From: Comamonadaceae bacterium
GTDB lineage: Bacteria > Pseudomonadota > Gammaproteobacteria > Burkholderiales > Burkholderiaceae_C
NCBI GenBank assembly: GCA_947454955.1
Contig: CANGLW010000001.1
Span: forward strand, 62,001 to 126,000
Direction: 5' to 3'
Length of the DNA: 64,000 nucleotides
The translations under genes and the position numbers were made by a program. Below are positions 1 through 64,000 of this stretch, piece by piece (position 1 is the stretch's first letter; every line of letters begins with the position of its first letter). The notes beneath the pieces were generated by a model. It was given only the letters and a program-made list of their open reading frames with translations, did no database searches and was not told where the DNA came from.

Positions 1-114
1 CGGATGGAAGGCATCACAACATTGATTGATATTCATGGTTAATTTAACGCTTGGTCAATAAGCAACAAATCGGGACAAACCCGAAGACTGAAAAACTCTG
101 AGGATCTCAAGACC

Positions 115-801
115 ATGGACTTACAAGGCAATGTGACGCTGGCTGCACCACCGGATCAGGTATGGCAAGCACTCAACAACCCCGAGGTGTTGCGGGTGTG
201 TATTCCGGGCTGCGAAGAAATCACCGCCCTCTCCCCCACCGAGATGCAAGCACGTGTGGTCATCAAAATGGGGCCGGTGCGTGCCACCTTTGTGGGCAAG
301 GTCAGCATGACCAACATCGTGCCCATGCAGGGCTACACCTTGAACTTTGAAGGCTCCGGGGGCAGCGCGGGTTTTGCCAAGGGCAGCTCGGTCATCAGCT
401 TGAGCGCTGTGCCTGAAGGCACACAGCTGAGCTACACCGTCAAAGCCTCGATTGCCGGCAAGCTGGGCCAAATTGGCGCGCGCATGATCGACGCATCAGC
501 CCGTCAATTGGCTGACAAGTTTTTCAACGCGCTCAAAGAGCACATGAGTGCCGAGCACCCTGCTGCCTTGGTGCCCATGCATGCGACAACGCAAACCATG
601 ACGACCCAAGACACAGCGCCTGTTCAAGCCACGGCTCCATCCTCTGGTAGCAACTTGCCTGCACTGAGTCAGCCTTCGAGCAGCTCGGTCAAGCCACCAG
701 CCGACTGGCTAGCCCTTGAAAAAGTACGCCTGCTTTGGTTTGCCGCTGGCGTGCTGTCCACCTCCATCGGTGTCTGGTTGGGCGCCACCTTTTTGAAATA
801 A
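115..801 (+). CDS. coxG: CoxG-like SRPBCC protein with C-terminal membrane anchor
   Basis: The first ~145 residues look like the CoxG (CO dehydrogenase subunit G) SRPBCC fold, with the early segments PDQVWQALNNPEVL and CIPGCEEI and the later AGKLGQIGARMID. A Ser/Thr/Pro-rich linker (about 146-205) leads to one hydrophobic helix at about 207-226. CoxG proteins help mature or recruit the molybdenum hydroxylase to the membrane, and the tail helix fits that role. The ATG at 115 has AGGA ten bases upstream. It is the first gene of a coxG-M-S-L-like operon, nine bases ahead of the FAD subunit. The family call is firm; the enzyme it serves is not known. Confidence 0.85.
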   Translation: MDLQGNVTLAAPPDQVWQALNNPEVLRVCIPGCEEITALSPTEMQARVVIKMGPVRATFVGKVSMTNIVPMQGYTLNFEGSGGSAGFAKGSSVISLSAVPEGTQLSYTVKASIAGKLGQIGARMIDASARQLADKFFNALKEHMSAEHPAALVPMHATTQTMTTQDTAPVQATAPSSGSNLPALSQPSSSSVKPPADWLALEKVRLLWFAAGVLSTSIGVWLGATFLK

Positions 802-810
802 AGGACCGAC

Positions 811-1680
811 ATGAAAGCTCCTGCTTTTGCTTACGCCCGCCCCAAGGAACTCACCGAGGTGCTGGCCTTGATGACCGAGCATGGCGACAACGCCAGGCTG
901 TTGGCCGGTGGCCAAACCCTCAACGCCACGCTCAACATGCGTTTGTCTGAGCCCTCGCTTTTGATTGATTTGCAGGCTGTGTCTGCCCTCAAAGGCATCG
1001 ACGTCCAAGGCCAGGTGCTGCGCATCGGAGCCATGAGCACCCACACCGAGATTGAAGACTCAGCCTTGATCGCGCAGCACTTCCCGCTGCTCACAGCGGC
1101 GGTGCCCCACATCGCGCACCGGGCCATTCGTAACCTGGGCACCTTTGGTGGCTCAATCGCCTACGGTGACCCGGCTGCTGAGTGGCCAGCTTGCTTGCTG
1201 GCGCTCGACGGCGTGGTGGTGGCCCGCGGACCACGGGGCGAGCGCCGCATTGCCGCGCAAGACTTTTTCACAGGCCTGTACAGCACCGACTTGCAAGAAG
1301 ACGAGCTGGTGGTGGCGTGTGAATTGCCTTTGGCCAAAGGCGCGCAACGCTTTGCCTTTGACGAACTCGCCCGCCGCCATGGCGACTACGCGGTGGTGGG
1401 CATTGCAGCGACGGCGCAAGTGCAAGGCCAGGTGCTGCGTGATGTGCGCTTGGCTTGGTTGGGCGCTGCAGCGCAGCCCCTGCGCAGCACACGCACCGAG
1501 GGTCTGCTCGAAGGTCAAACCTTGAACGAGGCTTTGGTGGCTCAAGCGGTGCAATGCCTCAAAGACGAGCTGCCCACCGAGGCTGATTTGACCCACAGCG
1601 CCGCCACCAAAGCCCACCTGGCTGGCGTGATGCTCAAGCGCGCCCTCAAAACCTTGACCCAGCCTGCCACCGCGGCTTGA
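811..1680 (+). CDS. coxM: Molybdenum hydroxylase FAD-binding medium subunit (CoxM-like)
   Basis: A 289-residue FAD subunit of the xanthine dehydrogenase/CO dehydrogenase family. Both FAD-binding signatures are visible: LLAGGQTLNATLNMR near residues 30-44 and NLGTFGGSIAYGDPAAEW near 108-125. The C-terminal CO_deh_flav_C domain follows. It would carry electrons from the Fe-S subunit to the acceptor. ATG at 811 is preceded by AAAGGAC. The gene ends 11 bases before the Fe-S subunit, so the two are co-transcribed. The substrate of the complex cannot be read from this subunit. Confidence 0.9.
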   Translation: MKAPAFAYARPKELTEVLALMTEHGDNARLLAGGQTLNATLNMRLSEPSLLIDLQAVSALKGIDVQGQVLRIGAMSTHTEIEDSALIAQHFPLLTAAVPHIAHRAIRNLGTFGGSIAYGDPAAEWPACLLALDGVVVARGPRGERRIAAQDFFTGLYSTDLQEDELVVACELPLAKGAQRFAFDELARRHGDYAVVGIAATAQVQGQVLRDVRLAWLGAAAQPLRSTRTEGLLEGQTLNEALVAQAVQCLKDELPTEADLTHSAATKAHLAGVMLKRALKTLTQPATAA

Positions 1681-1691
1681 GAGGAACTTGT

Positions 1692-2186
1692 ATGACACAA
1701 ACTTTTGAACAGACCGTGAGCATCACGGTCAACGGCCAGGCCCAACGCTGCCAGGTCCAGCCCCGCACCCACTTGGTAGATTTTTTGCGTGAAGAACTGG
1801 GCCTCAAAGGCTCGCACCTGGGTTGCGAACACGGCGTGTGCGGCGCATGTACTGTGCGCGTGAATGGTCAGATTGTGCGCGGCTGCCTCACGCTGGCGGT
1901 GCAATCGGATGGCGCCAAAGTAGACACGATTGAAGGCCTGAGCGAGACCGGCGAAATCAAAGACCTGCAAGCCGCGTTCATCCGCCACAACGCTTTGCAA
2001 TGCGGTTTTTGTTCGTCTGGCATGTTGATGGCGGCCAGCGAATTGCTGACCACCCAACCCCATGCCACCCGCGAGCAAGTGCGCGAATGGATGTCGGGCA
2101 ACTACTGTCGTTGCACCGGCTACCAGGCCATTGTCGATGCTGTTTGCGAGGTGCTGGCCTCGCGCCGTCAAGGAGTTGCCGCATGA
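1692..2186 (+). CDS. coxS: Molybdenum hydroxylase 2x[2Fe-2S] small subunit (CoxS-like)
   Basis: A 164-residue iron-sulfur subunit. The plant-ferredoxin-type cluster is held by Cys45, Cys50, Cys53 and Cys65 (CEHGVCGAC then GC). The C-terminal helical domain holds the second cluster through Cys104, Cys107, Cys139 and Cys141 (CGFC and CRC). I start at the ATG at 1692, which has GAGGAA at 1681-1686, rather than the in-frame TTG at 1677. The stop overlaps the ATG of the large subunit (ATGA at 2183-2186), so translation is coupled. Confidence 0.93.
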   Translation: MTQTFEQTVSITVNGQAQRCQVQPRTHLVDFLREELGLKGSHLGCEHGVCGACTVRVNGQIVRGCLTLAVQSDGAKVDTIEGLSETGEIKDLQAAFIRHNALQCGFCSSGMLMAASELLTTQPHATREQVREWMSGNYCRCTGYQAIVDAVCEVLASRRQGVAA

Positions 2187-4651
2187 ACGCCCCCGAGAAC
2201 AAACACTTCAAAAACCTCGTCCCTCTTGAAGACGACGCTATCAGATCAGAAGCACCCGGCACCACCGATGTGCCGCATGCAGCGCCTCTGACTGGTGATA
2301 TGGCTGGGGCCAAACACATCGGCCAATCGATTCCTCGCCCCAACCTTGAGCGTTTGGTCGAAGGGCGTGGTCAGTACATCGATGACATCGAGCTGCCCCG
2401 CATGGCCCATGTGGTGTATTGGCGTTCGCCGGTCGCGCATGCCCGCATCATCAAGATCGACAGTGCTTACGCCCGCATGATGCCTGGCGTGTTGGGTGTG
2501 TACACCGGTCACGATTTGGCCGCGGTGTGCAAGCCCTGGGTGGCCACCCTCACCCACTTGGCCGGCATCAAATCAGCGCCCGAATACCCCATGGCGTTGG
2601 ACCGTGCGCACTGGCAAGGAGAACCGGTGGTGGCGGTGGTGGGTAAAACCCGCGCTGAAGCCGAAGACGCGCTGCAGTACATCCAGGTCGAATGGGAAGA
2701 ACTGCCCGCAGCACTGGACATGAACACCGCGCTCGACCCCAGCACCCCGGTGATTCACCCCGAGCTGGGTGACAACCTGTGCTTCACCCGCAGCCTGGAC
2801 ACCGGCGGTGTGGAAGAAGCGTTTGCCAAGGCCGCCGTGGTGGCCGAAGCCACCTTCGACTTTGGTCGTCACACCGGTGTGACGCTGGAGCCGCGCTGCC
2901 AAATTGCTGACTACAACCCTTCGAACGGTCAGCTCACGGTCTACCACTCGCAACAGGCCCCGCACATGATGCAAGACCTGTACGCGCGCCAGTTCGACCT
3001 GCCCGAGTCCAGCATCCGCGTGATTTGCAAAGACGTGGGTGGCTCGTTTGGCATCAAGGTGCACGCGTACCCCGACGACTTTGCCACGGTGGCCATTGCC
3101 ATGTTGCTCAAGCGGCCAGTGAAGTTTGTGGCCGATCGTTTGGAGTCTTTTGTCAGCGACATCCATGCGCGTGAGCACCGCATCCACGGCCGCATTGCGG
3201 CTTCGGCTGAAGGCGACATCCTGGCGTTTGAAATCAAAGACACCACCGGCATTGGCCCCTTCTCGATGTTCCCGCGCACCAGCGGCATTGAAGGTAACCA
3301 GGTGGTCAACCTCACCGGCGGCCCCTACAAACACAAGGCCTACCGCGCGCACCTGGACGTGGTGTTTCTGAACAAAACCCCCACCTGCCAGTACCGTGGT
3401 GTGGGCCACCCGATTGCCTGCGCGGTGACTGAGGGCCTGGTGGATTTGGCTGCCGCCAAGCTGGGCATGGACCCGCTGGCTTTGCGCAAACGCAATGTGA
3501 TTCCTGATGACGCCTACCCCGCCACGGGTGCTTCAGGCATCAAGCTCGAAGTGCTCTCGCACGAGGCTTGCCTGCGCAAGATCGAGCAACTCATGGACTA
3601 CCCGGCCCTCTTGGCCGAGCAAGCCGCATTGCGCCAAAAAGGCATTTACCGCGGCATTGGTTTTGCCACCTTGATTGAGCTCACCAACCCCAGCGCGGCG
3701 TTTTACGGCGTGGGTGGTGCGCGCATCTCTTCACAAGACGGCGCCACCCTGCGCCTGGAGCCCGCTGGCGGCGTGGCGGTGATGGTCAGCGTGGGTGAAC
3801 AAGGCCAAGGCACCGAGGCCATCTTTGCGCAAATTGCCGCAGACGCGGTGGGCGTGCCCATGAACCAGGTGCGTTTGCTCACCGGCGACACCGATGCCGT
3901 GCCTTATGGCGGCGGCACCTGGGCCTCGCGTGGTGCGGGCGTGGGTGGTGAGGCTGTGTTGCAAGCCGGCTTGGCCCTGCGTGCGAATATTTTGAAAGTG
4001 GCTGAGGCCATCTTGAACAAACCCGTGGCCGAGCTCAAGCTCGAAGACGGCGTGGTCAAACAGGCGGTCAGTGGCGAAGAACTGCTGCCCTTGGCTGAAC
4101 TGGGGCGCGTGGCCTATTACCGGCCCGATACGCTGCCTGCTGGCTTCACCTCGGAGCTGATGGTCACCCGGCATTACGCCCAGCGCGATTTCCCCTTCAT
4201 CTTCACCAACGGCGTGCAAGCCTCGTATGTGGAGGTGGATGTGGAAACCGGTTTTGTCAAGCTGCTCAAACACTGGGCGGTGGAAGACTGCGGCCGCGTG
4301 ATCAACCCCAAACTGGTGGACGAGCAAATTCGCGGCGCGATTGTGCAGGGCATTGGTGGCGCGCTGTTCGAAGAGTGCCTCTACGACGACCAGGGCCTGA
4401 TGCAAAACGGCTCCATGGCCGACTACCTGGTGCCCATGGCCGGTGAGATGCCCGACATCGTGGTGGCCCACGTCGAGACCCCCACCCGCAGCTCCATCCT
4501 TGGGGCTAAAGGTGCGGGTGAGGCCGGTACAGCCGGTGCACCTGCGGCCGTGGTCAATGCCATCAACGATGCGCTGCGCCCCCTCAACGCCGAGGTCTGG
4601 TCGCAGCCCGTCACGCCCGAGAAAATCCTCAAGGCGCTCGGGCATATTTGA
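2183..4651 (+). CDS. Molybdenum hydroxylase large subunit (CoxL-like, not form I CODH)
   Basis: An 822-residue molybdopterin-binding subunit of the xanthine dehydrogenase superfamily. The family glutamate is visible in GAKGAGEAGT (Glu780), and the cofactor-binding stretch GEQGQGTEA is present. True aerobic CO dehydrogenases (form I) have an active-site loop AYRCSFR with the Cys that carries Cu-S-Mo. Here the matching loop, at about residues 403-409, reads QYRGVGH and has no Cys. The protein is therefore a form II-like or related hydroxylase, probably acting on an organic (perhaps N-heterocyclic or aldehyde) substrate and not on CO. The start is the ATG at 2183, overlapping coxS; a longer frame to 2000 only reads through coxS. 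Confidence 0.88.
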   Translation: MNAPENKHFKNLVPLEDDAIRSEAPGTTDVPHAAPLTGDMAGAKHIGQSIPRPNLERLVEGRGQYIDDIELPRMAHVVYWRSPVAHARIIKIDSAYARMMPGVLGVYTGHDLAAVCKPWVATLTHLAGIKSAPEYPMALDRAHWQGEPVVAVVGKTRAEAEDALQYIQVEWEELPAALDMNTALDPSTPVIHPELGDNLCFTRSLDTGGVEEAFAKAAVVAEATFDFGRHTGVTLEPRCQIADYNPSNGQLTVYHSQQAPHMMQDLYARQFDLPESSIRVICKDVGGSFGIKVHAYPDDFATVAIAMLLKRPVKFVADRLESFVSDIHAREHRIHGRIAASAEGDILAFEIKDTTGIGPFSMFPRTSGIEGNQVVNLTGGPYKHKAYRAHLDVVFLNKTPTCQYRGVGHPIACAVTEGLVDLAAAKLGMDPLALRKRNVIPDDAYPATGASGIKLEVLSHEACLRKIEQLMDYPALLAEQAALRQKGIYRGIGFATLIELTNPSAAFYGVGGARISSQDGATLRLEPAGGVAVMVSVGEQGQGTEAIFAQIAADAVGVPMNQVRLLTGDTDAVPYGGGTWASRGAGVGGEAVLQAGLALRANILKVAEAILNKPVAELKLEDGVVKQAVSGEELLPLAELGRVAYYRPDTLPAGFTSELMVTRHYAQRDFPFIFTNGVQASYVEVDVETGFVKLLKHWAVEDCGRVINPKLVDEQIRGAIVQGIGGALFEECLYDDQGLMQNGSMADYLVPMAGEMPDIVVAHVETPTRSSILGAKGAGEAGTAGAPAAVVNAINDALRPLNAEVWSQPVTPEKILKALGHI

Positions 4652-4699
4652 TTGACCCCTGAGCCTGCCCCAAGGGGGTGGGCGACCTACAATGGGTGG

Positions 4700-6598
4700 G
4701 TGAACACCACCCTGCCCCGCCGCCCCATCCGCGAGCTGCCCGATGAGCTGATCAGCCAGATTGCCGCTGGCGAGGTGGTAGAGCGCCCGGCCTCGGTGGT
4801 GCGCGAGTTGGTGGACAACGCGCTGGACGCAGGTGCCACCCACATCACCCTGCGGCTGATGGCCGGGGGCGTGCGACTGATTTCCGTCGAAGACAACGGC
4901 CTGGGCATCCCACCTGAAGAACTGCCGGTAGCGCTCAAGCGCCATGCCACCAGCAAGATCAGCAACCTGAACGACCTGGAGTCGGTGGGCACCATGGGCT
5001 TTCGCGGCGAGGCCCTAGCCGCTATCAATTCAGTAGCAAATTGTTCCATTCTTTCCAGAGCGCAGGGCCAACAACACGCTTATTTGTTGGAAGGCCTGAC
5101 CGGTGAGCTCAAACCCGTGGCCCGCGCCCAGGGCACCACGGTGGAGGTGCGCGAACTGTTTTTCAGCACCCCCGCACGGCGCAAATTTTTGAAGACCGAT
5201 GCCACCGAATTGGCCCACTGCATCGAAGCGGTTCGCCGCCATGCCTTGGCACGGCCTGATGTGGGTTTTGAGATTTGGCATGAAGGCAAGTTGGTAGAGC
5301 AATGGCGCTTGTGCGCTGGCGACCAAGCCCTGAGCCAACGTGTGCAAGATGTGTTGGGCGAGGAATTTGTGACCCAGACCATTGCCTTGCCGGAAATGGA
5401 CAAGGTGGGGGTGACCGTGCACGGCCTGGTGGGTTTGCCCGATGCTTCACGCTCTCGCGCTGACCAGCAGTTCTGCTATGTGAACGGCCGCTTTGTGCGC
5501 GACAAGGTGCTGACCCACGCCGCCCGCAGCGCCTACGAAGATGTGCTGCATGGTCACCGCCAGCCCGTCTATGTGCTGTTTGTGCAGATCGACCCGACCC
5601 GGGTGGATGTGAATGTGCATCCCACCAAAATCGAGGTGCGTTTTCGTGACAGCCGCGAGGTGCACCAGGCGGTGCGCCGCGCGATTGAAAACGTCCTGGC
5701 CGCACCGCGCTCAGCCATGCAGGCTGCTTTGGCGAACTCATCCAACACGGAGCCTGTTCGAGATGTCTTTGGTTTGAACGCCAACCCAGCGACCAAGCCC
5801 TCTACACAAAACTGGCAACAACCCAGCATGAGCTGGGGTTCACCACGCGCGTCCTTGCAAACGCTAGAAACTTTGTGGGCGCCTTCTCAGGCATCCGGCA
5901 GTTCATCAACCACCCCCACCACCTTCACAGCCCCAGACAGCACGGTGCAACGACTCACCGCCGAAGAAGCACCCGTCACCGCCAAAAACAGCGGCGCTCA
6001 TGAAGCCGAAGATTGGCCGCTGGGGCGCGCCATTGCACAGCTGCAAGGCATTTATATCCTGGCTGAAAACCGCCAAGGTCTGGTGGTGGTGGACATGCAC
6101 GCCGCGCATGAACGCATCGTTTACGAGCGACTTAAAACCACCCTGGGTGAACAGCAATCGTTGTCCAGCCAACCGCTCTTGATTCCTGCCACCTTTGCAG
6201 CTTCGCCCCAAGAAGTGGCCACGGCGGAGGCCCACGCCAGCACCTTGCACACCTTGGGTTTGGACATCGCGCCCTTCTCGCCCAAAACCCTGGCGGTGCG
6301 CAGCGTACCCGCCTCTTTGGCGCAGGGTGACGCGGTGGAGTTGGCGCGTCATGTGCTGGCTGAATTGGCACAGCACGAGGCCAGCACAGTGATTCAACGC
6401 GCACGCGATGAACTGCTGGCCACCATGGCCTGCCACGGTGCCGTGCGCGCCAACCGACGTTTGACGCTCGATGAGATGAACGCCTTGCTGCGCCAGATGG
6501 AGCACACCGAGCGATCGGACCAATGCAACCACGGTCGCCCCACCTGGCGACAAGTCACGGTGCGTGACCTGGACGCGCTGTTCCTGCGGGGCCGCTGA
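4700..6598 (+). CDS. mutL: DNA mismatch repair protein MutL
   Basis: A 632-residue MutL. The N-terminal GHKL ATPase is clear: RELVDNALDAGA carries the catalytic Glu36 and Mg-binding Asn40, followed by DNGLGI and GFRGEALAAI. DVNVHPTKIEVRF marks the end of the transducer domain. A Ser/Thr-rich linker (about 355-440) leads to the dimerisation domain. That domain carries DMHAAHERIVYE at 465-476, which fits the endonuclease motif DQHA(X)2E(X)4E with Met for Gln, plus the metal-site motifs ACHGAVRA and CNHGRPT. The GTG at 4700 is the likely start; an in-frame TTG at 4652 exists but lies directly after the coxL stop. A TACAAT box (4688-4693) sits just before the GTG. Confidence 0.93.
   Translation: MNTTLPRRPIRELPDELISQIAAGEVVERPASVVRELVDNALDAGATHITLRLMAGGVRLISVEDNGLGIPPEELPVALKRHATSKISNLNDLESVGTMGFRGEALAAINSVANCSILSRAQGQQHAYLLEGLTGELKPVARAQGTTVEVRELFFSTPARRKFLKTDATELAHCIEAVRRHALARPDVGFEIWHEGKLVEQWRLCAGDQALSQRVQDVLGEEFVTQTIALPEMDKVGVTVHGLVGLPDASRSRADQQFCYVNGRFVRDKVLTHAARSAYEDVLHGHRQPVYVLFVQIDPTRVDVNVHPTKIEVRFRDSREVHQAVRRAIENVLAAPRSAMQAALANSSNTEPVRDVFGLNANPATKPSTQNWQQPSMSWGSPRASLQTLETLWAPSQASGSSSTTPTTFTAPDSTVQRLTAEEAPVTAKNSGAHEAEDWPLGRAIAQLQGIYILAENRQGLVVVDMHAAHERIVYERLKTTLGEQQSLSSQPLLIPATFAASPQEVATAEAHASTLHTLGLDIAPFSPKTLAVRSVPASLAQGDAVELARHVLAELAQHEASTVIQRARDELLATMACHGAVRANRRLTLDEMNALLRQMEHTERSDQCNHGRPTWRQVTVRDLDALFLRGR
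5021..5037 (+). repeat. Copy of dispersed 17-base motif
   Basis: GCTATCAATTCAGTAGC inside mutL, read in frame as Ala-Ile-Asn-Ser-Val-Ala within the GEALAAINS region. Local codons are AT-rich compared with the rest of mutL. Confidence 0.55.
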
Positions 6599-6601
6599 GC
6601 G

Positions 6602-7810
6602 ATGCACCAAACGCGGATGACGCCGGCCTGGGTGGTCTCGCTGCTGGCCATGATGTTGGGCTTGCAACCCATCACCACCGACCTGTACCTGCCCGCCTTG
6701 CCCATGCTCACCCAGGCCTTGAACGGCACGGTGGCTCAAGCGCATTTGACGCTGAGTGCTTTGCTGCTGGCCTTTGGCATGTCGCAACTGGTGTGGGGGC
6801 CCTTGTCCGACCGGTTCGGTCGTCGCAAGATTTTGCTCATCGGCTTGGGCGCTTACACAGCCTCTGCATTGGGGGCCATGCTGAGCCAAAGCATGCTGCA
6901 ACTCATTGTGTGGCGCGTGGTGCAAGGCGCGGCCATGGGCGCAACCATCATGAGTGCGCGCGCGATCGTGCGCGATTTGTTCGAACCCCTGACCGGTGCG
7001 CGGGTGATGTCACAAGCCTTGAGCGGCCTGGGCGTCATGGCTTGCCTGAGCGGCCCGATTGGCGGCTTCCTGGCAGGCACCTTCGGCTGGCAAATCACCT
7101 TGTTGGCACTGGCCTTGTTTGCCGCGGTGTTGCTGGGCCTGGTGCTGTGGCAATTTGAGGAAACGCTGCAACAACCCAACCCAGACGCACTGCAGTTGGG
7201 ACAACTCAGCCGCACCTGGTGGCAGATTGTTCAACACCCCACCTTCCTCACCTACTCGCTCTTGGGCTCGGCCAGTTATGCCGGCTTGTTCACCTTTCTG
7301 GCTGCATCGTCCTTCGTGTTCATTGGCGTGTTGGGTTTCACCCAGCGCGAATACGGCTTGGTGATGTTTTCCATGCCACTGAGTTACATCATCGGCACCG
7401 TGGCCTGCCGCCGATTGATTCCGCGTTTAGGTCTGGAGCGCACAGTGGTGCTGGGCGCTGCCCTGTCTTTGCTGGGCGGTGTGCTCATGGTCACACTGGC
7501 GATGCGCGGGTATCAAAGCCTGTGGAGCATCATGCTGCCGTTTTATGTGTTCATGTTCGCGCACGGCATCAACCAGCCTTGCACCCAAAGCGCCTCGGTC
7601 GGTCCCTTTCCCAAAGCAGCGGGTACAGCCTCTGCCTTGAACGGTTTCATGATGATGCTCTTCGCCTTTGGCATGAGCACCTGGTTGGGTCAGGCCATGG
7701 ATGGCACGGTCAAACCCCTGGCCTACGGTGTGGGGTTTTGGTGCGGGGTGATTGCCTTGATTGCTGCACTCAGCTTGGGGCGGCGCGTTTTTCATCGTGC
7801 CCCGGCATGA
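6602..7810 (+). CDS. Bcr/CflA-type MFS drug exporter
   Basis: A 402-residue major facilitator with about 12 membrane helices. The start ([13 protein letters not shown]) is the hallmark of the Bcr/CflA subfamily of proton-driven drug efflux pumps, and motif A ([14 protein letters not shown]) lies between helices 2 and 3. It acts in the inner membrane and would export small toxic compounds. The gene begins three bases after mutL and overlaps miaA by ATGA, so it is embedded in a housekeeping operon. The substrate is unknown. Confidence 0.88.
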
Positions 7811-8748
7811 AGCTCAAGCCTTTGGTCATCGCAGGCCCAACCGCCAGTGGTAAAACCGCGGCAGCCCTGGCGATTGCTGAGCGCATCCCTTCAGAGATCA
7901 TCAGCGTGGACTCGGCCCTGGTCTACCGCGGCATGGACATCGGCACCGCCAAACCCACCGCGACTGAGCTGGCCAGCGTGCCACACCACCTCATCAACAT
8001 CCGCGACCCGCTGCAAGCCTACAGTGCGGCTGAATTTGTGCGGGATGCACACGTGTTGATCGAAGACATTCAAGCACGTGGCAAATTACCTTTGCTGGTG
8101 GGCGGCACCATGCTCTACATCAAAGCCTTGATGGATGGCATCGACGACATGCCCGCAGCCGATGCCGCCTTGCGCGCAGCCATTGAGGCACAAGCCCAAA
8201 AGCTGGGCTGGCCGGCCCTGCACGCGCAGCTCATGCAAGTGGACCCCATCACCGCGCAACGCTTGTCACCCAACGACAGCCAACGCATCCAGCGCGCACT
8301 CGAGGTGTTCCAAGCCAGCGGTCAAGCTTTGTCCAGCTTTCATGCCGCGCAAAAAAACACAGGCCGAGATGATTTGACCTTGATCTCGCTCGAACCCCAT
8401 GACCGCGCCTGGCTGCATCAAAGGATTGCTCAGCGTTTTGAACTCATGATGCAGCAAGGCTTATTGAATGAAGTGGCGCAACTGCGAGCACGCGGTGACC
8501 TGCATGTGAATTTGCCCTCGATGCGTTGCGTGGGTTACCGCCAAAGCTGGGAAGCCTTGGAGGGCGTGTTCCCCATGCAAGAGCTGTCAGAGCGCGGCAT
8601 CGCTGCCACCCGTCAATTGGCCAAGCGGCAAATCACCTGGCTGCGCAGCATGCCGCAACGGCAGATCGTGCCTTGTGATGCGCCCGAGGCACTGACCCAA
8701 GTGATGGCGCTGGCCCAAACACATCTGTCATCCGGCCATATCGCATGA
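7807..8748 (+). CDS. miaA: tRNA dimethylallyltransferase MiaA
   Basis: A 313-residue MiaA, which adds a dimethylallyl group to A37 of tRNAs that read codons starting with U. The P-loop GPTASGKT (about residues 10-17), the substrate segment [20 protein letters not shown] and [13 protein letters not shown] are all present, as is RCVGYRQ in the C-terminal half. The ATG at 7807 overlaps the exporter stop; a longer open frame upstream is only read-through of the exporter gene. It overlaps the next ABC ATPase gene by ATGA at 8745-8748. Confidence 0.95.
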
Positions 8749-9404
8749 CCACGCCACGTTTACGCTTGCACCAGCTGGAAAAACGTTATGGCGATGTGCC
8801 GGTGTTTTCCCATGTGAACCTTGATGTGGGTGCCGGTGAATTCGTGGCCATCGTGGGTGACTCCGGTGTGGGAAAATCCACCTTGCTCAATTGCATGGCC
8901 GGCCTGGACCAGTGGGACAGCGGCGATGTGCTGGTGCAAGGTCAGTCCTTGAGCCAATTGGACGAGCGCGGTTTGAGCCTCATGCGGCGCGCGCACATTG
9001 GCTTTGTGTTCCAAGCGTTTCATGTGTTGCCGCATTTGGATGTGGCGCAAAACGTGGCCCTGCCATTGTTGTTGCTGGGCAAGGACGACCCTCAGCGTGT
9101 GAGCGTCATGCTCGAGGCTGTGGGTCTGGGTGGCTTGGGTCAGCGCCTGCCCCAACAACTCTCGGGCGGGCAGTTGCAGCGGGTGGCCATTGCCCGAGCC
9201 TTGATACACCGCCCCGCGGTGCTCTTGGCCGATGAGCCCACCGGTAACCTCGACCCTGGTACCGCCCATCACATCATGACGCTCTTGGCCGACCAAGTGC
9301 GTGCGCATGGCAGCTCGTTGGTGCTGGTCACCCATTCACAAGCAGCCACACTGCATGCCCACCGGGTGCTCAAGTTAGAAGCCGATGGTTTGCACTCGCT
9401 ATGA
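8745..9404 (+). CDS. ABC transporter ATPase of the LolD/MacB type
   Basis: A 219-residue ABC ATPase. Walker A is GDSGVGKS (38-45), the signature is [14 protein letters not shown] and Walker B is [13 protein letters not shown], the last typical of the LolD/MacB/YbbA group that works with FtsX-type permeases. The H-loop is in LVTHS. Its natural partner is the FtsX-like permease at 9962, but a small heat-shock gene on the other strand lies between them. It is coupled to miaA by overlap. A role in lipoprotein or envelope lipid handling is an inference from family and partner genes. Confidence 0.9.
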
Positions 9405-9406
9405 GC

Positions 9407-9829
9407 TCACTCGATGGTCAGCTCTTTGCTCGCACCGCCCTTGCGTTTAGGCAAGGTCAAGCTCAGCACCCCGTTGTCGTACTTGGCTTTGGCCTTGGAC
9501 GAGTCCACCTCTTGCGGCAACTGAAAACTGCGCGAGACCGAACCAAAATAACGCTCGCTGCGCAACACGCGGTCGTCTTTGCTTTGGGAGTCTTCCTGCT
9601 TCACCTCAGCGCTCACTGTGATGAGGTTGCCGTCCATGGACACATGAATCGCTTCTTTGCTCACGCCAGGAATTTCGGCGTGGATTTTGTAGGCCTCGCC
9701 GGCATCCGTCACATCCATGCGGATCTCGCTGGGCACACCCTCGCCATGCAGGGGCTTGATGTAAAAACCCGGGGTCATGTCTTTCATAAAGTCGTCCAGC
9801 CAGCCACTGGTTCGCATCAAAGCACTCAT
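9407..9829 (-). CDS. Small heat-shock protein, Hsp20/alpha-crystallin family
   Basis: A 140-residue small heat-shock protein. The alpha-crystallin domain spans about 33-129, with the hallmark GVLSLTLPK at 120-128 near the C terminus. Such proteins hold unfolding proteins as oligomers without using ATP. I place the start at the ATG at 9829, which has GGAG about nine bases upstream; the open frame to 9883 lacks a good start. The stop is two bases from the stop of the ABC ATPase, so the genes are convergent. It interrupts an ABC cassette (ATPase, permease, AttH-like) that is normally contiguous. Confidence 0.92.
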   Translation of the reverse strand: MSALMRTSGWLDDFMKDMTPGFYIKPLHGEGVPSEIRMDVTDAGEAYKIHAEIPGVSKEAIHVSMDGNLITVSAEVKQEDSQSKDDRVLRSERYFGSVSRSFQLPQEVDSSKAKAKYDNGVLSLTLPKRKGGASKELTIE

Positions 9830-9961
9830 GGTTAACTCCATCTGGCCCGCTGCTTGTGCGTCGCCCCCTTGGCTGCGCCTCATGCATCAGGTCTGGGTGC
9901 AATGTAGAAAAGCATTTCTGGCTGGACAAGCCAGTCATCACGCTTACTTGACGCGCATCAG

Positions 9962-12478
9962 ATGATCGGCCTGCTGCGCACCTTCAGTTGGCAAGAAATA
10001 CGGCATCACCCCTGGCGGCATGCGGCGGCGGTTGTGGCCGTCATGCTGGGCGTAGCCTTGTCGTTTGCGGTGCATTTGATCAACGCCTCTGCCTTGTCAG
10101 AGTTTTCACAAGCCGTGCGCAGTGTGAGCGGCCGCGCTGATTTGGAGCTGCGCGCCTCCGGTGGCGTGCTCGATGAATCGGTGCTGGGGTTGCTGTGGGC
10201 GCAACCCCAGATTCGCCACGCCAGCCCGGTGCTGGAAGGGTCCTTGCGTGTGGGCACACACAACTTCAAAGTCATCGGCGTCGACCTCTTGTCCGCCGCT
10301 GACTTGCCCCCGGGCTTGCAACCCCGCAGTCGACCCACAAGCACCTGGCATTTTTTGCAAAGTGATGCGGTCTTTCTCAACCCTACAGCCCGGGCTTTGC
10401 TGGGTGCTCAAGAACACCTGCAAGCGTTTGTAGGCTCGCAAGCGATACAGCTCCAAGTGGTGGGTGATGTGGGGGCCTCAGGCCCACCCTTGTTGCTGAT
10501 GGACATCGGTGCTGCGCAAGACCTGTTGGGCCGAGGTGGTGAGCTCAGCCGCATTGACATTCACCTCCACAACGGCGTCGAGCCATCTGCCCTGAAGGCC
10601 CACTTGATCGCCCTGCCCCAGTGGCCACGCGGACTGCTGCTGGGCGAACCGGGTGATGGTGAGCAACGCATGGCGCAACTCTCACGCGCTTACCGCGTGA
10701 ACCTCACGGTGCTGGCTTTGGTGGCTTTGTTCACTGGCGCGTTTTTGGTGTTCTCGGTCTTGTCGTTGAGTGTGGCGCAACGCGCACAACAATTTGCCCT
10801 GCTCGGGGTCTTGGGATGCACGGCACAAGAGCGCCTGAAGCTGGTGCTGGCTGAATCCTTGTTGCTGGGATTGAGTGGCAGTGTGAGTGGTTTGGCCCTG
10901 GGCACAGCCCTGGCGGCCACAGCCTTGAACGTGTTGGGCGGTGACTTGGGGGGGGGCTATTTCGCCGGGGTTCAACCGTCACTGCAATGGAGCTTGGGCG
11001 CAGCGTGTTTGTATGGTGGCCTGGGTGTCATCGCGGCCCTGGCTGGCGGCTGGTGGCCGGCGCGCCAGGTGAGCTTGCTGCCCGTGGCCATCACCCTCAA
11101 AGGCTTGGGTGCGGCACACGCCCGCCGCCTCTCGCTTGCTTGGAGCCTGGGCCTGATCGTGGTGGGAGTGCTTTTGGCTTTTTTACCGCCTGTGTTGGAG
11201 ATGCCGCTGGGGGCTTATGTGTCGGTGGCAGCGTGTTTGCTGGGCGGCATCATGGCCCTGCCAGCGCTGACCGCTTGGGCCTTGGGCTTGGTGAGGCCAC
11301 GTTGGCATCAGCTCCTGCCCATGCTGGCCCTGGAACGCGCTCACCGCTTACCGCACACCGCTGCTTCTGCGGTGAGTGGCGTGGTGGCAGCACTCAGCCT
11401 GGCCGTTGCCCTCACGGTGATGGTGTCGAGTTTTCGGCAATCGGTCACGCAGTGGCTCGATGTGATTTTGCCGGCCGATGTGTATGTGCGTGCCGCCCAA
11501 GGCGGCGTGTCAGAGCACACCGTTCTGGACCCGGCCTGGGTCGAGCGCGTGCAGCGTTTGCCACAGGTCAAAAGCGCACAAGCCCAGCGGCTGCGCACCA
11601 TCACGCTGGACAGCCAACGCGCGCCTGTGGTCTTGATTGCCCGCGAACAACTGAATGCGAAGCAACACCTGCCACTGGTCGGCGAGCCCTTACCCGTTCC
11701 ACCTGGTGCGGTGGGTGTGTATGTGAGCGAGGCCATGGTCGACCTGTATGGGGTTCAGCCAGGCCAGACCTTAGAAGCCATCGGCGAGGCCATCGGCACA
11801 TCAGCTACCCCCATCTTTGTAGCTGGTGTGTGGCGTGATTACGCACGCCAAAGCGGCTCAGTGATGATGACGCGCAGCGACTACCTGCGACTCAGTGGCG
11901 ATACACGCATCAACGACTTGGCCTTGAACCTGCAAAGTGGCGCGGACATGGCGCCACTCATCCAGAAGTTGCGCGATTTGGCCGATGCGCAGCAAGCTGG
12001 CAGTGGCGAGGGTCTGGAAGTCGCAGCCACTGCGCAAATCCGTGCCTCGTCGTTACGACTCTTTGACCGCAGCTTTGCCGTGACCTACTGGTTGCAAGCG
12101 GTGGCCATAGGCATTGGTTTGTTTGGCATTGCTGCGAGCTTCAGCGCCCAGGTTTTAGCGCGTCGCAAAGAGTTTGGTTTGCTGGTGCATTTAGGCTTGA
12201 GCCGCGCACAGGTCTTGACCTTGGTGGCCAGTGAAGGTGCAGCGTGGACCGCGATAGGTGCGATCGCAGGCGTGTGTTTGGGCTTGGCGGTCTCGGTGAT
12301 TTTGGTGCATGTGGTCAACCCGCAAAGCTTTCACTGGACGATGGACCTGCATGTGCCTGTGGGGCGTTTGTTGGCTTTGTGCGCCGCGGTGCTGGCTGCA
12401 GGCACCCTCACCGCTTGGCTCAGTGGTCGCGCGGCCGCCTCGCATGACGCGGTGCTGGCGGTGAAGGAGGATTGGTGA
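9962..12478 (+). CDS. FtsX-like ABC transporter permease
   Basis: An 838-residue membrane protein with two FtsX-type halves. One N-terminal helix precedes a large extracytoplasmic domain. A helix cluster follows at about 240-350, then a middle pair, a second large domain, and a final cluster at about 700-830 containing VLARRKEFGLLVHLGLSR, the typical FtsX coupling region. It should pair with the ATPase at 8745. Its stop overlaps the start of the AttH-like gene. The layout ATPase-permease-AttH resembles cassettes thought to act on envelope lipids or lipoproteins; the substrate is unknown. Confidence 0.85.
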   Translation: MIGLLRTFSWQEIRHHPWRHAAAVVAVMLGVALSFAVHLINASALSEFSQAVRSVSGRADLELRASGGVLDESVLGLLWAQPQIRHASPVLEGSLRVGTHNFKVIGVDLLSAADLPPGLQPRSRPTSTWHFLQSDAVFLNPTARALLGAQEHLQAFVGSQAIQLQVVGDVGASGPPLLLMDIGAAQDLLGRGGELSRIDIHLHNGVEPSALKAHLIALPQWPRGLLLGEPGDGEQRMAQLSRAYRVNLTVLALVALFTGAFLVFSVLSLSVAQRAQQFALLGVLGCTAQERLKLVLAESLLLGLSGSVSGLALGTALAATALNVLGGDLGGGYFAGVQPSLQWSLGAACLYGGLGVIAALAGGWWPARQVSLLPVAITLKGLGAAHARRLSLAWSLGLIVVGVLLAFLPPVLEMPLGAYVSVAACLLGGIMALPALTAWALGLVRPRWHQLLPMLALERAHRLPHTAASAVSGVVAALSLAVALTVMVSSFRQSVTQWLDVILPADVYVRAAQGGVSEHTVLDPAWVERVQRLPQVKSAQAQRLRTITLDSQRAPVVLIAREQLNAKQHLPLVGEPLPVPPGAVGVYVSEAMVDLYGVQPGQTLEAIGEAIGTSATPIFVAGVWRDYARQSGSVMMTRSDYLRLSGDTRINDLALNLQSGADMAPLIQKLRDLADAQQAGSGEGLEVAATAQIRASSLRLFDRSFAVTYWLQAVAIGIGLFGIAASFSAQVLARRKEFGLLVHLGLSRAQVLTLVASEGAAWTAIGAIAGVCLGLAVSVILVHVVNPQSFHWTMDLHVPVGRLLALCAAVLAAGTLTAWLSGRAAASHDAVLAVKEDW

Positions 12479-13554
12479 TGTTGCGGCGACATGTCTTGGC
12501 AGGCTTTGGCTTGGCCGCCTCCCCGCTGCTGCATGCCGCACCTGGGCAGCCTGTAGCCCTACAGTTTCCGCGCGATTTGGGCAGCCACCCGGACCATGGC
12601 ATTGAGTGGTGGTACATCACCGGTTACGCCACAGCTGGTGGCGCCATGTACGGATTTCAGATCACCTTTTTTCGCTCACGCGTGCCGGGCACACAAGACT
12701 TGCGTTCACGCTTGGCACCCAAACAGGTCTTCATGGCGCATGCGGCCCTGACCGACTTGCGCAAGGGACAACTGCACAGCGATCAGCGCATCGCACGCGC
12801 TTCATTGGGTGACCTGAGTGGGGGTTTGGAGCAGGCCGGTGCCAGCCTGCAAGATACCCAGGTGCGATGCGGCACATGGACGCTACAGAGGCAAAACGGG
12901 CGGTATGTGAGTGATGTGCAAGCAGAAAATTTTGGCTTGCAATTGAGCTTCACACCCACCCAAGCCAGACTCTTGCAAGGCGAGCAAGGTTGGTCACGCA
13001 AAGGCCCATTGCCCCATGAGGCCAGCTACTACTACAGCGAGCCACAACTGCAAGTGCAAGGCCGCCTGCAAGTGGGAGGGAAATGGCTTGAGGTCCAAGG
13101 CGACTCGCGCGCCTGGCTGGACCATGAATGGAGCAACAACCTCATGCCCTCGCAAGCCGTGGGTTGGGATTGGATCGGCTTTAATTTGCAAGACGGCTCA
13201 GCCCTCACAGCCTTTCGTTTGCGTGATGCTTCAGGACAAGCCATTTGGGCCGGTGGCAGTCACCGCGCTGCATCGGGTCAGTTCAGGAATTTCGGGTCGC
13301 AAGAGGTGCGCTTCACACCGCGCCGCATCTGGACCAGCCCGACCACCGCGGCGCGTTACCCGGTGGCGTGGACCGTGAGTACCCCGGTGGGTGAGTTTGC
13401 GGTGGAAGCCCTGCTGGACGCGCAGGAACTCGACAGCCGTCGCATTGGCTTGGTGTATTGGGAGGGTTTGAGTGAACTCAAAACCACTCAAGGCCAGATG
13501 CTGGGGCGAGGCTATTTGGAGATGACCGGCTACGCAGGTGCGCTCAAACTTTGA
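12478..13554 (+). CDS. AttH/CrtC-like lipocalin-fold protein, exported
   Basis: A 358-residue protein with an N-terminal signal peptide (about 1-20, ending LLHA). It carries the AttH / carotenoid 1,2-hydratase-type signature EWWYITG at 43-49, and later LDHEWSNN and GWDWIGFNL, typical of this two-lipocalin fold. The family includes enzymes that hydrate or bind hydrophobic molecules, but the function of this subgroup is not settled. The start at 12478 has AAGGAGG at 12464-12470 and overlaps the permease stop by one base, so it belongs to the ABC cassette. It may bind the transported lipid in the periplasm; that is inference. Confidence 0.82.
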   Translation: MLRRHVLAGFGLAASPLLHAAPGQPVALQFPRDLGSHPDHGIEWWYITGYATAGGAMYGFQITFFRSRVPGTQDLRSRLAPKQVFMAHAALTDLRKGQLHSDQRIARASLGDLSGGLEQAGASLQDTQVRCGTWTLQRQNGRYVSDVQAENFGLQLSFTPTQARLLQGEQGWSRKGPLPHEASYYYSEPQLQVQGRLQVGGKWLEVQGDSRAWLDHEWSNNLMPSQAVGWDWIGFNLQDGSALTAFRLRDASGQAIWAGGSHRAASGQFRNFGSQEVRFTPRRIWTSPTTAARYPVAWTVSTPVGEFAVEALLDAQELDSRRIGLVYWEGLSELKTTQGQMLGRGYLEMTGYAGALKL

Positions 13555-13580
13555 GCGTCAGTACAAGCGGCCTTCAAACC

Positions 13581-14078
13581 TCAATGAAGGGATCCCTTGA
13601 GGACCTCGGGCACCGGCAGCGGCACCACAGCAATGCCCTCTTCGGCCAAGGCCTGCGCTTCATCAGGTGTGGCGTGACCGCGGATGCCGCGCTCAGGGGC
13701 TTGGCCTTCGTGGATCTTGCGCGCTTCGCTGGCAAAACGGTCACCCACATCTTCGGTGTTTTGCACCACCTGGCGCACCATGGTGAGGTAGGCCGCCTGG
13801 AGTTGTTGCAAGGTCTGTGCTTGCTCTGGGTTCAGGGCCAGCATCTGCTGAGGTGGTTCAGCTTGTGTCGGCGTTTGCGCTGGCGCAGCGTCTGCACGAA
13901 CAGGCGCTGTGGCTCCCAGGTTCAAACGCGGCGCACTGAGTCGCTTGGTCACCGAGGTACTGGCACACATGGGGCATGACACCAGCTGGCGACCCAACTG
14001 GTTTTGAAAATCTTCTTCCGAGCCAAACCAGCCCTCAAAGAGGTGCTGTTGCTCGCATTGCAAATCAAGCACTTTCAT
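13581..14078 (-). CDS. DUF1178 family protein
   Basis: A 165-residue protein beginning MKVLDLQCEQQHLFEGWF, the conserved opening of the DUF1178 family. A zinc-ribbon-like Cys pair occurs in SCPMC near residue 36, and a Gln/Pro-rich segment lies in the middle. The family is common in alpha- and betaproteobacteria and has no established function. It is the last gene of the nuo-DUF2818-NUDIX run, seven bases after the NUDIX stop, so it is likely co-transcribed with complex I. It converges with the AttH-like gene 26 bases away. Confidence 0.85.
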   Translation of the reverse strand: MKVLDLQCEQQHLFEGWFGSEEDFQNQLGRQLVSCPMCASTSVTKRLSAPRLNLGATAPVRADAAPAQTPTQAEPPQQMLALNPEQAQTLQQLQAAYLTMVRQVVQNTEDVGDRFASEARKIHEGQAPERGIRGHATPDEAQALAEEGIAVVPLPVPEVLKGSLH

Positions 14079-14085
14079 ACGCGGC

Positions 14086-14676
14086 TCAAGCCTGTACCCA
14101 GTTCAGTGACCAAGCACCACTCAACACGTTTTGCAGCCACAAAGCACCCGTGAGGGTTTTGGCATCGGTCACCTGCCCTTGGCGGCACCATTGCAAGAGT
14201 TCATCTGGCGTGGCGGTGAAGACCTCGAGAAATTCGCCCTCATCCAGCGCACGTTCACCCAAGCTCAAGCCTTTGGCAAACCAAATCTCGATGAACTCGG
14301 TGGCATAAGAAATGACCGGGTGCAAGACACCGGCTTTGGCCCACTGCGTGGCGCTGTAACCGGTTTCTTCTTGCAACTCACGTTGTGCGCACACCCAAGT
14401 GTCCTCGCCCGCATCGAGCTTGCCCGCCGGGAATTCAATCATCACCTCGCCAATGGGGTAACGGAACTGGCGCTCAAGCACCACCTCCCAACCACGGGCA
14501 GTTTCCAACATGGGGATGATCATCACGGCGCCGGGATGCACGATGTATTCACGCACCGCTTGTGAGCCATCGGGCAAAGCCACCGTGTCGCGCCAGGCTT
14601 TCAAGAAGTGGCCATCGAGCACCTGGGTGCTGCTCAAGCGCTGCTCGGCCAAACCTTCAATGGATGCATCAGGCAT
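14086..14676 (-). CDS. NUDIX hydrolase, ADP-ribose pyrophosphatase type
   Basis: A 196-residue NUDIX enzyme. The NUDIX box fits G(x5)E(x7)REUxEExGU exactly: it opens with GKLDAGE and closes with RELQEETGY, in the middle of the chain. The preceding VVLERQFRYPIGEVMIEFPAG is typical of ADP-ribose pyrophosphatases. I start at the ATG at 14676; the frame to 14703 runs into the upstream gene. The start overlaps the DUF2818 stop by eight bases. A role in clearing ADP-ribose or NADH damage products near complex I is speculation. Confidence 0.9.
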   Translation of the reverse strand: MPDASIEGLAEQRLSSTQVLDGHFLKAWRDTVALPDGSQAVREYIVHPGAVMIIPMLETARGWEVVLERQFRYPIGEVMIEFPAGKLDAGEDTWVCAQRELQEETGYSATQWAKAGVLHPVISYATEFIEIWFAKGLSLGERALDEGEFLEVFTATPDELLQWCRQGQVTDAKTLTGALWLQNVLSGAWSLNWVQA

Positions 14677-14971
14677 GACGCTTGAAGAGGTAACGGAACA
14701 CAAAACCCGGGAAAGACAGTGTCACAAACAACGTGGCGGTGATGGCGTAAAACTCCCAGCCTTGGGGGGCGATTTGGCCGGCCTTGTTTTCAAGCACCAA
14801 GCCCACGCCGCCGACCAGCAGGTAGAGCACCACCAATTCAGCCAGACGCACCGCCAGTATTTTGGGTTGCTTCAGGGGCAGCACCCCCAAGAGGCGTTGC
14901 GACACAAACGGCAGGTTGGCTGCGAGCACAGCCAACAAAATCACCAAGCCCGCAGAAGCGCTTTGGCTCAC
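14669..14971 (-). CDS. DUF2818 family three-helix membrane protein
   Basis: A 100-residue protein with three predicted membrane helices (about 8-28, 40-62 and 74-96) and a basic C terminus. It matches the DUF2818 family known from betaproteobacteria, usually found right after nuoN. The gene starts four bases after the nuoN stop and overlaps the NUDIX gene, so it is part of the nuo transcript. The position suggests an accessory or assembly factor of complex I, but nothing in the sequence proves this. Confidence 0.8.
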   Translation of the reverse strand: MSQSASAGLVILLAVLAANLPFVSQRLLGVLPLKQPKILAVRLAELVVLYLLVGGVGLVLENKAGQIAPQGWEFYAITATLFVTLSFPGFVFRYLFKRHA

Positions 14972-14975
14972 GGGA

Positions 14976-16463
14976 TCAGGAACCCAGCATCTTGACGATG
15001 GACTCGGCGCACAGGGCCATGAGGCCGCCAGGCACGATGCCCAAAATCAAGACCAACGCGCCGTTGATGGACAACACCACGCGCACATCGGTGGGGGCTG
15101 CCACCGTGGTGGCGGTGATGGGTTCGTCAAAGTACATGACCTTGACCACACGCAGGTAGTAGAAGGCACCCACCAAAGACATCATGACGGCAAACACCGC
15201 CAGGCCGATGTGCAAGGTTTGGCCTGAGGCGATCAGGGCTTGCAAGACCGAGAGCTTGGCGTAAAAGCCCACCATGGGGGGAATGCCCGCCAAGGAGAAC
15301 AAGGTGATGGCCATCACTGCGGCATACAAAGGGCTGCGCTGGTTCAAGCCGGCAAAGTCCGCGATCTCTTCGCTCTCAAAACCTTCACGGGCCAAGAGCA
15401 ACATGACGCCAAAACCCGCCAAGGTGGTCAACACATAGGTGACCACATAGAACATGGCTGAGCTGTAGGCATTGGCGGCCGACAAGGTGTTGCCGTTGAT
15501 CACGCCCGACATCACACCCAGCAGCACAAAGCCCATTTGCGAGATGGTGGAAAACGCCAGCATGCGCTTGAGGTTGGTTTGCGCAATCGCGGCAAAGTTA
15601 CCAATGGCCAAGGAACCGATGGCCAGCAGCATGAGCATCTGTTGCCAGTCAATCGCCAGGGGTAGCATGCCTTCCACCAGCAAACGAATCACGATGGCAA
15701 ACGCGGCCAGTTTGGGGGCAGAACCAATCAGGTTGGTGACCGAGGTGGGCGCACCCTGGTACACGTCTGGAATCCACATGTGGAAAGGCACCACGCCCAG
15801 TTTGAAAGCCAAGCCCGACACCACAAACACCAGGCCGAACACCAGCACGGTGTGGTTGACCTTGCCCGAGCTGATGGCCCGCAGCACCGCATTGATGTCG
15901 AGCGATCCGGTGGCGCCATACATCATGGACATGCCGTAGAGCAAGAAGCCCGAGGCCATGGCACCCAAGACAAAATACTTCATGGCCGACTCGGTAGCGT
16001 CACCATGGTCACGGCGCAAAGCCACCAGGGCGTAGCTGCTCAGGGTCAGCAGTTCCAGGCCCAGGTAAATCAACAAGAAGTTGTTGCCCGAGATCATGAT
16101 GAACATGCCCAGCAAAGAGAACAGGCTGAGCGAGAACATCTCGCCGCCACGCAACATGTCACGGTCAGCCGCGTAGGGGCGGCCATACACCAGGGTGACC
16201 ATCACGGCCAGCGTGGCAAAGCACTTGAGCCACAGGCCCATGCTGTCGTTCACCACCAGATTGCCCAGGCTGTAAGCGGTGACGCCCTGGCTGGCGGTGT
16301 TGGCCAACAAGGCGGCCACCACACCCAGGGTTAACAAAGACAGCGTGTGGGTGAGCGAGCGCAGGCGACTCGTCACGCCCAGGTCCACCAGGGTGATCAC
16401 GCAGGCCATCACCAGGAGAATGATCTCCGGCAACACATTGATCCAGCCGATTTGTTCGGTCAT
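14976..16463 (-). CDS. nuoN: NADH-quinone oxidoreductase subunit N
   Basis: A 495-residue antiporter-like membrane subunit of complex I with about 14 helices. The conserved lysine-containing helices and FKLGVVPFHMWIPDVYQGAPT identify NuoN/ND2. It forms one of the three proton channels of the membrane arm. The ATG at 16463 has GGAG upstream. Sixteen bases separate it from nuoM. Confidence 0.96.
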   Translation of the reverse strand: MTEQIGWINVLPEIILLVMACVITLVDLGVTSRLRSLTHTLSLLTLGVVAALLANTASQGVTAYSLGNLVVNDSMGLWLKCFATLAVMVTLVYGRPYAADRDMLRGGEMFSLSLFSLLGMFIMISGNNFLLIYLGLELLTLSSYALVALRRDHGDATESAMKYFVLGAMASGFLLYGMSMMYGATGSLDINAVLRAISSGKVNHTVLVFGLVFVVSGLAFKLGVVPFHMWIPDVYQGAPTSVTNLIGSAPKLAAFAIVIRLLVEGMLPLAIDWQQMLMLLAIGSLAIGNFAAIAQTNLKRMLAFSTISQMGFVLLGVMSGVINGNTLSAANAYSSAMFYVVTYVLTTLAGFGVMLLLAREGFESEEIADFAGLNQRSPLYAAVMAITLFSLAGIPPMVGFYAKLSVLQALIASGQTLHIGLAVFAVMMSLVGAFYYLRVVKVMYFDEPITATTVAAPTDVRVVLSINGALVLILGIVPGGLMALCAESIVKMLGS

Positions 16464-16479
16464 CTTTTGTTCTCCGTTA

Positions 16480-17955
16480 TCAGGGCAGCTTGCTCAGCGC
16501 CACATGTTTGAGCAGTTCAGCCACAGACACGTCCATCACATCAGTGAAGGGTTTGGGGAAAATACCCATGTAAAGCACCGCCACGGCCAAGAGGCCCAGC
16601 ATCACGAATTCGCGGGCGTTGATGTCGCTCAGGCCTTTGACGTCGTCGTTGGCCACCGCGCCCAGGTACACCCGCTTGAACATCCACAAGGTGTAAGCCG
16701 CACCGAAAATCAAGGCGCTGGCAGCGGCCAGACCAATCCAGAAGTTGGCTTTGATGGCACCCAGGATCACCATCCACTCGCCCACAAAACCAGCCGTGCC
16801 CGGCAGGCCACAGTTGGCCATGGCAAACAGCAAGGCAAAGGCTGCGAACTTGGGCATGGTGTTGACCACACCACCGTAGCTGGCAATCTCACGCGAGTGC
16901 ACGCGGTCGTACAACACACCGATGCTCAAGAACATGGCGCCCGACACAAAGCCGTGCGCGATCATCTGCACCAAGCCACCTGAAACGCCCAGGTCGTTGA
17001 AGATGAAAAAGCCCAGGGTCACAAAGCCCATGTGCGCCACCGATGAATAAGCCACCAGCTTTTTCATGTCCTGCTGCACCATGGCCACCAGGCCCACGTA
17101 AATCACCGCGATGAGTGAGAGCGCCACCATGACCCAGGCGTATTCACGCGCGGCGTCCGGTGCAATCGGCATGGAAAAACGCAAGAAGCCATAAGCGCCC
17201 AACTTCAGCATGATGGCGGCCAGTACCGCCGAACCACCGGTGGGGGCTTCCACGTGCACATCGGGCAGCCAGGTGTGCACCGGCCACATCGGCACCTTCA
17301 CTGCGAATGCCGCAAAGAAAGCAAAGAACAACAAGGTTTGTGTGCCCGCTTCCAGGGGCAGCTTGTGCCACGCCTGAATGTCAAAGCTGCCACCCGACTT
17401 GGTGTAGAGGAAGATCAAGGCCACCAGCATGAGCAGCGAGCCCAGCAAGGTGTAGAGGAAGAACTTGAAGGCCGCGTAAATTTTGTTCGGGCCGCCCCAG
17501 ATGCCGATGATGAGGTACATCGGGATCAGCGTGGCTTCAAAGAAGACGTAGAACAAAATGCCGTCAAGTGCGGAAAACACACCGACCATCAGGCCGCTCA
17601 AAATCAAGAACGCGCCCATGTACTGGTTCACCCGCGAGGTGATGACCTCCCAACCAGCGATCACCACAATCACGGTGATGAAAGCGGTCAAAGGCACAAA
17701 CCAGAAAGAGATGCCGTCCACACCCAGGTGGTAGAACACATTGAAGCGGTCCAGCCAGGGCATCTTCTCGACGAACTGCATGGCTGCGGTGTCGTTTTGA
17801 AAACCGCTGTAAATCGGCAGGGTGACCAAGAAAGAAGCCACTGCACCGATGAGGGCCACATAGCGCACCATGCGCACCTGCTCGTCGCGGCCCAGGGCCA
17901 ACAGGATGATGCCGAATGCAATCGGCATCCAAATCGCCAGGCTCAACAAACCCAT
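16480..17955 (-). CDS. nuoM: NADH-quinone oxidoreductase subunit M
   Basis: A 491-residue antiporter-like subunit (ND4 homologue). Recognisable segments are FFEATLIPMYLIIGIWGG, FAVKVPMWPVHTWLPDVHVEAPT and SSVAHMGFVTLG, which carry key Glu, Lys and His residues of the proton path. AAGGAG precedes the ATG at 17955. It follows nuoL by 13 bases and precedes nuoN in the standard order. Confidence 0.97.
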   Translation of the reverse strand: MGLLSLAIWMPIAFGIILLALGRDEQVRMVRYVALIGAVASFLVTLPIYSGFQNDTAAMQFVEKMPWLDRFNVFYHLGVDGISFWFVPLTAFITVIVVIAGWEVITSRVNQYMGAFLILSGLMVGVFSALDGILFYVFFEATLIPMYLIIGIWGGPNKIYAAFKFFLYTLLGSLLMLVALIFLYTKSGGSFDIQAWHKLPLEAGTQTLLFFAFFAAFAVKVPMWPVHTWLPDVHVEAPTGGSAVLAAIMLKLGAYGFLRFSMPIAPDAAREYAWVMVALSLIAVIYVGLVAMVQQDMKKLVAYSSVAHMGFVTLGFFIFNDLGVSGGLVQMIAHGFVSGAMFLSIGVLYDRVHSREIASYGGVVNTMPKFAAFALLFAMANCGLPGTAGFVGEWMVILGAIKANFWIGLAAASALIFGAAYTLWMFKRVYLGAVANDDVKGLSDINAREFVMLGLLAVAVLYMGIFPKPFTDVMDVSVAELLKHVALSKLP

Positions 17956-17968
17956 CTTGTTCTTCTCC

Positions 17969-20011
17969 TTATTTGCCGAGCCAACCTGACAGCATCGGCC
18001 AGGTGACGAAATACGACATCAGCACAAACACGCCGATGATCATGGCCAAGGCGTAGTGGTAGAGGTAACCGGACTGCACCCAACGGATGACGCCCGAGGC
18101 CCAGCCGACCAACTTCCAACTGCCATTGACCAGGCCGCCATCGATGATGGCTTGATCGCCGCCCTTCCACAGGCCCATGCCAAGAGCGCGAGCGCCACGG
18201 GCCAAGATGTTCTCGTTGATCCAGTCGAGGTAGTACTTGTTTTCCAACAAGGTGTAGATGGGCATGACACGCGCTTTAATGCCAGCGGGCAGCGCGGGGT
18301 TGACCATGTACATGTAATACGAAGTCACCACACCGGCCAAAGCCAGCCAGAACGGTGCGGTGCTCACCGCGTGCAGGGCCATGGCCAGGGGGCCGTGGAA
18401 GGCTGCTGCGAGTTGGCTCATGGCTTCGTGTTTTTCATCGTTCACGAAAATCGCATCGGCGAAGAACTCACCAAACAGCATGGGCTGGATGGTCATGAAA
18501 CCGATCACCACCGAAGGAATGGCCAGCAGCACCAGCGGCACAGTGACCACCCAGGGTGACTCATGCGGCTCGTGGTGGTCGTCATGGCCGTGGCCATGGT
18601 CGTCGTGGTGGGCATCGGGGTTTTGGTCGTAACGCTCTTTGCCGTGGAAGACCAGAAAGTACATGCGGAACGAGTAAAACGCGGTGACGAACACACCAGC
18701 AAGCACTGCAAAGTTGGCAAAGCCCGCACCTGCCAAGTGGCTCTCATGCACCGCTTCGATGATGCTGTCTTTGGAATAGAAACCCGAGAACAGCGGCGTC
18801 CCAATCAGGGCCAAGGAACCCAAGAGCGAGGTGATCCAGGTGATGGGCATGTACTTGCGCACGCCACCCATCCAACGGATGTCTTGGTTGTGGTGCATGC
18901 CCATGATGACCGAGCCTGCGCCGAGGAACAACAAGGCCTTGAAGAAGGCGTGGGTCATGAGGTGGAACACCGCCACCGAGTAAGCCGATGCGCCCAAGGC
19001 CACGGTCATGTAACCCAGTTGCGAGAGCGTGGAGTACGCAACCACCCGCTTGATGTCGTTTTGGATGATGCCCAAAAAGCCCATGAACAGCGCAGTGATG
19101 GCACCGATCACCAAGATGAAGTTCAAGGCGGTTTCCGACAACTCATAAAGTGGCGACATGCGCGCCACCATGAAGATGCCAGCAGTCACCATGGTGGCCG
19201 CGTGGATCAGGGCAGAAATCGGTGTGGGGCCTTCCATCGAGTCCGGCAGCCACACATGCAGCGGGAACTGAGCCGACTTGCCCATGGCGCCGATGAACAG
19301 GCAAATGCAAATCACGGTGACCAGCATCCACTCGGTGCCGGGGAAGCTGAGCTTGGCCAACTCACCGGCCTTCTCAAACGCTTCGGCATAGTTGAGGGTG
19401 CCGGCATACGCGGCGATCAGGCCGATGCCCAAGATGAAACCAAAGTCACCCACACGGTTGACCAAGAAAGCCTTCATGTTGGCAAAAATCGCGCTGGGTT
19501 TGTTGAACCAAAAACCAATCAACAAATACGACACCAGACCCACAGCCTCCCAACCAAAGAAGAGCTGGAGCATGTTGTTGCTCATCACCAGCATCAGCAT
19601 CGAGAAGGTGAACAAGGAGATGTAGGCGAAGAAGCGGTTGTAGCCCTCGTCCTCTTCCATGTAGCCAATGGTGTAGATGTGCACCATGAGGGACACAAAC
19701 GTCACCACGCACATCATCATCGCGGTCAGGCCATCCACCAGAAAGCCGACCTCCATCTTCAAGTCACCCACCACCATCCAGGTGTAGAGTGTTTCGTTGA
19801 AGCGCGCGCCATCCATGGCCACGCTCTTGAGCGTGATGGCCGACAGAATGAAAGCCACCAACACACCCAGAATGGTCAGGGTGTGGGCCAAACGTCGGCC
19901 GATCCAGTTGCCGCCGAATTGGGTGCCAAAAATACCGGCCAGCACAGCGCCGGCCAAAGGTGCCATAGGCACCGCCAACAAGGTTGAAGCGTTCAAGGTT
20001 TGCGACATCAT
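17969..20011 (-). CDS. nuoL: NADH-quinone oxidoreductase subunit L
   Basis: A 680-residue subunit (ND5 homologue), the distal proton channel with the long lateral helix at its C terminus. GKSAQFPLHVWLPDSMEGPTP and HAATMVTAGIFMVAR are diagnostic. A His/Asp-rich hydrophilic loop (coding bases about 18556-18625, near residues 462-484) holds roughly ten histidines. The nuoK stop overlaps the first ATG at 20011; a second in-frame ATG follows at 20008, so the exact start may differ by one codon. Confidence 0.97.
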   Translation of the reverse strand: MMSQTLNASTLLAVPMAPLAGAVLAGIFGTQFGGNWIGRRLAHTLTILGVLVAFILSAITLKSVAMDGARFNETLYTWMVVGDLKMEVGFLVDGLTAMMMCVVTFVSLMVHIYTIGYMEEDEGYNRFFAYISLFTFSMLMLVMSNNMLQLFFGWEAVGLVSYLLIGFWFNKPSAIFANMKAFLVNRVGDFGFILGIGLIAAYAGTLNYAEAFEKAGELAKLSFPGTEWMLVTVICICLFIGAMGKSAQFPLHVWLPDSMEGPTPISALIHAATMVTAGIFMVARMSPLYELSETALNFILVIGAITALFMGFLGIIQNDIKRVVAYSTLSQLGYMTVALGASAYSVAVFHLMTHAFFKALLFLGAGSVIMGMHHNQDIRWMGGVRKYMPITWITSLLGSLALIGTPLFSGFYSKDSIIEAVHESHLAGAGFANFAVLAGVFVTAFYSFRMYFLVFHGKERYDQNPDAHHDDHGHGHDDHHEPHESPWVVTVPLVLLAIPSVVIGFMTIQPMLFGEFFADAIFVNDEKHEAMSQLAAAFHGPLAMALHAVSTAPFWLALAGVVTSYYMYMVNPALPAGIKARVMPIYTLLENKYYLDWINENILARGARALGMGLWKGGDQAIIDGGLVNGSWKLVGWASGVIRWVQSGYLYHYALAMIIGVFVLMSYFVTWPMLSGWLGK

Positions 20012-20322
20012 TAACCCTTGAGCGTGTTGAGTTCGTCCACGTTGATGCTGGACTTGTTACGGAAGAGCAGCACCAGGATGGCCAGGCCAATCGCTGATTC
20101 GGCCGCAGCCACGGTCAAAATGAAGAACACAAACACCTGGCCATGCATGTCGCCCAAGTAGTGCGAGAAGGCCACAAAGTTCATGTTCACCGCCAGGAGC
20201 ATGAGCTCAATGGCCATGAGCAAAACGATGAGGTTTTTGCGGTTCATGAAAATACCCACCACGGCCAGCGCGAACAGCATCGCGCCCAGGGTAAGGAAGT
20301 GTCCAAGGGTCAGGGAAATCAT
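20011..20322 (-). CDS. nuoK: NADH-quinone oxidoreductase subunit K
   Basis: A 103-residue, three-helix subunit (ND4L homologue). The membrane glutamates lie in [14 protein letters not shown] and [11 protein letters not shown], as expected for the proton path. It overlaps nuoJ by ATGA at 20319-20322 and touches nuoL at 20011, so the three are translationally coupled. Confidence 0.97.
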
Positions 20323-20960
20323 GCGGCCTCCTCAGGCTTGACCACGGGGGCAATTTGGGTGGCGGGCACTTTGACCACCGTGAGGCGGTCTGCAGCGCGC
20401 ACACGCACCTGCTCAGATGGGTTGATGGCTTTGCTGTCTTTGCGCGCACGCAAGGTCAAGGCAATCGCGGCAATCATGGCGACCAACAAAATCACAGCAG
20501 CCACTTGCACCGGGTAGATGTACTGGGTGTAGAGCAGTTTGCCCAACTCTTTGCTGTTGGAGATCTCCACCATGGCTTGGCCAACCACTTGCGCGGGCTT
20601 GGGGCCTTCGCTGATGCGAAAACCTGAGAGCAAGACGGCCGCCATCTCAAGCACCACCACCGCGCCCAAGGTGGCGGCCAGTGGGAAATGCTTCCAAAAA
20701 CTCTTGCGCATGCTGTCGATGTTGATATCGAGCATCATCACCACGAACAAGAACAACACCATCACCGCGCCCAGGTACACCAGCACCAGGGTGATGGCCA
20801 AGAACTCGGCTTTGAGGATGAGCCAAATCGCTGAGGCTTGCGAGAAAGTCAGCATGAGGTAGAGCACCGCATGCACAGGGTTGCGCGCGGTGATCACCCG
20901 GAAGGCTGCGAACAGCAGCACCACCGAGAACAAGTAGAAGAAACCGGTCTTGACGTCCAT
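20319..20960 (-). CDS. nuoJ: NADH-quinone oxidoreductase subunit J
   Basis: A 213-residue subunit (ND6 homologue) with five membrane helices and a hydrophilic, Val/Lys-rich C-terminal tail of about 45 residues. [20 protein letters not shown] and the central [18 protein letters not shown] are characteristic; the Gly in the latter helix forms the known pi-bulge region. It lies 29 bases after nuoI and overlaps nuoK. Confidence 0.96.
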
Positions 20961-20989
20961 GTCAGCTCTTTTCTTTGTTTGAGGCCGTC

Positions 20990-21496
20990 TTAGCGGTACT
21001 TGGCGTCTGCCGCTTTGTTGGCGGCAATCTCAGGTTCGTAACGGTCACCCACGGCCAAGAGCATCTCTTTGGTGAAGTACAGGTCACCGCGCTTCTCACC
21101 GTGGTACTCAAAAATATGGGTCTCGACAATCGAGTCCACCGGGCAGCTCTCTTCGCAAAAACCGCAGAAGATGCACTTGGTCAAATCGATGTCGTAACGG
21201 GTGGTGCGACGTGAACCATCGGTACGCACATCTGACTCGATGGTGATGGCCATGGCCGGGCACACCGCTTCGCACAGTTTGCAAGCGATGCAACGCTCTT
21301 CGCCGTTTTCATAGCGGCGCAGTGCGTGCAGGCCACGGAAACGCGGCGACAGAGGTGTTTTTTCTTCGGGGAACTGAACGGTGACTTTGCGTTTGAACGC
21401 GTAGCGGCCGGTCAGCGCCATGCCCTTGAACAACTCCACCAGCATGAAGCTTTTGATGAAGTCTTTGAAGGAAAAGTTGGAAGCAATTGCTGTCAT
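20990..21496 (-). CDS. nuoI: NADH-quinone oxidoreductase subunit I (two [4Fe-4S] clusters)
   Basis: A 168-residue subunit (TYKY homologue) carrying clusters N6a and N6b. Both eight-iron ferredoxin motifs are complete: [16 protein letters not shown] and [16 protein letters not shown]. It connects the peripheral-arm chain to NuoB. It sits 12 bases after nuoH. Confidence 0.97.
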
Positions 21497-21508
21497 GGTG
21501 TGACCCGA

Positions 21509-22591
21509 TCAGTTCCAGATGTTCCAAGGGGTGTGCAACCACACGCCCACGATCAACAGCCACACCAGGGTGACTGGGATGAAAATCTTCCAACCCAGAC
21601 GCATGATCTGGTCATAGCGGAAGCGCGGGAAGGTGGCGCGAATCCAGATGAACATGGACACCACCAGGAAAGTTTTCAGGCCCAGCCAAATCCAACCGGG
21701 AATGGCGTTGAACAGCGCGCTGTCGATGGGCGACAACCAGCCACCCAAGAACATCAGCACCGCCAAGATGGACACCAGCCACATGCTGGCGTACTCGGCC
21801 AGGAAGAAGATGGCAAAGCCCATGCCCGAGTACTCGACCATGTGACCGGCCACGATCTCGGCCTCGCCTTCGACCACGTCAAAGGGGTGACGGTTGGTCT
21901 CGGCCACGCCTGAGATCAAGTAGACCAAGAAGATCGGCAACAAAGGCAACCAGTTCCAGGACAGGAAGTTCAAGCCCATGTGGCTGAAGTAACCTTTTTC
22001 TTGACCCATCACGATGTCGGTCAAGTTCATGCTGCCCGAGACCATCAAGACCACCAAGAAGCAAAAGCCCATGGCGATCTCGTAGCTCACCATTTGCGCC
22101 GAGGCACGCAAGGCACCCAGGAACGCGTACTTGGAGTTCGACGCCCAGCCCGCGATGATCACACCGTAGACCTCGATCGAGGTGATGGCCATGATCAACA
22201 ACAAGCCGGCGTTCACATTGGTCAGCGCCACATCAGGCCCGAAGGGAATCGCCACCCAAGCCGCCAGCGCAGGCATGATGGCCATGATGGGACCAAGACG
22301 GAACAATCCATGGCTGGCCGCGCTGGGGCGAATCAGCTCTTTGGTGAGCAGCTTCAAGGCGTCGGCAATCGGCTGCAACAAGCCCATGGGGCCCACGCGG
22401 TTAGGGCCGTGGCGCACTTGCATGAAGCCCAACAACTTACGTTCCCACAGGGTGAGGTAAGCCACTGCGCCCATCAGCGGTGCGAGCACCGCCACGATTT
22501 TGATGAGGATCCAAAGCACCGGCCACACCAGAGTGGCCCACCAGGCATCGGCGACCAGGTTCAAGCCGCCGTTGTAGAGCGCGTCAATCAT
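21509..22591 (-). CDS. nuoH: NADH-quinone oxidoreductase subunit H
   Basis: A 360-residue subunit (ND1 homologue) that forms the quinone chamber entrance. [20 protein letters not shown] and the loop [18 protein letters not shown] contain the conserved charged residues. The ATG at 22591 overlaps the nuoG stop by four bases. Confidence 0.97.
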
Positions 22592-24699
22592 GCCGACACC
22601 TCCTGCGCACGGGCATCTGCGGTGAGTTGCAGGCTGCTGGCGCGGCGCACCAAGCCATCGAGTTGGTAGATCGATGCGGTGGCCGGTGTACCCGCGCTGC
22701 GCGACACATCCACCTTGGCTTGGGTTTGGTTGCTCAAGTTCAGGGGTAAAGCTTGAGCAGCTTTGAGCACGTCTTGCGAGGTTTCAAAGTCAAAGCCTGA
22801 AACACCCAACAAGTTGGCCAAGACGCGCAACACCTTCCAGGCCGGACGGGCTTCGCCTTGGGGCTTGACCACGGCGTGGAAGCTTTGTGCCAAACCTTCG
22901 GCGTTCACAAAGGTGCCCGAGGTTTCGGTGAACGGTGCGATGGGCAAGAGCACATCGCTGCAGGCCAAGTTGGTTTTGAAGGGACTCAAAGTCACCACCA
23001 TCTCAGCACCTGCCAGGGCTTGTTCGGCGCCGGCGTTGGCCGAGTCCAAAGCCGGCTCGGTGTTGAGCAGGAACACAGCTTTCAAACCACCGGCCAGCAT
23101 TTGCGCAGCGTTCAAACCCGCGGCTTGCGGCTGGGCTTGCACCCACTGCGCGCCCACGGTGTTGGCCGCTTCGGTCAAGTAACCCACGCTGGCGCCGGTT
23201 TGTTCAGCAATCCAATTCGCCAGAGCCAGGAGGCTGCCGGCCTGGGCATGGTGCGCAGCGGCATTGCCCAGCAAGATGGCTTTGCGCTCACCGCTGAGCA
23301 GCGACTTGGCCATGGCAGCGGCTTGGGCGTTCACACCGGCAGCCGGTGCTGGTGCACTCATGCCTTTTTGTTCGGCAATGGCCGCAGCCACATCGGCCAG
23401 GGCTTGCGCCCAATCGCCTGCAGCGCACAAGCTGCTGGAGGCGATGTTCATGGCCCAGGCGCTGTCGTTGGCCAATTCATGGGCTGAGGCAATCACGCTC
23501 ACTTGCGCGCCACGACGCACCGCTTGGCGGATGCGTTGTGCAAACAGGGGGTGGTCTTTGCGCAGGTTGCTGCCCACCACCAACACGCGCTGCAGCGCGC
23601 TCAACGACGCGATAGACGTGCCCAACCAACGCACACCGACCGCAGGTGCGAACTCGGCGTTGCGCTGACGGTGGTCGATGTTGTCGCTGCCCAAGCCGCG
23701 CATCAATTGCGCTGACAGGTACAGCTCTTCCAGGGTGCTGTGGGGGCTGACCAAAGCGCCGATGGATGCCGCGCCATGGTTGTGCTTGATTTGCTTCACA
23801 CCATTGGCAACGTATTCCAACGCGGTTTGCCAGTCGACCGTCTGCCACTCGTTGCCCTGCTTGATCATGGGCTGAGTCAGGCGCTCGCTGCTGCTCAAAG
23901 CTTCGTAGGAGAAACGGTCACGGTCCGCAATCCAGCATTCGTTGACCGCTTCATTTTCCAGGGGCACCACGCGCATGACATGGTTGTTCTTGACCTGCAC
24001 CACCAGGTTGGCGCCGGTGCTGTCGTGCGGGCTCACCGATTTGCGGCGGCTGAGTTCCCAGGTGCGGGCGCTGTAACGGAAAGGCTTACTGGTCAAGGCA
24101 CCCACAGGGCAAATGTCGATCATGTTGCCCGACAACTCCGAGTCCACCGAGTGGCCCACAAAGGTTTCGATTTCCGAGTGCTCGCCGCGGTGCGACATGC
24201 CCAGCTCCATCACGCCGGCCACTTCCTGGCCAAAACGCACGCAACGGGTGCAGTGGATGCAGCGGCTCATCTCTTCCATCGAGATCAGCGGCCCCACGTC
24301 TTTGTGGAACACCACGCGTTTTTCTTCCTCGTAACGCGAAGAAGAACCCCCATAGCCCACCGCCAAGTCTTGCAACTGGCACTCACCGCCCTGGTCGCAA
24401 ATCGGGCAATCCAGCGGGTGGTTGATGAGCAGGAATTCCATGACCGACTTCTGGGCCTTGATGGCCTTGTCGCTCTTGGTGCGCACGATCATGCCTTGCG
24501 TCACCGGGGTGGCGCAGGCGGGCATGGGCTTGGGTGCTTTTTCCACATCCACCAAGCACATGCGGCAGTTGGCCGCGATGCTGAGTTTCTTGTGATAGCA
24601 GAAGTGCGGAATGTAGGTGCCGGCTTTCTCGGCCGCATGCATGACCATGCTGCCTTCAGCGATCTCCACCTTCTTGCCGTCGAGTTCGATTTCAACCAT
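22588..24699 (-). CDS. nuoG: NADH-quinone oxidoreductase subunit G
   Basis: A 703-residue subunit (75-kDa homologue), similar in length to other betaproteobacterial NuoG and shorter than the E. coli form. The N-terminal [2Fe-2S] Cys residues are in [16 protein letters not shown], followed by the His-ligated cluster (DHPLDC-type segment [14 protein letters not shown]) and [11 protein letters not shown]. The rest is a molybdopterin-oxidoreductase-like domain without catalytic role. It starts three bases after nuoF. Confidence 0.96.
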
Positions 24700-24702
24700 A
24701 TC

Positions 24703-26079
24703 TCAAACCTCTGCACCGACCATGCAGGTCTTGTGCTCAACGTGGTGGACGAATTCGTGTCGGTAATGCTTGATCATGGCGCGCACCGGCATGGCCGCTG
24801 CATCACCCAAAGCGCAAATCGTGCGACCCTGGATGTTCTCGGCCACGTTGTCGAGCAAATCCATATCTTCAGGACGGCCATGGCCGGTTTCAATGCGGTC
24901 CACCACACGCGAGAGCCAGCCCGTGCCTTCGCGGCAAGGCGTGCACTGCCCGCAGGATTCGTGCATGTAGAAGTAGCTCAAACGTTGCAAGGCTTTGACC
25001 ATGCAACGTGTCTCGTCCATCACGATCACCGCACCTGAACCCAACATCGAGCCAGCTTTGGCGATCGAGTCGTAGTCCATGGTGCAGTTCATCATGATGT
25101 CCGCGGGCAACACCGGTGACGATGAGCCGCCAGGGATGACCGCTTTCAAGGCACGACCACCGCGCACACCACCAGCCAACTCCAGCAATTTGGAGAACGG
25201 GGTGCCCATGGGAATTTCGTAGTTGCCGGGGCGCTCCACATCACCGCTGACCGAGAAGATCTTGGTGCCGCCGTTGTTGGGCTTGCCGCATTCCAGGTAA
25301 GCCTGACCACCGTTGCGGATGATCCAAGGCACGGCCGCGAAGGTCTCGGTGTTGTTGATCGTGGTGGGCTTGCCGTACAAACCGAAGCTGGCGGGGAACG
25401 GCGGCTTGAAACGGGGCTGGCCTTTTTTGCCTTCGAGCGACTCGAGCAAGGCAGTTTCTTCACCGCAGATGTAAGCACCAAAACCGTGGGCGGCATGCAG
25501 CTGGAAATTGAAGCTGCTGCCCATGATGTTGTTGCCCAAGAAGCCTGCAGCGCGGGCTTCTTCCAGGGCTTCTTCGAAGCGCTCGTAGCTCTTGAAAATT
25601 TCGCCGTGGATGTAGTTGTAACCCACCGAAATGCCCATGGCATAGGCGGCAATGGCCATGCCTTCGATCACGATGTGCGGGTTGAACTGCAGGATGTCGC
25701 GGTCTTTGCATGTACCGGGCTCACCCTCATCCGAGTTGCACACCAAATATTTCTGGCCAGGGAACTGGCGCGGCATGAAGCTCCACTTCAAGCCGGTGGG
25801 AAAGCCCGCACCACCACGACCACGCAAGCCCGACTCTTTGACGGTGGCGATCACCTGGTCTTGGGTCATGCCGGCCACGCCGGTCTCGGGGTTGGGGGCT
25901 GCGCCGTCTTGACCCAAAATTTTGCGCAAGGCCTGGTAGCCACCGCGGGCCACGTAGTCGGCCAAGCGCCAGTTGCTGCCGTTCAAGCCCGCGTAAATCT
26001 GGGGGTTGATGTGGCGATCATGAAAGCAGCTTTCGGTGCCGCTGGCCTGGAATTGTTCGAGCACTTGAGCAACAGACAT
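24703..26079 (-). CDS. nuoF: NADH-quinone oxidoreductase subunit F
   Basis: A 458-residue NADH- and FMN-binding subunit, the entry point for electrons. [15 protein letters not shown] binds [22 protein letters not shown] is the second FMN segment, and [12 protein letters not shown] provides Cys ligands of cluster N3. I start at the ATG at 26079, which overlaps the nuoE stop; the open frame upstream to 26142 belongs to read-through of nuoE. Confidence 0.97.
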
Positions 26080-26588
26080 CACTGTGCTCCCTTCAGGCCG
26101 GCAATGAGTTGGTCCAAGCGCTCGTTGCTCATGAAGCTGCACATGGTGCGGTCGTTGACCAGCATCACGGGCGAGTCAGCGCAAGCACCCAGACACTCAC
26201 TTTGTTGTAGCGTGAAAAGCCCGTCAGCCGTGGTCTGGCCCATGCTGATGCCTAATTTCTCTTCCAGGTGCTTCAAGGCCTTGCTGCCATCGCGCAATTG
26301 GCAAGGCAGGTTGGTGCACACATTGAGCTTGTACTTGCCCACCGGGCGCTGGTTGTACATGTTGTAGAAGGTGGTGACCTCGTGCACCGCCATCACCGGC
26401 ATGCCCAGGTGCGCGGCAATTTGGGCTTCGCTGTCGGTGCTCACATGGCCCTGCTCTTGCTGCACGATGGCCAGGCAGGCCATCACCGCAGACTGCTTTT
26501 GGTCCGCCGGGTACTTGGCCACTTCGCGGTCAAACCGCGCCAGGGTCGCGGCCGACAAGGGTGTCGAACTGCTGTTGAGGGCGCTCAT
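26079..26588 (-). CDS. nuoE: NADH-quinone oxidoreductase subunit E
   Basis: A 169-residue thioredoxin-like [2Fe-2S] subunit (24-kDa homologue). The cluster ligands are in [11 protein letters not shown] and [12 protein letters not shown]. It overlaps nuoD by ATGA at 26585-26588 and nuoF by ATGA, so D, E and F are coupled. Confidence 0.96.
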
Positions 26589-27838
26589 CGGTCAATTTCT
26601 CCAAACACGATATCCAGGGTGCCGATGATGGCCACCGCATCGGCCAGCATGTGGCCTTTGGCCATCTCGTTCAAAGCCGAGAGGTGCACAAAACCAGGGG
26701 CACGGATCTTCAGGCGGTAAGGCTTGTTGGCACCATCGCTCACCATGTAAATGCCGAACTCACCTTTGGGGTGTTCCACCGCGGCATAGGCTTCGCCAGC
26801 AGGCACACGGAAACCTTCGGTGAAGAGCTTGAAGTGGTGGATCAGCTCTTCCATGTTGGACTTCATGGCCTCGCGCGCAGGCGGTGCCACTTTGTGGTTG
26901 TCGGTGATGACCGGGCCCGGGTTGGCACGCAACCAGTCCACGCACTGCTTGATGATGCGGTTCGATTCGCGCATCTCTTGCACTCTCACCAGGTAACGGT
27001 CGTAGCTGTCACCGGTTTTACCCAGGGGAATGTCAAAATCCACCAGGCCGTAAGCGTCGTAGGGCTGCTTTTTACGCAGGTCCCAGGCAATGCCCGAGCC
27101 ACGCAGCATCGGGCCCGTCATGCCCAAGTTCAGGGCGCGCTCAGGCGTGACCACACCAATGCCCACCGTGCGTTGTTTCCAAATGCGGTTGTCTGTGAGC
27201 AGGGTTTCGTACTCGTCCACGCACTTGGGGAAACGCTGGGTGAAGTCGTCGATGAAGTCCAGCAAGGAGCCTTGGCGGTTGGCGTTCAAACCGGCGATGG
27301 CTTGTGCATTGCGGATCTTGTTGGCCTTGTACTGCGGCATGCTGTCGGGCAGGTCGCGGTACACACCACCGGGGCGGAAGTAAGCCGCGTGCATGCGCGC
27401 GCCAGACACGGCTTCATACATGTCAAACAGGTCTTCACGCTCGCGGAAGGTATAGATCAGGATGGTGGAGCTGCCGCAGTCGTTGCCGTGCGAGCCCAGC
27501 CACATCAAGTGGTTGAGCAAGCGGGTGATCTCACCGAACATGGTGCGGATGTACTTGGCGCGCAGGGGCACTTCCAGGCCCAGCATCTTCTCGATGGCCA
27601 GGCAGTACGCCTGCTCGTTGCACATCATCGAGACATAGTCCAGACGGTCCATGTAGGGCAAAGACTGGATGTAAGTTTTGCTCTCGGCCAACTTCTCGGT
27701 GGCACGGTGCAACAAGCCGATGTGTGGGTCAGCGCGTTGAACCACCTCGCCGTCGAGCTCAAGCACCAGACGCAGCACGCCGTGGGCAGCCGGGTGCTGG
27801 GGACCGAAGTTCAGGGTGTAGTTTTTAATCTCAGCCAT
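26585..27838 (-). CDS. nuoD: NADH-quinone oxidoreductase subunit D
   Basis: A 417-residue subunit (49-kDa homologue) that forms the quinone site with NuoB. The N terminus ([22 protein letters not shown]) carries the conserved His residues at the quinone head. NuoD is a separate gene here, unlike the fused nuoCD of E. coli. It lies 22 bases after nuoC. Confidence 0.97.
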
Positions 27839-27860
27839 AGGTGTCTACCAAGTCAAAGAC

Positions 27861-28469
27861 TCAGTTCAGGCCTCCGTAGTTGTCTTCACGGATGATGCGC
27901 GGGGTGATGTCACGCGGCTCGATGGTGACGGGCTGGTAGATCACACGCTTTTGTTCGGCGTCGTAACGCATTTCCACATGACCACTCAAGGGGAAGTCTT
28001 TGCGGAAGGGGTGACCGATGAAACCGTAGTCGGTCAAGATGCGGCGCAGGTCATCGTGACCTTCAAAAATGATGCCGTACAGGTCAAAGGCTTCGCGCTC
28101 GAACCAGTTGGCCGAGGCCCACAGGTTGCTCAAAGAATCGAGCACCGGGAAATCGTCGTCTGCCGCAAACACTTTCAAGCGCACACGCTGGTTCAAAGCG
28201 ACCGATTGCAGGTGCACCACGGCGGAAAAGCGCAGGCCTTCCCACACGCTGTCGCCGTAAGTGGAATAGTCCAAGCCGCACAGGTCGATGAGTTGCTCGA
28301 ACTGGCAAGCGGGATGGGTTTGGAGGGCTTGCGCAGCCGCCAGGTAGTTGGCGGCAGACACCTCCACGGTGACCTCGTCCAAACGGGTGTGCAGGGCTTT
28401 GATCTTGTCGCCCAAGGCAGCGGTCACAGCCGCTTCAATCTCAGCGCAGGTGGCAGCAAAAACAGTCAT
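27861..28469 (-). CDS. nuoC: NADH-quinone oxidoreductase subunit C
   Basis: A 202-residue subunit (30-kDa homologue). The signature [21 protein letters not shown] and [19 protein letters not shown] are present near the C-terminal half. I choose the ATG at 28469 (MTVFAATC) over the longer frame to 28499 because it matches the usual beginning and has the normal length. Confidence 0.95.
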
Positions 28470-28485
28470 GGTCGTGTCCTGGCGC

Positions 28486-28965
28486 TCAAACGCGGGCAAT
28501 GGTTTGTGTGCGGCGGATTTTTTGCTGCAGCTGGATGATGCCGTAGATCAGCGCCTCGGCCGTCGGGGGGCAGCCTGGCACGTACACATCCACCGGCACG
28601 ATGCGGTCGCAACCGCGCACCACCGAGTAGCTGTAGTGGTAGTAACCACCGCCATTGGCGCACGAGCCCATGGAAATCACCCAACGCGGCTCGCTCATTT
28701 GGTCGTAGACCTTGCGCAAAGCCGGGGCCATTTTGTTGCACAAGGTGCCCGCCACAATCATCAGGTCAGACTGACGTGGGCTGGCACGGAACACCTCGGC
28801 ACCGAAGCGGCCGATGTCATAACGTGCCGCGGCGGCATGCATCATCTCTACCGCGCAGCAGGCCAAGCCAAACGTCATCGGCCACAGCGAGCCGGTCTTA
28901 GCCCAGTTCACCACCGAGTCGTAACTCGTGGTGATGAAGCCTTCTTTCATCACGCCTTCAATCAT
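28486..28965 (-). CDS. nuoB: NADH-quinone oxidoreductase subunit B
   Basis: A 159-residue subunit (PSST homologue) holding cluster N2, the last before quinone. Its ligands are the tandem Cys pair in [10 protein letters not shown] and the Cys residues in [11 protein letters not shown] and [11 protein letters not shown]. It starts 41 bases after the nuoA stop and ends 16 bases before nuoC. Confidence 0.97.
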
Positions 28966-29006
28966 TGCAGCGATCCTTCAAAGCTTTAGGCCATGCGCCA
29001 ACGCGC

Positions 29007-29366
29007 TTATTCCCAGTCCAGGGCGCCTTTTTTCCACTCGTACACAAAACCTACCACCAGGATGGTCAGAAACACGACCACCGCCAGAAACCCAGTCAAG
29101 CCCACGTCTTTGAGCGCCACGGCCCAGGGGAACAAAAAGGCGATTTCCAGGTCAAACAAAATGAAGAGGATGGCCACCAGGTAGTAGCGCACATCGAACT
29201 TCATGCGGGCGTCTTCGAAGGCTTCGAAGCCGCATTCATAGGGGGAGTTTTTGGCGTCATCCGGACGGTTAGGACCGAGGATATAGCCGAGAAGCTGGGG
29301 GATGATGCCGATAGCAATACCGACAAGGATGAACAAGAGGACCGGGAGATACTGACCGAGGTTCAT
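29007..29366 (-). CDS. nuoA: NADH-quinone oxidoreductase subunit A
   Basis: A 119-residue, three-helix subunit (ND3 homologue). The loop [21 protein letters not shown]... holds the Cys-Gly-Phe-Glu motif known to move during the active/deactive transition, and the second helix has [13 protein letters not shown]. It is the first gene of the nuo operon, starting only 63 bases after the 3' end of tRNA-Leu. I see no convincing separate promoter in that gap. Confidence 0.96.
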
Positions 29367-29429
29367 CTGATTTTCCGACCAACGTGATGCCCATTCACTG
29401 GATGTTTGGGCGGCCTGAAGCTAGTTGTA

Positions 29430-29514
29430 TGGTGCCGTCGGCGAGACTCGAACTCGCACAGCTTTCGCCACTACCCCCTCAAGATAGCGTGTCTACCAAT
29501 TTCACCACGACGGC
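29430..29514 (-). tRNA. tRNA-Leu (anticodon GAG)
   Basis: Read on the minus strand, the 85-base gene starts GCCGTCG and ends CGACGGC followed by an encoded ACCA end, giving a perfect seven-pair acceptor stem. The anticodon stem CTATC/GGTAG encloses the loop TTGAGGG, so the anticodon is GAG (reads CUC and CUU). A long variable arm (TGGC-GAAA-GCTG), typical of class II tRNA-Leu, and a normal T-arm (GTTCGAGTC) are present. It lies between secG and nuoA. Confidence 0.97.
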
Positions 29515-29619
29515 TTGTCTGTCAACTTGGGTTGCATGAGGATAGCTTCCCGGACAGCCTCAGAGTTTACCTTGAAATCACCCCGTTACCGCCCTGAAAA
29601 CGAGGTTTTTTCCGTAGAT

Positions 29620-30045
29620 TTACTTAGATGGGATCTGTGAAGGCGCGCTGACAGGTGCCACCGGTGCGGGCACGGTGTTGACAGTCGCAGGTGTCACTGG
29701 TGCTGACGACGCAGGCGTCGAGGTGCCAGGAATTTGCGAGGCTGGGCTGGCATCCACCGGCGCAGGGGCGGCCGCACCTTCAAGCACCGAGCCGGAGGTT
29801 TGTGGACGCAGGTTGCCAAAGTAAGCCAAGGCCAAGGTGCAGACGAAGAACACCGCGGCCAGAACGGCTGTGGTGCGCGACAAAAAATTGGCACTGCCCG
29901 AAGCACCGAACAAGCTGCCCGATGAGCCGCTGCCAAAGGCCGCGCCCATGTCAGCGCCTTTGCCGTGTTGCAAAAGGATCAGGCCGATCATGCCCAAGGC
30001 GGACAACATCTGAACGGTCAGAATCACGGTGAGAAGAATGGACAT
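29620..30045 (-). CDS. secG: Protein translocase subunit SecG
   Basis: A 141-residue SecG. Two membrane helices (about 4-24 and 55-76) flank the conserved loop GLILLQHGKGADMGAAFGSG. After them comes an Ala/Pro/Ser-rich tail of about 60 residues, longer than in E. coli SecG (110 residues) but usual in betaproteobacteria. SecG assists SecYE during export. AGGAG lies upstream of the ATG at 30045, and the gene follows tpiA by 30 bases. Confidence 0.94.
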   Translation of the reverse strand: MSILLTVILTVQMLSALGMIGLILLQHGKGADMGAAFGSGSSGSLFGASGSANFLSRTTAVLAAVFFVCTLALAYFGNLRPQTSGSVLEGAAAPAPVDASPASQIPGTSTPASSAPVTPATVNTVPAPVAPVSAPSQIPSK

Positions 30046-30075
30046 AAATACTCCTGAATTTGTAGCTGATAACGC

Positions 30076-30825
30076 TTATTTTTTAAGGGCTGCGCCGATG
30101 ATGGTCAAGAAGTCAGCCGCTTTGAGGGCTGCACCTCCGACCAGGCCGCCGTCGATGTCGGCTTGCGCCAGCAGCTCAGCGGCATTGGCCGCGTTCATGC
30201 TGCCGCCGTAAAGAATCGGCACACGCGCCGGGTTGGTGGTGGCAGCTTGCAGTTGCGCGCGCAACACCGCGTGCACGGCTTGCGCCTGCTCGGGGCTGGC
30301 TGTTTTACCGGTGCCAATCGCCCACACAGGCTCATAAGCCACCACGATTTCGCTGATGCAGTGACCATTGGCCTGAATCACCGCGGCGAGTTGGCGCTTG
30401 ACCACCTCTTCGGTTTTGCCCGCTTCACGCTCGGCCAAAGTCTCACCCACGCACACAATAGGGGTCACACCACCGGCCAACGCACGTTGGGTTTTGGCAG
30501 CCACCACCGCATCGGTTTCGCCGTGGTACTGGCGACGCTCGCTATGACCGACGATGGCAAAACGCGCACCAAACTCACGCAGCATGGCCACCGACACCTC
30601 GCCGGTGTAAGCGCCCTGCTCGTGCTGAGACACATCTTGCGCGCCCAACTCGAAGGCTGAGCCTTTGAGCAACGCTTGGCACTGCGCCAAATAAACAGAA
30701 GGCACACACACCGCCACACCGCAGACGGGCTGGTTCACACCCGCCAACAGCGCTTGCAGCAAAGCTTCATTGGCAGCCAGGCTGCCGTTCATCTTCCAGT
30801 TACCAACGATCCACTGTTTTTTCAT
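30076..30825 (-). CDS. tpiA: Triosephosphate isomerase
   Basis: A 249-residue triosephosphate isomerase, interconverting glyceraldehyde-3-phosphate and dihydroxyacetone phosphate. Catalytic residues are in place: Lys11 (GNWKMNG), His94 (IVGHSERR) and Glu165 ([11 protein letters not shown]); the phosphate-gripping loop follows Glu165. The start at 30825 overlaps the quinone oxidoreductase stop by three bases. A longer open frame upstream is only read-through of that gene. Confidence 0.97.
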
Positions 30826-31841
30826 CAGGCACCCCAGGTCATGACGATCTTGCCCACGTGCTTGTTCGATTCCATCAAGGTGTGCGCTTTGGCGGCACCG
30901 CTGCCCGTGGCATCGGACGCGTCCACCGCCGCAAACACCGAATGAATCACAGGCTTGATGGCACCGCTCTCCAACAGGGGCCAAGCGTGTTGCAGGCAAG
31001 CCTGCGCAATCGCTTGTTTGAAGGCAATCGGGCGAGGACGCAGTGTCGAGCCGGTGATGGTCAAGCGGCGACGCAAGACCAGGCCCGCGTTGAACTCGCT
31101 CTTGATGCCACCTTGCACCGCGATGATCACGATGCGGCCGTCTTCGGCCAGGCACTCCACCTCGCGGGCCACGTAGCTGCCGCCCACCATGTCCAAAATC
31201 ACATCCACACCACGACCATCGGTCAGACGTTTGACTTCTTCTTTGAAGTCTTGTGTTTTGTAGTTGATGGCGTGATCTGCACCCAAGGCCACACAGGCTG
31301 CACATTTCTCGTCGTTGCCTGCCGTGACATACACCGTCGCACCCATGGCCTTGGCCAATTGGATCGCGGTCACACCAATGCCACTCGACCCACCCTGGAT
31401 CAACAGCGTCTCGCCTTTTTGCAGGCGGGCACGGTCAAACACATTGCTCCACACGGTGAAGAAAGTCTCGGGCAAAGACGCGGCTTCGATGTCGCTCAAG
31501 CCCTTGGGCACGGGCAGGCACTGCGCCACCGGCGCGGTGCACAACTCGGCATAACCGCCACCGGCCACCAGGGCACACACGCGGTCGCCCACTTTCAGGC
31601 CAGCTTGGGCCATGGCAGCGGCATCACCACTGACGATGACACCAGCCACTTCCAAACCAGGAATGTCGGATGCGCCCGGGGGCACGGGGTAGTTGCCGGT
31701 GCGTTGGAACACATCAGGGCGGTTGATGCCGCTGGCAGCCACGCGGATGAGCACCTCACCGGCAGCAGCCACCGGGTCGGGGCGCTCGCACAAACGCAGC
31801 ACCTCAGGGGCGCCGTAGGACGAGATTTCAACAGCTTTCAT
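30825..31841 (-). CDS. NAD(P)H-quinone oxidoreductase, zinc-free MDR family (PIG3-like)
   Basis: A 338-residue medium-chain dehydrogenase/reductase. [26 protein letters not shown] at the start is typical of the zinc-independent quinone oxidoreductase / PIG3 branch. The nucleotide-binding glycine motif is in [18 protein letters not shown]. It probably reduces quinones or enals with NADPH. It overlaps tpiA and lies 57 bases after pnp. Confidence 0.9.
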
Positions 31842-31866
31842 GGGGCAGACAAAAAAGGTTCAAGTT

Positions 31867-31893
31867 CAACGGGCAGGACCTGCCTGCCCGTTG
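31867..31893 (-). terminator. Hairpin downstream of pnp, possible weak terminator
   Basis: A perfect 11-pair inverted repeat (CAACGGGCAGG / CCTGCCCGTTG, five-base loop) begins five bases after the pnp stop. On the minus strand a run of six T follows about ten bases later (31851-31856), which is far for a classical terminator. It may partly end the pnp transcript or protect its 3' end. Confidence 0.6.
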
Positions 31894-31898
31894 CGCGA

Positions 31899-34022
31899 TC
31901 AGCCTTGTTGGCCGTGCTCAGGACGCTCGGGGCGATCCAGCAAAGCTTTCATGGACAGCTTGATGCGGCCCTTCTCATCGGTCTCGAGCACTTTGACCTT
32001 GACGATCTGACCTTCGGACAGGTAGTCGGTGACCTTCTCCACACGCTCGTGGGCGATCTGGCTGATGTGCAGCAAACCGTCTTTGCCGGGCAGCAGATTG
32101 ACCAAAGCACCGAAGTCCAAAATCTTGGTGATCGGGCCTTCGTAGACCTTGCCCACTTCCACTTCAGCGGTGATCTCGGCGATGCGGCGCTTGGCCTCAT
32201 CCGCCTTGGCGCCGTCGGTCGACGCGATGGTGATGGTGCCGTCTTCCTCGATGTTGATCTGGGTGCCGGTTTCTTCGGTCAGCGCGCGAATGACAGCGCC
32301 GCCCTTGCCGATCACGTCACGGATCTTCTCGGGGTTGATCTTCATGGTGTAGAGACGCGGTGCGAAATCGCTCACCTCGGTCTTGGCTTGGCCCATGGCT
32401 TCTTGCATCTTGCCCAGGATGTGCATGCGGGCTTCTTTGGCTTGTGCCAGCGCCACTTGCATGATCTCTTTGGTGATGCCCTGGATCTTGATGTCCATCT
32501 GCAAAGCGGTGATGCCGTTGGTGGTACCGGCCACTTTGAAGTCCATGTCGCCGAGGTGGTCCTCGTCACCCAAGATGTCGGTCAACACCGCAAAGCGGTT
32601 GTCTTCCTTGATCAGGCCCATGGCAATACCGGCCACGTGCGCTTTCATGGGCACACCAGCGTCCATCAAGCTCAAGCAGCCGCCGCAGACCGACGCCATC
32701 GATGACGAACCGTTGGACTCGGTGATTTCAGACACCACACGCATGGTGTAGGGGAACTCTTCTTTGGTCGGCAACACGGCCACCAAAGCACGCTTGGCCA
32801 AACGGCCGTGGCCGATTTCGCGGCGCTTGGGCGTGCCCACGCGACCGGTTTCACCGGTGGCGAAGGGAGGCATGTTGTAGTGCAGCATGAAGCGGTCTTC
32901 GTACTCACCGCTCAGGGCGTCAATGCGCTGGGCATCGCGCTCAGTACCCAAGGTGGTGACCACCAGGGCCTGGGTTTCGCCACGTGTGAACAGGGCCGAA
33001 CCGTGGGTACGGGGCAGCACGCTGTTGCGAATTTCAATGGCGCGCACGGTGCGGGTGTCGCGGCCGTCAATGCGGGGCTCGCCAGCCAGAATTTGACCGC
33101 GCACAATTTTGGCTTCAATCTCAAACAGCAGGCCTTCCACCGCCACCGAGTCAAAGGCCACGCCTTCAGCTTTCAAAGCGCTCATCACGTCAGCGTAAGC
33201 TGCGCGGCAAGCTTGGGTGCGGGCTTGCTTGTTACGGATTTGGTAAGCCGCCACCAACTTGTCTTTGGCCAAAGCGTCGATCTTGGCGATCAGGGCTTCG
33301 TCCTTGGCAGGCGCTTTCCAGTCCCATACCGGTTTGCCAGCGTCACGCACGAGTTCGTGGATGGCGTTGATGGCGATGTTGCCTTGCTCATGGCCGAACA
33401 CCACAGCGCCCAACATGATTTCTTCAGACAGTTGCTGGGCTTCAGATTCCACCATCAGCACAGCGGCTTCGGTGCCGGCCACGACCAGGTCCATCTGCGA
33501 ATCTTTGCGCGCCGTTTGACCAGGGTTGAGCACGTACTCGCCATTGACATAACCCACGCGGGCCGCACCGATGGGGCCGTTGAAAGGAATGCCGCTGACC
33601 GACAGGGCCGCGCTCACCGCGATCATCGCAGCGATGTCAGCATCCACCTCAGGGTTGAGCGACACGGTGTGCACCACAACGTGCACTTCGTTGAAGAAGC
33701 CTTCGGGGAACAAGGGGCGGATGGGGCGGTCGATCAGACGGCTGGTCAATGTCTCGAACTCGCTGGGTCGGCCTTCACGCTTGAAGAAACTGCCGGGGAT
33801 CTTGCCTGCGGCGTAAGACTTCTCAAGGTAGTCCACGGTCAAGGGGAAGAAGTCCTGGCCGGGTTTGCCTTCGGTCTTGCCCACCACGGTGGCCAACACC
33901 ACGGTGCCGTCCATGTCGAGCAGCACAGCGCCGGTGGATTGACGGGCGATTTCGCCGGTTTCCATGGTGACCTTGTGTTGGCCCCACTGGAAGGTTTTAC
34001 TGACTTTTTGGAACATCGTCAT
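31899..34022 (-). CDS. pnp: Polyribonucleotide nucleotidyltransferase (PNPase)
   Basis: A 707-residue PNPase, the phosphate-dependent 3'-5' exonuclease of the RNA degradosome. Two RNase PH-like domains, the KH domain ([17 protein letters not shown]) and the C-terminal S1 domain ([20 protein letters not shown]) are all present. AGGAG lies eight bases before the ATG at 34022; ATG at 34016 is two codons downstream. It follows rpsO, as in E. coli, and the 198-base gap between them holds a long hairpin and the rpsO terminator. Confidence 0.97.
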
Positions 34023-34096
34023 ATGAATATCTCCTGGTAAACATGGGGTTAAGGCCACCCCACAAGACCCGGAAAACGCAACTCAGAACACGATGC

Positions 34097-34132
34097 CATT
34101 CCAGAGAAATTGCCCTCAATTTCTTTGGAATG
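34097..34132 (-). promoter_or_regulatory. Long hairpin in the pnp leader (possible RNase III site)
   Basis: A 16-pair inverted repeat with one G-U pair and a four-base loop: CATTCCAGAGAAATTG and CAATTTCTTTGGAATG. It lies 75 bases upstream of the pnp start on the coding strand. In E. coli the pnp leader hairpin is cut by RNase III, which then allows PNPase to repress its own mRNA. The position and length fit the same scheme, but the sequence alone does not show cleavage. Confidence 0.6.
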
Positions 34133-34170
34133 ACACAGCTTCGCTCTGTTTTTGCTTCTCCGAAGTAGAA

Positions 34171-34202
34171 AACGCCTGAGCTAGGGTTCTAACTCAGGCG
34201 TT
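34171..34202 (-). terminator. Intrinsic terminator of rpsO
   Basis: A perfect ten-pair stem (AACGCCTGAG / CTCAGGCGTT) with a 12-base loop, followed on the minus strand by TTTTCT. It begins 18 bases after the rpsO stop and so separates rpsO from pnp, although read-through is likely. Confidence 0.8.
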
Positions 34203-34220
34203 TGTCATGGTGTTTGGCGA

Positions 34221-34487
34221 TTACTTACGCAGACCCAACTTGGCGATCAAGGCGGTGTAGCGGTCAGCATCTTTGGACTTGAGGTAGTCCAGCAGTTTGC
34301 GACGACGGCTCACCATGCGCAGCAAGCCGCGACGGCCGTGGTGATCTTTGGCGTGGGTTTTGAAGTGGGGTGTCAGCTCGTTGATACGGGCTGTCAACAG
34401 GGCCACTTGCACCTCAGGGCTACCGGTGTCGGTGGCGCTGCGGGCGTTGGCTTTCACAACTTCAGCTTTGATGCTCGAAGCAATCAT
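34221..34487 (-). CDS. rpsO: 30S ribosomal protein S15
   Basis: An 88-residue S15, normal length. It contains the family core [25 protein letters not shown]... and [22 protein letters not shown], which binds the central domain of 16S rRNA. AAGGAAA precedes the ATG at 34487. Its TATAAT box lies about 115 bases upstream, leaving a long leader that could serve S15 autoregulation. Confidence 0.97.
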
Positions 34488-34601
34488 GGTGTTTTCCTTC
34501 TAAAACCGTCGTTTCTTGACGGTGATTCAACTTGCGCCTGGCACTGGAAGGGCACCGGGCGTGCGAACCTGTCTAGGGCTGATCCCTGGACAGAGCCGCT
34601 G

Positions 34602-34607
34602 ATTATA
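34602..34607 (-). promoter_or_regulatory. Likely -10 box of the rpsO promoter
   Basis: A perfect TATAAT on the minus strand within GGCTATAATC, about 115 bases before rpsO. No good -35 box is seen at 16-18 bases upstream, so the promoter is tentative. Confidence 0.5.
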
Positions 34608-34651
34608 GCCTGAGCAAGGCCTATCGGGGCGACCTTTGGTTTGGCGCTGGC

Positions 34652-35713
34652 TCAAACCCCGATCTGGGCCAGTGGCCAGCGGGGTTTGACCTCGAAACTG
34701 TAGTCCAGGCTGGCCGACTGCACACCGGCTTGCAGGCGCATGGCCGCGGCCAGCGCGATCATGGCGCCGTTGTCGGTGCACAAGTGCATTTCGGGGTAAT
34801 GCACCCGCACGCCAAGCTTGGCGCATTGGGCATCGAGCTGGGCGCGCAGCTCGCGGTTGGCCCCCACCCCGCCAGCCACCACCAAGCGCTTCGCACCTGT
34901 CTGGGTCAAGGCCAGCATGGACTTTTTCACCAGCACCTCCACAATGGCCGCCTGGGTCGAGGCCGCCAGGTCGGCCTTGCGGGCCTGCAGATCAGCGCCG
35001 AGTTTTTGGCTTTGGGTCAGCACCGCGGTCTTCAAGCCGGCAAAGGAAAAATCGAGGTTGCCACTGTGCAGCAAGGGCCGCGGCAGTTTGAACGCTTGCG
35101 CATCGCCCTGGGTCGCGAGTTTGGACAGGCCCGGGCCACCCGGGTAAGGCAAGCCCAGCAACTTGGCAGATTTGTCAAAGGCCTCACCTGCGGCGTCGTC
35201 AATCGTTTCGCCCAAGAGCGTGTAGCGCCCTACCCCGTCCACCTGCATGAGTTGGGTGTGCCCGCCTGAAACCAGCAAGGCCACAAAAGGGAACTGCGGT
35301 GGGTCGGCACTTAAAAACGGCGAGAGCAAATGGCCCTCGAGGTGGTGCACACCCAGCACAGGCTTACCCAGGGCCGCACCCAAAGCGCAAGCCACCCCCG
35401 AGCCCACCAACAAAGCCCCGGCCAATCCCGGGCCGCGGGTGAATGCCACCACATCGACCTCGCTCAAGGCCTTGCCGGCTTGTTGCAGCACCTCGCGGGT
35501 CAGCGGCAGCACCCGACGAATATGGTCGCGGCTGGCCAACTCGGGCACCACGCCGCCATAAGCTTGGTGCATCTCAATCTGGCTGAACAAGGCATGCGCG
35601 AGCAACTGCGGCACCGCCTGACCCGGGGTGCTTTGCACCAGGGCCACGCCGGTTTCGTCGCAAGAAGATTCAATGCCCAGCACCAAGGCCGGGCTCACAC
35701 GCGCATCCAACAT
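34652..35713 (-). CDS. tsaD: tRNA N6-adenosine threonylcarbamoyltransferase TsaD
   Basis: A 353-residue TsaD, the enzyme that transfers threonylcarbamoyl to A37 of ANN-decoding tRNAs. [11 protein letters not shown] opens the ASKHA fold, the metal-binding His124 and His128 lie in HHLEGHL, and [10 protein letters not shown] closes the substrate site. It starts 61 bases after the SDR gene of the lux-like operon, on the same strand. Confidence 0.96.
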
Positions 35714-35774
35714 CCTCTGAGTTTAGGTGATGCGGCTCGTTGCACCGGTGAACACCTTGGCGACGTTATAGGCC

Positions 35775-36548
35775 TTAGCGCATCACCAAGCCGCCATCCA
35801 CAGTGAGCACCTGGCCAGTCACCATCGCGCTCAAATCGGAGGCCAAGAACAGCACCGCACCAGCCACGTCTTGTGGCTGCGTCAAGCGGCGCATCGGGGT
35901 TTGGGCCATCAGGAGGTCTTTGACAGCTTCAGGGGTTTGACGGCTTGCATCGGTGGGGTATACCAAGCCGGGCGCCACGCAATTCACCCGCACGCCCAGT
36001 GGCCCCAGCTCTTGCGCGAGGTTGCGGCTCATGCCTTCCAGCGCCGCTTTGGCGGTGGTGTAGTCGTGGTAAGGCACGCTGGGGCGTTGCACCAAATCCG
36101 AGCTGATGTTGATGATGCTGCCCTGCCCGCGCGTGCGCATGGCCGGCAGCACCGCTTGGCACAAAGCAAAGCTGCTGCGCACCGCACCGTTGATTTGGGT
36201 TTGCATGTCGTCCCAACGCAGCTCAGCAAAGCTTTGGCGTTCTTCGGGGTTGAAGCGGTAAGGCGCAAAGGCGTTGTTCACCAGCACATCGATGCGCCCG
36301 GTTTCTTTGAGCACGTCTTGCACCATGGCATGCACCGCGGCCGCATCGCTGGCATCGGCTTGGTAAGCCCAGCCCCCGCCGCCTTGCTGGCAATCGGCCT
36401 CCACCTGGGCTGCGGCTTGTGCGTTGCGCAGGTAGTTCACCACCACCAAGGCACCGGCTTGCGCGAGACTGCGGGCAATCGCTGCGCCGATGCCGCGCCC
36501 CGCGCCCGTGACCAGGGCCACTCGGCCTTGCAGGTTGATGGTGTTCAT
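35775..36548 (-). CDS. SDR family NAD(P)-dependent oxidoreductase
   Basis: A 257-residue classical short-chain dehydrogenase, similar in pattern to FabG. The cofactor motif TGAGRGIG, NNAF in place of NNAG, the catalytic Ser in ISSD and the YTTAK pair (Tyr and Lys) are present. It is the last gene of the luxE-luxC-ABC operon and overlaps the binding-protein gene by four bases. It might reduce the aldehyde made by the LuxC-like enzyme to an alcohol, or act on the imported compound; the sequence does not decide. Confidence 0.88.
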   Translation of the reverse strand: MNTINLQGRVALVTGAGRGIGAAIARSLAQAGALVVVNYLRNAQAAAQVEADCQQGGGGWAYQADASDAAAVHAMVQDVLKETGRIDVLVNNAFAPYRFNPEERQSFAELRWDDMQTQINGAVRSSFALCQAVLPAMRTRGQGSIINISSDLVQRPSVPYHDYTTAKAALEGMSRNLAQELGPLGVRVNCVAPGLVYPTDASRQTPEAVKDLLMAQTPMRRLTQPQDVAGAVLFLASDLSAMVTGQVLTVDGGLVMR

Positions 36549-37531
36549 GGTTTGGGTGGGATCAGGTCTTGGCTCACCACATCGCTGACCTTGATGTCGC
36601 GCGAGATGAGGCCCAGTTGCTTGTAAGTGTCGGCCGCTTTTTGCAGCGAGGTCATGTCGAACCGGCCCAAGCCTTGTGCTTGGGTGATGGCTGAGACGCT
36701 TGAGGCATTGCGAAGCTTGATCACTTCTAAATTGATAGCAGCATCGGTCCCATCAATCGCGCGTTTGACCGCCAACTGCGCAGCTTCCTGGGGGTTGGTG
36801 ATCATCCACTGCGCGCTGTCGCGGTAAGCGGCCAAGAAGCGTTTGAGCAACTCTTTCTTGTGTTGGTAGGTCTCTTCGCGCACCACAAAGAAGTCGCTCG
36901 ACACATTGAGTTGCTGGCGCACCTCCATCACGTTCACATCTTCCAAGCCGCGTTGCTTGCCCACCAAGAGGCCCGTGTCGGTGGCCGCCGTGGCGTCCAC
37001 CTGGCCTTGCATGAGCGGCGCGAAATTCAACAAGCCAGTGACCACGATGGTGACATCCGACTCTTTCAAACCTGCTTGGTGCAGCATCACCAAGAGGTTT
37101 TGCCGCGTGCCACTGGCCAGGCTGTACACCCCGATTTTTTTACCCTTGAGGTCCGCAGGCTTGGTGATGTTGCTCTTCTTGAGTGACACCACATTGAACA
37201 CGTTTTGCGGGTAGATGTCATAGATGGCGCGCAGCTTCTCGCCTTTGTCCAGCGCGGCAAAAAACGAACCCGGATCGGTGAAGGCCACATCTGCCTGGCC
37301 CGAGAGCAAATTGCGCACAGCATCGCCACCGCCTGCGCCACTGAGGTAGTTCAGTTCGATGCCGCGTTGTTTGAAAAAACCTTTGTCGTCATCCACCAAG
37401 AGGTTGGTGATTTCGGTGATGGGCTTGCTCCAACCGGCGACCACAAATTTGTCGAGCTTGGGCTGGGCCACAGCGCCCAAGCAAAGCACGGCTGAGAGTG
37501 CCAAGGCAGATTTCAAAAACAGTCGTTTCAT
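36545..37531 (-). CDS. ABC transporter substrate-binding protein, NMT1/SsuA-like
   Basis: A 328-residue periplasmic binding protein with a signal peptide (about 1-22, ending GAVA). The fold is that of NMT1/THI5-like or SsuA-like proteins, with GFFKQRGIELNYL, GQADVAFTDPGSFF and DLKGKKIGVYSLASGT. Relatives bind sulfonates, nitrate, pyrimidine precursors of thiamine, or aromatic acids. The ligand here is unknown. It overlaps the permease gene upstream and the SDR gene downstream by four bases each. Confidence 0.88.
   Translation of the reverse strand: MKRLFLKSALALSAVLCLGAVAQPKLDKFVVAGWSKPITEITNLLVDDDKGFFKQRGIELNYLSGAGGGDAVRNLLSGQADVAFTDPGSFFAALDKGEKLRAIYDIYPQNVFNVVSLKKSNITKPADLKGKKIGVYSLASGTRQNLLVMLHQAGLKESDVTIVVTGLLNFAPLMQGQVDATAATDTGLLVGKQRGLEDVNVMEVRQQLNVSSDFFVVREETYQHKKELLKRFLAAYRDSAQWMITNPQEAAQLAVKRAIDGTDAAINLEVIKLRNASSVSAITQAQGLGRFDMTSLQKAADTYKQLGLISRDIKVSDVVSQDLIPPKP
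36723..36739 (-). repeat. Copy of dispersed 17-base motif
   Basis: Minus-strand GCTATCAATTTAGAAGT inside the substrate-binding protein gene, read as Ala-Ile-Asn-Leu-Glu-Val. It matches the mutL copy at 14 of 17 bases. Confidence 0.55.
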
Positions 37532-38277
37532 GGGTGAGGATGGTGTTGGAGCAGTTGTTGTTCAAGCAGCAAGGTGCAACCGTAAAGCAGCAAACCCAGG
37601 GCGGTGATGTTGATGAGGGTTGCGAACATCAACGCGGTGTCCATCATGCCCTGCGAGGCGATGATGACCGCGCCCAAACCTTGGTTGGCACCAATGAATT
37701 CACCCACCACCGCGCCCACCAGGGCCAGCACCACCGCCACACGCAGGCCCGCCAGGATGCCAGGCAAACCTGCAGGAATTTTCAAGCGCCACAGGGTTTG
37801 CCAACGGTTAGCGCCGAGCATGCGAAACAAATCCAGGCGCTGCGCATCCACCTGGGTGACTGCAGTGAGCGTGCTTTCCAGCAAAGGAAAAAAACAAATC
37901 AGCGCCACAATGACCACGGTAGAAGTCATGCCCAAACCAAACCACACCATGAACAAGGGTGCCAGTGCCAGCTTGGGCACCACCTGGCTGATGACCACAT
38001 AAGGCATGGCCAAGCGTTTGAGCCACGGCACTTCTGCCAAGATAAGACCGCCCCCTAGCCCGAGCACCGCACCCAGCGCCAAACCCAACACCAACGCTTG
38101 CACGGTCTGCCACAGATGGGGCGTGAAATACCCGGTTTGCCAACCGTGCCATAAGGCTTGAAGCACGCGCGCCGGATCGGGCAAGACCAGTTTTGACAAA
38201 CCCAAACCTGCACTCAAACCCTGCCAAAGCAACAAAGCAGCTATCAAAACCAGAGCATGTGAGATCCAGCGCTTCAT
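37528..38277 (-). CDS. ABC transporter permease, SsuC/NrtB-like
   Basis: A 249-residue membrane protein with about six helices. The ATPase-contact (EAA) loop is in MLGANRWQTLWRLKIPAGLP. I start at the ATG at 38277, which overlaps the ATPase stop by four bases; the frame to 38370 is read-through of that gene. It forms the channel of the importer encoded by the flanking genes. Confidence 0.9.
   Translation of the reverse strand: MKRWISHALVLIAALLLWQGLSAGLGLSKLVLPDPARVLQALWHGWQTGYFTPHLWQTVQALVLGLALGAVLGLGGGLILAEVPWLKRLAMPYVVISQVVPKLALAPLFMVWFGLGMTSTVVIVALICFFPLLESTLTAVTQVDAQRLDLFRMLGANRWQTLWRLKIPAGLPGILAGLRVAVVLALVGAVVGEFIGANQGLGAVIIASQGMMDTALMFATLINITALGLLLYGCTLLLEQQLLQHHPHP
38240..38256 (+). 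repeat. Copy of dispersed 17-base motif
   Basis: GCTATCAAAACCAGAGC inside the permease gene, on the strand opposite to the gene. Confidence 0.5.
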
Positions 38278-39068
38278 GGCTGCACCGCACTTTCTGTGGG
38301 TACGGCCACCCGGTCCATCGCGGCGCGCAAACCAGCAGCGTGCGCGCTGAAAGCTGCGCTGTAGCGCCAACCGGGCATGAGGCGCTGGTCTTCTTGGCCT
38401 TGCAATGTTTGGCGGTGCACCAGCTCACCTTGGTGCATGAGCAGCACCTCATCACCCAGCATCACCGCCTCGCTGATGTCATGGGTCACAAACAGCACCG
38501 CGGTTTGATGGTCGCCGCACATGCGCAGCACATCGTGTTGCAACTCTTCGCGGGTGATGGCATCGAGCGCGGCAAAGGGCTCGTCCATCAGCAACAAGGC
38601 CGGGCGCAACAACAAAGCCCGCGCGATGGCCACTCGACTTTGCTGCCCACCCGACAATTGCCAGGGTCGCTGACGTGTCAAGGCCGACAAGCCCAGCCGC
38701 GCGAGCAACGTCTGTGCGGCTTCCCGGTCGGCAGGTGTGACGCTGCGTTTGAGAGAGACCGGCAGCAGCACGTTGTCCATCACATCCAGCCAATCCAGCA
38801 AGGTGGGGCTTTGGAACACCAGGCCCACACGTGCGGGGTCAGGCGAGACAGGCGCACCTTGCACCAGCACGCGACCGGCTTGAGGTGACAGCAGCCCCGC
38901 TGCCAATTTGAGCAAGGTGGTTTTGCCGCACCCGCTGCGCCCCAACAAGCAGGTGATGTTGCCGGCTTGGACATGCAACGAGACGCCACGCACCACCGCC
39001 GGCCAACCGGGGAAGGTGTAGTGCACATTGTCCAGCGCAAGCACAGCGGTCATGGTTCCGTCTTGCAT
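38274..39068 (-). CDS. ABC transporter ATPase, SsuB/TauB-like
   Basis: A 264-residue ABC ATPase. Walker A GRSGCGKT, signature LSGGQQSRVAIARA, Walker B LLLMDEPFAALD and H-loop VTHD are intact. The first ATG (39068) overlaps the luxC-like stop by one base, favouring coupling; a second ATG at 39053 is possible. A C-terminal extension of about 50 residues follows the nucleotide-binding domain. Confidence 0.9.
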   Translation of the reverse strand: MQDGTMTAVLALDNVHYTFPGWPAVVRGVSLHVQAGNITCLLGRSGCGKTTLLKLAAGLLSPQAGRVLVQGAPVSPDPARVGLVFQSPTLLDWLDVMDNVLLPVSLKRSVTPADREAAQTLLARLGLSALTRQRPWQLSGGQQSRVAIARALLLRPALLLMDEPFAALDAITREELQHDVLRMCGDHQTAVLFVTHDISEAVMLGDEVLLMHQGELVHRQTLQGQEDQRLMPGWRYSAAFSAHAAGLRAAMDRVAVPTESAVQP

Positions 39069-40537
39069 CAGTCTGTGTAGGGCGCCAGGTCATCGGCTGC
39101 GCGCTCGGCACTGTGCTCGATGTCGACCATCTGAACCAAGTCCGCTAAGTTGAAGCGCCCATCGTGGTGCCAAGCTGCTTCGGGCAAGGTCATGCTGCCA
39201 ATCGCGCAAATGCGCGTCACGCCTGACAGGGCCAGCGCCTTGGAAAGCACCATCAATTCTTGCGGCGCAGTGGCCAAGCCCACGGTTTGCAGCAAATCGC
39301 GGTGCGGTGCGATCAAGGCCGGCACTTGCGAGAGATCATCCACCGCCACCACCAGCACCGTGCGGTTCAAGGCGCTGGGTGAAAAACTCAGCGCCTCGCT
39401 GTAGGCCACACCGAAGGGGTCGCTGGCATCCCCCAGCATCACCACCCCCTGCCCGGCCATGGCCGCGGTTTCTTGGGCAGAGCGCCAGTTGGCCAGGGCC
39501 TGACGCTCGCTCAAACTGAGTTCACGGCGCGGGTGCTGCTGTGACAGCGCACGGAGTTGCTGCTGCAAGTGGTGCGCAAAATCCAAGGGACTGCTGCGCC
39601 CACCACGCGCCACATAAAACACCTGGGGTGAGTAGCAGCCTTGCTGCTCGAAGCGCGCCACATCCAAAGCCGCCAGGCGAGCGACCTCATGCACACGGCG
39701 CGCATCTAAGCCTTCAGCACTCACCATGCCAAAACTCAGCTTGTGGCCGAAGGGCAAAAAGCGTGTGGTGATGGGCACCTGCGCGCGCAAAGCCGTTAAG
39801 GTTGGGTTGTCGCCATAGGCCATGAGCGCATCAGCCTGCGAGAAAACCGCACTTTCACGCGCAGTGTCGCCACCGGACCACCACACCACCGCCAAACCAT
39901 CGGCCAACTCAGGTGCTTCACGCGCGATCAGATGTGCAAAGAGCGAAGCCACCAAGGGCTCCGCGCTGGGCAACTTGCAGACATTGCCAGCTTTCACCAA
40001 CAGGCCCGCCACCAAACTCCACAAGGGCAAGCCAGGCACATTGCCCGCCCACACATGCATGAGCACTTGCGGCCCCACGGCCATGGACAAACCGCCTTTG
40101 GCGCGCGGCTCAAAGCGGTCCAACAAACTGGGGTTGCCCAGGTCTTCCACCACAAAGCGTTGCAACTGCGGCGTGCGAAAACTTTGCAAATAACGGGTCA
40201 GGCCCAGGCGCAACATCTCCTCGTCCAGCCCCGTGGTTTGGGCCAGCAAACGATTGAGCAACTGGCGCTGCGGGTTCTGGCCATCAAGCAGGCGGTGCAC
40301 CACGCTGTCGATGACTTGCATGAGCGCATGGACGGGCCACTGCTTGATGGTTTGGTGCGCGCGCACATGCTGGGCCAAAGCCACCAATTGCTCAGGCGTG
40401 GGTGCAGGCACTTCAATGTTAATAGCGCCCAGCTCAAGCACATGGCTATCCACCTGGCCTTTGAAGCCTGGCGGCACAAAGCCTGCGCGCACCTGTGTTG
40501 CATCCAAAGCAGAATGTTCCAGCGTAGGCATGTTCAT
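39068..40537 (-). CDS. LuxC-like acyl-CoA/acyl-protein reductase
   Basis: A 489-residue protein of the LuxC family, which reduces an activated acyl group to an aldehyde with NADPH through a cysteine thioester. The likely catalytic Cys301 lies in QQGCYSPQ, the position of the acyl-accepting Cys in LuxC. HVWAGNVPGLPLWSL (161-175) resembles the cofactor region. The ATG at 40537 overlaps the luxE-like stop by four bases. No luciferase genes are nearby, so this is a LuxC relative of non-luminous bacteria. It probably works with the LuxE-like neighbour; the acid it reduces is unknown. Confidence 0.87.
   Translation of the reverse strand: MNMPTLEHSALDATQVRAGFVPPGFKGQVDSHVLELGAINIEVPAPTPEQLVALAQHVRAHQTIKQWPVHALMQVIDSVVHRLLDGQNPQRQLLNRLLAQTTGLDEEMLRLGLTRYLQSFRTPQLQRFVVEDLGNPSLLDRFEPRAKGGLSMAVGPQVLMHVWAGNVPGLPLWSLVAGLLVKAGNVCKLPSAEPLVASLFAHLIAREAPELADGLAVVWWSGGDTARESAVFSQADALMAYGDNPTLTALRAQVPITTRFLPFGHKLSFGMVSAEGLDARRVHEVARLAALDVARFEQQGCYSPQVFYVARGGRSSPLDFAHHLQQQLRALSQQHPRRELSLSERQALANWRSAQETAAMAGQGVVMLGDASDPFGVAYSEALSFSPSALNRTVLVVAVDDLSQVPALIAPHRDLLQTVGLATAPQELMVLSKALALSGVTRICAIGSMTLPEAAWHHDGRFNLADLVQMVDIEHSAERAADDLAPYTD
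40410..40426 (-). repeat. Copy of dispersed 17-base motif
   Basis: Minus-strand sequence GCTATTAACATTGAAGT, inside the luxC-like gene where it encodes Ala-Ile-Asn-Ile-Glu-Val. It ends like the copy at 36723. Confidence 0.5.
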
Positions 40538-41664
40538 GGCCGGGCTGCTTTCAAAAAGTCTTCGACCGCCAGCGAACAGCCTTTGGCTTGGGTGCCCTGT
40601 GCGCGGCCCAGCAAATGAAAGCCGTCTGGCACCATCACACCCACGTCTTCGGTGAGGATGGTGCTGACCGAATTCACATTGGCCAGGTCGCAATGCACCA
40701 GCACACCTTCTTGCCCAGGGGGCACATCCTGGCCGGTGAGCGGGTCCACCACGCAGCTGCGAATCCAATGCGGGCCGAACTTCACCGCGGGCTGATGCGC
40801 ATTGCCTGCGTCGTACATCTGGGTGCTCAGTTCCGTCATGCCGTACATGTTGATGCAGTTGGCCGCATCCACCCCGAAGGTGGCGCCGAGTTGCGCGTAA
40901 AACGCCTGCACCGGAATCTCGCGCGACTGGCCCTTGAAGCCACCGGTGTCCAGAATGCGACTGCCTGCAGGCAAAGCAAAGCGCTGGGCTTTTTCACCCA
41001 ATGCGTCCATGGCATGCACCAGGCTGTAACTGGCCCCCAACACGGCCACCGGCTGACCAGCGTTTTGCGCGCGCTGCAAAAACGCGCACAAGCCGTCCAC
41101 ATCCAAGCCCTGCTCGTTCAAAAAATAAGCGCTGTCGTCGCTGCCGAAATGGGTTTTGGCCAGGGCCAGGTAATGCGCCAAAGACGAGTTGGGCATGGCC
41201 TGTTCGGTGGGAAACAGAATCGCCATGGGCAGGCGCGTCTGACTCTGCATGAACAGCTGCGCGAAGGCCTGGGTCATCGAGGCGTCGTACACCGCCAAGC
41301 TGGGGTGGTGGTGGCAGCCCCGCACCGCGCGGGTGGTGCCACTGGTCATGAACACCCGGTGGCCAGCCTCTGGCTGGATAGGCTCGCAGTTCAGGCTGAG
41401 CTCTTTGAACACATTGATGGGCACGGCCGGGATGTCGCGCCAGCTGCGTACCGTGCGACGGGTGCGGCCGCGCTGCTGACAGAACCTGGCAAAGGCGACG
41501 TTGTGCTCAAACTGGTGCGCAAACACAGCCAGGGCCAGGGTGTTGAACGCCTCGTCGCTCACCTGTGGTTGCGCGATGAAAGCCAAGACCTGAGCCATGA
41601 GCGCGCGCATGGGCTCGCTCAAAGAAGCTGCAGACAAATCTGATTGAAAGGTAGTGGAGCTCAT
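40534..41664 (-). CDS. LuxE-like acyl-protein synthetase
   Basis: A 376-residue member of the LuxE family, related to adenylate-forming enzymes. Visible motifs are FMTSGTT (ATP phosphate loop, near 106-112), ILDTGGFKGQSREI (LuxE hallmark), NMYGMTELS (A5-like) and GRAQGTQAKGCSLAVEDF (A8-like hinge). Known LuxE activates a fatty acid with ATP and passes it to LuxC. It is the first gene of a six-gene operon with luxC-like, ABC importer and SDR genes. It is divergent from nasT, with 198 bases between the starts. Confidence 0.87.
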   Translation of the reverse strand: MSSTTFQSDLSAASLSEPMRALMAQVLAFIAQPQVSDEAFNTLALAVFAHQFEHNVAFARFCQQRGRTRRTVRSWRDIPAVPINVFKELSLNCEPIQPEAGHRVFMTSGTTRAVRGCHHHPSLAVYDASMTQAFAQLFMQSQTRLPMAILFPTEQAMPNSSLAHYLALAKTHFGSDDSAYFLNEQGLDVDGLCAFLQRAQNAGQPVAVLGASYSLVHAMDALGEKAQRFALPAGSRILDTGGFKGQSREIPVQAFYAQLGATFGVDAANCINMYGMTELSTQMYDAGNAHQPAVKFGPHWIRSCVVDPLTGQDVPPGQEGVLVHCDLANVNSVSTILTEDVGVMVPDGFHLLGRAQGTQAKGCSLAVEDFLKAARP

Positions 41665-41862
41665 GCTTTCGGTGGGCGTGCTCCGAAAGATGCGCGGGCG
41701 ACAGAATGATCGCCAAGCTCTTCTTACGTCGGTATGATCCGATTCAAGTTCACGGGTTTGGTCTTACCATCTCAGCCGAACAAGCGTTCGCACCCCGGAG
41801 CATGCCCATTCTAGACTGCTTTTTTTCGCGGCTCAGGCGCGGTTCTTGCATGATTTTTCTTG
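41665..41862. promoter_or_regulatory. Divergent control region between luxE-like operon and nasT
   Basis: This 198-base gap must hold the promoters of two divergent units. A TATGAT box on the plus strand at 41733-41738 could serve nasT, but no good -35 partner is seen. I find no clear operator, riboswitch or terminator here. Confidence 0.4.
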
Positions 41863-42510
41863 ATGAATGAAGCCCTACGCATCGTGGTGATCGCTCCCGA
41901 TTTGGTGGTGAGCGACCCCCAGGACGACCTGGCCTTGCAACAGGCCGAGCGTTCACGCAGCCTGCGCATCGGGCTGCTGGAGAGCGGCTTCAACCTGGTG
42001 GCCAGCCTGCCGGCCGATGTTTTCCTGACCGAGCGCCTGGCCCAGCTGCAGCCCGACATGATCATTGTGGACGCTGAGAGCGAGGCGCGCGACGCGCTCG
42101 AGCATGTGGTGATGGCCACCCGTGACGAGCGCCGCCCCATCGTCATGTTCACCAACGACAGCGATACCAGCCATGTGAAAGACGCGGTAGCCGCCGGGGT
42201 GACGGCCTACATCGTGGCGGGCTTGTCGTCCGAGCGCATCCGCCCGATTCTGGATGTGGCCATGGCCCGCTTTCAGCACGAACAGGCCCTGCGCCAGGAG
42301 CTCAACACCGCCTTGGCCGAGCGCGACGAGCTGAGTGCGGCCATGAACGACCGCCGCACCATCGACCGCGCCAAAAACCTGCTGATGGACAAACAGGGCT
42401 TGAGCGAAGAAGCCGCTTACGCCCGCCTGCGCAAAACCGCGATGGACAAGAACCTCAAAATCGTGGAAGTGGCCCAGCGCATCCTGGACGTGGCGGACCT
42501 GTTGGGCTGA
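41863..42510 (+). CDS. nasT: ANTAR-domain antiterminator NasT
   Basis: A 215-residue two-domain protein. The N-terminal receiver-like domain (about 5-130) has Asp70 in IIVDAES but Ala119 where true receivers have a conserved Lys, so it is probably not phosphorylated. The C-terminal ANTAR domain (about 150-213) has the typical RAKNLLMDKQGLSEEAAYARL. ANTAR proteins bind paired hexaloop RNA hairpins and prevent termination; NasT does this for nitrate assimilation genes. A matching hairpin and terminator lie directly downstream. Its usual partner, the nitrate sensor NasS, is not in this window. Confidence 0.9.
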   Translation: MNEALRIVVIAPDLVVSDPQDDLALQQAERSRSLRIGLLESGFNLVASLPADVFLTERLAQLQPDMIIVDAESEARDALEHVVMATRDERRPIVMFTNDSDTSHVKDAVAAGVTAYIVAGLSSERIRPILDVAMARFQHEQALRQELNTALAERDELSAAMNDRRTIDRAKNLLMDKQGLSEEAAYARLRKTAMDKNLKIVEVAQRILDVADLLG

Positions 42511-42540
42511 ATCCGCTTGGGCTGAATCCGATTTGGTGCG

Positions 42541-42557
42541 CGCACCATTGCAGTGCA
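42541..42557 (+). promoter_or_regulatory. Candidate NtrC binding site upstream of nrtA
   Basis: CGCACCATTGCAGTGCA matches the NtrC pattern TGCAC-N7-GTGCA with one mismatch in the first base. It lies about 170 bases ahead of a -24/-12 promoter, a normal distance for an enhancer. A weaker half-site (TGCAC) overlaps at 42553-42558. Confidence 0.6.
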
Positions 42558-42675
42558 CTAACTTTGGCTGGGCATGTGCAAGTTTTGGGCATGCATCCAA
42601 TCGCTCCTGAACCATCACCCTCAAACCATCTCACGAAGAAATCTGGCGCAAGGCCAATTTCAGCCTCACCAAGCA

Positions 42676-42692
42676 GCTACGAATTCAATAGC
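42676..42692 (+). repeat. Copy of dispersed 17-base motif (intergenic)
   Basis: GCTACGAATTCAATAGC, the most palindromic of the eight copies and the only one outside a gene. It lies between the NtrC-like site and the sigma-54 promoter. Confidence 0.5.
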
Positions 42693-42712
42693 AAACAAGC
42701 CAAGCCCTCAAG

Positions 42713-42730
42713 TTGGCACAGAACCTGCAA
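42713..42730 (+). promoter_or_regulatory. Sigma-54 (-24/-12) promoter of the nitrate operon
   Basis: TTGGCACAGAACCTGCAA has the invariant GG (42715-42716) and GC (42727-42728) separated by exactly ten bases, and the full TGGCAC of the -24 element. Transcription should begin near 42740, about 140 bases before nrtA. Sigma-54 and NtrC control fits nitrogen-limited expression of nitrate assimilation. Confidence 0.8.
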
Positions 42731-42743
42731 AAGCCTTGGTGTA

Positions 42744-42757
42744 AACCCTAGCGGGTT
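42744..42757 (+). promoter_or_regulatory. Possible first leader hairpin
   Basis: AACCC and GGGTT pair around TAGC at the very start of the predicted transcript. ANTAR targets have two hairpins, but this loop is four bases (or six if the last pair opens) and lacks the conserved loop A1, so its assignment as the first ANTAR hairpin is weak. Confidence 0.35.
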
Positions 42758-42767
42758 GTTTGCAAGT

Positions 42768-42787
42768 TCGGTCCAACGGCGGGCCGA
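42768..42787 (+). promoter_or_regulatory. ANTAR-type hexaloop hairpin (NasT target) in nrtA leader
   Basis: TCGGTCC and GGGCCGA form a seven-pair stem (one G-U pair) closed by the six-base loop AACGGC. The loop has A at position 1 and G at position 4, the two bases conserved in RNAs bound by ANTAR proteins. It sits 18 bases ahead of an intrinsic terminator, as in the nasF leader of Klebsiella oxytoca. Confidence 0.7.
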
Positions 42788-42804
42788 CATGCAACAAGGA
42801 CACC

Positions 42805-42862
42805 GGCGTCCCCACAGCTTGCACCCATGGTGCTTGGCTTGTGCGGACGCCTTTTTGTTTTT
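42805..42862 (+). terminator. Leader terminator (attenuator) before nrtA
   Basis: GGCGTCC (42805-42811) pairs with GGACGCC (42845-42851), with further inner pairing CACA/TGTG and GCACC/GGTGC around a CAT loop. TTTTTGTTTTT follows at 42852-42862. It lies between the sigma-54 promoter and the nrtA start at 42881, so it must be passed for operon expression; NasT binding to the upstream hairpin is the likely switch. Confidence 0.82.
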
Positions 42863-42880
42863 CACTTCAGGAGTTGTGCC

Positions 42881-44125
42881 ATGACCGATCTGCTCAAAAC
42901 CAATCTCAGCCGCCGCGCTGTTTTGCAAGCCGCCAGCGTGGGCGCTGTGGGCATCAGCCCTGCCCTGCGCGCTGCTGTTTACGCTGCCGGCTCGGACGCA
43001 CCCGAGAAAACCGAAGTGAAGATCGGCTTCATTCCCCTGACCGATTGCGCCAGCGTGGTCATGGCCTCGGTGCTGGGCATCGACCAAAAGTACGGCGTGA
43101 AAATCATCCCCACCAAAGAAGCCAGCTGGGCCGGTGTGCGTGACAAACTGGTCAACGGTGAACTGGACTTCGCCCATGTGCTCTACGGCCTGGTGTACGG
43201 CGTGCAAATGGGCATCGGTGGCCCCAAGAAAGACATGGCAGTGCTGGCCACCCTCAACCACAATGGCCAGGCCATCACCCTGTCTAAAAAGCTGGCCGAC
43301 AAAGGCGCGGTCGATGCGGGCAGCCTGGCCAAGCTCATGGCCACCGAAAAGCGTGAGTACACCTTCGCTCAGACCTTCCCCACCGGCACCCACGCCATGT
43401 GGCTGTATTACTGGCTGGCCTCGGCCGGTGTGAACCCGCTCAAAGACGCCAAGATCATCACCGTGCCCCCACCCCAGATGGTGGCCAACATGCGCGTGGG
43501 CAACATGGACGGTTACTGCGTGGGCGAGCCCTGGGGCCACCGCGCCATCATCGACGGTATTGGCATCACCGCCACCACCACCCAAGACATCTGGAAAGAC
43601 CACCCTGAAAAAGTGCTGGGCACCACCTCGGAGTTCGTCAAGAAATACCCCAACACCGCGCGCGCCGTGACCGCGGCGATTTTGGAAGCCGGCAAGTGGA
43701 TCGATGCGGGCCTGTCCAACAAAAACAAGATGGCCGAAACCGTGGCTGACAAAGCCTATGTGAACACCAGCGTGGACGCGATCAACCAGCGCATTTTGGG
43801 CCGCTACCAAAACGGCCTGGGCAAAACCTGGGACGACCCCAACCACATGAAGTTCTACAACGAAGGCGCGGTGAACTTCCCCTACCTGTCCGATGGCATG
43901 TGGTTCCTCACACAGCACAAGCGTTGGGGCTTGCTCAAAGACCACCCCGACTACCTGAATGTGGCCAAGCAGGTTAACCAGATCGAGATCTACAAACAAG
44001 CTGCGGCCATGACCAAGACCCCGGTGCCCAAAGACGTGATGCGCTCCAGCAAGCTGATGGACGGCGTGGTGTGGGACGGCAAAGACCCGGCCAAGTACGC
44101 CGACTCATTCAAGATCAAAGCCTAA
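42881..44125 (+). CDS. nrtA: Nitrate ABC transporter substrate-binding protein
   Basis: A 414-residue NrtA/NasF-type protein. The N terminus has a twin-arginine-like signal (LSRRAVLQAASVGAVG, about 8-23), and the mature part begins with VKIGFIPLTDCASVVMA, typical of nitrate/bicarbonate binding proteins. FPTGTHAMWLYYWLASAG and GYCVGEPWGHRAI are further family marks. GGAG lies upstream of the ATG at 42881. It is the first gene of the nitrate operon, behind a sigma-54 promoter and attenuator. Confidence 0.92.
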   Translation: MTDLLKTNLSRRAVLQAASVGAVGISPALRAAVYAAGSDAPEKTEVKIGFIPLTDCASVVMASVLGIDQKYGVKIIPTKEASWAGVRDKLVNGELDFAHVLYGLVYGVQMGIGGPKKDMAVLATLNHNGQAITLSKKLADKGAVDAGSLAKLMATEKREYTFAQTFPTGTHAMWLYYWLASAGVNPLKDAKIITVPPPQMVANMRVGNMDGYCVGEPWGHRAIIDGIGITATTTQDIWKDHPEKVLGTTSEFVKKYPNTARAVTAAILEAGKWIDAGLSNKNKMAETVADKAYVNTSVDAINQRILGRYQNGLGKTWDDPNHMKFYNEGAVNFPYLSDGMWFLTQHKRWGLLKDHPDYLNVAKQVNQIEIYKQAAAMTKTPVPKDVMRSSKLMDGVVWDGKDPAKYADSFKIKA

Positions 44126-44134
44126 GGAGCCACC

Positions 44135-45079
44135 ATGGTCAGTGCCGTGTTTCATGACAGTGTGGCGCTCAACACGCCCGCTCCCCCGGCTAGCGCCGGC
44201 TCTGCCAAGCCCGTGCTCAAGGTGATCGAAGGCGCTGACCCAGCCAAGCGCCCGAACGCCTCCCCCGAACCGGTTGTAGAGGCGCGTGTGCCTTACGACT
44301 GGCGCGAGTTGTGGCTCAAGGTCTTGCCACCCGTCATGGGCCTGGCCTTGTTGGTGGGCATTTGGGCTTTGGTGTCTATCACCAGCGGCAGCGCCATACC
44401 CACGCCAGCACAAACGCTGGAACAAGCCATCACCATCTTCAGCGACCCCTTCTACAGCAAAGGCCCCAACGACCAGGGCGTGGGCTGGAATGTGTTGAGC
44501 TCGCTCAAGCGCGTGGCCATGGGCTTTGGCCTGGCCGCGGTGGTGGGCATCCCTGCGGGCTTCATGATCGGGCGCTTCACGTTTTTGAGCCGGATGTTCA
44601 ACCCGCTCATCAGCCTGCTGCGACCGGTCTCGCCGCTGGCTTGGTTACCGATTGGCTTGCTGGTGTTCAAAGGCGCGAACCCTGCTGCGATCTGGACGAT
44701 TTTCATCTGCTCCATCTGGCCGATGATCATCAACACCGCGGTGGGCGTGCAACGCGTGCCGCAGGACTACATGAACGTGGCGCGTGTGCTCAACCTGAGT
44801 GAGTGGAAGATCGTCACCAAGATCCTGTTTCCTTCGGTGCTGCCTTACATGCTCACCGGCGTGCGTTTGGCCGTGGGCACCGCCTGGCTGGTGATTGTGG
44901 CTGCAGAGATGCTGACCGGCGGCGTGGGCATCGGCTTTTGGGTGTGGGACGAGTGGAACAACCTCAATGTGCGCAACATCATCATCGCGATTTTTGTGAT
45001 TGGCATCGTTGGCTTGTTGCTGGAGATGGCGCTCATCAAACTCGCCACCGCCTTCACCTTTGAAGAAGTCAAGAACTGA
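44135..45079 (+). CDS. nrtB: Nitrate ABC transporter permease
   Basis: A 314-residue permease with about six helices after a hydrophilic, Pro/Ala-rich N-terminal segment of about 50 residues. FNPLISLLRPVSPLAWLPIGLLVF and the EAA-type loop ARVLNLSEWKIVTKILFPSVLP identify NrtB. AAGGAG precedes the ATG nine bases after nrtA. No NrtC-type ATPase fused to a binding domain is present. Confidence 0.93.
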   Translation: MVSAVFHDSVALNTPAPPASAGSAKPVLKVIEGADPAKRPNASPEPVVEARVPYDWRELWLKVLPPVMGLALLVGIWALVSITSGSAIPTPAQTLEQAITIFSDPFYSKGPNDQGVGWNVLSSLKRVAMGFGLAAVVGIPAGFMIGRFTFLSRMFNPLISLLRPVSPLAWLPIGLLVFKGANPAAIWTIFICSIWPMIINTAVGVQRVPQDYMNVARVLNLSEWKIVTKILFPSVLPYMLTGVRLAVGTAWLVIVAAEMLTGGVGIGFWVWDEWNNLNVRNIIIAIFVIGIVGLLLEMALIKLATAFTFEEVKN

Positions 45080-45091
45080 AAGGGCAACCCC

Positions 45092-45913
45092 ATGGACAAG
45101 TACATCGACATCCAAAACGTGGGCCAGGTTTTCAAAACCAAAAAGGGACCTTTCACCGCGCTGCGCGACATCAACCTCACCGTAGCCAAAGGCGAGTTTG
45201 TGGCCCTCATTGGCCACTCGGGTTGCGGCAAGTCCACCTTGCTCAACCTGATTGCCGGCTTGACCTTGCCCACCGACGGCACGCTCTTGTGCGCTAACCG
45301 CGAAATTGCCGGCCCTGGACCAGATCGCGGCATGGTGTTCCAGAACCATTCGCTCTTGCCCTGGCTCACTTGTTTTGAAAATATTTACCTGGGTGTGGAA
45401 CGTGTGTTTGGCCCGGGCAGCAAAAGCACTGGCGCCACAGCTGAAACCAAAGCGCAACTCAAAGCACGCACCGAAGCCGCGTTGGAGATGGTGGGCCTGA
45501 GCCACGCCACCCACAAGCGCCCTGGCGAAATTTCAGGCGGCATGAAACAGCGTGTGGGCATTGCCCGCGCCCTGGCCATGGAGCCCAAAGTCTTGTTGAT
45601 GGACGAGCCCTTCGGCGCCTTGGATGCATTGACCCGCGCCAAGTTGCAAGACGAGTTGCTCGACATCGTGGCACGCACCCAAAGCACGGTGGTCATGGTG
45701 ACCCACGATGTGGACGAAGCCGTGCTGTTGAGCGACCGCATTGTGATGATGACCAACGGCCCGGCCGCCACCATCGGTGAGGTGCTGAGCGTGAACCTGC
45801 CACGCCCGCGCAACCGCGTGGAACTGGCCGAAAGCACCGAGTACCTGCATTACCGCAAAGCGGTGATTGATTTCCTCTACACCCGACAAGGGCACGTGGA
45901 AAAAGCAGCTTGA
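45092..45913 (+). CDS. nrtD: Nitrate ABC transporter ATPase
   Basis: A 273-residue ABC ATPase of the NrtD/NasD type. Walker A GHSGCGKST, signature ISGGMKQRVGIARA, Walker B VLLMDEPFGALDA and THDVDEAV are intact. An insertion of about 20 residues (around 107-125, Gly/Thr/Lys-rich) precedes the helical domain. It energises uptake by NrtAB and lies 12 bases after nrtB. Confidence 0.92.
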   Translation: MDKYIDIQNVGQVFKTKKGPFTALRDINLTVAKGEFVALIGHSGCGKSTLLNLIAGLTLPTDGTLLCANREIAGPGPDRGMVFQNHSLLPWLTCFENIYLGVERVFGPGSKSTGATAETKAQLKARTEAALEMVGLSHATHKRPGEISGGMKQRVGIARALAMEPKVLLMDEPFGALDALTRAKLQDELLDIVARTQSTVVMVTHDVDEAVLLSDRIVMMTNGPAATIGEVLSVNLPRPRNRVELAESTEYLHYRKAVIDFLYTRQGHVEKAA

Positions 45914-45926
45914 TCAGGAGATTGAC

Positions 45927-48416
45927 ATGGATATGAGCGTCAACCCGAAACAAAAAATGAAGTTGGTGATGATCGGCAACGGCATGGCCGGTGTGCGCAC
46001 CCTTGAAGAGCTGCTCAAGATCGCGCCGGACCTGTACGAGATCACCGTGTTTGGCGCCGAGCCACACCCCAACTACAACCGCATCTTGCTCAGCCCGGTG
46101 CTGGCAGGCGAACAAACCTTAGAGCAAATCGTGCTCAACGACTGGGCCTGGTACAGCGACAACGGCATCACCCTGCATGCAGGCTGGACGGTCACCGCGG
46201 TGGACCGCATCAAGCGTGAGGTGCATGCCATCAACGCGCAAGGCCAAGCCAAAGTTTGTGCCTATGACCGCCTGATCATGGCCACCGGTTCGAACCCCTT
46301 CATGTTGCCGGTGCCTGGCAAAGACCTGCCGGGTGTCTTGGCTTACCGAGACATTGCCGACACCCAGGCCATGATCGATGCGGCGGCCACCTACCAGCAC
46401 GCGGTGGTGATTGGTGGCGGCCTCTTAGGCTTGGAAGCGGCCAATGGTTTGATGAAGCGCGGCATGCAAGTCACCGTGGTGCATGTGGCACCGTGGTTGA
46501 TGGAACGCCAGCTCGACGATGTGGCGGGCCAATTGCTGCAAAAGTCTTTGGAAGAGCGCGGCATGCAGTTCATGATCGGCGCGCAAACCGACCAATTGCT
46601 GCCCAGTGTCGATGGCTCGCGTGTGGGCTCGGTGGTGTTCAAAGACGGCACGCAAGTGAAAGCTGATTTGGTGGTGATGGCCGTGGGCATCCGCCCCAAC
46701 ACGGCCCTGGCCGAGCGCATGAAGCTGCATGTGAACCGCGGCATTGTGGTGAGTGACACCCTGCAAACCGTGACCGACGCACGCATTTACGCAGTGGGCG
46801 AGTGCGCGGCGCACCGCGGCATTGCCTATGGCTTGGTGGCCCCCTTGTTCGAGCAAGGCAAGGTACTGGCCAACCACTTGGCTGAGTTTGGCATTGCGCG
46901 CTACACCGGCTCGCTGACCTCCACCAAACTCAAGGTGACTGGCATCGATTTATTCAGCGCAGGCGACTTCATGGGCGCCGCCTCAGGCAATCCTGAAGAC
47001 GCCGATGCCGAAGAGATTGTGATGAGCGACCCGTTTGGTGGCGTGTACAAAAAACTCGTCATCAAAAACGACAAACTCGTGGGCGCTTGCCTGTACGGCG
47101 ACACAGTAGACGGCAGCTGGTATTTCAAGTTGCTGCGCGACGGCCGATCAGTCAAAGACATCCGCGACAAGCTGATGTTCGGTGAGTCCAACATCGGCGA
47201 TGTGGGCCATGAAGGCCACAGCAAAGCCGCCAGCATGAAAGACGAGGACGAGGTCTGCGGGTGCAACGGCGTGAACAAAGGCAGCATCTGCAAAGCCATC
47301 AAAGACAAAGGCCTCTTCACCTTGGATGAAGTGCGCAAGCACACCAAGGCCAGCGCGTCGTGCGGCTCGTGCACTGGTTTGGTGGAACAAATTTTGATGT
47401 TCACCGCCGGTGGCGATTATTCGGCCACGCCCAAAACCAAAGCCATGTGCGGCTGCACCGACCACGGCCACCAGGCGGTCCGTGAGGCGATTCGCGCCAA
47501 CAAGCTGCTCACGATTTCGGACGTCTACAAGTTCATGGCATGGCGCACACCCAATGGTTGCGCCAGCTGCCGCCCTGCGGTGAACTACTACCTGATTTCC
47601 ACCTGGCCCAAAGAAGCCAAGGATGACCCGCAAAGCCGCTTCATCAACGAACGCAGCCACGCCAACATCCAAAAAGACGGCACTTACTCGGTCATCCCGC
47701 GCATGTGGGGTGGTGAGACCACAGCCTCTGAATTACGCCGCATTGCCGACGCGGTGGACAAGTACAAGATCCCCACCGTGAAGGTCACGGGTGGTCAGCG
47801 CATCGACTTGCTGGGCGTGAAAAAAGAAGACCTGCAAGCGGTCTGGAACGACATCGGCATGCCCAGCGGCCACGCCTATGCCAAGGCGCTGCGCACGGTG
47901 AAAACCTGCGTGGGCTCTGAGTGGTGCCGCATGGGCACGCAAGACAGCACCCAGATGGGCAAAGACCTGGAGCGTGCGATGTGGCGCATGTACGCGCCGC
48001 ACAAGGTGAAGTTCGCGGTCTCCGGCTGCCCGCGCAATTGCGCCGAGGCGGGCATCAAAGACGTGGGCATCATCGGCGTGGACTCAGGCTGGGAGATGTA
48101 CATCGCCGGTAACGGCGGCATCAAAACCGAGGTGGCGCATTTCTTCACCAAGCTCAAAACCGCAGAAGAAGTGCTGGAGTACACCGGCGCGTTTTGCGAG
48201 CTTTACCGCCAGGAAGGTTGGTACCTCGAGCGCACGGTGCACTATGTCAACCGTGTCGGTTTGGACCATGTGAAAAAACGCATTCTGGAAGACCACGAAG
48301 GCCGCAAAGCTTTGTGGGCGCAGTTGCAGTTCGCGCTGGACGGCGAACCTGACCCCTGGTTTGAAGGCAACAAAGCTAACGTGGATGCGCGTCAGTTTGA
48401 CAAGATCGAGGTGTGA
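45927..48416 (+). CDS. nirB: Assimilatory nitrite reductase (NADH) large subunit
   Basis: An 829-residue NirB, reducing nitrite to ammonium with NADH. Order of parts: FAD/NADH domain (LVMIGNGMAG near the start; VVIGGGLLGLEAANGL), two BFD-like [2Fe-2S] segments (CGCNGVNKGSICKAI with CGSC, and CGC with CASC), then the siroheme/[4Fe-4S] domain with Cys661, Cys667, Cys701 and Cys705. AGGAG precedes the ATG at 45927. The open frame to 45867 is read-through of nrtD. It ends one base before nirD. Confidence 0.95.
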   Translation: MDMSVNPKQKMKLVMIGNGMAGVRTLEELLKIAPDLYEITVFGAEPHPNYNRILLSPVLAGEQTLEQIVLNDWAWYSDNGITLHAGWTVTAVDRIKREVHAINAQGQAKVCAYDRLIMATGSNPFMLPVPGKDLPGVLAYRDIADTQAMIDAAATYQHAVVIGGGLLGLEAANGLMKRGMQVTVVHVAPWLMERQLDDVAGQLLQKSLEERGMQFMIGAQTDQLLPSVDGSRVGSVVFKDGTQVKADLVVMAVGIRPNTALAERMKLHVNRGIVVSDTLQTVTDARIYAVGECAAHRGIAYGLVAPLFEQGKVLANHLAEFGIARYTGSLTSTKLKVTGIDLFSAGDFMGAASGNPEDADAEEIVMSDPFGGVYKKLVIKNDKLVGACLYGDTVDGSWYFKLLRDGRSVKDIRDKLMFGESNIGDVGHEGHSKAASMKDEDEVCGCNGVNKGSICKAIKDKGLFTLDEVRKHTKASASCGSCTGLVEQILMFTAGGDYSATPKTKAMCGCTDHGHQAVREAIRANKLLTISDVYKFMAWRTPNGCASCRPAVNYYLISTWPKEAKDDPQSRFINERSHANIQKDGTYSVIPRMWGGETTASELRRIADAVDKYKIPTVKVTGGQRIDLLGVKKEDLQAVWNDIGMPSGHAYAKALRTVKTCVGSEWCRMGTQDSTQMGKDLERAMWRMYAPHKVKFAVSGCPRNCAEAGIKDVGIIGVDSGWEMYIAGNGGIKTEVAHFFTKLKTAEEVLEYTGAFCELYRQEGWYLERTVHYVNRVGLDHVKKRILEDHEGRKALWAQLQFALDGEPDPWFEGNKANVDARQFDKIEV

Positions 48417-48417
48417 C

Positions 48418-48795
48418 ATGTCTGAGTGGACAAAAATTTGCGATGTCAACGACATCCCCGTGCTGGGCTCGCGCCGTGTGGCGCGCAGCACAGGCATGGA
48501 TGTGGCGGTGTTTCGAAATGACGCGAACGACGTGTTTGCCCTGCTTGACCGCTGCCCGCACAAAGGCGGTCCGCTGAGCCAAGGCATTGTGTTTGGCACT
48601 AGCGTGGCCTGCCCGCTGCACAACTGGACCATCGGCCTGGGAAGTGGTTGCGCCAAAGCGCCTGACGAAGGCTGCACCCCGAAGTTCAGCGTGAAGGTGG
48701 ACAACAACACCGTGTTTTTGAACACCGAAGAACTCGCCACCCACGCCACGGACCTCAAGCCCCCAGTGGCGGGACCTGCTTTGAAAGCGGCATGA
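48418..48795 (+). CDS. nirD: Nitrite reductase small subunit with Rieske motif
   Basis: A 125-residue NirD. It keeps a complete Rieske [2Fe-2S] motif: Cys46-x-His48, 16 residues, then Cys65-x2-His68 (CPHKGG and CPLHNW). E. coli NirD lacks these ligands, so this small subunit probably does carry a cluster. The ATG at 48418 follows the nirB stop directly, and the gene overlaps nasA by ATGA at 48792-48795. Confidence 0.93.
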   Translation: MSEWTKICDVNDIPVLGSRRVARSTGMDVAVFRNDANDVFALLDRCPHKGGPLSQGIVFGTSVACPLHNWTIGLGSGCAKAPDEGCTPKFSVKVDNNTVFLNTEELATHATDLKPPVAGPALKAA

Positions 48796-51578
48796 CCCCA
48801 GTGCAAGAAACACGCTCCACCTGCCCTTACTGCGGTGTGGGTTGCGGTGTGATCATTCAAACGCAAGGCGCGCAGATCACCGGCGTGCGCGGCGACCCGG
48901 ATCACCCGGCCAATTTCGGACGCTTGTGCTCCAAGGGCTCTACCCTGCATTTGACCGCCAGCCCCGAGGTGCGCGCACAAACCCGCTTGCTGCAACCCAT
49001 GATGCGCATGGCACGTGGCCAAGCCCCGCAAGGGGTGAGCTGGGACACCGCGCTGAACCATGCTGCCGACCAACTCGCCGACATCATCCGCACCCACGGA
49101 CCTGATGCAGTGGGCTTTTATGTTTCGGGCCAACTGCTCACCGAAGACTATTACGTGTTCAACAAGCTGGTCAAAGGCCAGCTTGGCACCAACAACATCG
49201 ACACCAACTCGCGCCTGTGCATGAGCAGTGCGGTGGCGGGCTACAAACTCACCCTGGGCGCTGATGCGCCACCCACCTGCTACGACGATGTGAACCATGC
49301 CGGTACGGTGTTCATCGTGGGCTCGAACACCGCTTACGCGCACCCGGTTTTGTTCAGGCGCTTGGAGGACGCCAAGCGCGCCAACCCGCAGATGAAGGTG
49401 ATCTTCTGCGACCCTCGCCGCACCGACACCGCCGAGTTGGCAGACCTGTACCTGCCCATCCAACCCGGCACCGATGTCGCGCTGTTCAATGGCCTGCTGC
49501 ACTTGATGCTTTGGGAAGGTTGGGTGGACACCAGCTACATCGCCGCACACAGCGAAGGGTTCGATGCCCTCAAAGCCACAGTGCGCGACTACACGCCTGC
49601 ATTTGTGTCGCAAACCTGCGGCATCACCACCGACGATTTGCTAACCGCAGCCCAATGGTTCGCGCAAGGCCCCACGCTGAGTTTGTATTGCCAGGGCCTG
49701 AACCAATCCACCAGTGGCACTGCGAAAAACGCGGCGCTCATCAACCTGCATTTGGCCACCGGGCAGATCGGCAAACCAGGTGCCGGGCCGTTTTCACTCA
49801 CCGGCCAGCCCAACGCCATGGGTGGCCGTGAAGTGGGCGGCTTGGCCAATTTACTCAGCGCGCATCGCGACCTGGCCAACCCCGAACACCGCGCCGAAGT
49901 GGCTAAGCTGTGGGGCGTGCCAGATGTCCCTGAGAAGCCCGGCAAAACCGCGATTGAGATGTTCCAAGCCGCGGCCGATGGCGAGATCAAAGCGCTGTGG
50001 ATTGCCTGCACCAACCCCGCGCAAAGCCTGCCCGACCAAGCCACCGTGCGCCGCGCCTTGGAGCGCGCCGAGTTGGTGGTGGTGCAAGAAGCCTTTGCCA
50101 CCACTGCCACTTGCGACTGGGCCGATGTGCTCTTGCCCGCCACCACCTGGGGCGAGAAAGACGGCACCGTCACCAACTCCGAGCGTTGCATCTCCCGCGT
50201 GCGACCGGCTGTACCTGCGCCTGGCGACACCCGCCACGATTGGCAAATTGTTTTAGACCTCGCCACCAAACTGCAAGAGCGAGGCATCGGCCAAAAAATG
50301 AATTGGGGTCAGACCCCAATTCATCCTGAAGCGATTTGGAACGAGCACCGCGAGTCCACCCGCGGGCGCGACCTGGACATCACCGGTTTGAGTTACGCCC
50401 TGCTGGAGCAGTCACCCCAGCAGTGGCCCTACCCACAGAACGGCCAGCCCAAAACGCGTTTGTACGAAGACGGTGTGTTTCCCACACCCTCGGGCAAGGC
50501 GCGCTTTGCCAACACGGTTTACAAGCCGGTAGCCGAACCTCGCGAATCGCGTTACCCGTTTTCACTGACCACGGGACGGCTGCGCGACCATTGGCACGGC
50601 ATGAGCCGCACCGGGACGCTGGCGCGTTTGTTCGGCCACGTGGCTGAGCCCGTCATTCAAGTGAACCCGCAAGACCTGGCGCGCAAAGGCTGGCGCGATG
50701 GCGATTTGGTGCACGTCACCAGCAAGCGCGGCGCGATTGTGGTGCCGGTGCAAGCCAGTGCCGAGGTGGGCATGAGCCAGGCCTTCATGGCCATGCACTG
50801 GGGCGCGGAATATCTGAGCGGACTAAGCCGTACTGGCGAGCCGCTGGCAGGGGTGAATGCCCTCACCACCTCGGCGTACTGCCCCAGCTCTAAACAGCCC
50901 GAACTGAAACACGCGGCGGTGAAAATTCTCAAGGCCGAGCTGCCTTGGACGCTCTTGGCCATGGCCTGGTTACCCGCCGATGAGGTCTTGCAAGCGCAAC
51001 GTGCCTTGCGCGCGCTCATGCCCAGTTTCTCGTTTGCCACCTGCGTGCCTTTTGGGCGTGAGCGACAAGGCGTGTTGTTTCGCGCGGCACACTTTGAAGC
51101 GCCATCTTCAGAGCTCATCGCTCAAATTGAGGTGTTGCTGGGTTTGAACACGCCCCATGTATTGCGCTACGCTGACCGCAAGGCGGGTCAGCAACGCTGC
51201 ATGAAGGTCTCTCGCGAAGGCCAGACCGTGAAGCTTGAAGGCTTTTTGCTGGCCGGTGACACGCAGTCGCAAGCCTGGATCACCACCTTGCTGCAAGACG
51301 AGTTGCCCGCGCAAAGCTATGGCCGCTTGCTTTTGCTGCCCGGAGCCAAAGCGCCGGTGGCGGTGCAAAGCAAAGGCAAGGCGGTGTGCACCTGCTTGAA
51401 CGTGAGCCAGACGGCCATTGAGACGCACCTGCAAACCTTGCACGAGCAACCCGGCTTGCCGCCCAGCCCGCTGCAGTGCTTGCAGTCGCTCAAAGACACC
51501 CTGCAATGCGGCACCAACTGCGGCTCTTGCGTGCCCGAGTTGCAAAAAATCATCCGTGCGGTGAGTGTGCCGGCCTGA
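48792..51578 (+). CDS. nasA: Assimilatory nitrate reductase catalytic subunit with C-terminal [2Fe-2S] domain
   Basis: A 928-residue molybdopterin nitrate reductase. The N-terminal [4Fe-4S] cluster is held by Cys11, Cys14, Cys18 and Cys46. The bis-MGD domains follow (LCMSSAVAGYKLTLGAD, GQPNAMGGREVGG). The last ~65 residues form a BFD-like [2Fe-2S] domain (Cys866, Cys868, Cys910, Cys913), as in Klebsiella NasA. No NasC-type NADH reductase subunit is nearby, so the electron donor is open. A perfect 27-base palindrome lies inside the gene at 50298-50324 and is translated as residues 503-511. Confidence 0.94.
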   Translation: MTPVQETRSTCPYCGVGCGVIIQTQGAQITGVRGDPDHPANFGRLCSKGSTLHLTASPEVRAQTRLLQPMMRMARGQAPQGVSWDTALNHAADQLADIIRTHGPDAVGFYVSGQLLTEDYYVFNKLVKGQLGTNNIDTNSRLCMSSAVAGYKLTLGADAPPTCYDDVNHAGTVFIVGSNTAYAHPVLFRRLEDAKRANPQMKVIFCDPRRTDTAELADLYLPIQPGTDVALFNGLLHLMLWEGWVDTSYIAAHSEGFDALKATVRDYTPAFVSQTCGITTDDLLTAAQWFAQGPTLSLYCQGLNQSTSGTAKNAALINLHLATGQIGKPGAGPFSLTGQPNAMGGREVGGLANLLSAHRDLANPEHRAEVAKLWGVPDVPEKPGKTAIEMFQAAADGEIKALWIACTNPAQSLPDQATVRRALERAELVVVQEAFATTATCDWADVLLPATTWGEKDGTVTNSERCISRVRPAVPAPGDTRHDWQIVLDLATKLQERGIGQKMNWGQTPIHPEAIWNEHRESTRGRDLDITGLSYALLEQSPQQWPYPQNGQPKTRLYEDGVFPTPSGKARFANTVYKPVAEPRESRYPFSLTTGRLRDHWHGMSRTGTLARLFGHVAEPVIQVNPQDLARKGWRDGDLVHVTSKRGAIVVPVQASAEVGMSQAFMAMHWGAEYLSGLSRTGEPLAGVNALTTSAYCPSSKQPELKHAAVKILKAELPWTLLAMAWLPADEVLQAQRALRALMPSFSFATCVPFGRERQGVLFRAAHFEAPSSELIAQIEVLLGLNTPHVLRYADRKAGQQRCMKVSREGQTVKLEGFLLAGDTQSQAWITTLLQDELPAQSYGRLLLLPGAKAPVAVQSKGKAVCTCLNVSQTAIETHLQTLHEQPGLPPSPLQCLQSLKDTLQCGTNCGSCVPELQKIIRAVSVPA
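50298..50324. repeat. REP-like perfect palindrome inside nasA
   Basis: ATGAATTGGGGTC and GACCCCAATTCAT form a perfect 13-base inverted repeat around one A. It sits in frame in nasA and encodes Met-Asn-Trp-Gly-Gln-Thr-Pro-Ile-His. Its GGGGTC/GACCCC core resembles repetitive palindromes common in betaproteobacterial genomes, usually found between genes. Confidence 0.75.
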
Positions 51579-51632
51579 GCAGCCCTAACTCAAACACCTG
51601 CAAAGCCAAGGTTGATCAGGGACAATAGGGGC

Positions 51633-52634
51633 ATGAGCAGCGCTACCAACAGCACCGTGCAACCCGACAACGCCCGGGTCACCATGGCCCCGAGCAACCC
51701 GGGTGGCGGCATTGCGCCTTACATCAAAGAAATTGGTCGTGGCAAAGAAGGCGTGCGTGCGCTCAGCCGCGAGCAAGCGGCTGACTTGATGGGCCGCATT
51801 TTGGACGGCGAGGTCTCTGATTTGGAGCTGGGCGCGTTTTGCCTGGCCATGCGCATCAAAGGTGAAACCGCGCAGGAAATGGCGGGTTTTTTAGACGCCA
51901 CACATGCCCGCTTGCATCGTCTTCAAACACCCTCAGGCACCACAGCGGTGGTGCTGCCCAGCTACAACGGCGCGCGAAAATTACCCGTGCTCACCCCACT
52001 CCTGGCTTTGCTGCTGGCACGTCAAGGTGTGCCGGTGCTGATCCATGGCACACCCACCGAGTCGTCACGGGTGGATGCAGCCAAAGTGCTGGCAATCCTT
52101 GGTGTGAAGGCTCTGACAGCTATCGATACAGGAGCAAACACCACATCAAGTCGTTCGCTGCAGCCAGGCCAAGTGGTGTTCGCGCCCACAGGCGTGTTGC
52201 TGCCAGGTTTGCAGCGCTTGCTAGAAGTGCGCCGCGTGGTGGGCTTGCGAAACAGCGCGCACAGCTTGGTCAAGCTCATGAACCCGGTGATCGGTGAGGC
52301 GGTGGTGGTGGGCAGCTACACCCACCCTGAATACGCCACGTCCATGGCCGAGGTGTTTGCCCTCATGCCCTACCGCGCACTCCTGCTGCGTGGCACCGAA
52401 GGTGAGCCGGTGGCGGACCCGCGTCGCTTGCCGCAGATGGACGGCTTTGTTCATGGCCAACGCCAGCTGCTTCAAGAAGCCCAAGCAGGCAGCCTGGCCC
52501 GGGTGCCGGACTTACCCAGCCTGGAAGCCCAAGCCACAGCTAACTACATCCAACGTGTCTTGGCGGGCGAATTGGCTGTGCCAGCGCCTATTGCACGCCA
52601 GGTGGAATGCATCTTGCAAGTGTCGACATCATGA
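51633..52634 (+). CDS. ybiB: YbiB-like protein (TrpD2, glycosyltransferase family 3 fold)
   Basis: A 333-residue relative of anthranilate phosphoribosyltransferase. The helical N-terminal domain (LSREQAADLMGRILDGEVSDLELGAFCLAMRIKG) and SYNGARKLPVLTPLLALLLA fit the YbiB/TrpD2 group, which binds nucleic acid and is not known to make tryptophan. I start at the ATG at 51633. It lies between nasA (54 bases) and cobA (ATGA overlap), so it is probably part of the nitrate operon. Its role there is unknown. Confidence 0.82.
   Translation: MSSATNSTVQPDNARVTMAPSNPGGGIAPYIKEIGRGKEGVRALSREQAADLMGRILDGEVSDLELGAFCLAMRIKGETAQEMAGFLDATHARLHRLQTPSGTTAVVLPSYNGARKLPVLTPLLALLLARQGVPVLIHGTPTESSRVDAAKVLAILGVKALTAIDTGANTTSSRSLQPGQVVFAPTGVLLPGLQRLLEVRRVVGLRNSAHSLVKLMNPVIGEAVVVGSYTHPEYATSMAEVFALMPYRALLLRGTEGEPVADPRRLPQMDGFVHGQRQLLQEAQAGSLARVPDLPSLEAQATANYIQRVLAGELAVPAPIARQVECILQVSTS
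52119..52135 (+). repeat. Copy of dispersed 17-base motif
   Basis: GCTATCGATACAGGAGC inside ybiB, in frame as Ala-Ile-Asp-Thr-Gly-Ala. The local codons (TCT, ATC, GAT, ACA, GGA) are unlike the GC-rich codons around it. Confidence 0.5.
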
Positions 52635-53416
52635 CTTCAAACCCAATCAATCACGGTTCATGCACCCTGGTGGGTGCGGGCCCCGGCGACCCGGAACTGC
52701 TCACCCTCAAAGCGGTCAAAGCCATCCAACAAGCCACGGTGTTGTTGGTGGACGATTTGGTCAGCGATGAGATCGTGGCCTTGGCCTCACCCAACACCCG
52801 TGTGGTGTACGTGGGCAAGCGCGGCGGCTGCAAAAGCACGCCGCAGGCCTTCATTGAAAAGCTGATGATCACCGCCGTGCAAGAAGGCGAACGCGTGGTG
52901 CGCCTCAAAGGTGGCGACCCTTTTATTTTCGGGCGTGGCGGCGAAGAGGTGGAGCACCTGCAAGCCGCAGGCATTGCGGTCACGGTGGTCAACGGCATCA
53001 CCTCAGGGCTTGCTGCGGTCACCTCGCTGGGCGTGCCGCTCACCCACCGCGAACACGCGCATGGCGTGGTGTTTGTGACCGGCCACGCCAAGCCTGGCGA
53101 CAGCGGCACCGACTGGCGCGTCCTGGCAAAAACCGCGCGCGATGCCAAGCTCACCCTGGTGATTTACATGGGCGTGAGTGGCGCAGCGCACATCCAAGCC
53201 GAACTGCTGCATGGCTTGGGTGCACACACCCCGGTGGCCATCATCCAAAACGCCACCTTGCCTAACCAGCGCCATGCGGTGTGCACCTTGGGTGAACTCA
53301 CCACCACCCTGGCGCGTGAAGGTTTGGCCAGCCCCAGCGTGATGGTGGTGGGCGATGTGATGTCGGGCCTCCTGGCCTTGCAACAACCTCAACAACAAGC
53401 GCAAACCGGGACCTGA
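52631..53416 (+). CDS. cobA: Uroporphyrinogen-III C-methyltransferase
   Basis: A 261-residue SUMT, without the CysG dehydrogenase/ferrochelatase part. VGAGPGDPELLTLKAVKAI, the SAM-loop VRLKGGDPFIFGRGGEE and TSGLAAVTSLGVPLTHR are diagnostic. It methylates uroporphyrinogen III to precorrin-2, the first step to siroheme, which NirB needs; this explains its place at the end of the nitrate operon. The start at 52631 overlaps the ybiB stop by four bases. Confidence 0.94.
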   Translation: MTSNPINHGSCTLVGAGPGDPELLTLKAVKAIQQATVLLVDDLVSDEIVALASPNTRVVYVGKRGGCKSTPQAFIEKLMITAVQEGERVVRLKGGDPFIFGRGGEEVEHLQAAGIAVTVVNGITSGLAAVTSLGVPLTHREHAHGVVFVTGHAKPGDSGTDWRVLAKTARDAKLTLVIYMGVSGAAHIQAELLHGLGAHTPVAIIQNATLPNQRHAVCTLGELTTTLAREGLASPSVMVVGDVMSGLLALQQPQQQAQTGT

Positions 53417-53451
53417 GCCGCTGGGTAAACTCCAACTTTTGGAGAACCCAC

Positions 53452-53826
53452 ATGATTGCTTACGTCACCCTGGGCACCGCCGATGTGCCCCGCGCAGCTG
53501 CTTTTTACGACCAAGTGTTGGCTTTGCTCGGCGCCAAGCGCCAGTGGGAGGGCGAACGTGGTATTTCTTGGGGCACCGGCTACACCCAGCCCAGCCTAGG
53601 CGTGACCTTGCCATTTGACGGCCAGCCCGCCAGCGTGGGCAACGGGGTGATGGTGAGCCTGTCTGCACCCGACCATGACACCGTCAACCGCGTGCATGCC
53701 CTGGCCTTGAAACTGGGCGGCCAGGACGAAGGCGCACCAGGACCGCGCGGCGGCTTTTTCCACGCGGCTTACTTCCGCGATTTAGATGGCAACAAGCTCA
53801 TGGTCTGCTGCCCGCTGACATCCTGA
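53452..53826 (+). CDS. VOC (glyoxalase-like) superfamily protein
   Basis: A 124-residue vicinal-oxygen-chelate protein with a single pair of beta-alpha-beta-beta-beta modules. TADVPRAAAFYDQVLALLGA at the start and FRDLDGNKLMVCC at the end are typical. TTGGAG precedes the ATG at 53452. No specific substrate can be inferred. It stands 35 bases after cobA and may have its own start of transcription. Confidence 0.85.
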   Translation: MIAYVTLGTADVPRAAAFYDQVLALLGAKRQWEGERGISWGTGYTQPSLGVTLPFDGQPASVGNGVMVSLSAPDHDTVNRVHALALKLGGQDEGAPGPRGGFFHAAYFRDLDGNKLMVCCPLTS

Positions 53827-53869
53827 AGCTCTGCGCCAGGCGGGTGACTTGACCGCCTAAACTCAAGGC

Positions 53870-55135
53870 ATGCAAACATTTGATGTGGTGATCATCGGCG
53901 CGGGTGCGGCTGGCCTGTTTTGTGCCGGCGTGGCCGGGCAGCTGGGGCTGAAGGTGCTGCTGATCGACCACAGCGACAAAGTGGCCGAGAAAATTCGCAT
54001 CTCGGGCGGGGGGCGGTGCAACTTCACCAACCGCGACATCGATGTGCGCGAGCCGCACAAGCACTTCATCAGCGCCAACCCCAAGTTCTGCCGCTCCGCG
54101 CTCTCGCGCTACACACCTGCGCACTTCATAGCCCTGCTGGACAAGCACGGCGTGCCCTACCACGAGAAGCACAAAGGTCAGTTGTTTTGCGACCGCTCGG
54201 CGCTAGACGTCATCAACGTGTTGCTGGCTGAGTGCGAGACAGGCCAGGTCACCCGTTGGCAACCTTGCGCTGTGCAATCGATTCAATTTTTGGCCTCAGA
54301 GCCTTTTGGCAAAAGCCCAAGCAGCTATCAAATCGAGAGCGACCGCGGTTCGGTCAAGTCTGCCGCGGTGGTGGTGGCCACCGGCGGTTTGCCAGTGCCC
54401 AAGATCGGCGCGACCGATTTTGGTTTGCGCGTAGCCAAGCAGTTTGGCCTCAAGCTCATCAACCCGCGCCCGGCCCTGGTGCCCCTGACTTTTGACGCCC
54501 AACACTGGGCACCGTTTGCGCAGTTGGCCGGTTTGTCGCTGCCGGTGGACATCGCCACAGGTGGCAAAAAAGACGGCATGCACTTTGTGGAAGACCTGCT
54601 GTTCACCCACCGCGGCTTGAGCGGTCCGGGTGTGTTGCAAATCTCCAGCTACTGGCAAAACGGCACCCCAATACGTTTGAACTTAGCGCCCCAAAAAGAG
54701 GTGGCCGAGCAATTGATGCAGGCCAAACAAAGCTCACGCAAGAAGGTCAGCAATGAGCTGGCCTCCCTGCTGCCCACCCGCTTGGCCGATGCCTGGGTGC
54801 AGCAAAGTGCCCCGTCTCCATCAGAACAAGGCCAAGCTGAGCGCCCGATCAACGAATGGTCGGACAAAGCCTTGCAGCAGTTGGGCGAACGCTTGAACCG
54901 TTGGGAACTCACCCCCACCGGCACCGAGGGCTATGCCAAGGCCGAGGTGATGGCCGGCGGCGTGGACACGGCCGAGTTGTCCAGCCAAACCATGGAATCG
55001 CGCCAAGATGGCCTGTATTTCATTGGCGAGGTGGTGGATGTGACCGGCTGGCTGGGGGGCTACAACTTCCAGTGGGCCTGGGCCAGCGGCTACGCCTGCG
55101 CGCAGGCGATGGCGGCCAAGCTGGTAAGCCCCTGA
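53870..55135 (+). CDS. BaiN/HI0933-like flavoprotein oxidoreductase
   Basis: A 421-residue FAD protein. VVIIGAGAAGLFCAGVAGQL binds FAD, and ISGGGRCNFTNRD is the hallmark of the HI0933/BaiN family (annotated as aminoacetone oxidase or bile-acid NADH oxidoreductase relatives). VATGGLPVPKIGATDFG and the C-terminal GEVVDVTGWLGGYNFQWAWASG complete the fold. True function in proteobacteria is not established. The gene stands alone between the VOC gene and rpsU. Confidence 0.88.
   Translation: MQTFDVVIIGAGAAGLFCAGVAGQLGLKVLLIDHSDKVAEKIRISGGGRCNFTNRDIDVREPHKHFISANPKFCRSALSRYTPAHFIALLDKHGVPYHEKHKGQLFCDRSALDVINVLLAECETGQVTRWQPCAVQSIQFLASEPFGKSPSSYQIESDRGSVKSAAVVVATGGLPVPKIGATDFGLRVAKQFGLKLINPRPALVPLTFDAQHWAPFAQLAGLSLPVDIATGGKKDGMHFVEDLLFTHRGLSGPGVLQISSYWQNGTPIRLNLAPQKEVAEQLMQAKQSSRKKVSNELASLLPTRLADAWVQQSAPSPSEQGQAERPINEWSDKALQQLGERLNRWELTPTGTEGYAKAEVMAGGVDTAELSSQTMESRQDGLYFIGEVVDVTGWLGGYNFQWAWASGYACAQAMAAKLVSP
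54324..54340 (+). repeat. Copy of dispersed 17-base motif
   Basis: GCTATCAAATCGAGAGC inside the BaiN-like gene. Here the reading frame is shifted (Ser-Tyr-Gln-Ile-Glu-Ser), unlike the Ala-Ile-Asn copies, which shows the conservation is in the DNA. Confidence 0.5.
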
Positions 55136-55213
55136 AACAGACGTCTAGACCCCCCGCATTGCGCCCAGTGCCCGGCGTGCTGGAAATCTGTGGGAAACCA
55201 GCCCGAGTCGCGC

Positions 55214-55219
55214 TATAAT
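55214..55219 (+). promoter_or_regulatory. -10 box of the rpsU promoter
   Basis: A perfect TATAAT, with TGGGAA at 55191-55196 as a weak -35 element 17 bases upstream. Transcription would start near 55226, leaving a structured leader of about 115 bases before rpsU. Confidence 0.65.
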
Positions 55220-55239
55220 TACAGACTTTGCTGGCATGT

Positions 55240-55340
55240 CCCCGCCGGCCAATACTAGTTACAGGCGGGGAACCATCGCGTTGATGGCGGGCAGGCCCGA
55301 TCTTCCTGCTCACCCGCTGAACGCACATTTCGGAAAATGT
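55240..55340 (+). promoter_or_regulatory. Structured rpsU leader with four hairpins
   Basis: Four stems can be read: CCCCGCC/GGCGGGG (55240-55246 with 55264-55270), CCATC/GATGG (55273-55287), CAGG/CCTG extended by CGGG/CCCG (about 55288-55316), and ACATTT/AAATGT (55325-55330 with 55335-55340). The last encloses CGGA, the only Shine-Dalgarno-like bases, two bases before the start codon, so translation could be controlled by folding. No known riboswitch class is recognised. Confidence 0.5.
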
Positions 55341-55341
55341 A

Positions 55342-55554
55342 ATGACGACGATCCGTGTTAAAGAAAACGAGCCGTTTGACGTGGCCCTGCGCCGCTTCAA
55401 GCGCACCATTGAAAAATTGGGTCTGCTGACCGACTTGCGTGCCCGCGAGTTCTACGAGAAGCCCACCGCTGAGCGCAAGCGCAAGAAAGCTGCTGCTGTC
55501 AAGCGCAACTACAAGCGCATCCGCGCCATGCAGTTGCCCAAGAAGCTGTACTGA
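55342..55554 (+). CDS. rpsU: 30S ribosomal protein S21
   Basis: A 70-residue S21 with the expected basic C terminus ([16 protein letters not shown]) and the core [18 protein letters not shown]. It sits on the platform of the 30S subunit and helps initiation. It follows a TATAAT promoter and a folded leader, and is followed by a strong terminator. An out-of-register ATG lies six bases upstream (55336), but the family start fits 55342. Confidence 0.97.
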
Positions 55555-55593
55555 TCAGCGCGATGTTGCAAAGCCTTCAGGCTTTGCCATCTC

Positions 55594-55627
55594 AAACCCG
55601 CGCCCGGGACGCCAGCGCGGGTTTTTT
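55594..55627 (+). terminator. Intrinsic terminator after rpsU
   Basis: AAACCCGCGC and GCGCGGGTTT form a ten-pair stem with an 11-base loop, followed by TTTTTTATTTT. A smaller perfect hairpin (GCAAAGCC/GGCTTTGC, 55568-55587) lies just before it. yqeY begins only 16 bases later, so it depends on read-through or on a promoter inside this region. Confidence 0.88.
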
Positions 55628-55642
55628 ATTTTAGAGAACACC

Positions 55643-56086
55643 ATGCTCAAAGACCAAATCACCGATGACATGAAAACCGCCATGCGCGCCAAAGACAGCG
55701 AGCGCCTGGGCACCATCCGCCTGCTGCTGGCGGCCATGAAGCAAAAAGAAGTGGACGAGCGCATCACCCTGGACGACATGGGCGTGATTGCCATCGTGGA
55801 CAAGCTCATCAAGCAGCGCAAAGACTCGGTGGCCGCCTATGTGGCTGCGGCGCGCCAAGACCTGGCTGACAAAGAAAGCAGCGAGATCAAGGTGCTCGAG
55901 GCTTACCTGCCCCAGCGCATGAGCGCCGATGAAGTGACCGCCGCCGTCAAGGCCATCGTGGCCGAACTGGGTGCCTCAGGCCCTGGCGACATGGGCAAGG
56001 TCATGGGCGTGGTCAAAACCCGCCTGGCCGGCAAGGCCGACATGGGTCAAGTGTCTGCAGCCGTCAAAGCGGCTTTGGCGCCTTGA
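55643..56086 (+). CDS. yqeY: GatB/YqeY domain protein
   Basis: A 147-residue YqeY protein. It has the family opening LKDQITDDMKTAMRAKDSERLGTIR and the C-terminal QVSAAVKAALA, related to the tail domain of the GatB amidotransferase subunit, which contacts tRNA. The function of stand-alone YqeY is not proven. The rpsU-yqeY neighbourhood is common and often continues to dnaG/rpoD, which are absent here. The start at 55643 lies right after the rpsU terminator; the long open frame upstream is not coding. Confidence 0.92.
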   Translation: MLKDQITDDMKTAMRAKDSERLGTIRLLLAAMKQKEVDERITLDDMGVIAIVDKLIKQRKDSVAAYVAAARQDLADKESSEIKVLEAYLPQRMSADEVTAAVKAIVAELGASGPGDMGKVMGVVKTRLAGKADMGQVSAAVKAALAP

Positions 56087-56135
56087 ACCTTTTGCGCCCT
56101 TGAACGCCAAGCTCACCCATGAGCTTGGGCCCACA

Positions 56136-56170
56136 AAAAAGCCCCTGCTGCTTGCGCACAGGGGCTTTTT
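56136..56170. terminator. Bidirectional terminator between yqeY and pmbA
   Basis: AAAAAGCCCCTG and CAGGGGCTTTTT form a 12-pair stem with an 11-base loop, with T-tracts on both strands. A second perfect hairpin (CCAAGCTC/GAGCTTGG, 56107-56128) lies next to it. It serves two convergent genes. Confidence 0.9.
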
Positions 56171-56185
56171 GCTGAAGCTCTGGTC

Positions 56186-57613
56186 TCAGCTGCCCGCCAC
56201 CTTCATGCGGTTGATCAAGATGGAGCCCACGGTTTTTGCGCCGTAGTTGTAGGTGTCCGCGCCCACCGCGGTGATGCCTTTGAGCATGTCTTTCATGTTG
56301 CCGGCAATCGTGATCTCGTGCACCGGGTAGACAATGCGGCCCTTTTCCACCCAAAAGCCGCTGGCCCCGCGCGAATAGTCGCCGGTCACATAGTTCACGC
56401 CCTGGCCCATGAGCTCGGTCACGAGCAAACCGGTGCCCAGTTTTTGAAGCATCTCTTCGAGCGTGTCAGTCGCTTTGGTTTGGCGGGAATGCAAAATCAA
56501 ATTGTGTGAGCCACCCGCATTGCCGGTGGTGGGCATGCCCAGTTTGCGGGCCGAGTAGCTGCTTAAAAAATAACCCTGCACACGCCCGGCCTCAATGACC
56601 TGACGCGCTTTCACGCGCACGCCTTCATCGTCAAATGGCGAGCTGCCTTTGCCGCGCAGCACAAACGGGTCTTCCAGCACATCGATGAATTTGGGCAGCA
56701 CGGGCTTGCCAAGGCTGTTCAACAAAAAGCTGCTTTTGCGGTAGAGCGCGCCGCCACTCAAAGCCTGCACCAAAGCACCTAACAAGCCCGCAGCCAAGGG
56801 CGACTCAAACAGCACCGGGCATTGGGTGGTGGGGATCTTGCGTGCGTTCAAGCGGCTCAAGGCGCGCTGAGCAGCGTAGCGGCCAATGTCCTCAGGGGCG
56901 GCCAAGTCTTCAGGGTAACGGTGCGAGCTGTACCAGTAGTCGCGCTGCATGTCGTCGCCACTGCCGGCAATCGGCGAGACCGACACCGAGTGGCGCGAGC
57001 TGGCGTAACCACCGCGAAAACCGTGGGTGTGCGCGCTGAAAAAATGCGACTGCTGGGCCGACACACTCGCACCCTCGCTGTTGGTGATGCGCGCATCCAC
57101 GCACAGGGCCGCCGCCTCGGTTTGGCGCGCAATCTCCGCGGCTTGCGCAGCGTTGATGTCCCATGGTTTGAACAGGTCCAGGTCGGTGCGCTGCTCGCTG
57201 GGCTGGGCGATGTCGGCCTCATCGGGCAAGCTGGCAAACGGGTCTTCGGCGGTGAAGCGCGCGATGTCGTAGGCGGCTTGAACGGTTTGTTCGATCGCTT
57301 GTTGAGAAAAGTCAGAAGTGCTGGCATTCCCCCGGCGCTGACCCACGTAGACGGTGACGCCTAAAGACTTGTCGCGGTTGCGCTCCACGTTTTCCAACTC
57401 GCCTTTGCGCACCGACACACTCAGCCCACAGCCTTCCGAGGCTTCAGCGCCTGCATCGGTAGCACCGAGTTTTTTGGCGTGCTTGAGTGCGGCGTCCACC
57501 AGCGACTCAAAGTGGCTGCGGGTGTAGCTGAAACCTTGCTTGTCAGCGGCTGTGCTGGTGGGTTTCGAGGAAGATTTAGCCAATTTGGCCGTGCGTGGGG
57601 TAGCTTTGTTCAT
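56186..57613 (-). CDS. pmbA: Metalloprotease-related protein PmbA/TldE
   Basis: A 475-residue PmbA (TldE), partner of the protease TldD, which matures microcin-type peptides and helps degrade some antitoxins. Segments TVYVGQRRGNASTSDFS, VLFESPLAAGLLGALVQALSGGALYR and the C-terminal GNMKDMLKGITAVGADTYNYG match the family. tldD is not in this window. I start at the ATG at 57613; the open frame to 57643 would overlap yjgA. Only 23 bases separate it from divergent yjgA. Confidence 0.93.
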   Translation of the reverse strand: MNKATPRTAKLAKSSSKPTSTAADKQGFSYTRSHFESLVDAALKHAKKLGATDAGAEASEGCGLSVSVRKGELENVERNRDKSLGVTVYVGQRRGNASTSDFSQQAIEQTVQAAYDIARFTAEDPFASLPDEADIAQPSEQRTDLDLFKPWDINAAQAAEIARQTEAAALCVDARITNSEGASVSAQQSHFFSAHTHGFRGGYASSRHSVSVSPIAGSGDDMQRDYWYSSHRYPEDLAAPEDIGRYAAQRALSRLNARKIPTTQCPVLFESPLAAGLLGALVQALSGGALYRKSSFLLNSLGKPVLPKFIDVLEDPFVLRGKGSSPFDDEGVRVKARQVIEAGRVQGYFLSSYSARKLGMPTTGNAGGSHNLILHSRQTKATDTLEEMLQKLGTGLLVTELMGQGVNYVTGDYSRGASGFWVEKGRIVYPVHEITIAGNMKDMLKGITAVGADTYNYGAKTVGSILINRMKVAGS

Positions 57614-57636
57614 ATCGATCGTTATGATACTTGCCC

Positions 57637-58269
57637 ATGTCACGCAAACCTAAAAAAGGGTATTTCGTCAAAGGACAGTTTGTCGCCGAAGGCAGCGAAC
57701 TGGACCTGGAGCTCAAACGCGAGCTCAAAGGCGATACCGAAATCAGCAAAACCGACCTCAAACGCGAAAGCGCTGAGCTGCAAAAACTTGGCGAGGACTT
57801 GCTGACCCTGCGCGCCGATTTGATGGAAAAAATTGCCCTGCCCGACAAGCTGGTGGACGCGGTGGCTGAGGCCAAACGCATCACCAACTTTGAGGGCAAG
57901 CGCCGCCAGATGCAGTTCATCGGCAAGCTCATGCGCCAGCTCGAACCTGAGTTGGTGCAAGCAGCCAAAGACGCCTTGGTGGAACAACACACCCCTTCGG
58001 CCCTGGACACGCAGCTGCTGCACCAGGCCGAGCAATGGCGTCACCGTTTGATTGAGAGCGACGACGCCCTGGCCCAGTGGATGAACCTAGCGCCCCAAAC
58101 CGACAGCCAGCAACTGCGCGCCCTGGTGCGCCAGGCCCGCAAAGACGCCAAGCCTGAGAAGCCCGGTGAAGCACCGCGCCACGGCCGCGCCTACCGCGAG
58201 ATTTACCAATTGGTGCGCGAGCAACTCGAAGCTGCGCACGACATCCCTGAGAACACCGACCCGACATGA
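57637..58269 (+). CDS. yjgA: Ribosome-associated protein YjgA (DUF615)
   Basis: A 210-residue YjgA/DUF615 protein. The C-terminal half (ALRALVRQARKDAKPE-like LRALVRQARKDAK and YREIYQLVRE) is typical, and the N terminus (MSRKPKKGYFVKGQFV) is basic. YjgA associates with the large ribosomal subunit during assembly. Start at 57637; a TATGAT box (57623-57628) ends only eight bases before it, so the mRNA may be almost leaderless. It overlaps mog by ATGA. Confidence 0.92.
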   Translation: MSRKPKKGYFVKGQFVAEGSELDLELKRELKGDTEISKTDLKRESAELQKLGEDLLTLRADLMEKIALPDKLVDAVAEAKRITNFEGKRRQMQFIGKLMRQLEPELVQAAKDALVEQHTPSALDTQLLHQAEQWRHRLIESDDALAQWMNLAPQTDSQQLRALVRQARKDAKPEKPGEAPRHGRAYREIYQLVREQLEAAHDIPENTDPT

Positions 58270-58865
58270 GCGAGCTGCACGACCCCATCAAGATAGGCAT
58301 TGTCTCGGTGAGTGACCGCGCCTCAACCGGTGTGTACGAAGACAAGGGCCTGCCTGCGCTGCAAGACTGGCTGCAAAAGGCATTGAAGAACCCCATCACC
58401 TTCGAGCCACGTTTGATTCCTGATGAGCAAGCGCAAATCAGCCAGACCTTGATTGACTTGGTGGAGGCAGGTTGCGCGCTGGTGCTCACCACCGGTGGCA
58501 CCGGCCCTGCCCTGCGCGATGTCACGCCCGAGGCCACGCTGGCGGTGGCCCACAAAGAGATGCCCGGCTTTGGCGAGCAAATGCGTCAGATCAGCCTGAA
58601 GTTTGTGCCCACCGCCATCCTCTCGCGCCAGGTGGCGGTGATCCGCGACAAAACACTCATCATCAACCTGCCTGGGCAACCCAAGTCGATCGCTGAAACC
58701 TTGGAAGGCCTGAAGGACGCAGATGGCAAGCCCGTGGTGCACGGCATTTTTGCCGCGGTGCCTTATTGCGTGGACTTGATCGGCGGACCGTACATGGAAA
58801 CCAACGACGAGGTCTGCAAAGCGTTTCGGCCCAAGACCGCCATCAGGCCGCCGCGCACCGCCTGA
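58266..58865 (+). CDS. mog: Molybdopterin adenylyltransferase
   Basis: A 199-residue Mog protein. IGIVSVSDRASTGVYEDKGLPAL opens the MoaB/Mog fold, TTGGTGPALRDVTPEA binds molybdopterin and NLPGQPKSIAETLEGL closes the site. It adenylates molybdopterin before molybdenum insertion. Both the nitrate reductase and the cox-like hydroxylase of this window need the product. Coupled to yjgA by a four-base overlap. Confidence 0.94.
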   Translation: MSELHDPIKIGIVSVSDRASTGVYEDKGLPALQDWLQKALKNPITFEPRLIPDEQAQISQTLIDLVEAGCALVLTTGGTGPALRDVTPEATLAVAHKEMPGFGEQMRQISLKFVPTAILSRQVAVIRDKTLIINLPGQPKSIAETLEGLKDADGKPVVHGIFAAVPYCVDLIGGPYMETNDEVCKAFRPKTAIRPPRTA

Positions 58866-58884
58866 GCGTTTATTCAACGACGGC

Positions 58885-59637
58885 TTACTTGCCGATGAGT
58901 TGGTTGAGCTTGGCCACGTCGCTGGCTTGATCAGCGGCTGAGCCCGACATCGGGCCACCGAGTTTTTCAAGGGCTGCGCGCAGCTGGGCGATTTGCGCTT
59001 CTTGCGCCACCGCGTTGTCAATCAAACCGCGCATGGCCTGGCTCAAGGGGTCGTCGTTGGCGGTGACGCCATAAGCTGAGAAACCCATTTTCGAGGCTGC
59101 CTCTTCGCGCAGCGCGTCTTGCTCAGCCTGGATGATGCGGGCCGGGTTGCCCACCGCGGTCGCACCCGAAGGCACCGGCTTGGTGACCACCGCGTTGCTG
59201 CCTATCTTGGCGCCGTCTTCCACGGTGAAACCACCCAGCACCTTGGCACCTGCCCCCACCACCACATTCTTGCCCAGCGTGGGGTGGCGCTTGGCGCCTT
59301 TGTAAAGCGAGGTGCCACCCAAGGTTACGCCGTGGTAAATCGTGCAGCCATCACCCACCTCGGCCGTCTCGCCAATCACCACGCCCATGCCGTGGTCGAT
59401 GAACACACCGCGGCCGATCTTGGCGGCGGGGTGAATCTCAATGCCGGTGAGGATGCGCGAGAGGTGCGAAATAAAACGCCCCAACCACTTGAAGCCGCCA
59501 TGCCAGCAAGCATACGCCCAACGGTGCAACACCAGCGCGTGCAAACCTGGGTAGCAGGTCAGCACTTCCCAAGCGCTGCGGGCGGCCGGGTCGCGGTCAA
59601 GAATGCATTGGATGTCGGATTGAAGACGCGAAAACAT
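58885..59637 (-). CDS. cysE: Serine O-acetyltransferase
   Basis: A 250-residue CysE. The N-terminal helical part is followed by left-handed beta-helix repeats. [38 protein letters not shown] shows the hexapeptide pattern with the active-site His and Asp. It makes O-acetylserine for cysteine synthesis. The C-terminal ~60 residues are rich in Ala/Gln. It lies nine bases after trmJ on the same strand, convergent with mog. Confidence 0.93.
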
Positions 59638-59646
59638 GGCCCAAGT

Positions 59647-60507
59647 CTAATCTTCTGCAGAAGGCTTTGCAGTCGCTGGGGGCACTGTGGCCCGCGCGGT
59701 TTGTTGCATGGCCTTGGCAATGCCTCGCAAGATGTGGATGTCTTCTTGCGCCAACTGCGCGCGGTTGAAGAGCTGGTTCAAGCGCGGCATGAGTTTTTTC
59801 GGCGAGGTCGGGTCGAGAAAACCCACATCCACCAAGGCTTGCTCTAAATGCGTGAGCATGCCCGCCACCTGCTGCGCATCGGCCAGGGGTTTGGCCTCTT
59901 CGTTCGGCACAGGCTGCGTGTTGACTTGGGGGCTTGTGCTTGGGTGAACCGCTGGCCCAAAACCACCCGCAGCACCCAGGCGCTGCATCAAAGCCAAACG
60001 CCAGTCGTAGGCAATCACCTGCAGGGCCGAGGCCAGGTTGAGCGAACCGAACTGCGGGTTGGTGGGAATGCTCAGGCAGGTGTGGCAGCGGTACACGTCT
60101 TCGTTGCGCATGCCAAAGCGCTCCGAGCCAAACAAAAAACCCATACCCACATCAGCCTCCAAGCCTTGACTGGCTTGCACCCAATGCTCGCTTTTCAATA
60201 GCACATCAAAATGCTCACGCGGTGTGCGGGTGGGCGGGCCAAAGTCGCGCGGGGTCATGGCGGTGGCGCACAGGTGCGTGATGTCATCCAGGGCGTCGTC
60301 CAAGGTCTCAACGATGCGGGCGTTCTCCAGCACGTCCAGTGCCCCGCTGGCGCGTTGGATGGTTTCTTCTTTACGCAGCACATTGGGCCAGCGCGGGGCG
60401 ACCAGCACCAGTTCGTCAAAGCCCATGACCTTCATGGCGCGTGCAGCCGCCCCCACATTGCCGGCGTGGCTGGTCTGGATCAGGATGAAACGGGTGCGGA
60501 TGGGCAT
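59647..60507 (-). CDS. trmJ: tRNA (Cm32/Um32) methyltransferase TrmJ
   Basis: A 286-residue SPOUT methyltransferase. The opening [24 protein letters not shown] and the knot [25 protein letters not shown] match TrmJ, which 2'-O-methylates base 32 of tRNA. The C-terminal part is longer than the catalytic fold, as usual for the family. It is divergent from suhB (142 bases apart), as in many proteobacteria. Confidence 0.92.
60186..60202 (-). repeat. Copy of dispersed 17-base motif
   Basis: Minus-strand GCTATTGAAAAGCGAGC inside trmJ, read as part of Val-Leu-Leu-Lys-Ser-Glu, a third reading frame. Confidence 0.45.
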
Positions 60508-60649
60508 GGCGAAACAACAAGCGCAAACTGCTGACAGGACAGGCTCTGCGCAGGAGGGTAAAATGGCCTATTGTCGCCCAGCGCATCGTCGCCAGGCTTG
60601 CCCGCTCTTCAATCATCGGCAACGCTCGCGTTGCTTCGAGGTTCACAAC

Positions 60650-61624
60650 ATGTCTTCACCCAACCTGCACCCCATGCTCAACGTGGCCATCAAAGCTGCG
60701 CGCGCTGCCGGATCGATCATCAACCGCGCGGCCCTGGACGTGGAATCGGTGCGTATTTCGCAAAAACAGGTCAACGACTTCGTCACCGAGGTCGACCATG
60801 CCAGCGAGCAGGCCATCATCGAGACCCTGCTCACCGCCTACCCTGGGCACGGCATTTTGGGTGAAGAAACCGGCAGCCAGTACGGCGCCAAAGACTCCGA
60901 ATTCGTCTGGATCATCGACCCCCTCGATGGCACCACCAATTTCATCCACGGCTTTCCGGTGTACTGCGTGAGCATTGCGCTGGCCGTGCGCGGCAAGATT
61001 GAACAGGCGGTGATTTACGACCCCACCCGCAACGACCTGTTCACCGCCACCAAGGGCCGTGGCGCTTACATGAACGAGCGCCGTATCCGCGTGAGCAAGC
61101 GCACCGAGCTGTCGCAGTGTTTGATTTCCACCGGCTTCCCCTTCCGCAAGGGCGACAACTTCCCCGCCTACCTGGCCATGATGAGCGAGGTGATGCAACG
61201 CACCGCAGGCTTGCGTCGCCCCGGTGCTGCTGCGCTGGACCTGGCTTATGTGGCCGCCGGTTTCACCGATGGCTTTTTTGAAACTGGCTTGCAACCCTGG
61301 GACGTGGCCGCAGGCTCGCTCTTGGTGACCGAAGCCGGTGGCCTGGTGGGCAACTTCACCGGCGAAGCGGATTTTCTTGAGCACAAAGAATGCTTGGCGG
61401 GCGCACCGCGCATTTACGGCCAGTTGGTGCCCATGCTGGCCAAGTTCAGCAAGTTTGCGGGCGCTGAGGCCAAGTCTCGTGCGGACATGGCGCAAGACGT
61501 GGTGCGCCACAAAATCAGCCAGGCCCACAACGCCTCAGAAGGTGCCGCCCAAGATGCAGCAGCTGATGACGTGGCTGCCAACAACTCGGGTAACAACCCG
61601 GGTGCTGACACAGCGCCGTTTTAA
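60650..61624 (+). CDS. suhB: Inositol monophosphatase family protein SuhB
   Basis: A 324-residue SuhB-type phosphatase. Metal and substrate residues are seen in [23 protein letters not shown] and the C-terminal [15 protein letters not shown]. SuhB also binds RNA polymerase in rRNA antitermination complexes of E. coli. After residue ~265 there is an Ala/Asn/Asp-rich tail of about 55 residues not found in E. coli SuhB. I start at 60650; the much longer open frame upstream runs antisense to trmJ. Confidence 0.92.
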
Positions 61625-61646
61625 GGTCCCGGTTTAACCTGCTGTT

Positions 61647-63833
61647 TCAAGCCACCGCAGACGCTGAGGTGGCATTGGCGGCCTCCAGCCCCCAGTGGCT
61701 CAGCGGCTCGGGCCGGCCAAACAAAAAGCCCTGGAACAACTCGCAGCCATAGCTAGAGAGTTTGTCGTACTGGTCGAAAGTTTCCACCCCTTCGGTCAAT
61801 GCCATCAGGTCCATATTTTGGGCCAGTGACAAGATGGTGCGCACCATGCTGGCGTCATCGGGGTTGCGGTTGACGTTTTGCACAAAGCTGCGGCTGATCT
61901 TGACCTGCGCCAAAGGCAGTTGCTTGAGCAAATTCAGTGGCGTGTACCCCGTGCCGAAATCATCCATCGCAAAACGCACACCCAGTTCACGCAGCGCGCG
62001 CATTTTGCCGAGCAAATTCTCAGCCTGGCCGGGCTGAATTTCTTTGAACTCCAGCGTCAAGCGGTAAGGGTTGGCGCCGGTTTCGCGCAAGACCTGCGCG
62101 ACGTGGTCGGCAAAGTCCGGTTGCTCCAGCGCACAAGGGCTGATGTTGACCGACAGGTTCAAGCCCCGGGTCGATGGCTGTGTGGCCCAAAGGCCCAGTT
62201 GCTGACAAGCTGCGCGCAAGGCCCAATCGTTGATGGGCATCACCAAGGGGTTGGCCTGGCTCATGTCCATGAACTCGGGCGGGTTCAAAAAGCCTCGCAC
62301 CGGGTGGTTCCAACGCACATAAGCCTCGTAGCCAATGATCTGTTTGTGCGCGTCCATCATGGGCTGGTAATACAGCACAAACTCGTTGTTCTGCAAGGCG
62401 CGGTTGATGTCGACCTTGAGGGCGGCGCGCGCCAGCACCGAGCTTTGCATGGTTTCATCAAAAAAGCGCAAGGTGTTGCGCCCTGCGGCTTTGGCCTGGT
62501 ACATGGCCATGTCCGCGTGTTTGAGCAGATCGTCCAGCAGGGTGGCTTGCGCGCGGAACAACACCACCCCCATGCTGGCCGCAGGCGCATAGGTTTTGCC
62601 GCAGACCACCATGCTCTCGTTGAGCCGGGTGAGGATTTTCATGGCCACCTGCTCGGCCTGGTAAACCGCCACACCCTCCAGGTCGCTTAAGTTTTCAATC
62701 ATCACCACAAACTCATCGCCCCCAAAGCGAGAGGCTGTGTCGCCCTCACGCACCGCCTGTGAGAGGCGCCGGGCCACCTCGATGAGCATCTCGTCGCCCG
62801 CGTCATGGCCCAAGGTGTCGTTGATGGTTTTGAAGTTGTCCAGGTCCAGGAACATCAGCGCGGCATGGCGCTGGGTACGCGCGCTGATGATTTGCGCCTG
62901 ACGGATGCGGTCAATCATCAGCCGGCGGTTGGGCAGATCGGTGAGCTGGTCATAAAAGGCCAAACGCAAATTGCTTTCTTCGGTGGCCTTGAGGTGGGTG
63001 ATGTCGGTCAAGCTGCCATAGGCCTGCAGGTACTGCATGTCTTCGCGGTACACCGACGCATTGCCGCGCAACCAGCGTATGCGGTCGTCGGTGTTTTGAA
63101 TTCGAAACTCGTGGCGCCACACCGAACCGTGTGCAGCGGCCTCTTGCATGGAGAGCTTGAGTGCAGCCATGTCTTGCGGGTGCACCAGCTCAAACAACTG
63201 CGCGGCCGATTGCACCAGGGCCTCGGCCTTGACCCCAAAAATCGTCTCTACTGCCGGGCTGGCATAGGGCATCGAGACCACGCCTCGCGCACCCTGGATG
63301 AGTTGAAACAACATGTCGGGCGTGCGCTCAGCCACACGGTGAATGAACGCGAGCTGACTGGCCAGCGCCTTGGCCAATTCTTTTTCCTGGGTGACGTCTT
63401 GCAGGCTGACCAGCAAATGCTGCTGCCCGCCCAACATGATGATGGCGCCGCTCCAACGGATCACTTTGCTGATGCCATGCTTGAACACCATGGGGATTTC
63501 CAAGTCATGCACGCGGCCGTGGCGGTACACCTTGTCGATGGTGGCTTGCTGTGTGGGCTTGTCAGACCACAGCCCCAAGTCGCTCACATGGCGCCCCACC
63601 ACCTCGGCGCTGCTAAAGCCGGTGAGCGCCATCCACTCTTGGTTCACGCGCAGCAGCTTACCGTCTTGCAGGGTGGACAGGCTCATGGCCACCGGGCTGT
63701 CGTCAAACGCGGCTTGCATGAGGGAGGCATCCAGGGGCAGCGTGGATTCAATTTGGATGCGGCGCACCCAATCCTCTAAGGAGGCTTTGAGTTGTTGAAC
63801 GTCGGCTTGGGCGGTGGGGGTGGTAGGACTCAA
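61647..63833 (-). CDS. PAS-GGDEF-EAL cyclic-di-GMP signalling protein
   Basis: A protein of up to 728 residues. Two PAS-like domains lie at about 25-150 and 155-285. The GGDEF domain has an intact GGDEF (371-375). The EAL domain keeps most metal ligands (LSVNIS, DDFGTGY, TEGVE, FQGFLFGRP) but reads Glu503-Ala-Tyr in place of EAL and KIS in place of KID. It may make, degrade or sense c-di-GMP. The first codon of the frame is TTG (63833) without a clear ribosome site; a GTG at 63767 with GAGGA ahead of it is a good alternative. It lies 30 bases after another EAL gene. Confidence 0.88.
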   Translation of the reverse strand: MSPTTPTAQADVQQLKASLEDWVRRIQIESTLPLDASLMQAAFDDSPVAMSLSTLQDGKLLRVNQEWMALTGFSSAEVVGRHVSDLGLWSDKPTQQATIDKVYRHGRVHDLEIPMVFKHGISKVIRWSGAIIMLGGQQHLLVSLQDVTQEKELAKALASQLAFIHRVAERTPDMLFQLIQGARGVVSMPYASPAVETIFGVKAEALVQSAAQLFELVHPQDMAALKLSMQEAAAHGSVWRHEFRIQNTDDRIRWLRGNASVYREDMQYLQAYGSLTDITHLKATEESNLRLAFYDQLTDLPNRRLMIDRIRQAQIISARTQRHAALMFLDLDNFKTINDTLGHDAGDEMLIEVARRLSQAVREGDTASRFGGDEFVVMIENLSDLEGVAVYQAEQVAMKILTRLNESMVVCGKTYAPAASMGVVLFRAQATLLDDLLKHADMAMYQAKAAGRNTLRFFDETMQSSVLARAALKVDINRALQNNEFVLYYQPMMDAHKQIIGYEAYVRWNHPVRGFLNPPEFMDMSQANPLVMPINDWALRAACQQLGLWATQPSTRGLNLSVNISPCALEQPDFADHVAQVLRETGANPYRLTLEFKEIQPGQAENLLGKMRALRELGVRFAMDDFGTGYTPLNLLKQLPLAQVKISRSFVQNVNRNPDDASMVRTILSLAQNMDLMALTEGVETFDQYDKLSSYGCELFQGFLFGRPEPLSHWGLEAANATSASAVA

Positions 63834-63863
63834 AGGAGTTAGGGATAAAAGTTCTTGAATGAC

Positions 63864-64000
63864 TCAGACCACGGGGTCTAAGGCCGCTTGTAGCCAGGTG
63901 GAGGCCATGTCGTGGCCCATGGCCGCGCCCATGAGGTGGCCTTGCGCGTACTCGCATTGCAGGTTTTGCAACACGCTGAGTTGCTCGAGGGTCTCGACCC
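63864..64000 (-). CDS. 3' end of an EAL-domain protein (partial)
   Basis: The last 45 codons of a gene that continues beyond the window. The translated end (VETLEQLSVLQNLQCEYAQG, then HLMGAAM) is the C-terminal part of an EAL phosphodiesterase domain, with the conserved VET and QG. It stops 30 bases before the PAS-GGDEF-EAL gene, suggesting two c-di-GMP genes in one operon. Confidence 0.85.
   Translation of the reverse strand, partial: VETLEQLSVLQNLQCEYAQGHLMGAAMGHDMASTWLQAALDPVV

Follow-up and report, generated by a model that had tools for sequence, protein, structure and literature searches.

A luxE-luxC operon with a TPP riboswitch probably salvages the pyrimidine half of vitamin B1

The window analyzed here, 64,000 nucleotides of a Comamonadaceae genome (GCA_947454955.1), contains a six-gene operon encoding relatives of the luminescence enzymes LuxE and LuxC, an ABC importer and a short-chain dehydrogenase (SDR), and we propose that it is controlled by a TPP riboswitch and salvages the pyrimidine half of vitamin B1 by reducing an imported acid to HMP. 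We put the probability of this reading at roughly two in three. The riboswitch, the thi genes beside related operons, and the pattern of thiC and thiG across genomes together assign the operon to the salvage of vitamin B1 and, more narrowly, of its pyrimidine. Direct support comes from the genes themselves, the riboswitch match, the conserved catalytic residues, the conserved linkage, and a genome in which thiC was not found and the thiazole branch is retained.

The operon and its enzymes

The six open reading frames span 35775-41664 on the minus strand (Table 1). Each starts with ATG, none has an internal stop, and the five junctions overlap by 4, 1, 4, 4, and 4 bases, in agreement with the six intact, overlapping genes reported in the first-pass annotation. 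The family assignments made there (LuxE, LuxC, ATPase, permease, NMT1, and SDR) also hold, as all six proteins score above their Pfam cut-offs. Scores of 74.3 bits against 24.9 for LuxE (PF04443) and 171.8 bits against 20.5 for the binding protein (PF09084) place these in the LuxE superfamily and the NMT1/THI5-like family, and LuxC (PF05893, 274.7 bits against 21) has the catalytic cysteine as well as the profile match.

Table 1. Features of the operon and its leader in the window.
Feature	Position	Strand	Basis or remark
TPP riboswitch aptamer (RF00059)	41704..41807	-	cmscan 57.7 bits vs gathering score 54.3, E 1e-8
Leader, aptamer to luxE start	41665..41703	-	possible translational expression platform (RNA folding)
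luxE-like acyl-protein synthetase, 376 aa	40534..41664	-	Pfam LuxE; probable acyl-carrying Cys363
luxC-like acyl-thioester reductase, 489 aa	39068..40537	-	Pfam LuxC; Cys301
ABC transporter ATPase, 264 aa	38274..39068	-	Pfam ABC_tran
ABC transporter permease, 249 aa	37528..38277	-	Pfam BPD_transp_1
NMT1/THI5-like periplasmic binding protein, 328 aa	36545..37531	-	Pfam NMT1
SDR oxidoreductase, 257 aa, Tyr163/Lys167	35775..36548	-	Pfam adh_short_C2

The operon's LuxE and LuxC are homologous to those of the complex that reduces fatty acids in luminous bacteria (PDB 7xc6), and both catalytic cysteines align with those of the complex. LuxE aligns with 7xc6_E (E 1.2e-14) through a KGCSL motif that includes Cys363, which is invariant in 31 aligned sequences and lies near the C-terminus at what we take to be the acyl-carrying position. 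In the alignment of LuxC with 7xc6_A (E 4.6e-16), Cys301, already suggested to be catalytic when the operon was first described, stands opposite the chain A cysteine, and it is invariant in 28 of 28 sequences. Given the homology and the aligned cysteines, the operon and the luminous complex likely have the chemistry of acid activation and reduction in common. The SDR, in which Tyr163 and Lys167 are invariant in 15 aligned sequences, probably carries out the aldehyde-to-alcohol step, judging from these residues and its family. These alignments drew on 31 of 50 LuxE copies, 28 LuxC proteins, 21 binding proteins, and 15 SDRs; they exclude close or near-identical copies, the broken L009 copy, the LuxE of L024, whose frame as taken stops early, L032 and L033, which are distant, and family loci matched on the minus strand.

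The protein families and the two cysteines shared with LuxE and LuxC could also suggest that the operon supplies a fatty aldehyde, as in bioluminescence, but we find this hardly credible. Against the NCBIfam equivalogs for the long-chain luminescence enzymes, LuxE reaches 58.2 of 550 bits (NF052244) and LuxC 85.3 of 750 bits (NF052251), far below both cut-offs, and the operon has a TPP riboswitch. No luciferase was found among the neighboring open reading frames run through Pfam, as had been claimed for this region. Unlike the luminous system, the operon also has its own SDR and its own ABC importer (or NCS2 permease), and there is no LuxD among its six genes. Existing annotations of these genes include "bioluminescence" and "long-chain fatty acid--CoA ligase".

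A TPP riboswitch heads the operon and its relatives

The TPP aptamer, which does not appear in the first-pass annotation, lies in the operon leader 40 bases upstream of luxE, scores above the gathering score of its model, and is the single RF00059 match found in the whole assembly. Related operons likewise begin with a TPP riboswitch in 9/9 plasmid regions (one below the gathering score), at 22/24 named-genome loci (seven of those 22 below it; the two misses are L032 and L033), and in 17/17 genomes of the host family (six of 17 below it), the search having covered 17 of the 39 LuxE-bearing family genomes. For the named genomes (G001-G024), riboswitch and LuxE positions were paired by coordinates.

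The full six-gene order was found at 19 of the 24 named-genome loci, spanning Pseudomonadota and Bacillota, and the refuting condition set in the first-pass annotation, an order conserved in no other genome, therefore does not hold; the order was not counted for L037-L053, where the flanks are about 1.5 kb. The association extends to individual genes: 25 plasmid records with SDR relatives at E 1e-60 and 10 with binding-protein relatives at E 1e-25 all carry LuxE. No thi gene was found among the scanned open reading frames flanking the operon in the window. In relatives, thiD lies within the fetched stretch at 8/24 named-genome loci, five of which also have thiO, thiS, and thiG, and thiG is within 10 kb of luxE in 8/39 family genomes. 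In G111, thiD overlaps luxE by 4 bases and one riboswitch stands over both, and the Niallia locus reads tandem riboswitches-thiW-NCS2-luxE-luxC-SDR, where thiW is presumably a thiazole importer. The combination of a TPP riboswitch and thi linkage, the latter seen in relatives, is that of a thiamine-precursor salvage operon.

The first-pass annotation had proposed that an acid is imported, reduced to an aldehyde, and passed to the SDR with no light emission, for general uptake and reduction or for detoxification. The sequence of steps fits our data, and detoxification is displaced by the riboswitch and thi evidence for B1 salvage. The LuxE, LuxC, and SDR families are broad enough to accommodate a substrate that is not a vitamin, but we judge this distinctly unlikely, with a TPP riboswitch in nearly all examined relatives and linkage to thiD, thiO, thiS, thiG, and thiW.

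Thiamine genes in the host and its family

De novo synthesis of the pyrimidine (HMP) depends on thiC. We did not find thiC in the host genome, which retains thiO, thiS, thiG, thiE, and thiD. Two samples of the host family were compared, a first of 200 genomes (17 LuxE-bearing) and a larger one of 397 (39 LuxE-bearing, including the 17). Among thiC-less family genomes, ThiG is retained in 4/4 with LuxE and in 3/66 without it (p 3.8e-5, kinship ignored); a pooled figure of 11/11 mixes the two samples, and its p-value was set aside. In the larger sample, all 39 LuxE-bearing genomes have ThiG, while thiC is present in 28 and absent from 11, the latter including G225 and G326, both with more than 5% contamination. 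Among named genomes, 12 of the 15 that lack thiC retain full-length ThiG, and none of the 24 has thiC without ThiG. The named-genome and family counts overlap, since G003/G262, G010/G225, and G008/G141 are apparently the same genomes by coordinates.

In the first sample, thiC is present in 13/17 LuxE-bearing genomes and in 117/183 of the others (p 0.43). Genomes with the operon have not lost thiC more often than the rest, so the operon is not a plain substitute for it. Together with the counts from the larger sample, this rules out replacement as a general rule.

This pattern bears on two other possible substrates. With a thiazole acid (e.g., 4-methylthiazole-5-acetate) reduced to hydroxyethylthiazole, TPP control would be equally expected and the acid-to-alcohol chemistry identical, and PMC12637900 lists cHET, a carboxylic acid of the thiazole, among precursors that can be imported. 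However, all 39 LuxE-bearing family genomes keep ThiG and 11 of them lack thiC, and thiC without ThiG does not occur among the named genomes. The gene beside the operon at the eight loci and in G111 is thiD, the pyrimidine kinase, and thiW in Niallia would leave the pyrimidine for the genes it is paired with. We therefore consider a thiazole substrate improbable.

An acid of whole thiamine, reduced to thiamine, is also unlikely in our estimation. Thiamine acetic acid is a reported rat metabolite (Amos and Neal 1970, cited in PMC7575681), and this substrate agrees with three metagenome-assembled genomes (G018, G019, and G021) that have neither thiC nor full-length ThiG, possibly owing to incompleteness. 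The same three genomes count against the pyrimidine reading. Thiamine acetic acid would spare its hosts both branches, yet ThiG is kept throughout the LuxE-bearing family genomes, thiD belongs to the same operon in G111, and ThiD scores above the cut-off in 23/25 genomes (none was found in G018, and only a fragment in G021).

Proposed pathway and its implications

In pyrimidine acid salvage as we picture it, low TPP would lead the riboswitch to permit expression, and the binding protein, permease, and ATPase would take up a carboxylic acid of the pyrimidine, for which the simplest candidate is 4-amino-2-methylpyrimidine-5-carboxylate, the acid counterpart of HMP. LuxE would activate the acid with ATP and carry it as a thioester on Cys363, the acyl group would pass to Cys301 of LuxC for reduction to the aldehyde, and the SDR would convert the aldehyde to HMP, which ThiD and ThiE would couple to the thiazole made with ThiO, ThiS, and ThiG. 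The pyrimidine as product is well supported and the exact acid less firmly so; we infer the direction, from acid through aldehyde to alcohol.

Going by titles and the openings of abstracts, our search of the open-access literature on pyrimidine carboxylates and on LuxE or LuxC with thiamine (older subscription work was outside its scope) found no such pathway and nothing on the proposed acid. If the proposal is correct, the search for B1-related nutrients gains a new target, a pyrimidine source is suggested for such strains, LuxE and LuxC have a second biological role, and the fatty acid ligase and bioluminescence annotations on these genes need correcting. It is about an even bet, in our view, that an acid form of the B1 pyrimidine, so far unrecognised, is a circulating nutrient, and that unrelated bacteria reduce it to HMP with a repurposed, TPP-riboswitch-controlled reductase of the luminescence type, some thereby living without ThiC. 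The bacteria in question are Burkholderiales, Azospirillum, Bacillaceae, Desulfosporosinus, Pantoea, and lactobacilli, the last on small plasmids.

Comparison with known B1 systems

ThiXYZ/ThiY imports pyrimidine precursors that are salvaged with TenA/YlmB. The operon resembles this system (ThiXYZ is named in PMC3766115) in that its ABC importer, presumably under TPP control, has a binding protein of the NMT1/THI5 type and in that its product would feed ThiD, and it would differ in using ATP-dependent acid reduction in place of hydrolysis or deamination. PDB matches of the binding protein include THI5 and the FAMP-binding ThiY (3ix1), both distant (E 7.8e-9 by profile for 3ix1), and the names of its best matches state no ligand. 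Like the ThiC pathway, the operon would be a TPP-controlled source of the pyrimidine half; in contrast to it, the operon would involve no radical rearrangement and would rely on an imported precursor, and the two occur together in the 28 family genomes noted above.

Folding of the leader

When the leader is folded, a hairpin (41690-41684 with 41672-41666) adjoins the ATG, and an alternative pairing joins 41807-41796 to 41685-41674. Taken by itself, the hairpin is unremarkable (z -1.17), and the long-range pairing in the window exceeds 199 of 200 shuffles. From this folding, the window's leader may be a translational expression platform, as a local guess. Among 23 relatives, only L003 (9 of 200) reaches 5% for the long-range pairing, and we dropped the idea of a conserved expression platform. 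By eye, two leaders from Bacillota resemble terminators.

A TPP riboswitch upstream of the luxE-luxC operon

The first-pass annotation had proposed a six-gene operon, comprising luxE-like, luxC-like, ABC ATPase, ABC permease, NMT1-type binding protein and SDR genes, and this reading is borne out: every one of the six ORFs has an ATG start and no internal stops, and the overlaps it described at the five junctions are 4, 1, 4, 4 and 4 bases. Its likely catalytic LuxC residue, Cys301, aligns to the corresponding cysteine of 7xc6, the LuxC-LuxE complex of luminous bacteria, and is invariant across the 28 LuxC sequences aligned; LuxE Cys363 also aligns to the matching cysteine of that complex and is invariant across 31 LuxE sequences. 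Both proteins are Pfam family members that fall far short of the NCBIfam luminescence equivalog cut-offs.

We found a TPP riboswitch, an element unmentioned in that annotation, whose aptamer ends 40 bases upstream of the luxE start. A search through all 2.78 Mb of the assembly, which is 94.8% complete, turned up no second TPP riboswitch. Since the sole one found lies upstream of luxE, control of the operon by vitamin B1 is suggested. No thi genes were found among the scanned neighbours of the operon in the window. The divergent neighbour encodes an ANTAR-domain protein, and beside it is a probable nitrate assimilation cluster.

Coordinates of features in the window and in fetched plasmid regions
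Feature	Sequence	Position	Strand	Details
TPP riboswitch aptamer	window	41807-41704		upstream of luxE; 57.7 bits, gathering score 54.3
Six-gene operon	window	41664-35775	minus	ORFs and Pfam families
ANTAR-domain protein	window	41860-42510	+	divergent neighbour
Probable nitrate assimilation cluster	window	42827-51578	+	NMT1_2 binding protein, NtrB- and NtrCD-type ABC genes, nitrite reductase, molybdopterin oxidoreductase
Niallia set	megaplasmid, L006	5787-11379		two tandem TPP riboswitches, thiW, NCS2 permease, luxE, luxC, SDR
Lactiplantibacillus set	plasmid, L007	1390-6321		TPP riboswitch, NCS2 permease, luxE, luxC, SDR
Levilactobacillus set	plasmid, L008	2947-7878		TPP riboswitch, NCS2 permease, luxE, luxC, SDR
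Pseudomonas silvicola set	plasmid, L009	8001-11314		luxE, luxC, SDR, each frame-split and unannotated

Conservation of the gene set and its riboswitch

LuxE and LuxC each match 27 of the 72,556 records in the plasmid collection, with identical counts per organism. The nine plasmid regions that we fetched form three groups of three: those with all six genes in order (Azospirillum L003 and L004, Priestia L005), those with just luxE-luxC-SDR (Pantoea L002 and L010, Pseudomonas L009), and those in which an NCS2-type permease precedes luxE-luxC-SDR (Niallia, Lactiplantibacillus and Levilactobacillus). A TPP riboswitch heads all nine, eight above the gathering score and the Priestia one at 49.0 bits. 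Among 24 loci from the genome collection, the complete ordered set is present in 19, contig ends truncate two and three lack the set; luxE is preceded by a TPP riboswitch in 22 of the 24 (15 above the gathering score, and seven below it at 33.6 to 50.8 bits that were paired with luxE by coordinates). The two loci where it is absent even at a lax threshold, L032 and L033, hold the most distant LuxE relatives of the 24 (43 and 35% identity).

Within the window's own family, LuxE was found in 17/200 genomes, and all 17 have a same-strand upstream TPP riboswitch (11 above the gathering score, six below, at 48.6 to 54.2 bits). It lies directly before luxE in 16 of them; in the other, G111, thiD stands between and overlaps luxE by 4 bases. 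In an extended sample, 39 of 397 genomes have LuxE (36/388 at the quality threshold).

Which half of thiamine the operon supplies

HMP is the alcohol form of the vitamin B1 pyrimidine, and thiC is the gene for making it de novo. We did not find thiC in the operon's own genome, where thiD, thiO, thiS, thiG and thiE are clustered on another contig. ThiD and ThiS score above the NCBIfam cut-offs and ThiG was also identified, while ThiO (247.8 vs 250.8 bits) and ThiE (140 vs 145.1) are just under theirs and over the family Pfam cut-offs.

Of 24 named LuxE genomes, 15 lack thiC, 12 of which keep a full-length ThiG, and thiC never occurs in the absence of ThiG. Both thiC and a full-length ThiG are missing from three MAGs, two of which also have no complete ThiD. 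In the 200-genome family sample, thiC is present in 130 and ThiG in 135; both are absent in 63, with thiC alone lost in seven and ThiG alone in two. ThiG is retained in 4/4 thiC-less genomes with LuxE (4/17 of the LuxE genomes) vs 3/66 without it (p 3.8e-5, kinship ignored). Those three (G025, G051, G151) may have another pyrimidine source. In the extended sample, thiC is missing in 11/39 LuxE genomes and ThiG is present in 39/39. Hosts in this family sample may thus dispense with pyrimidine synthesis and not with thiazole synthesis, a pattern that favours the operon as supplier of the pyrimidine half of thiamine. Counting against a simple story, uniform loss of thiC with the operon is not seen, and in the 200 genomes its loss is no commoner with the operon (thiC kept in 13/17 vs 117/183 without, p 0.43, kinship ignored).

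The neighbourhoods of thi genes agree with the pyrimidine reading. Searching with the own genome's Thi proteins, we found thiD within the fetched stretches of 8/24 genome-collection loci: in five (L013, L014, L015, L016, L034) it is accompanied by thiO, thiS and thiG immediately after the SDR gene, and the others are L020, Metabacillus L025 and Desulfosporosinus L029. In 8/39 family genomes no more than 10 kb separates thiG from luxE, and one of these genomes (G262) is apparently that of L013. In the Niallia set, ThiW is presumably a thiazole importer, which would leave the pyrimidine to the remaining genes; this set possibly supplies both thiamine halves.

Proposed route

In luminescence, LuxE converts the acid into an acyl adenylate and next into a thioester, which LuxC reduces to the aldehyde. 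By homology, the LuxE-like protein would take an acid through an acyl adenylate to a thioester, the LuxC-like protein would reduce this to an aldehyde, and the SDR (Tyr163, Lys167) would produce the alcohol. A pathway that spends ATP on a reduction and is headed by a TPP riboswitch more likely supplies a compound than breaks one down. HMP is the alcohol needed by ThiD, so the simplest putative substrate would be 4-amino-2-methylpyrimidine-5-carboxylate, on which we found nothing relevant in the open-access literature.

SDRs form a very large enzyme family. In the plasmid collection, all 25 records matching the SDR at E 1e-60 and all 10 matching the binding protein at E 1e-25 are LuxE-bearing, so both look dedicated to the LuxE/LuxC pathway. 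The binding protein, a distant relative of THI5 and the pyrimidine-binding ThiY, is 61-83% identical to the window's copy across phyla, a level of conservation that suggests one fixed ligand. The NCS2 permeases that replace the ABC importer in three loci would also fit a pyrimidine ring, despite their best model being a xanthine permease.

The main text of a 2025 study describes thiC-less Limnohabitans with ThiV-, ThiY- or CytX-type transporters and makes no mention of LuxE, LuxC or acyl-CoA reductase (PMC12637900). The main text of a 2013 TPP regulon survey groups targets as thiamin biosynthesis and transport (PMC3766115). We found no description of a LuxE/LuxC thiamine-precursor pathway in the open-access literature, and we file the operon with thiamine-precursor salvage, as a variant not found described.

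Variant loci

The lactobacilli plasmids that carry the riboswitch and gene set are small (10 and 21 kb), and the pathway may therefore spread on plasmids. Both Pantoea copies examined keep the riboswitch, and neither has an ABC importer of this type beside it. The split genes of Pseudomonas silvicola reflect either decay or sequencing error. L032 (a Binatia MAG) and L033 (a Verrucomicrobiales MAG) have LuxC-like matches without matching ABC genes or a TPP riboswitch, and their LuxE relatives are perhaps other acid reductases.
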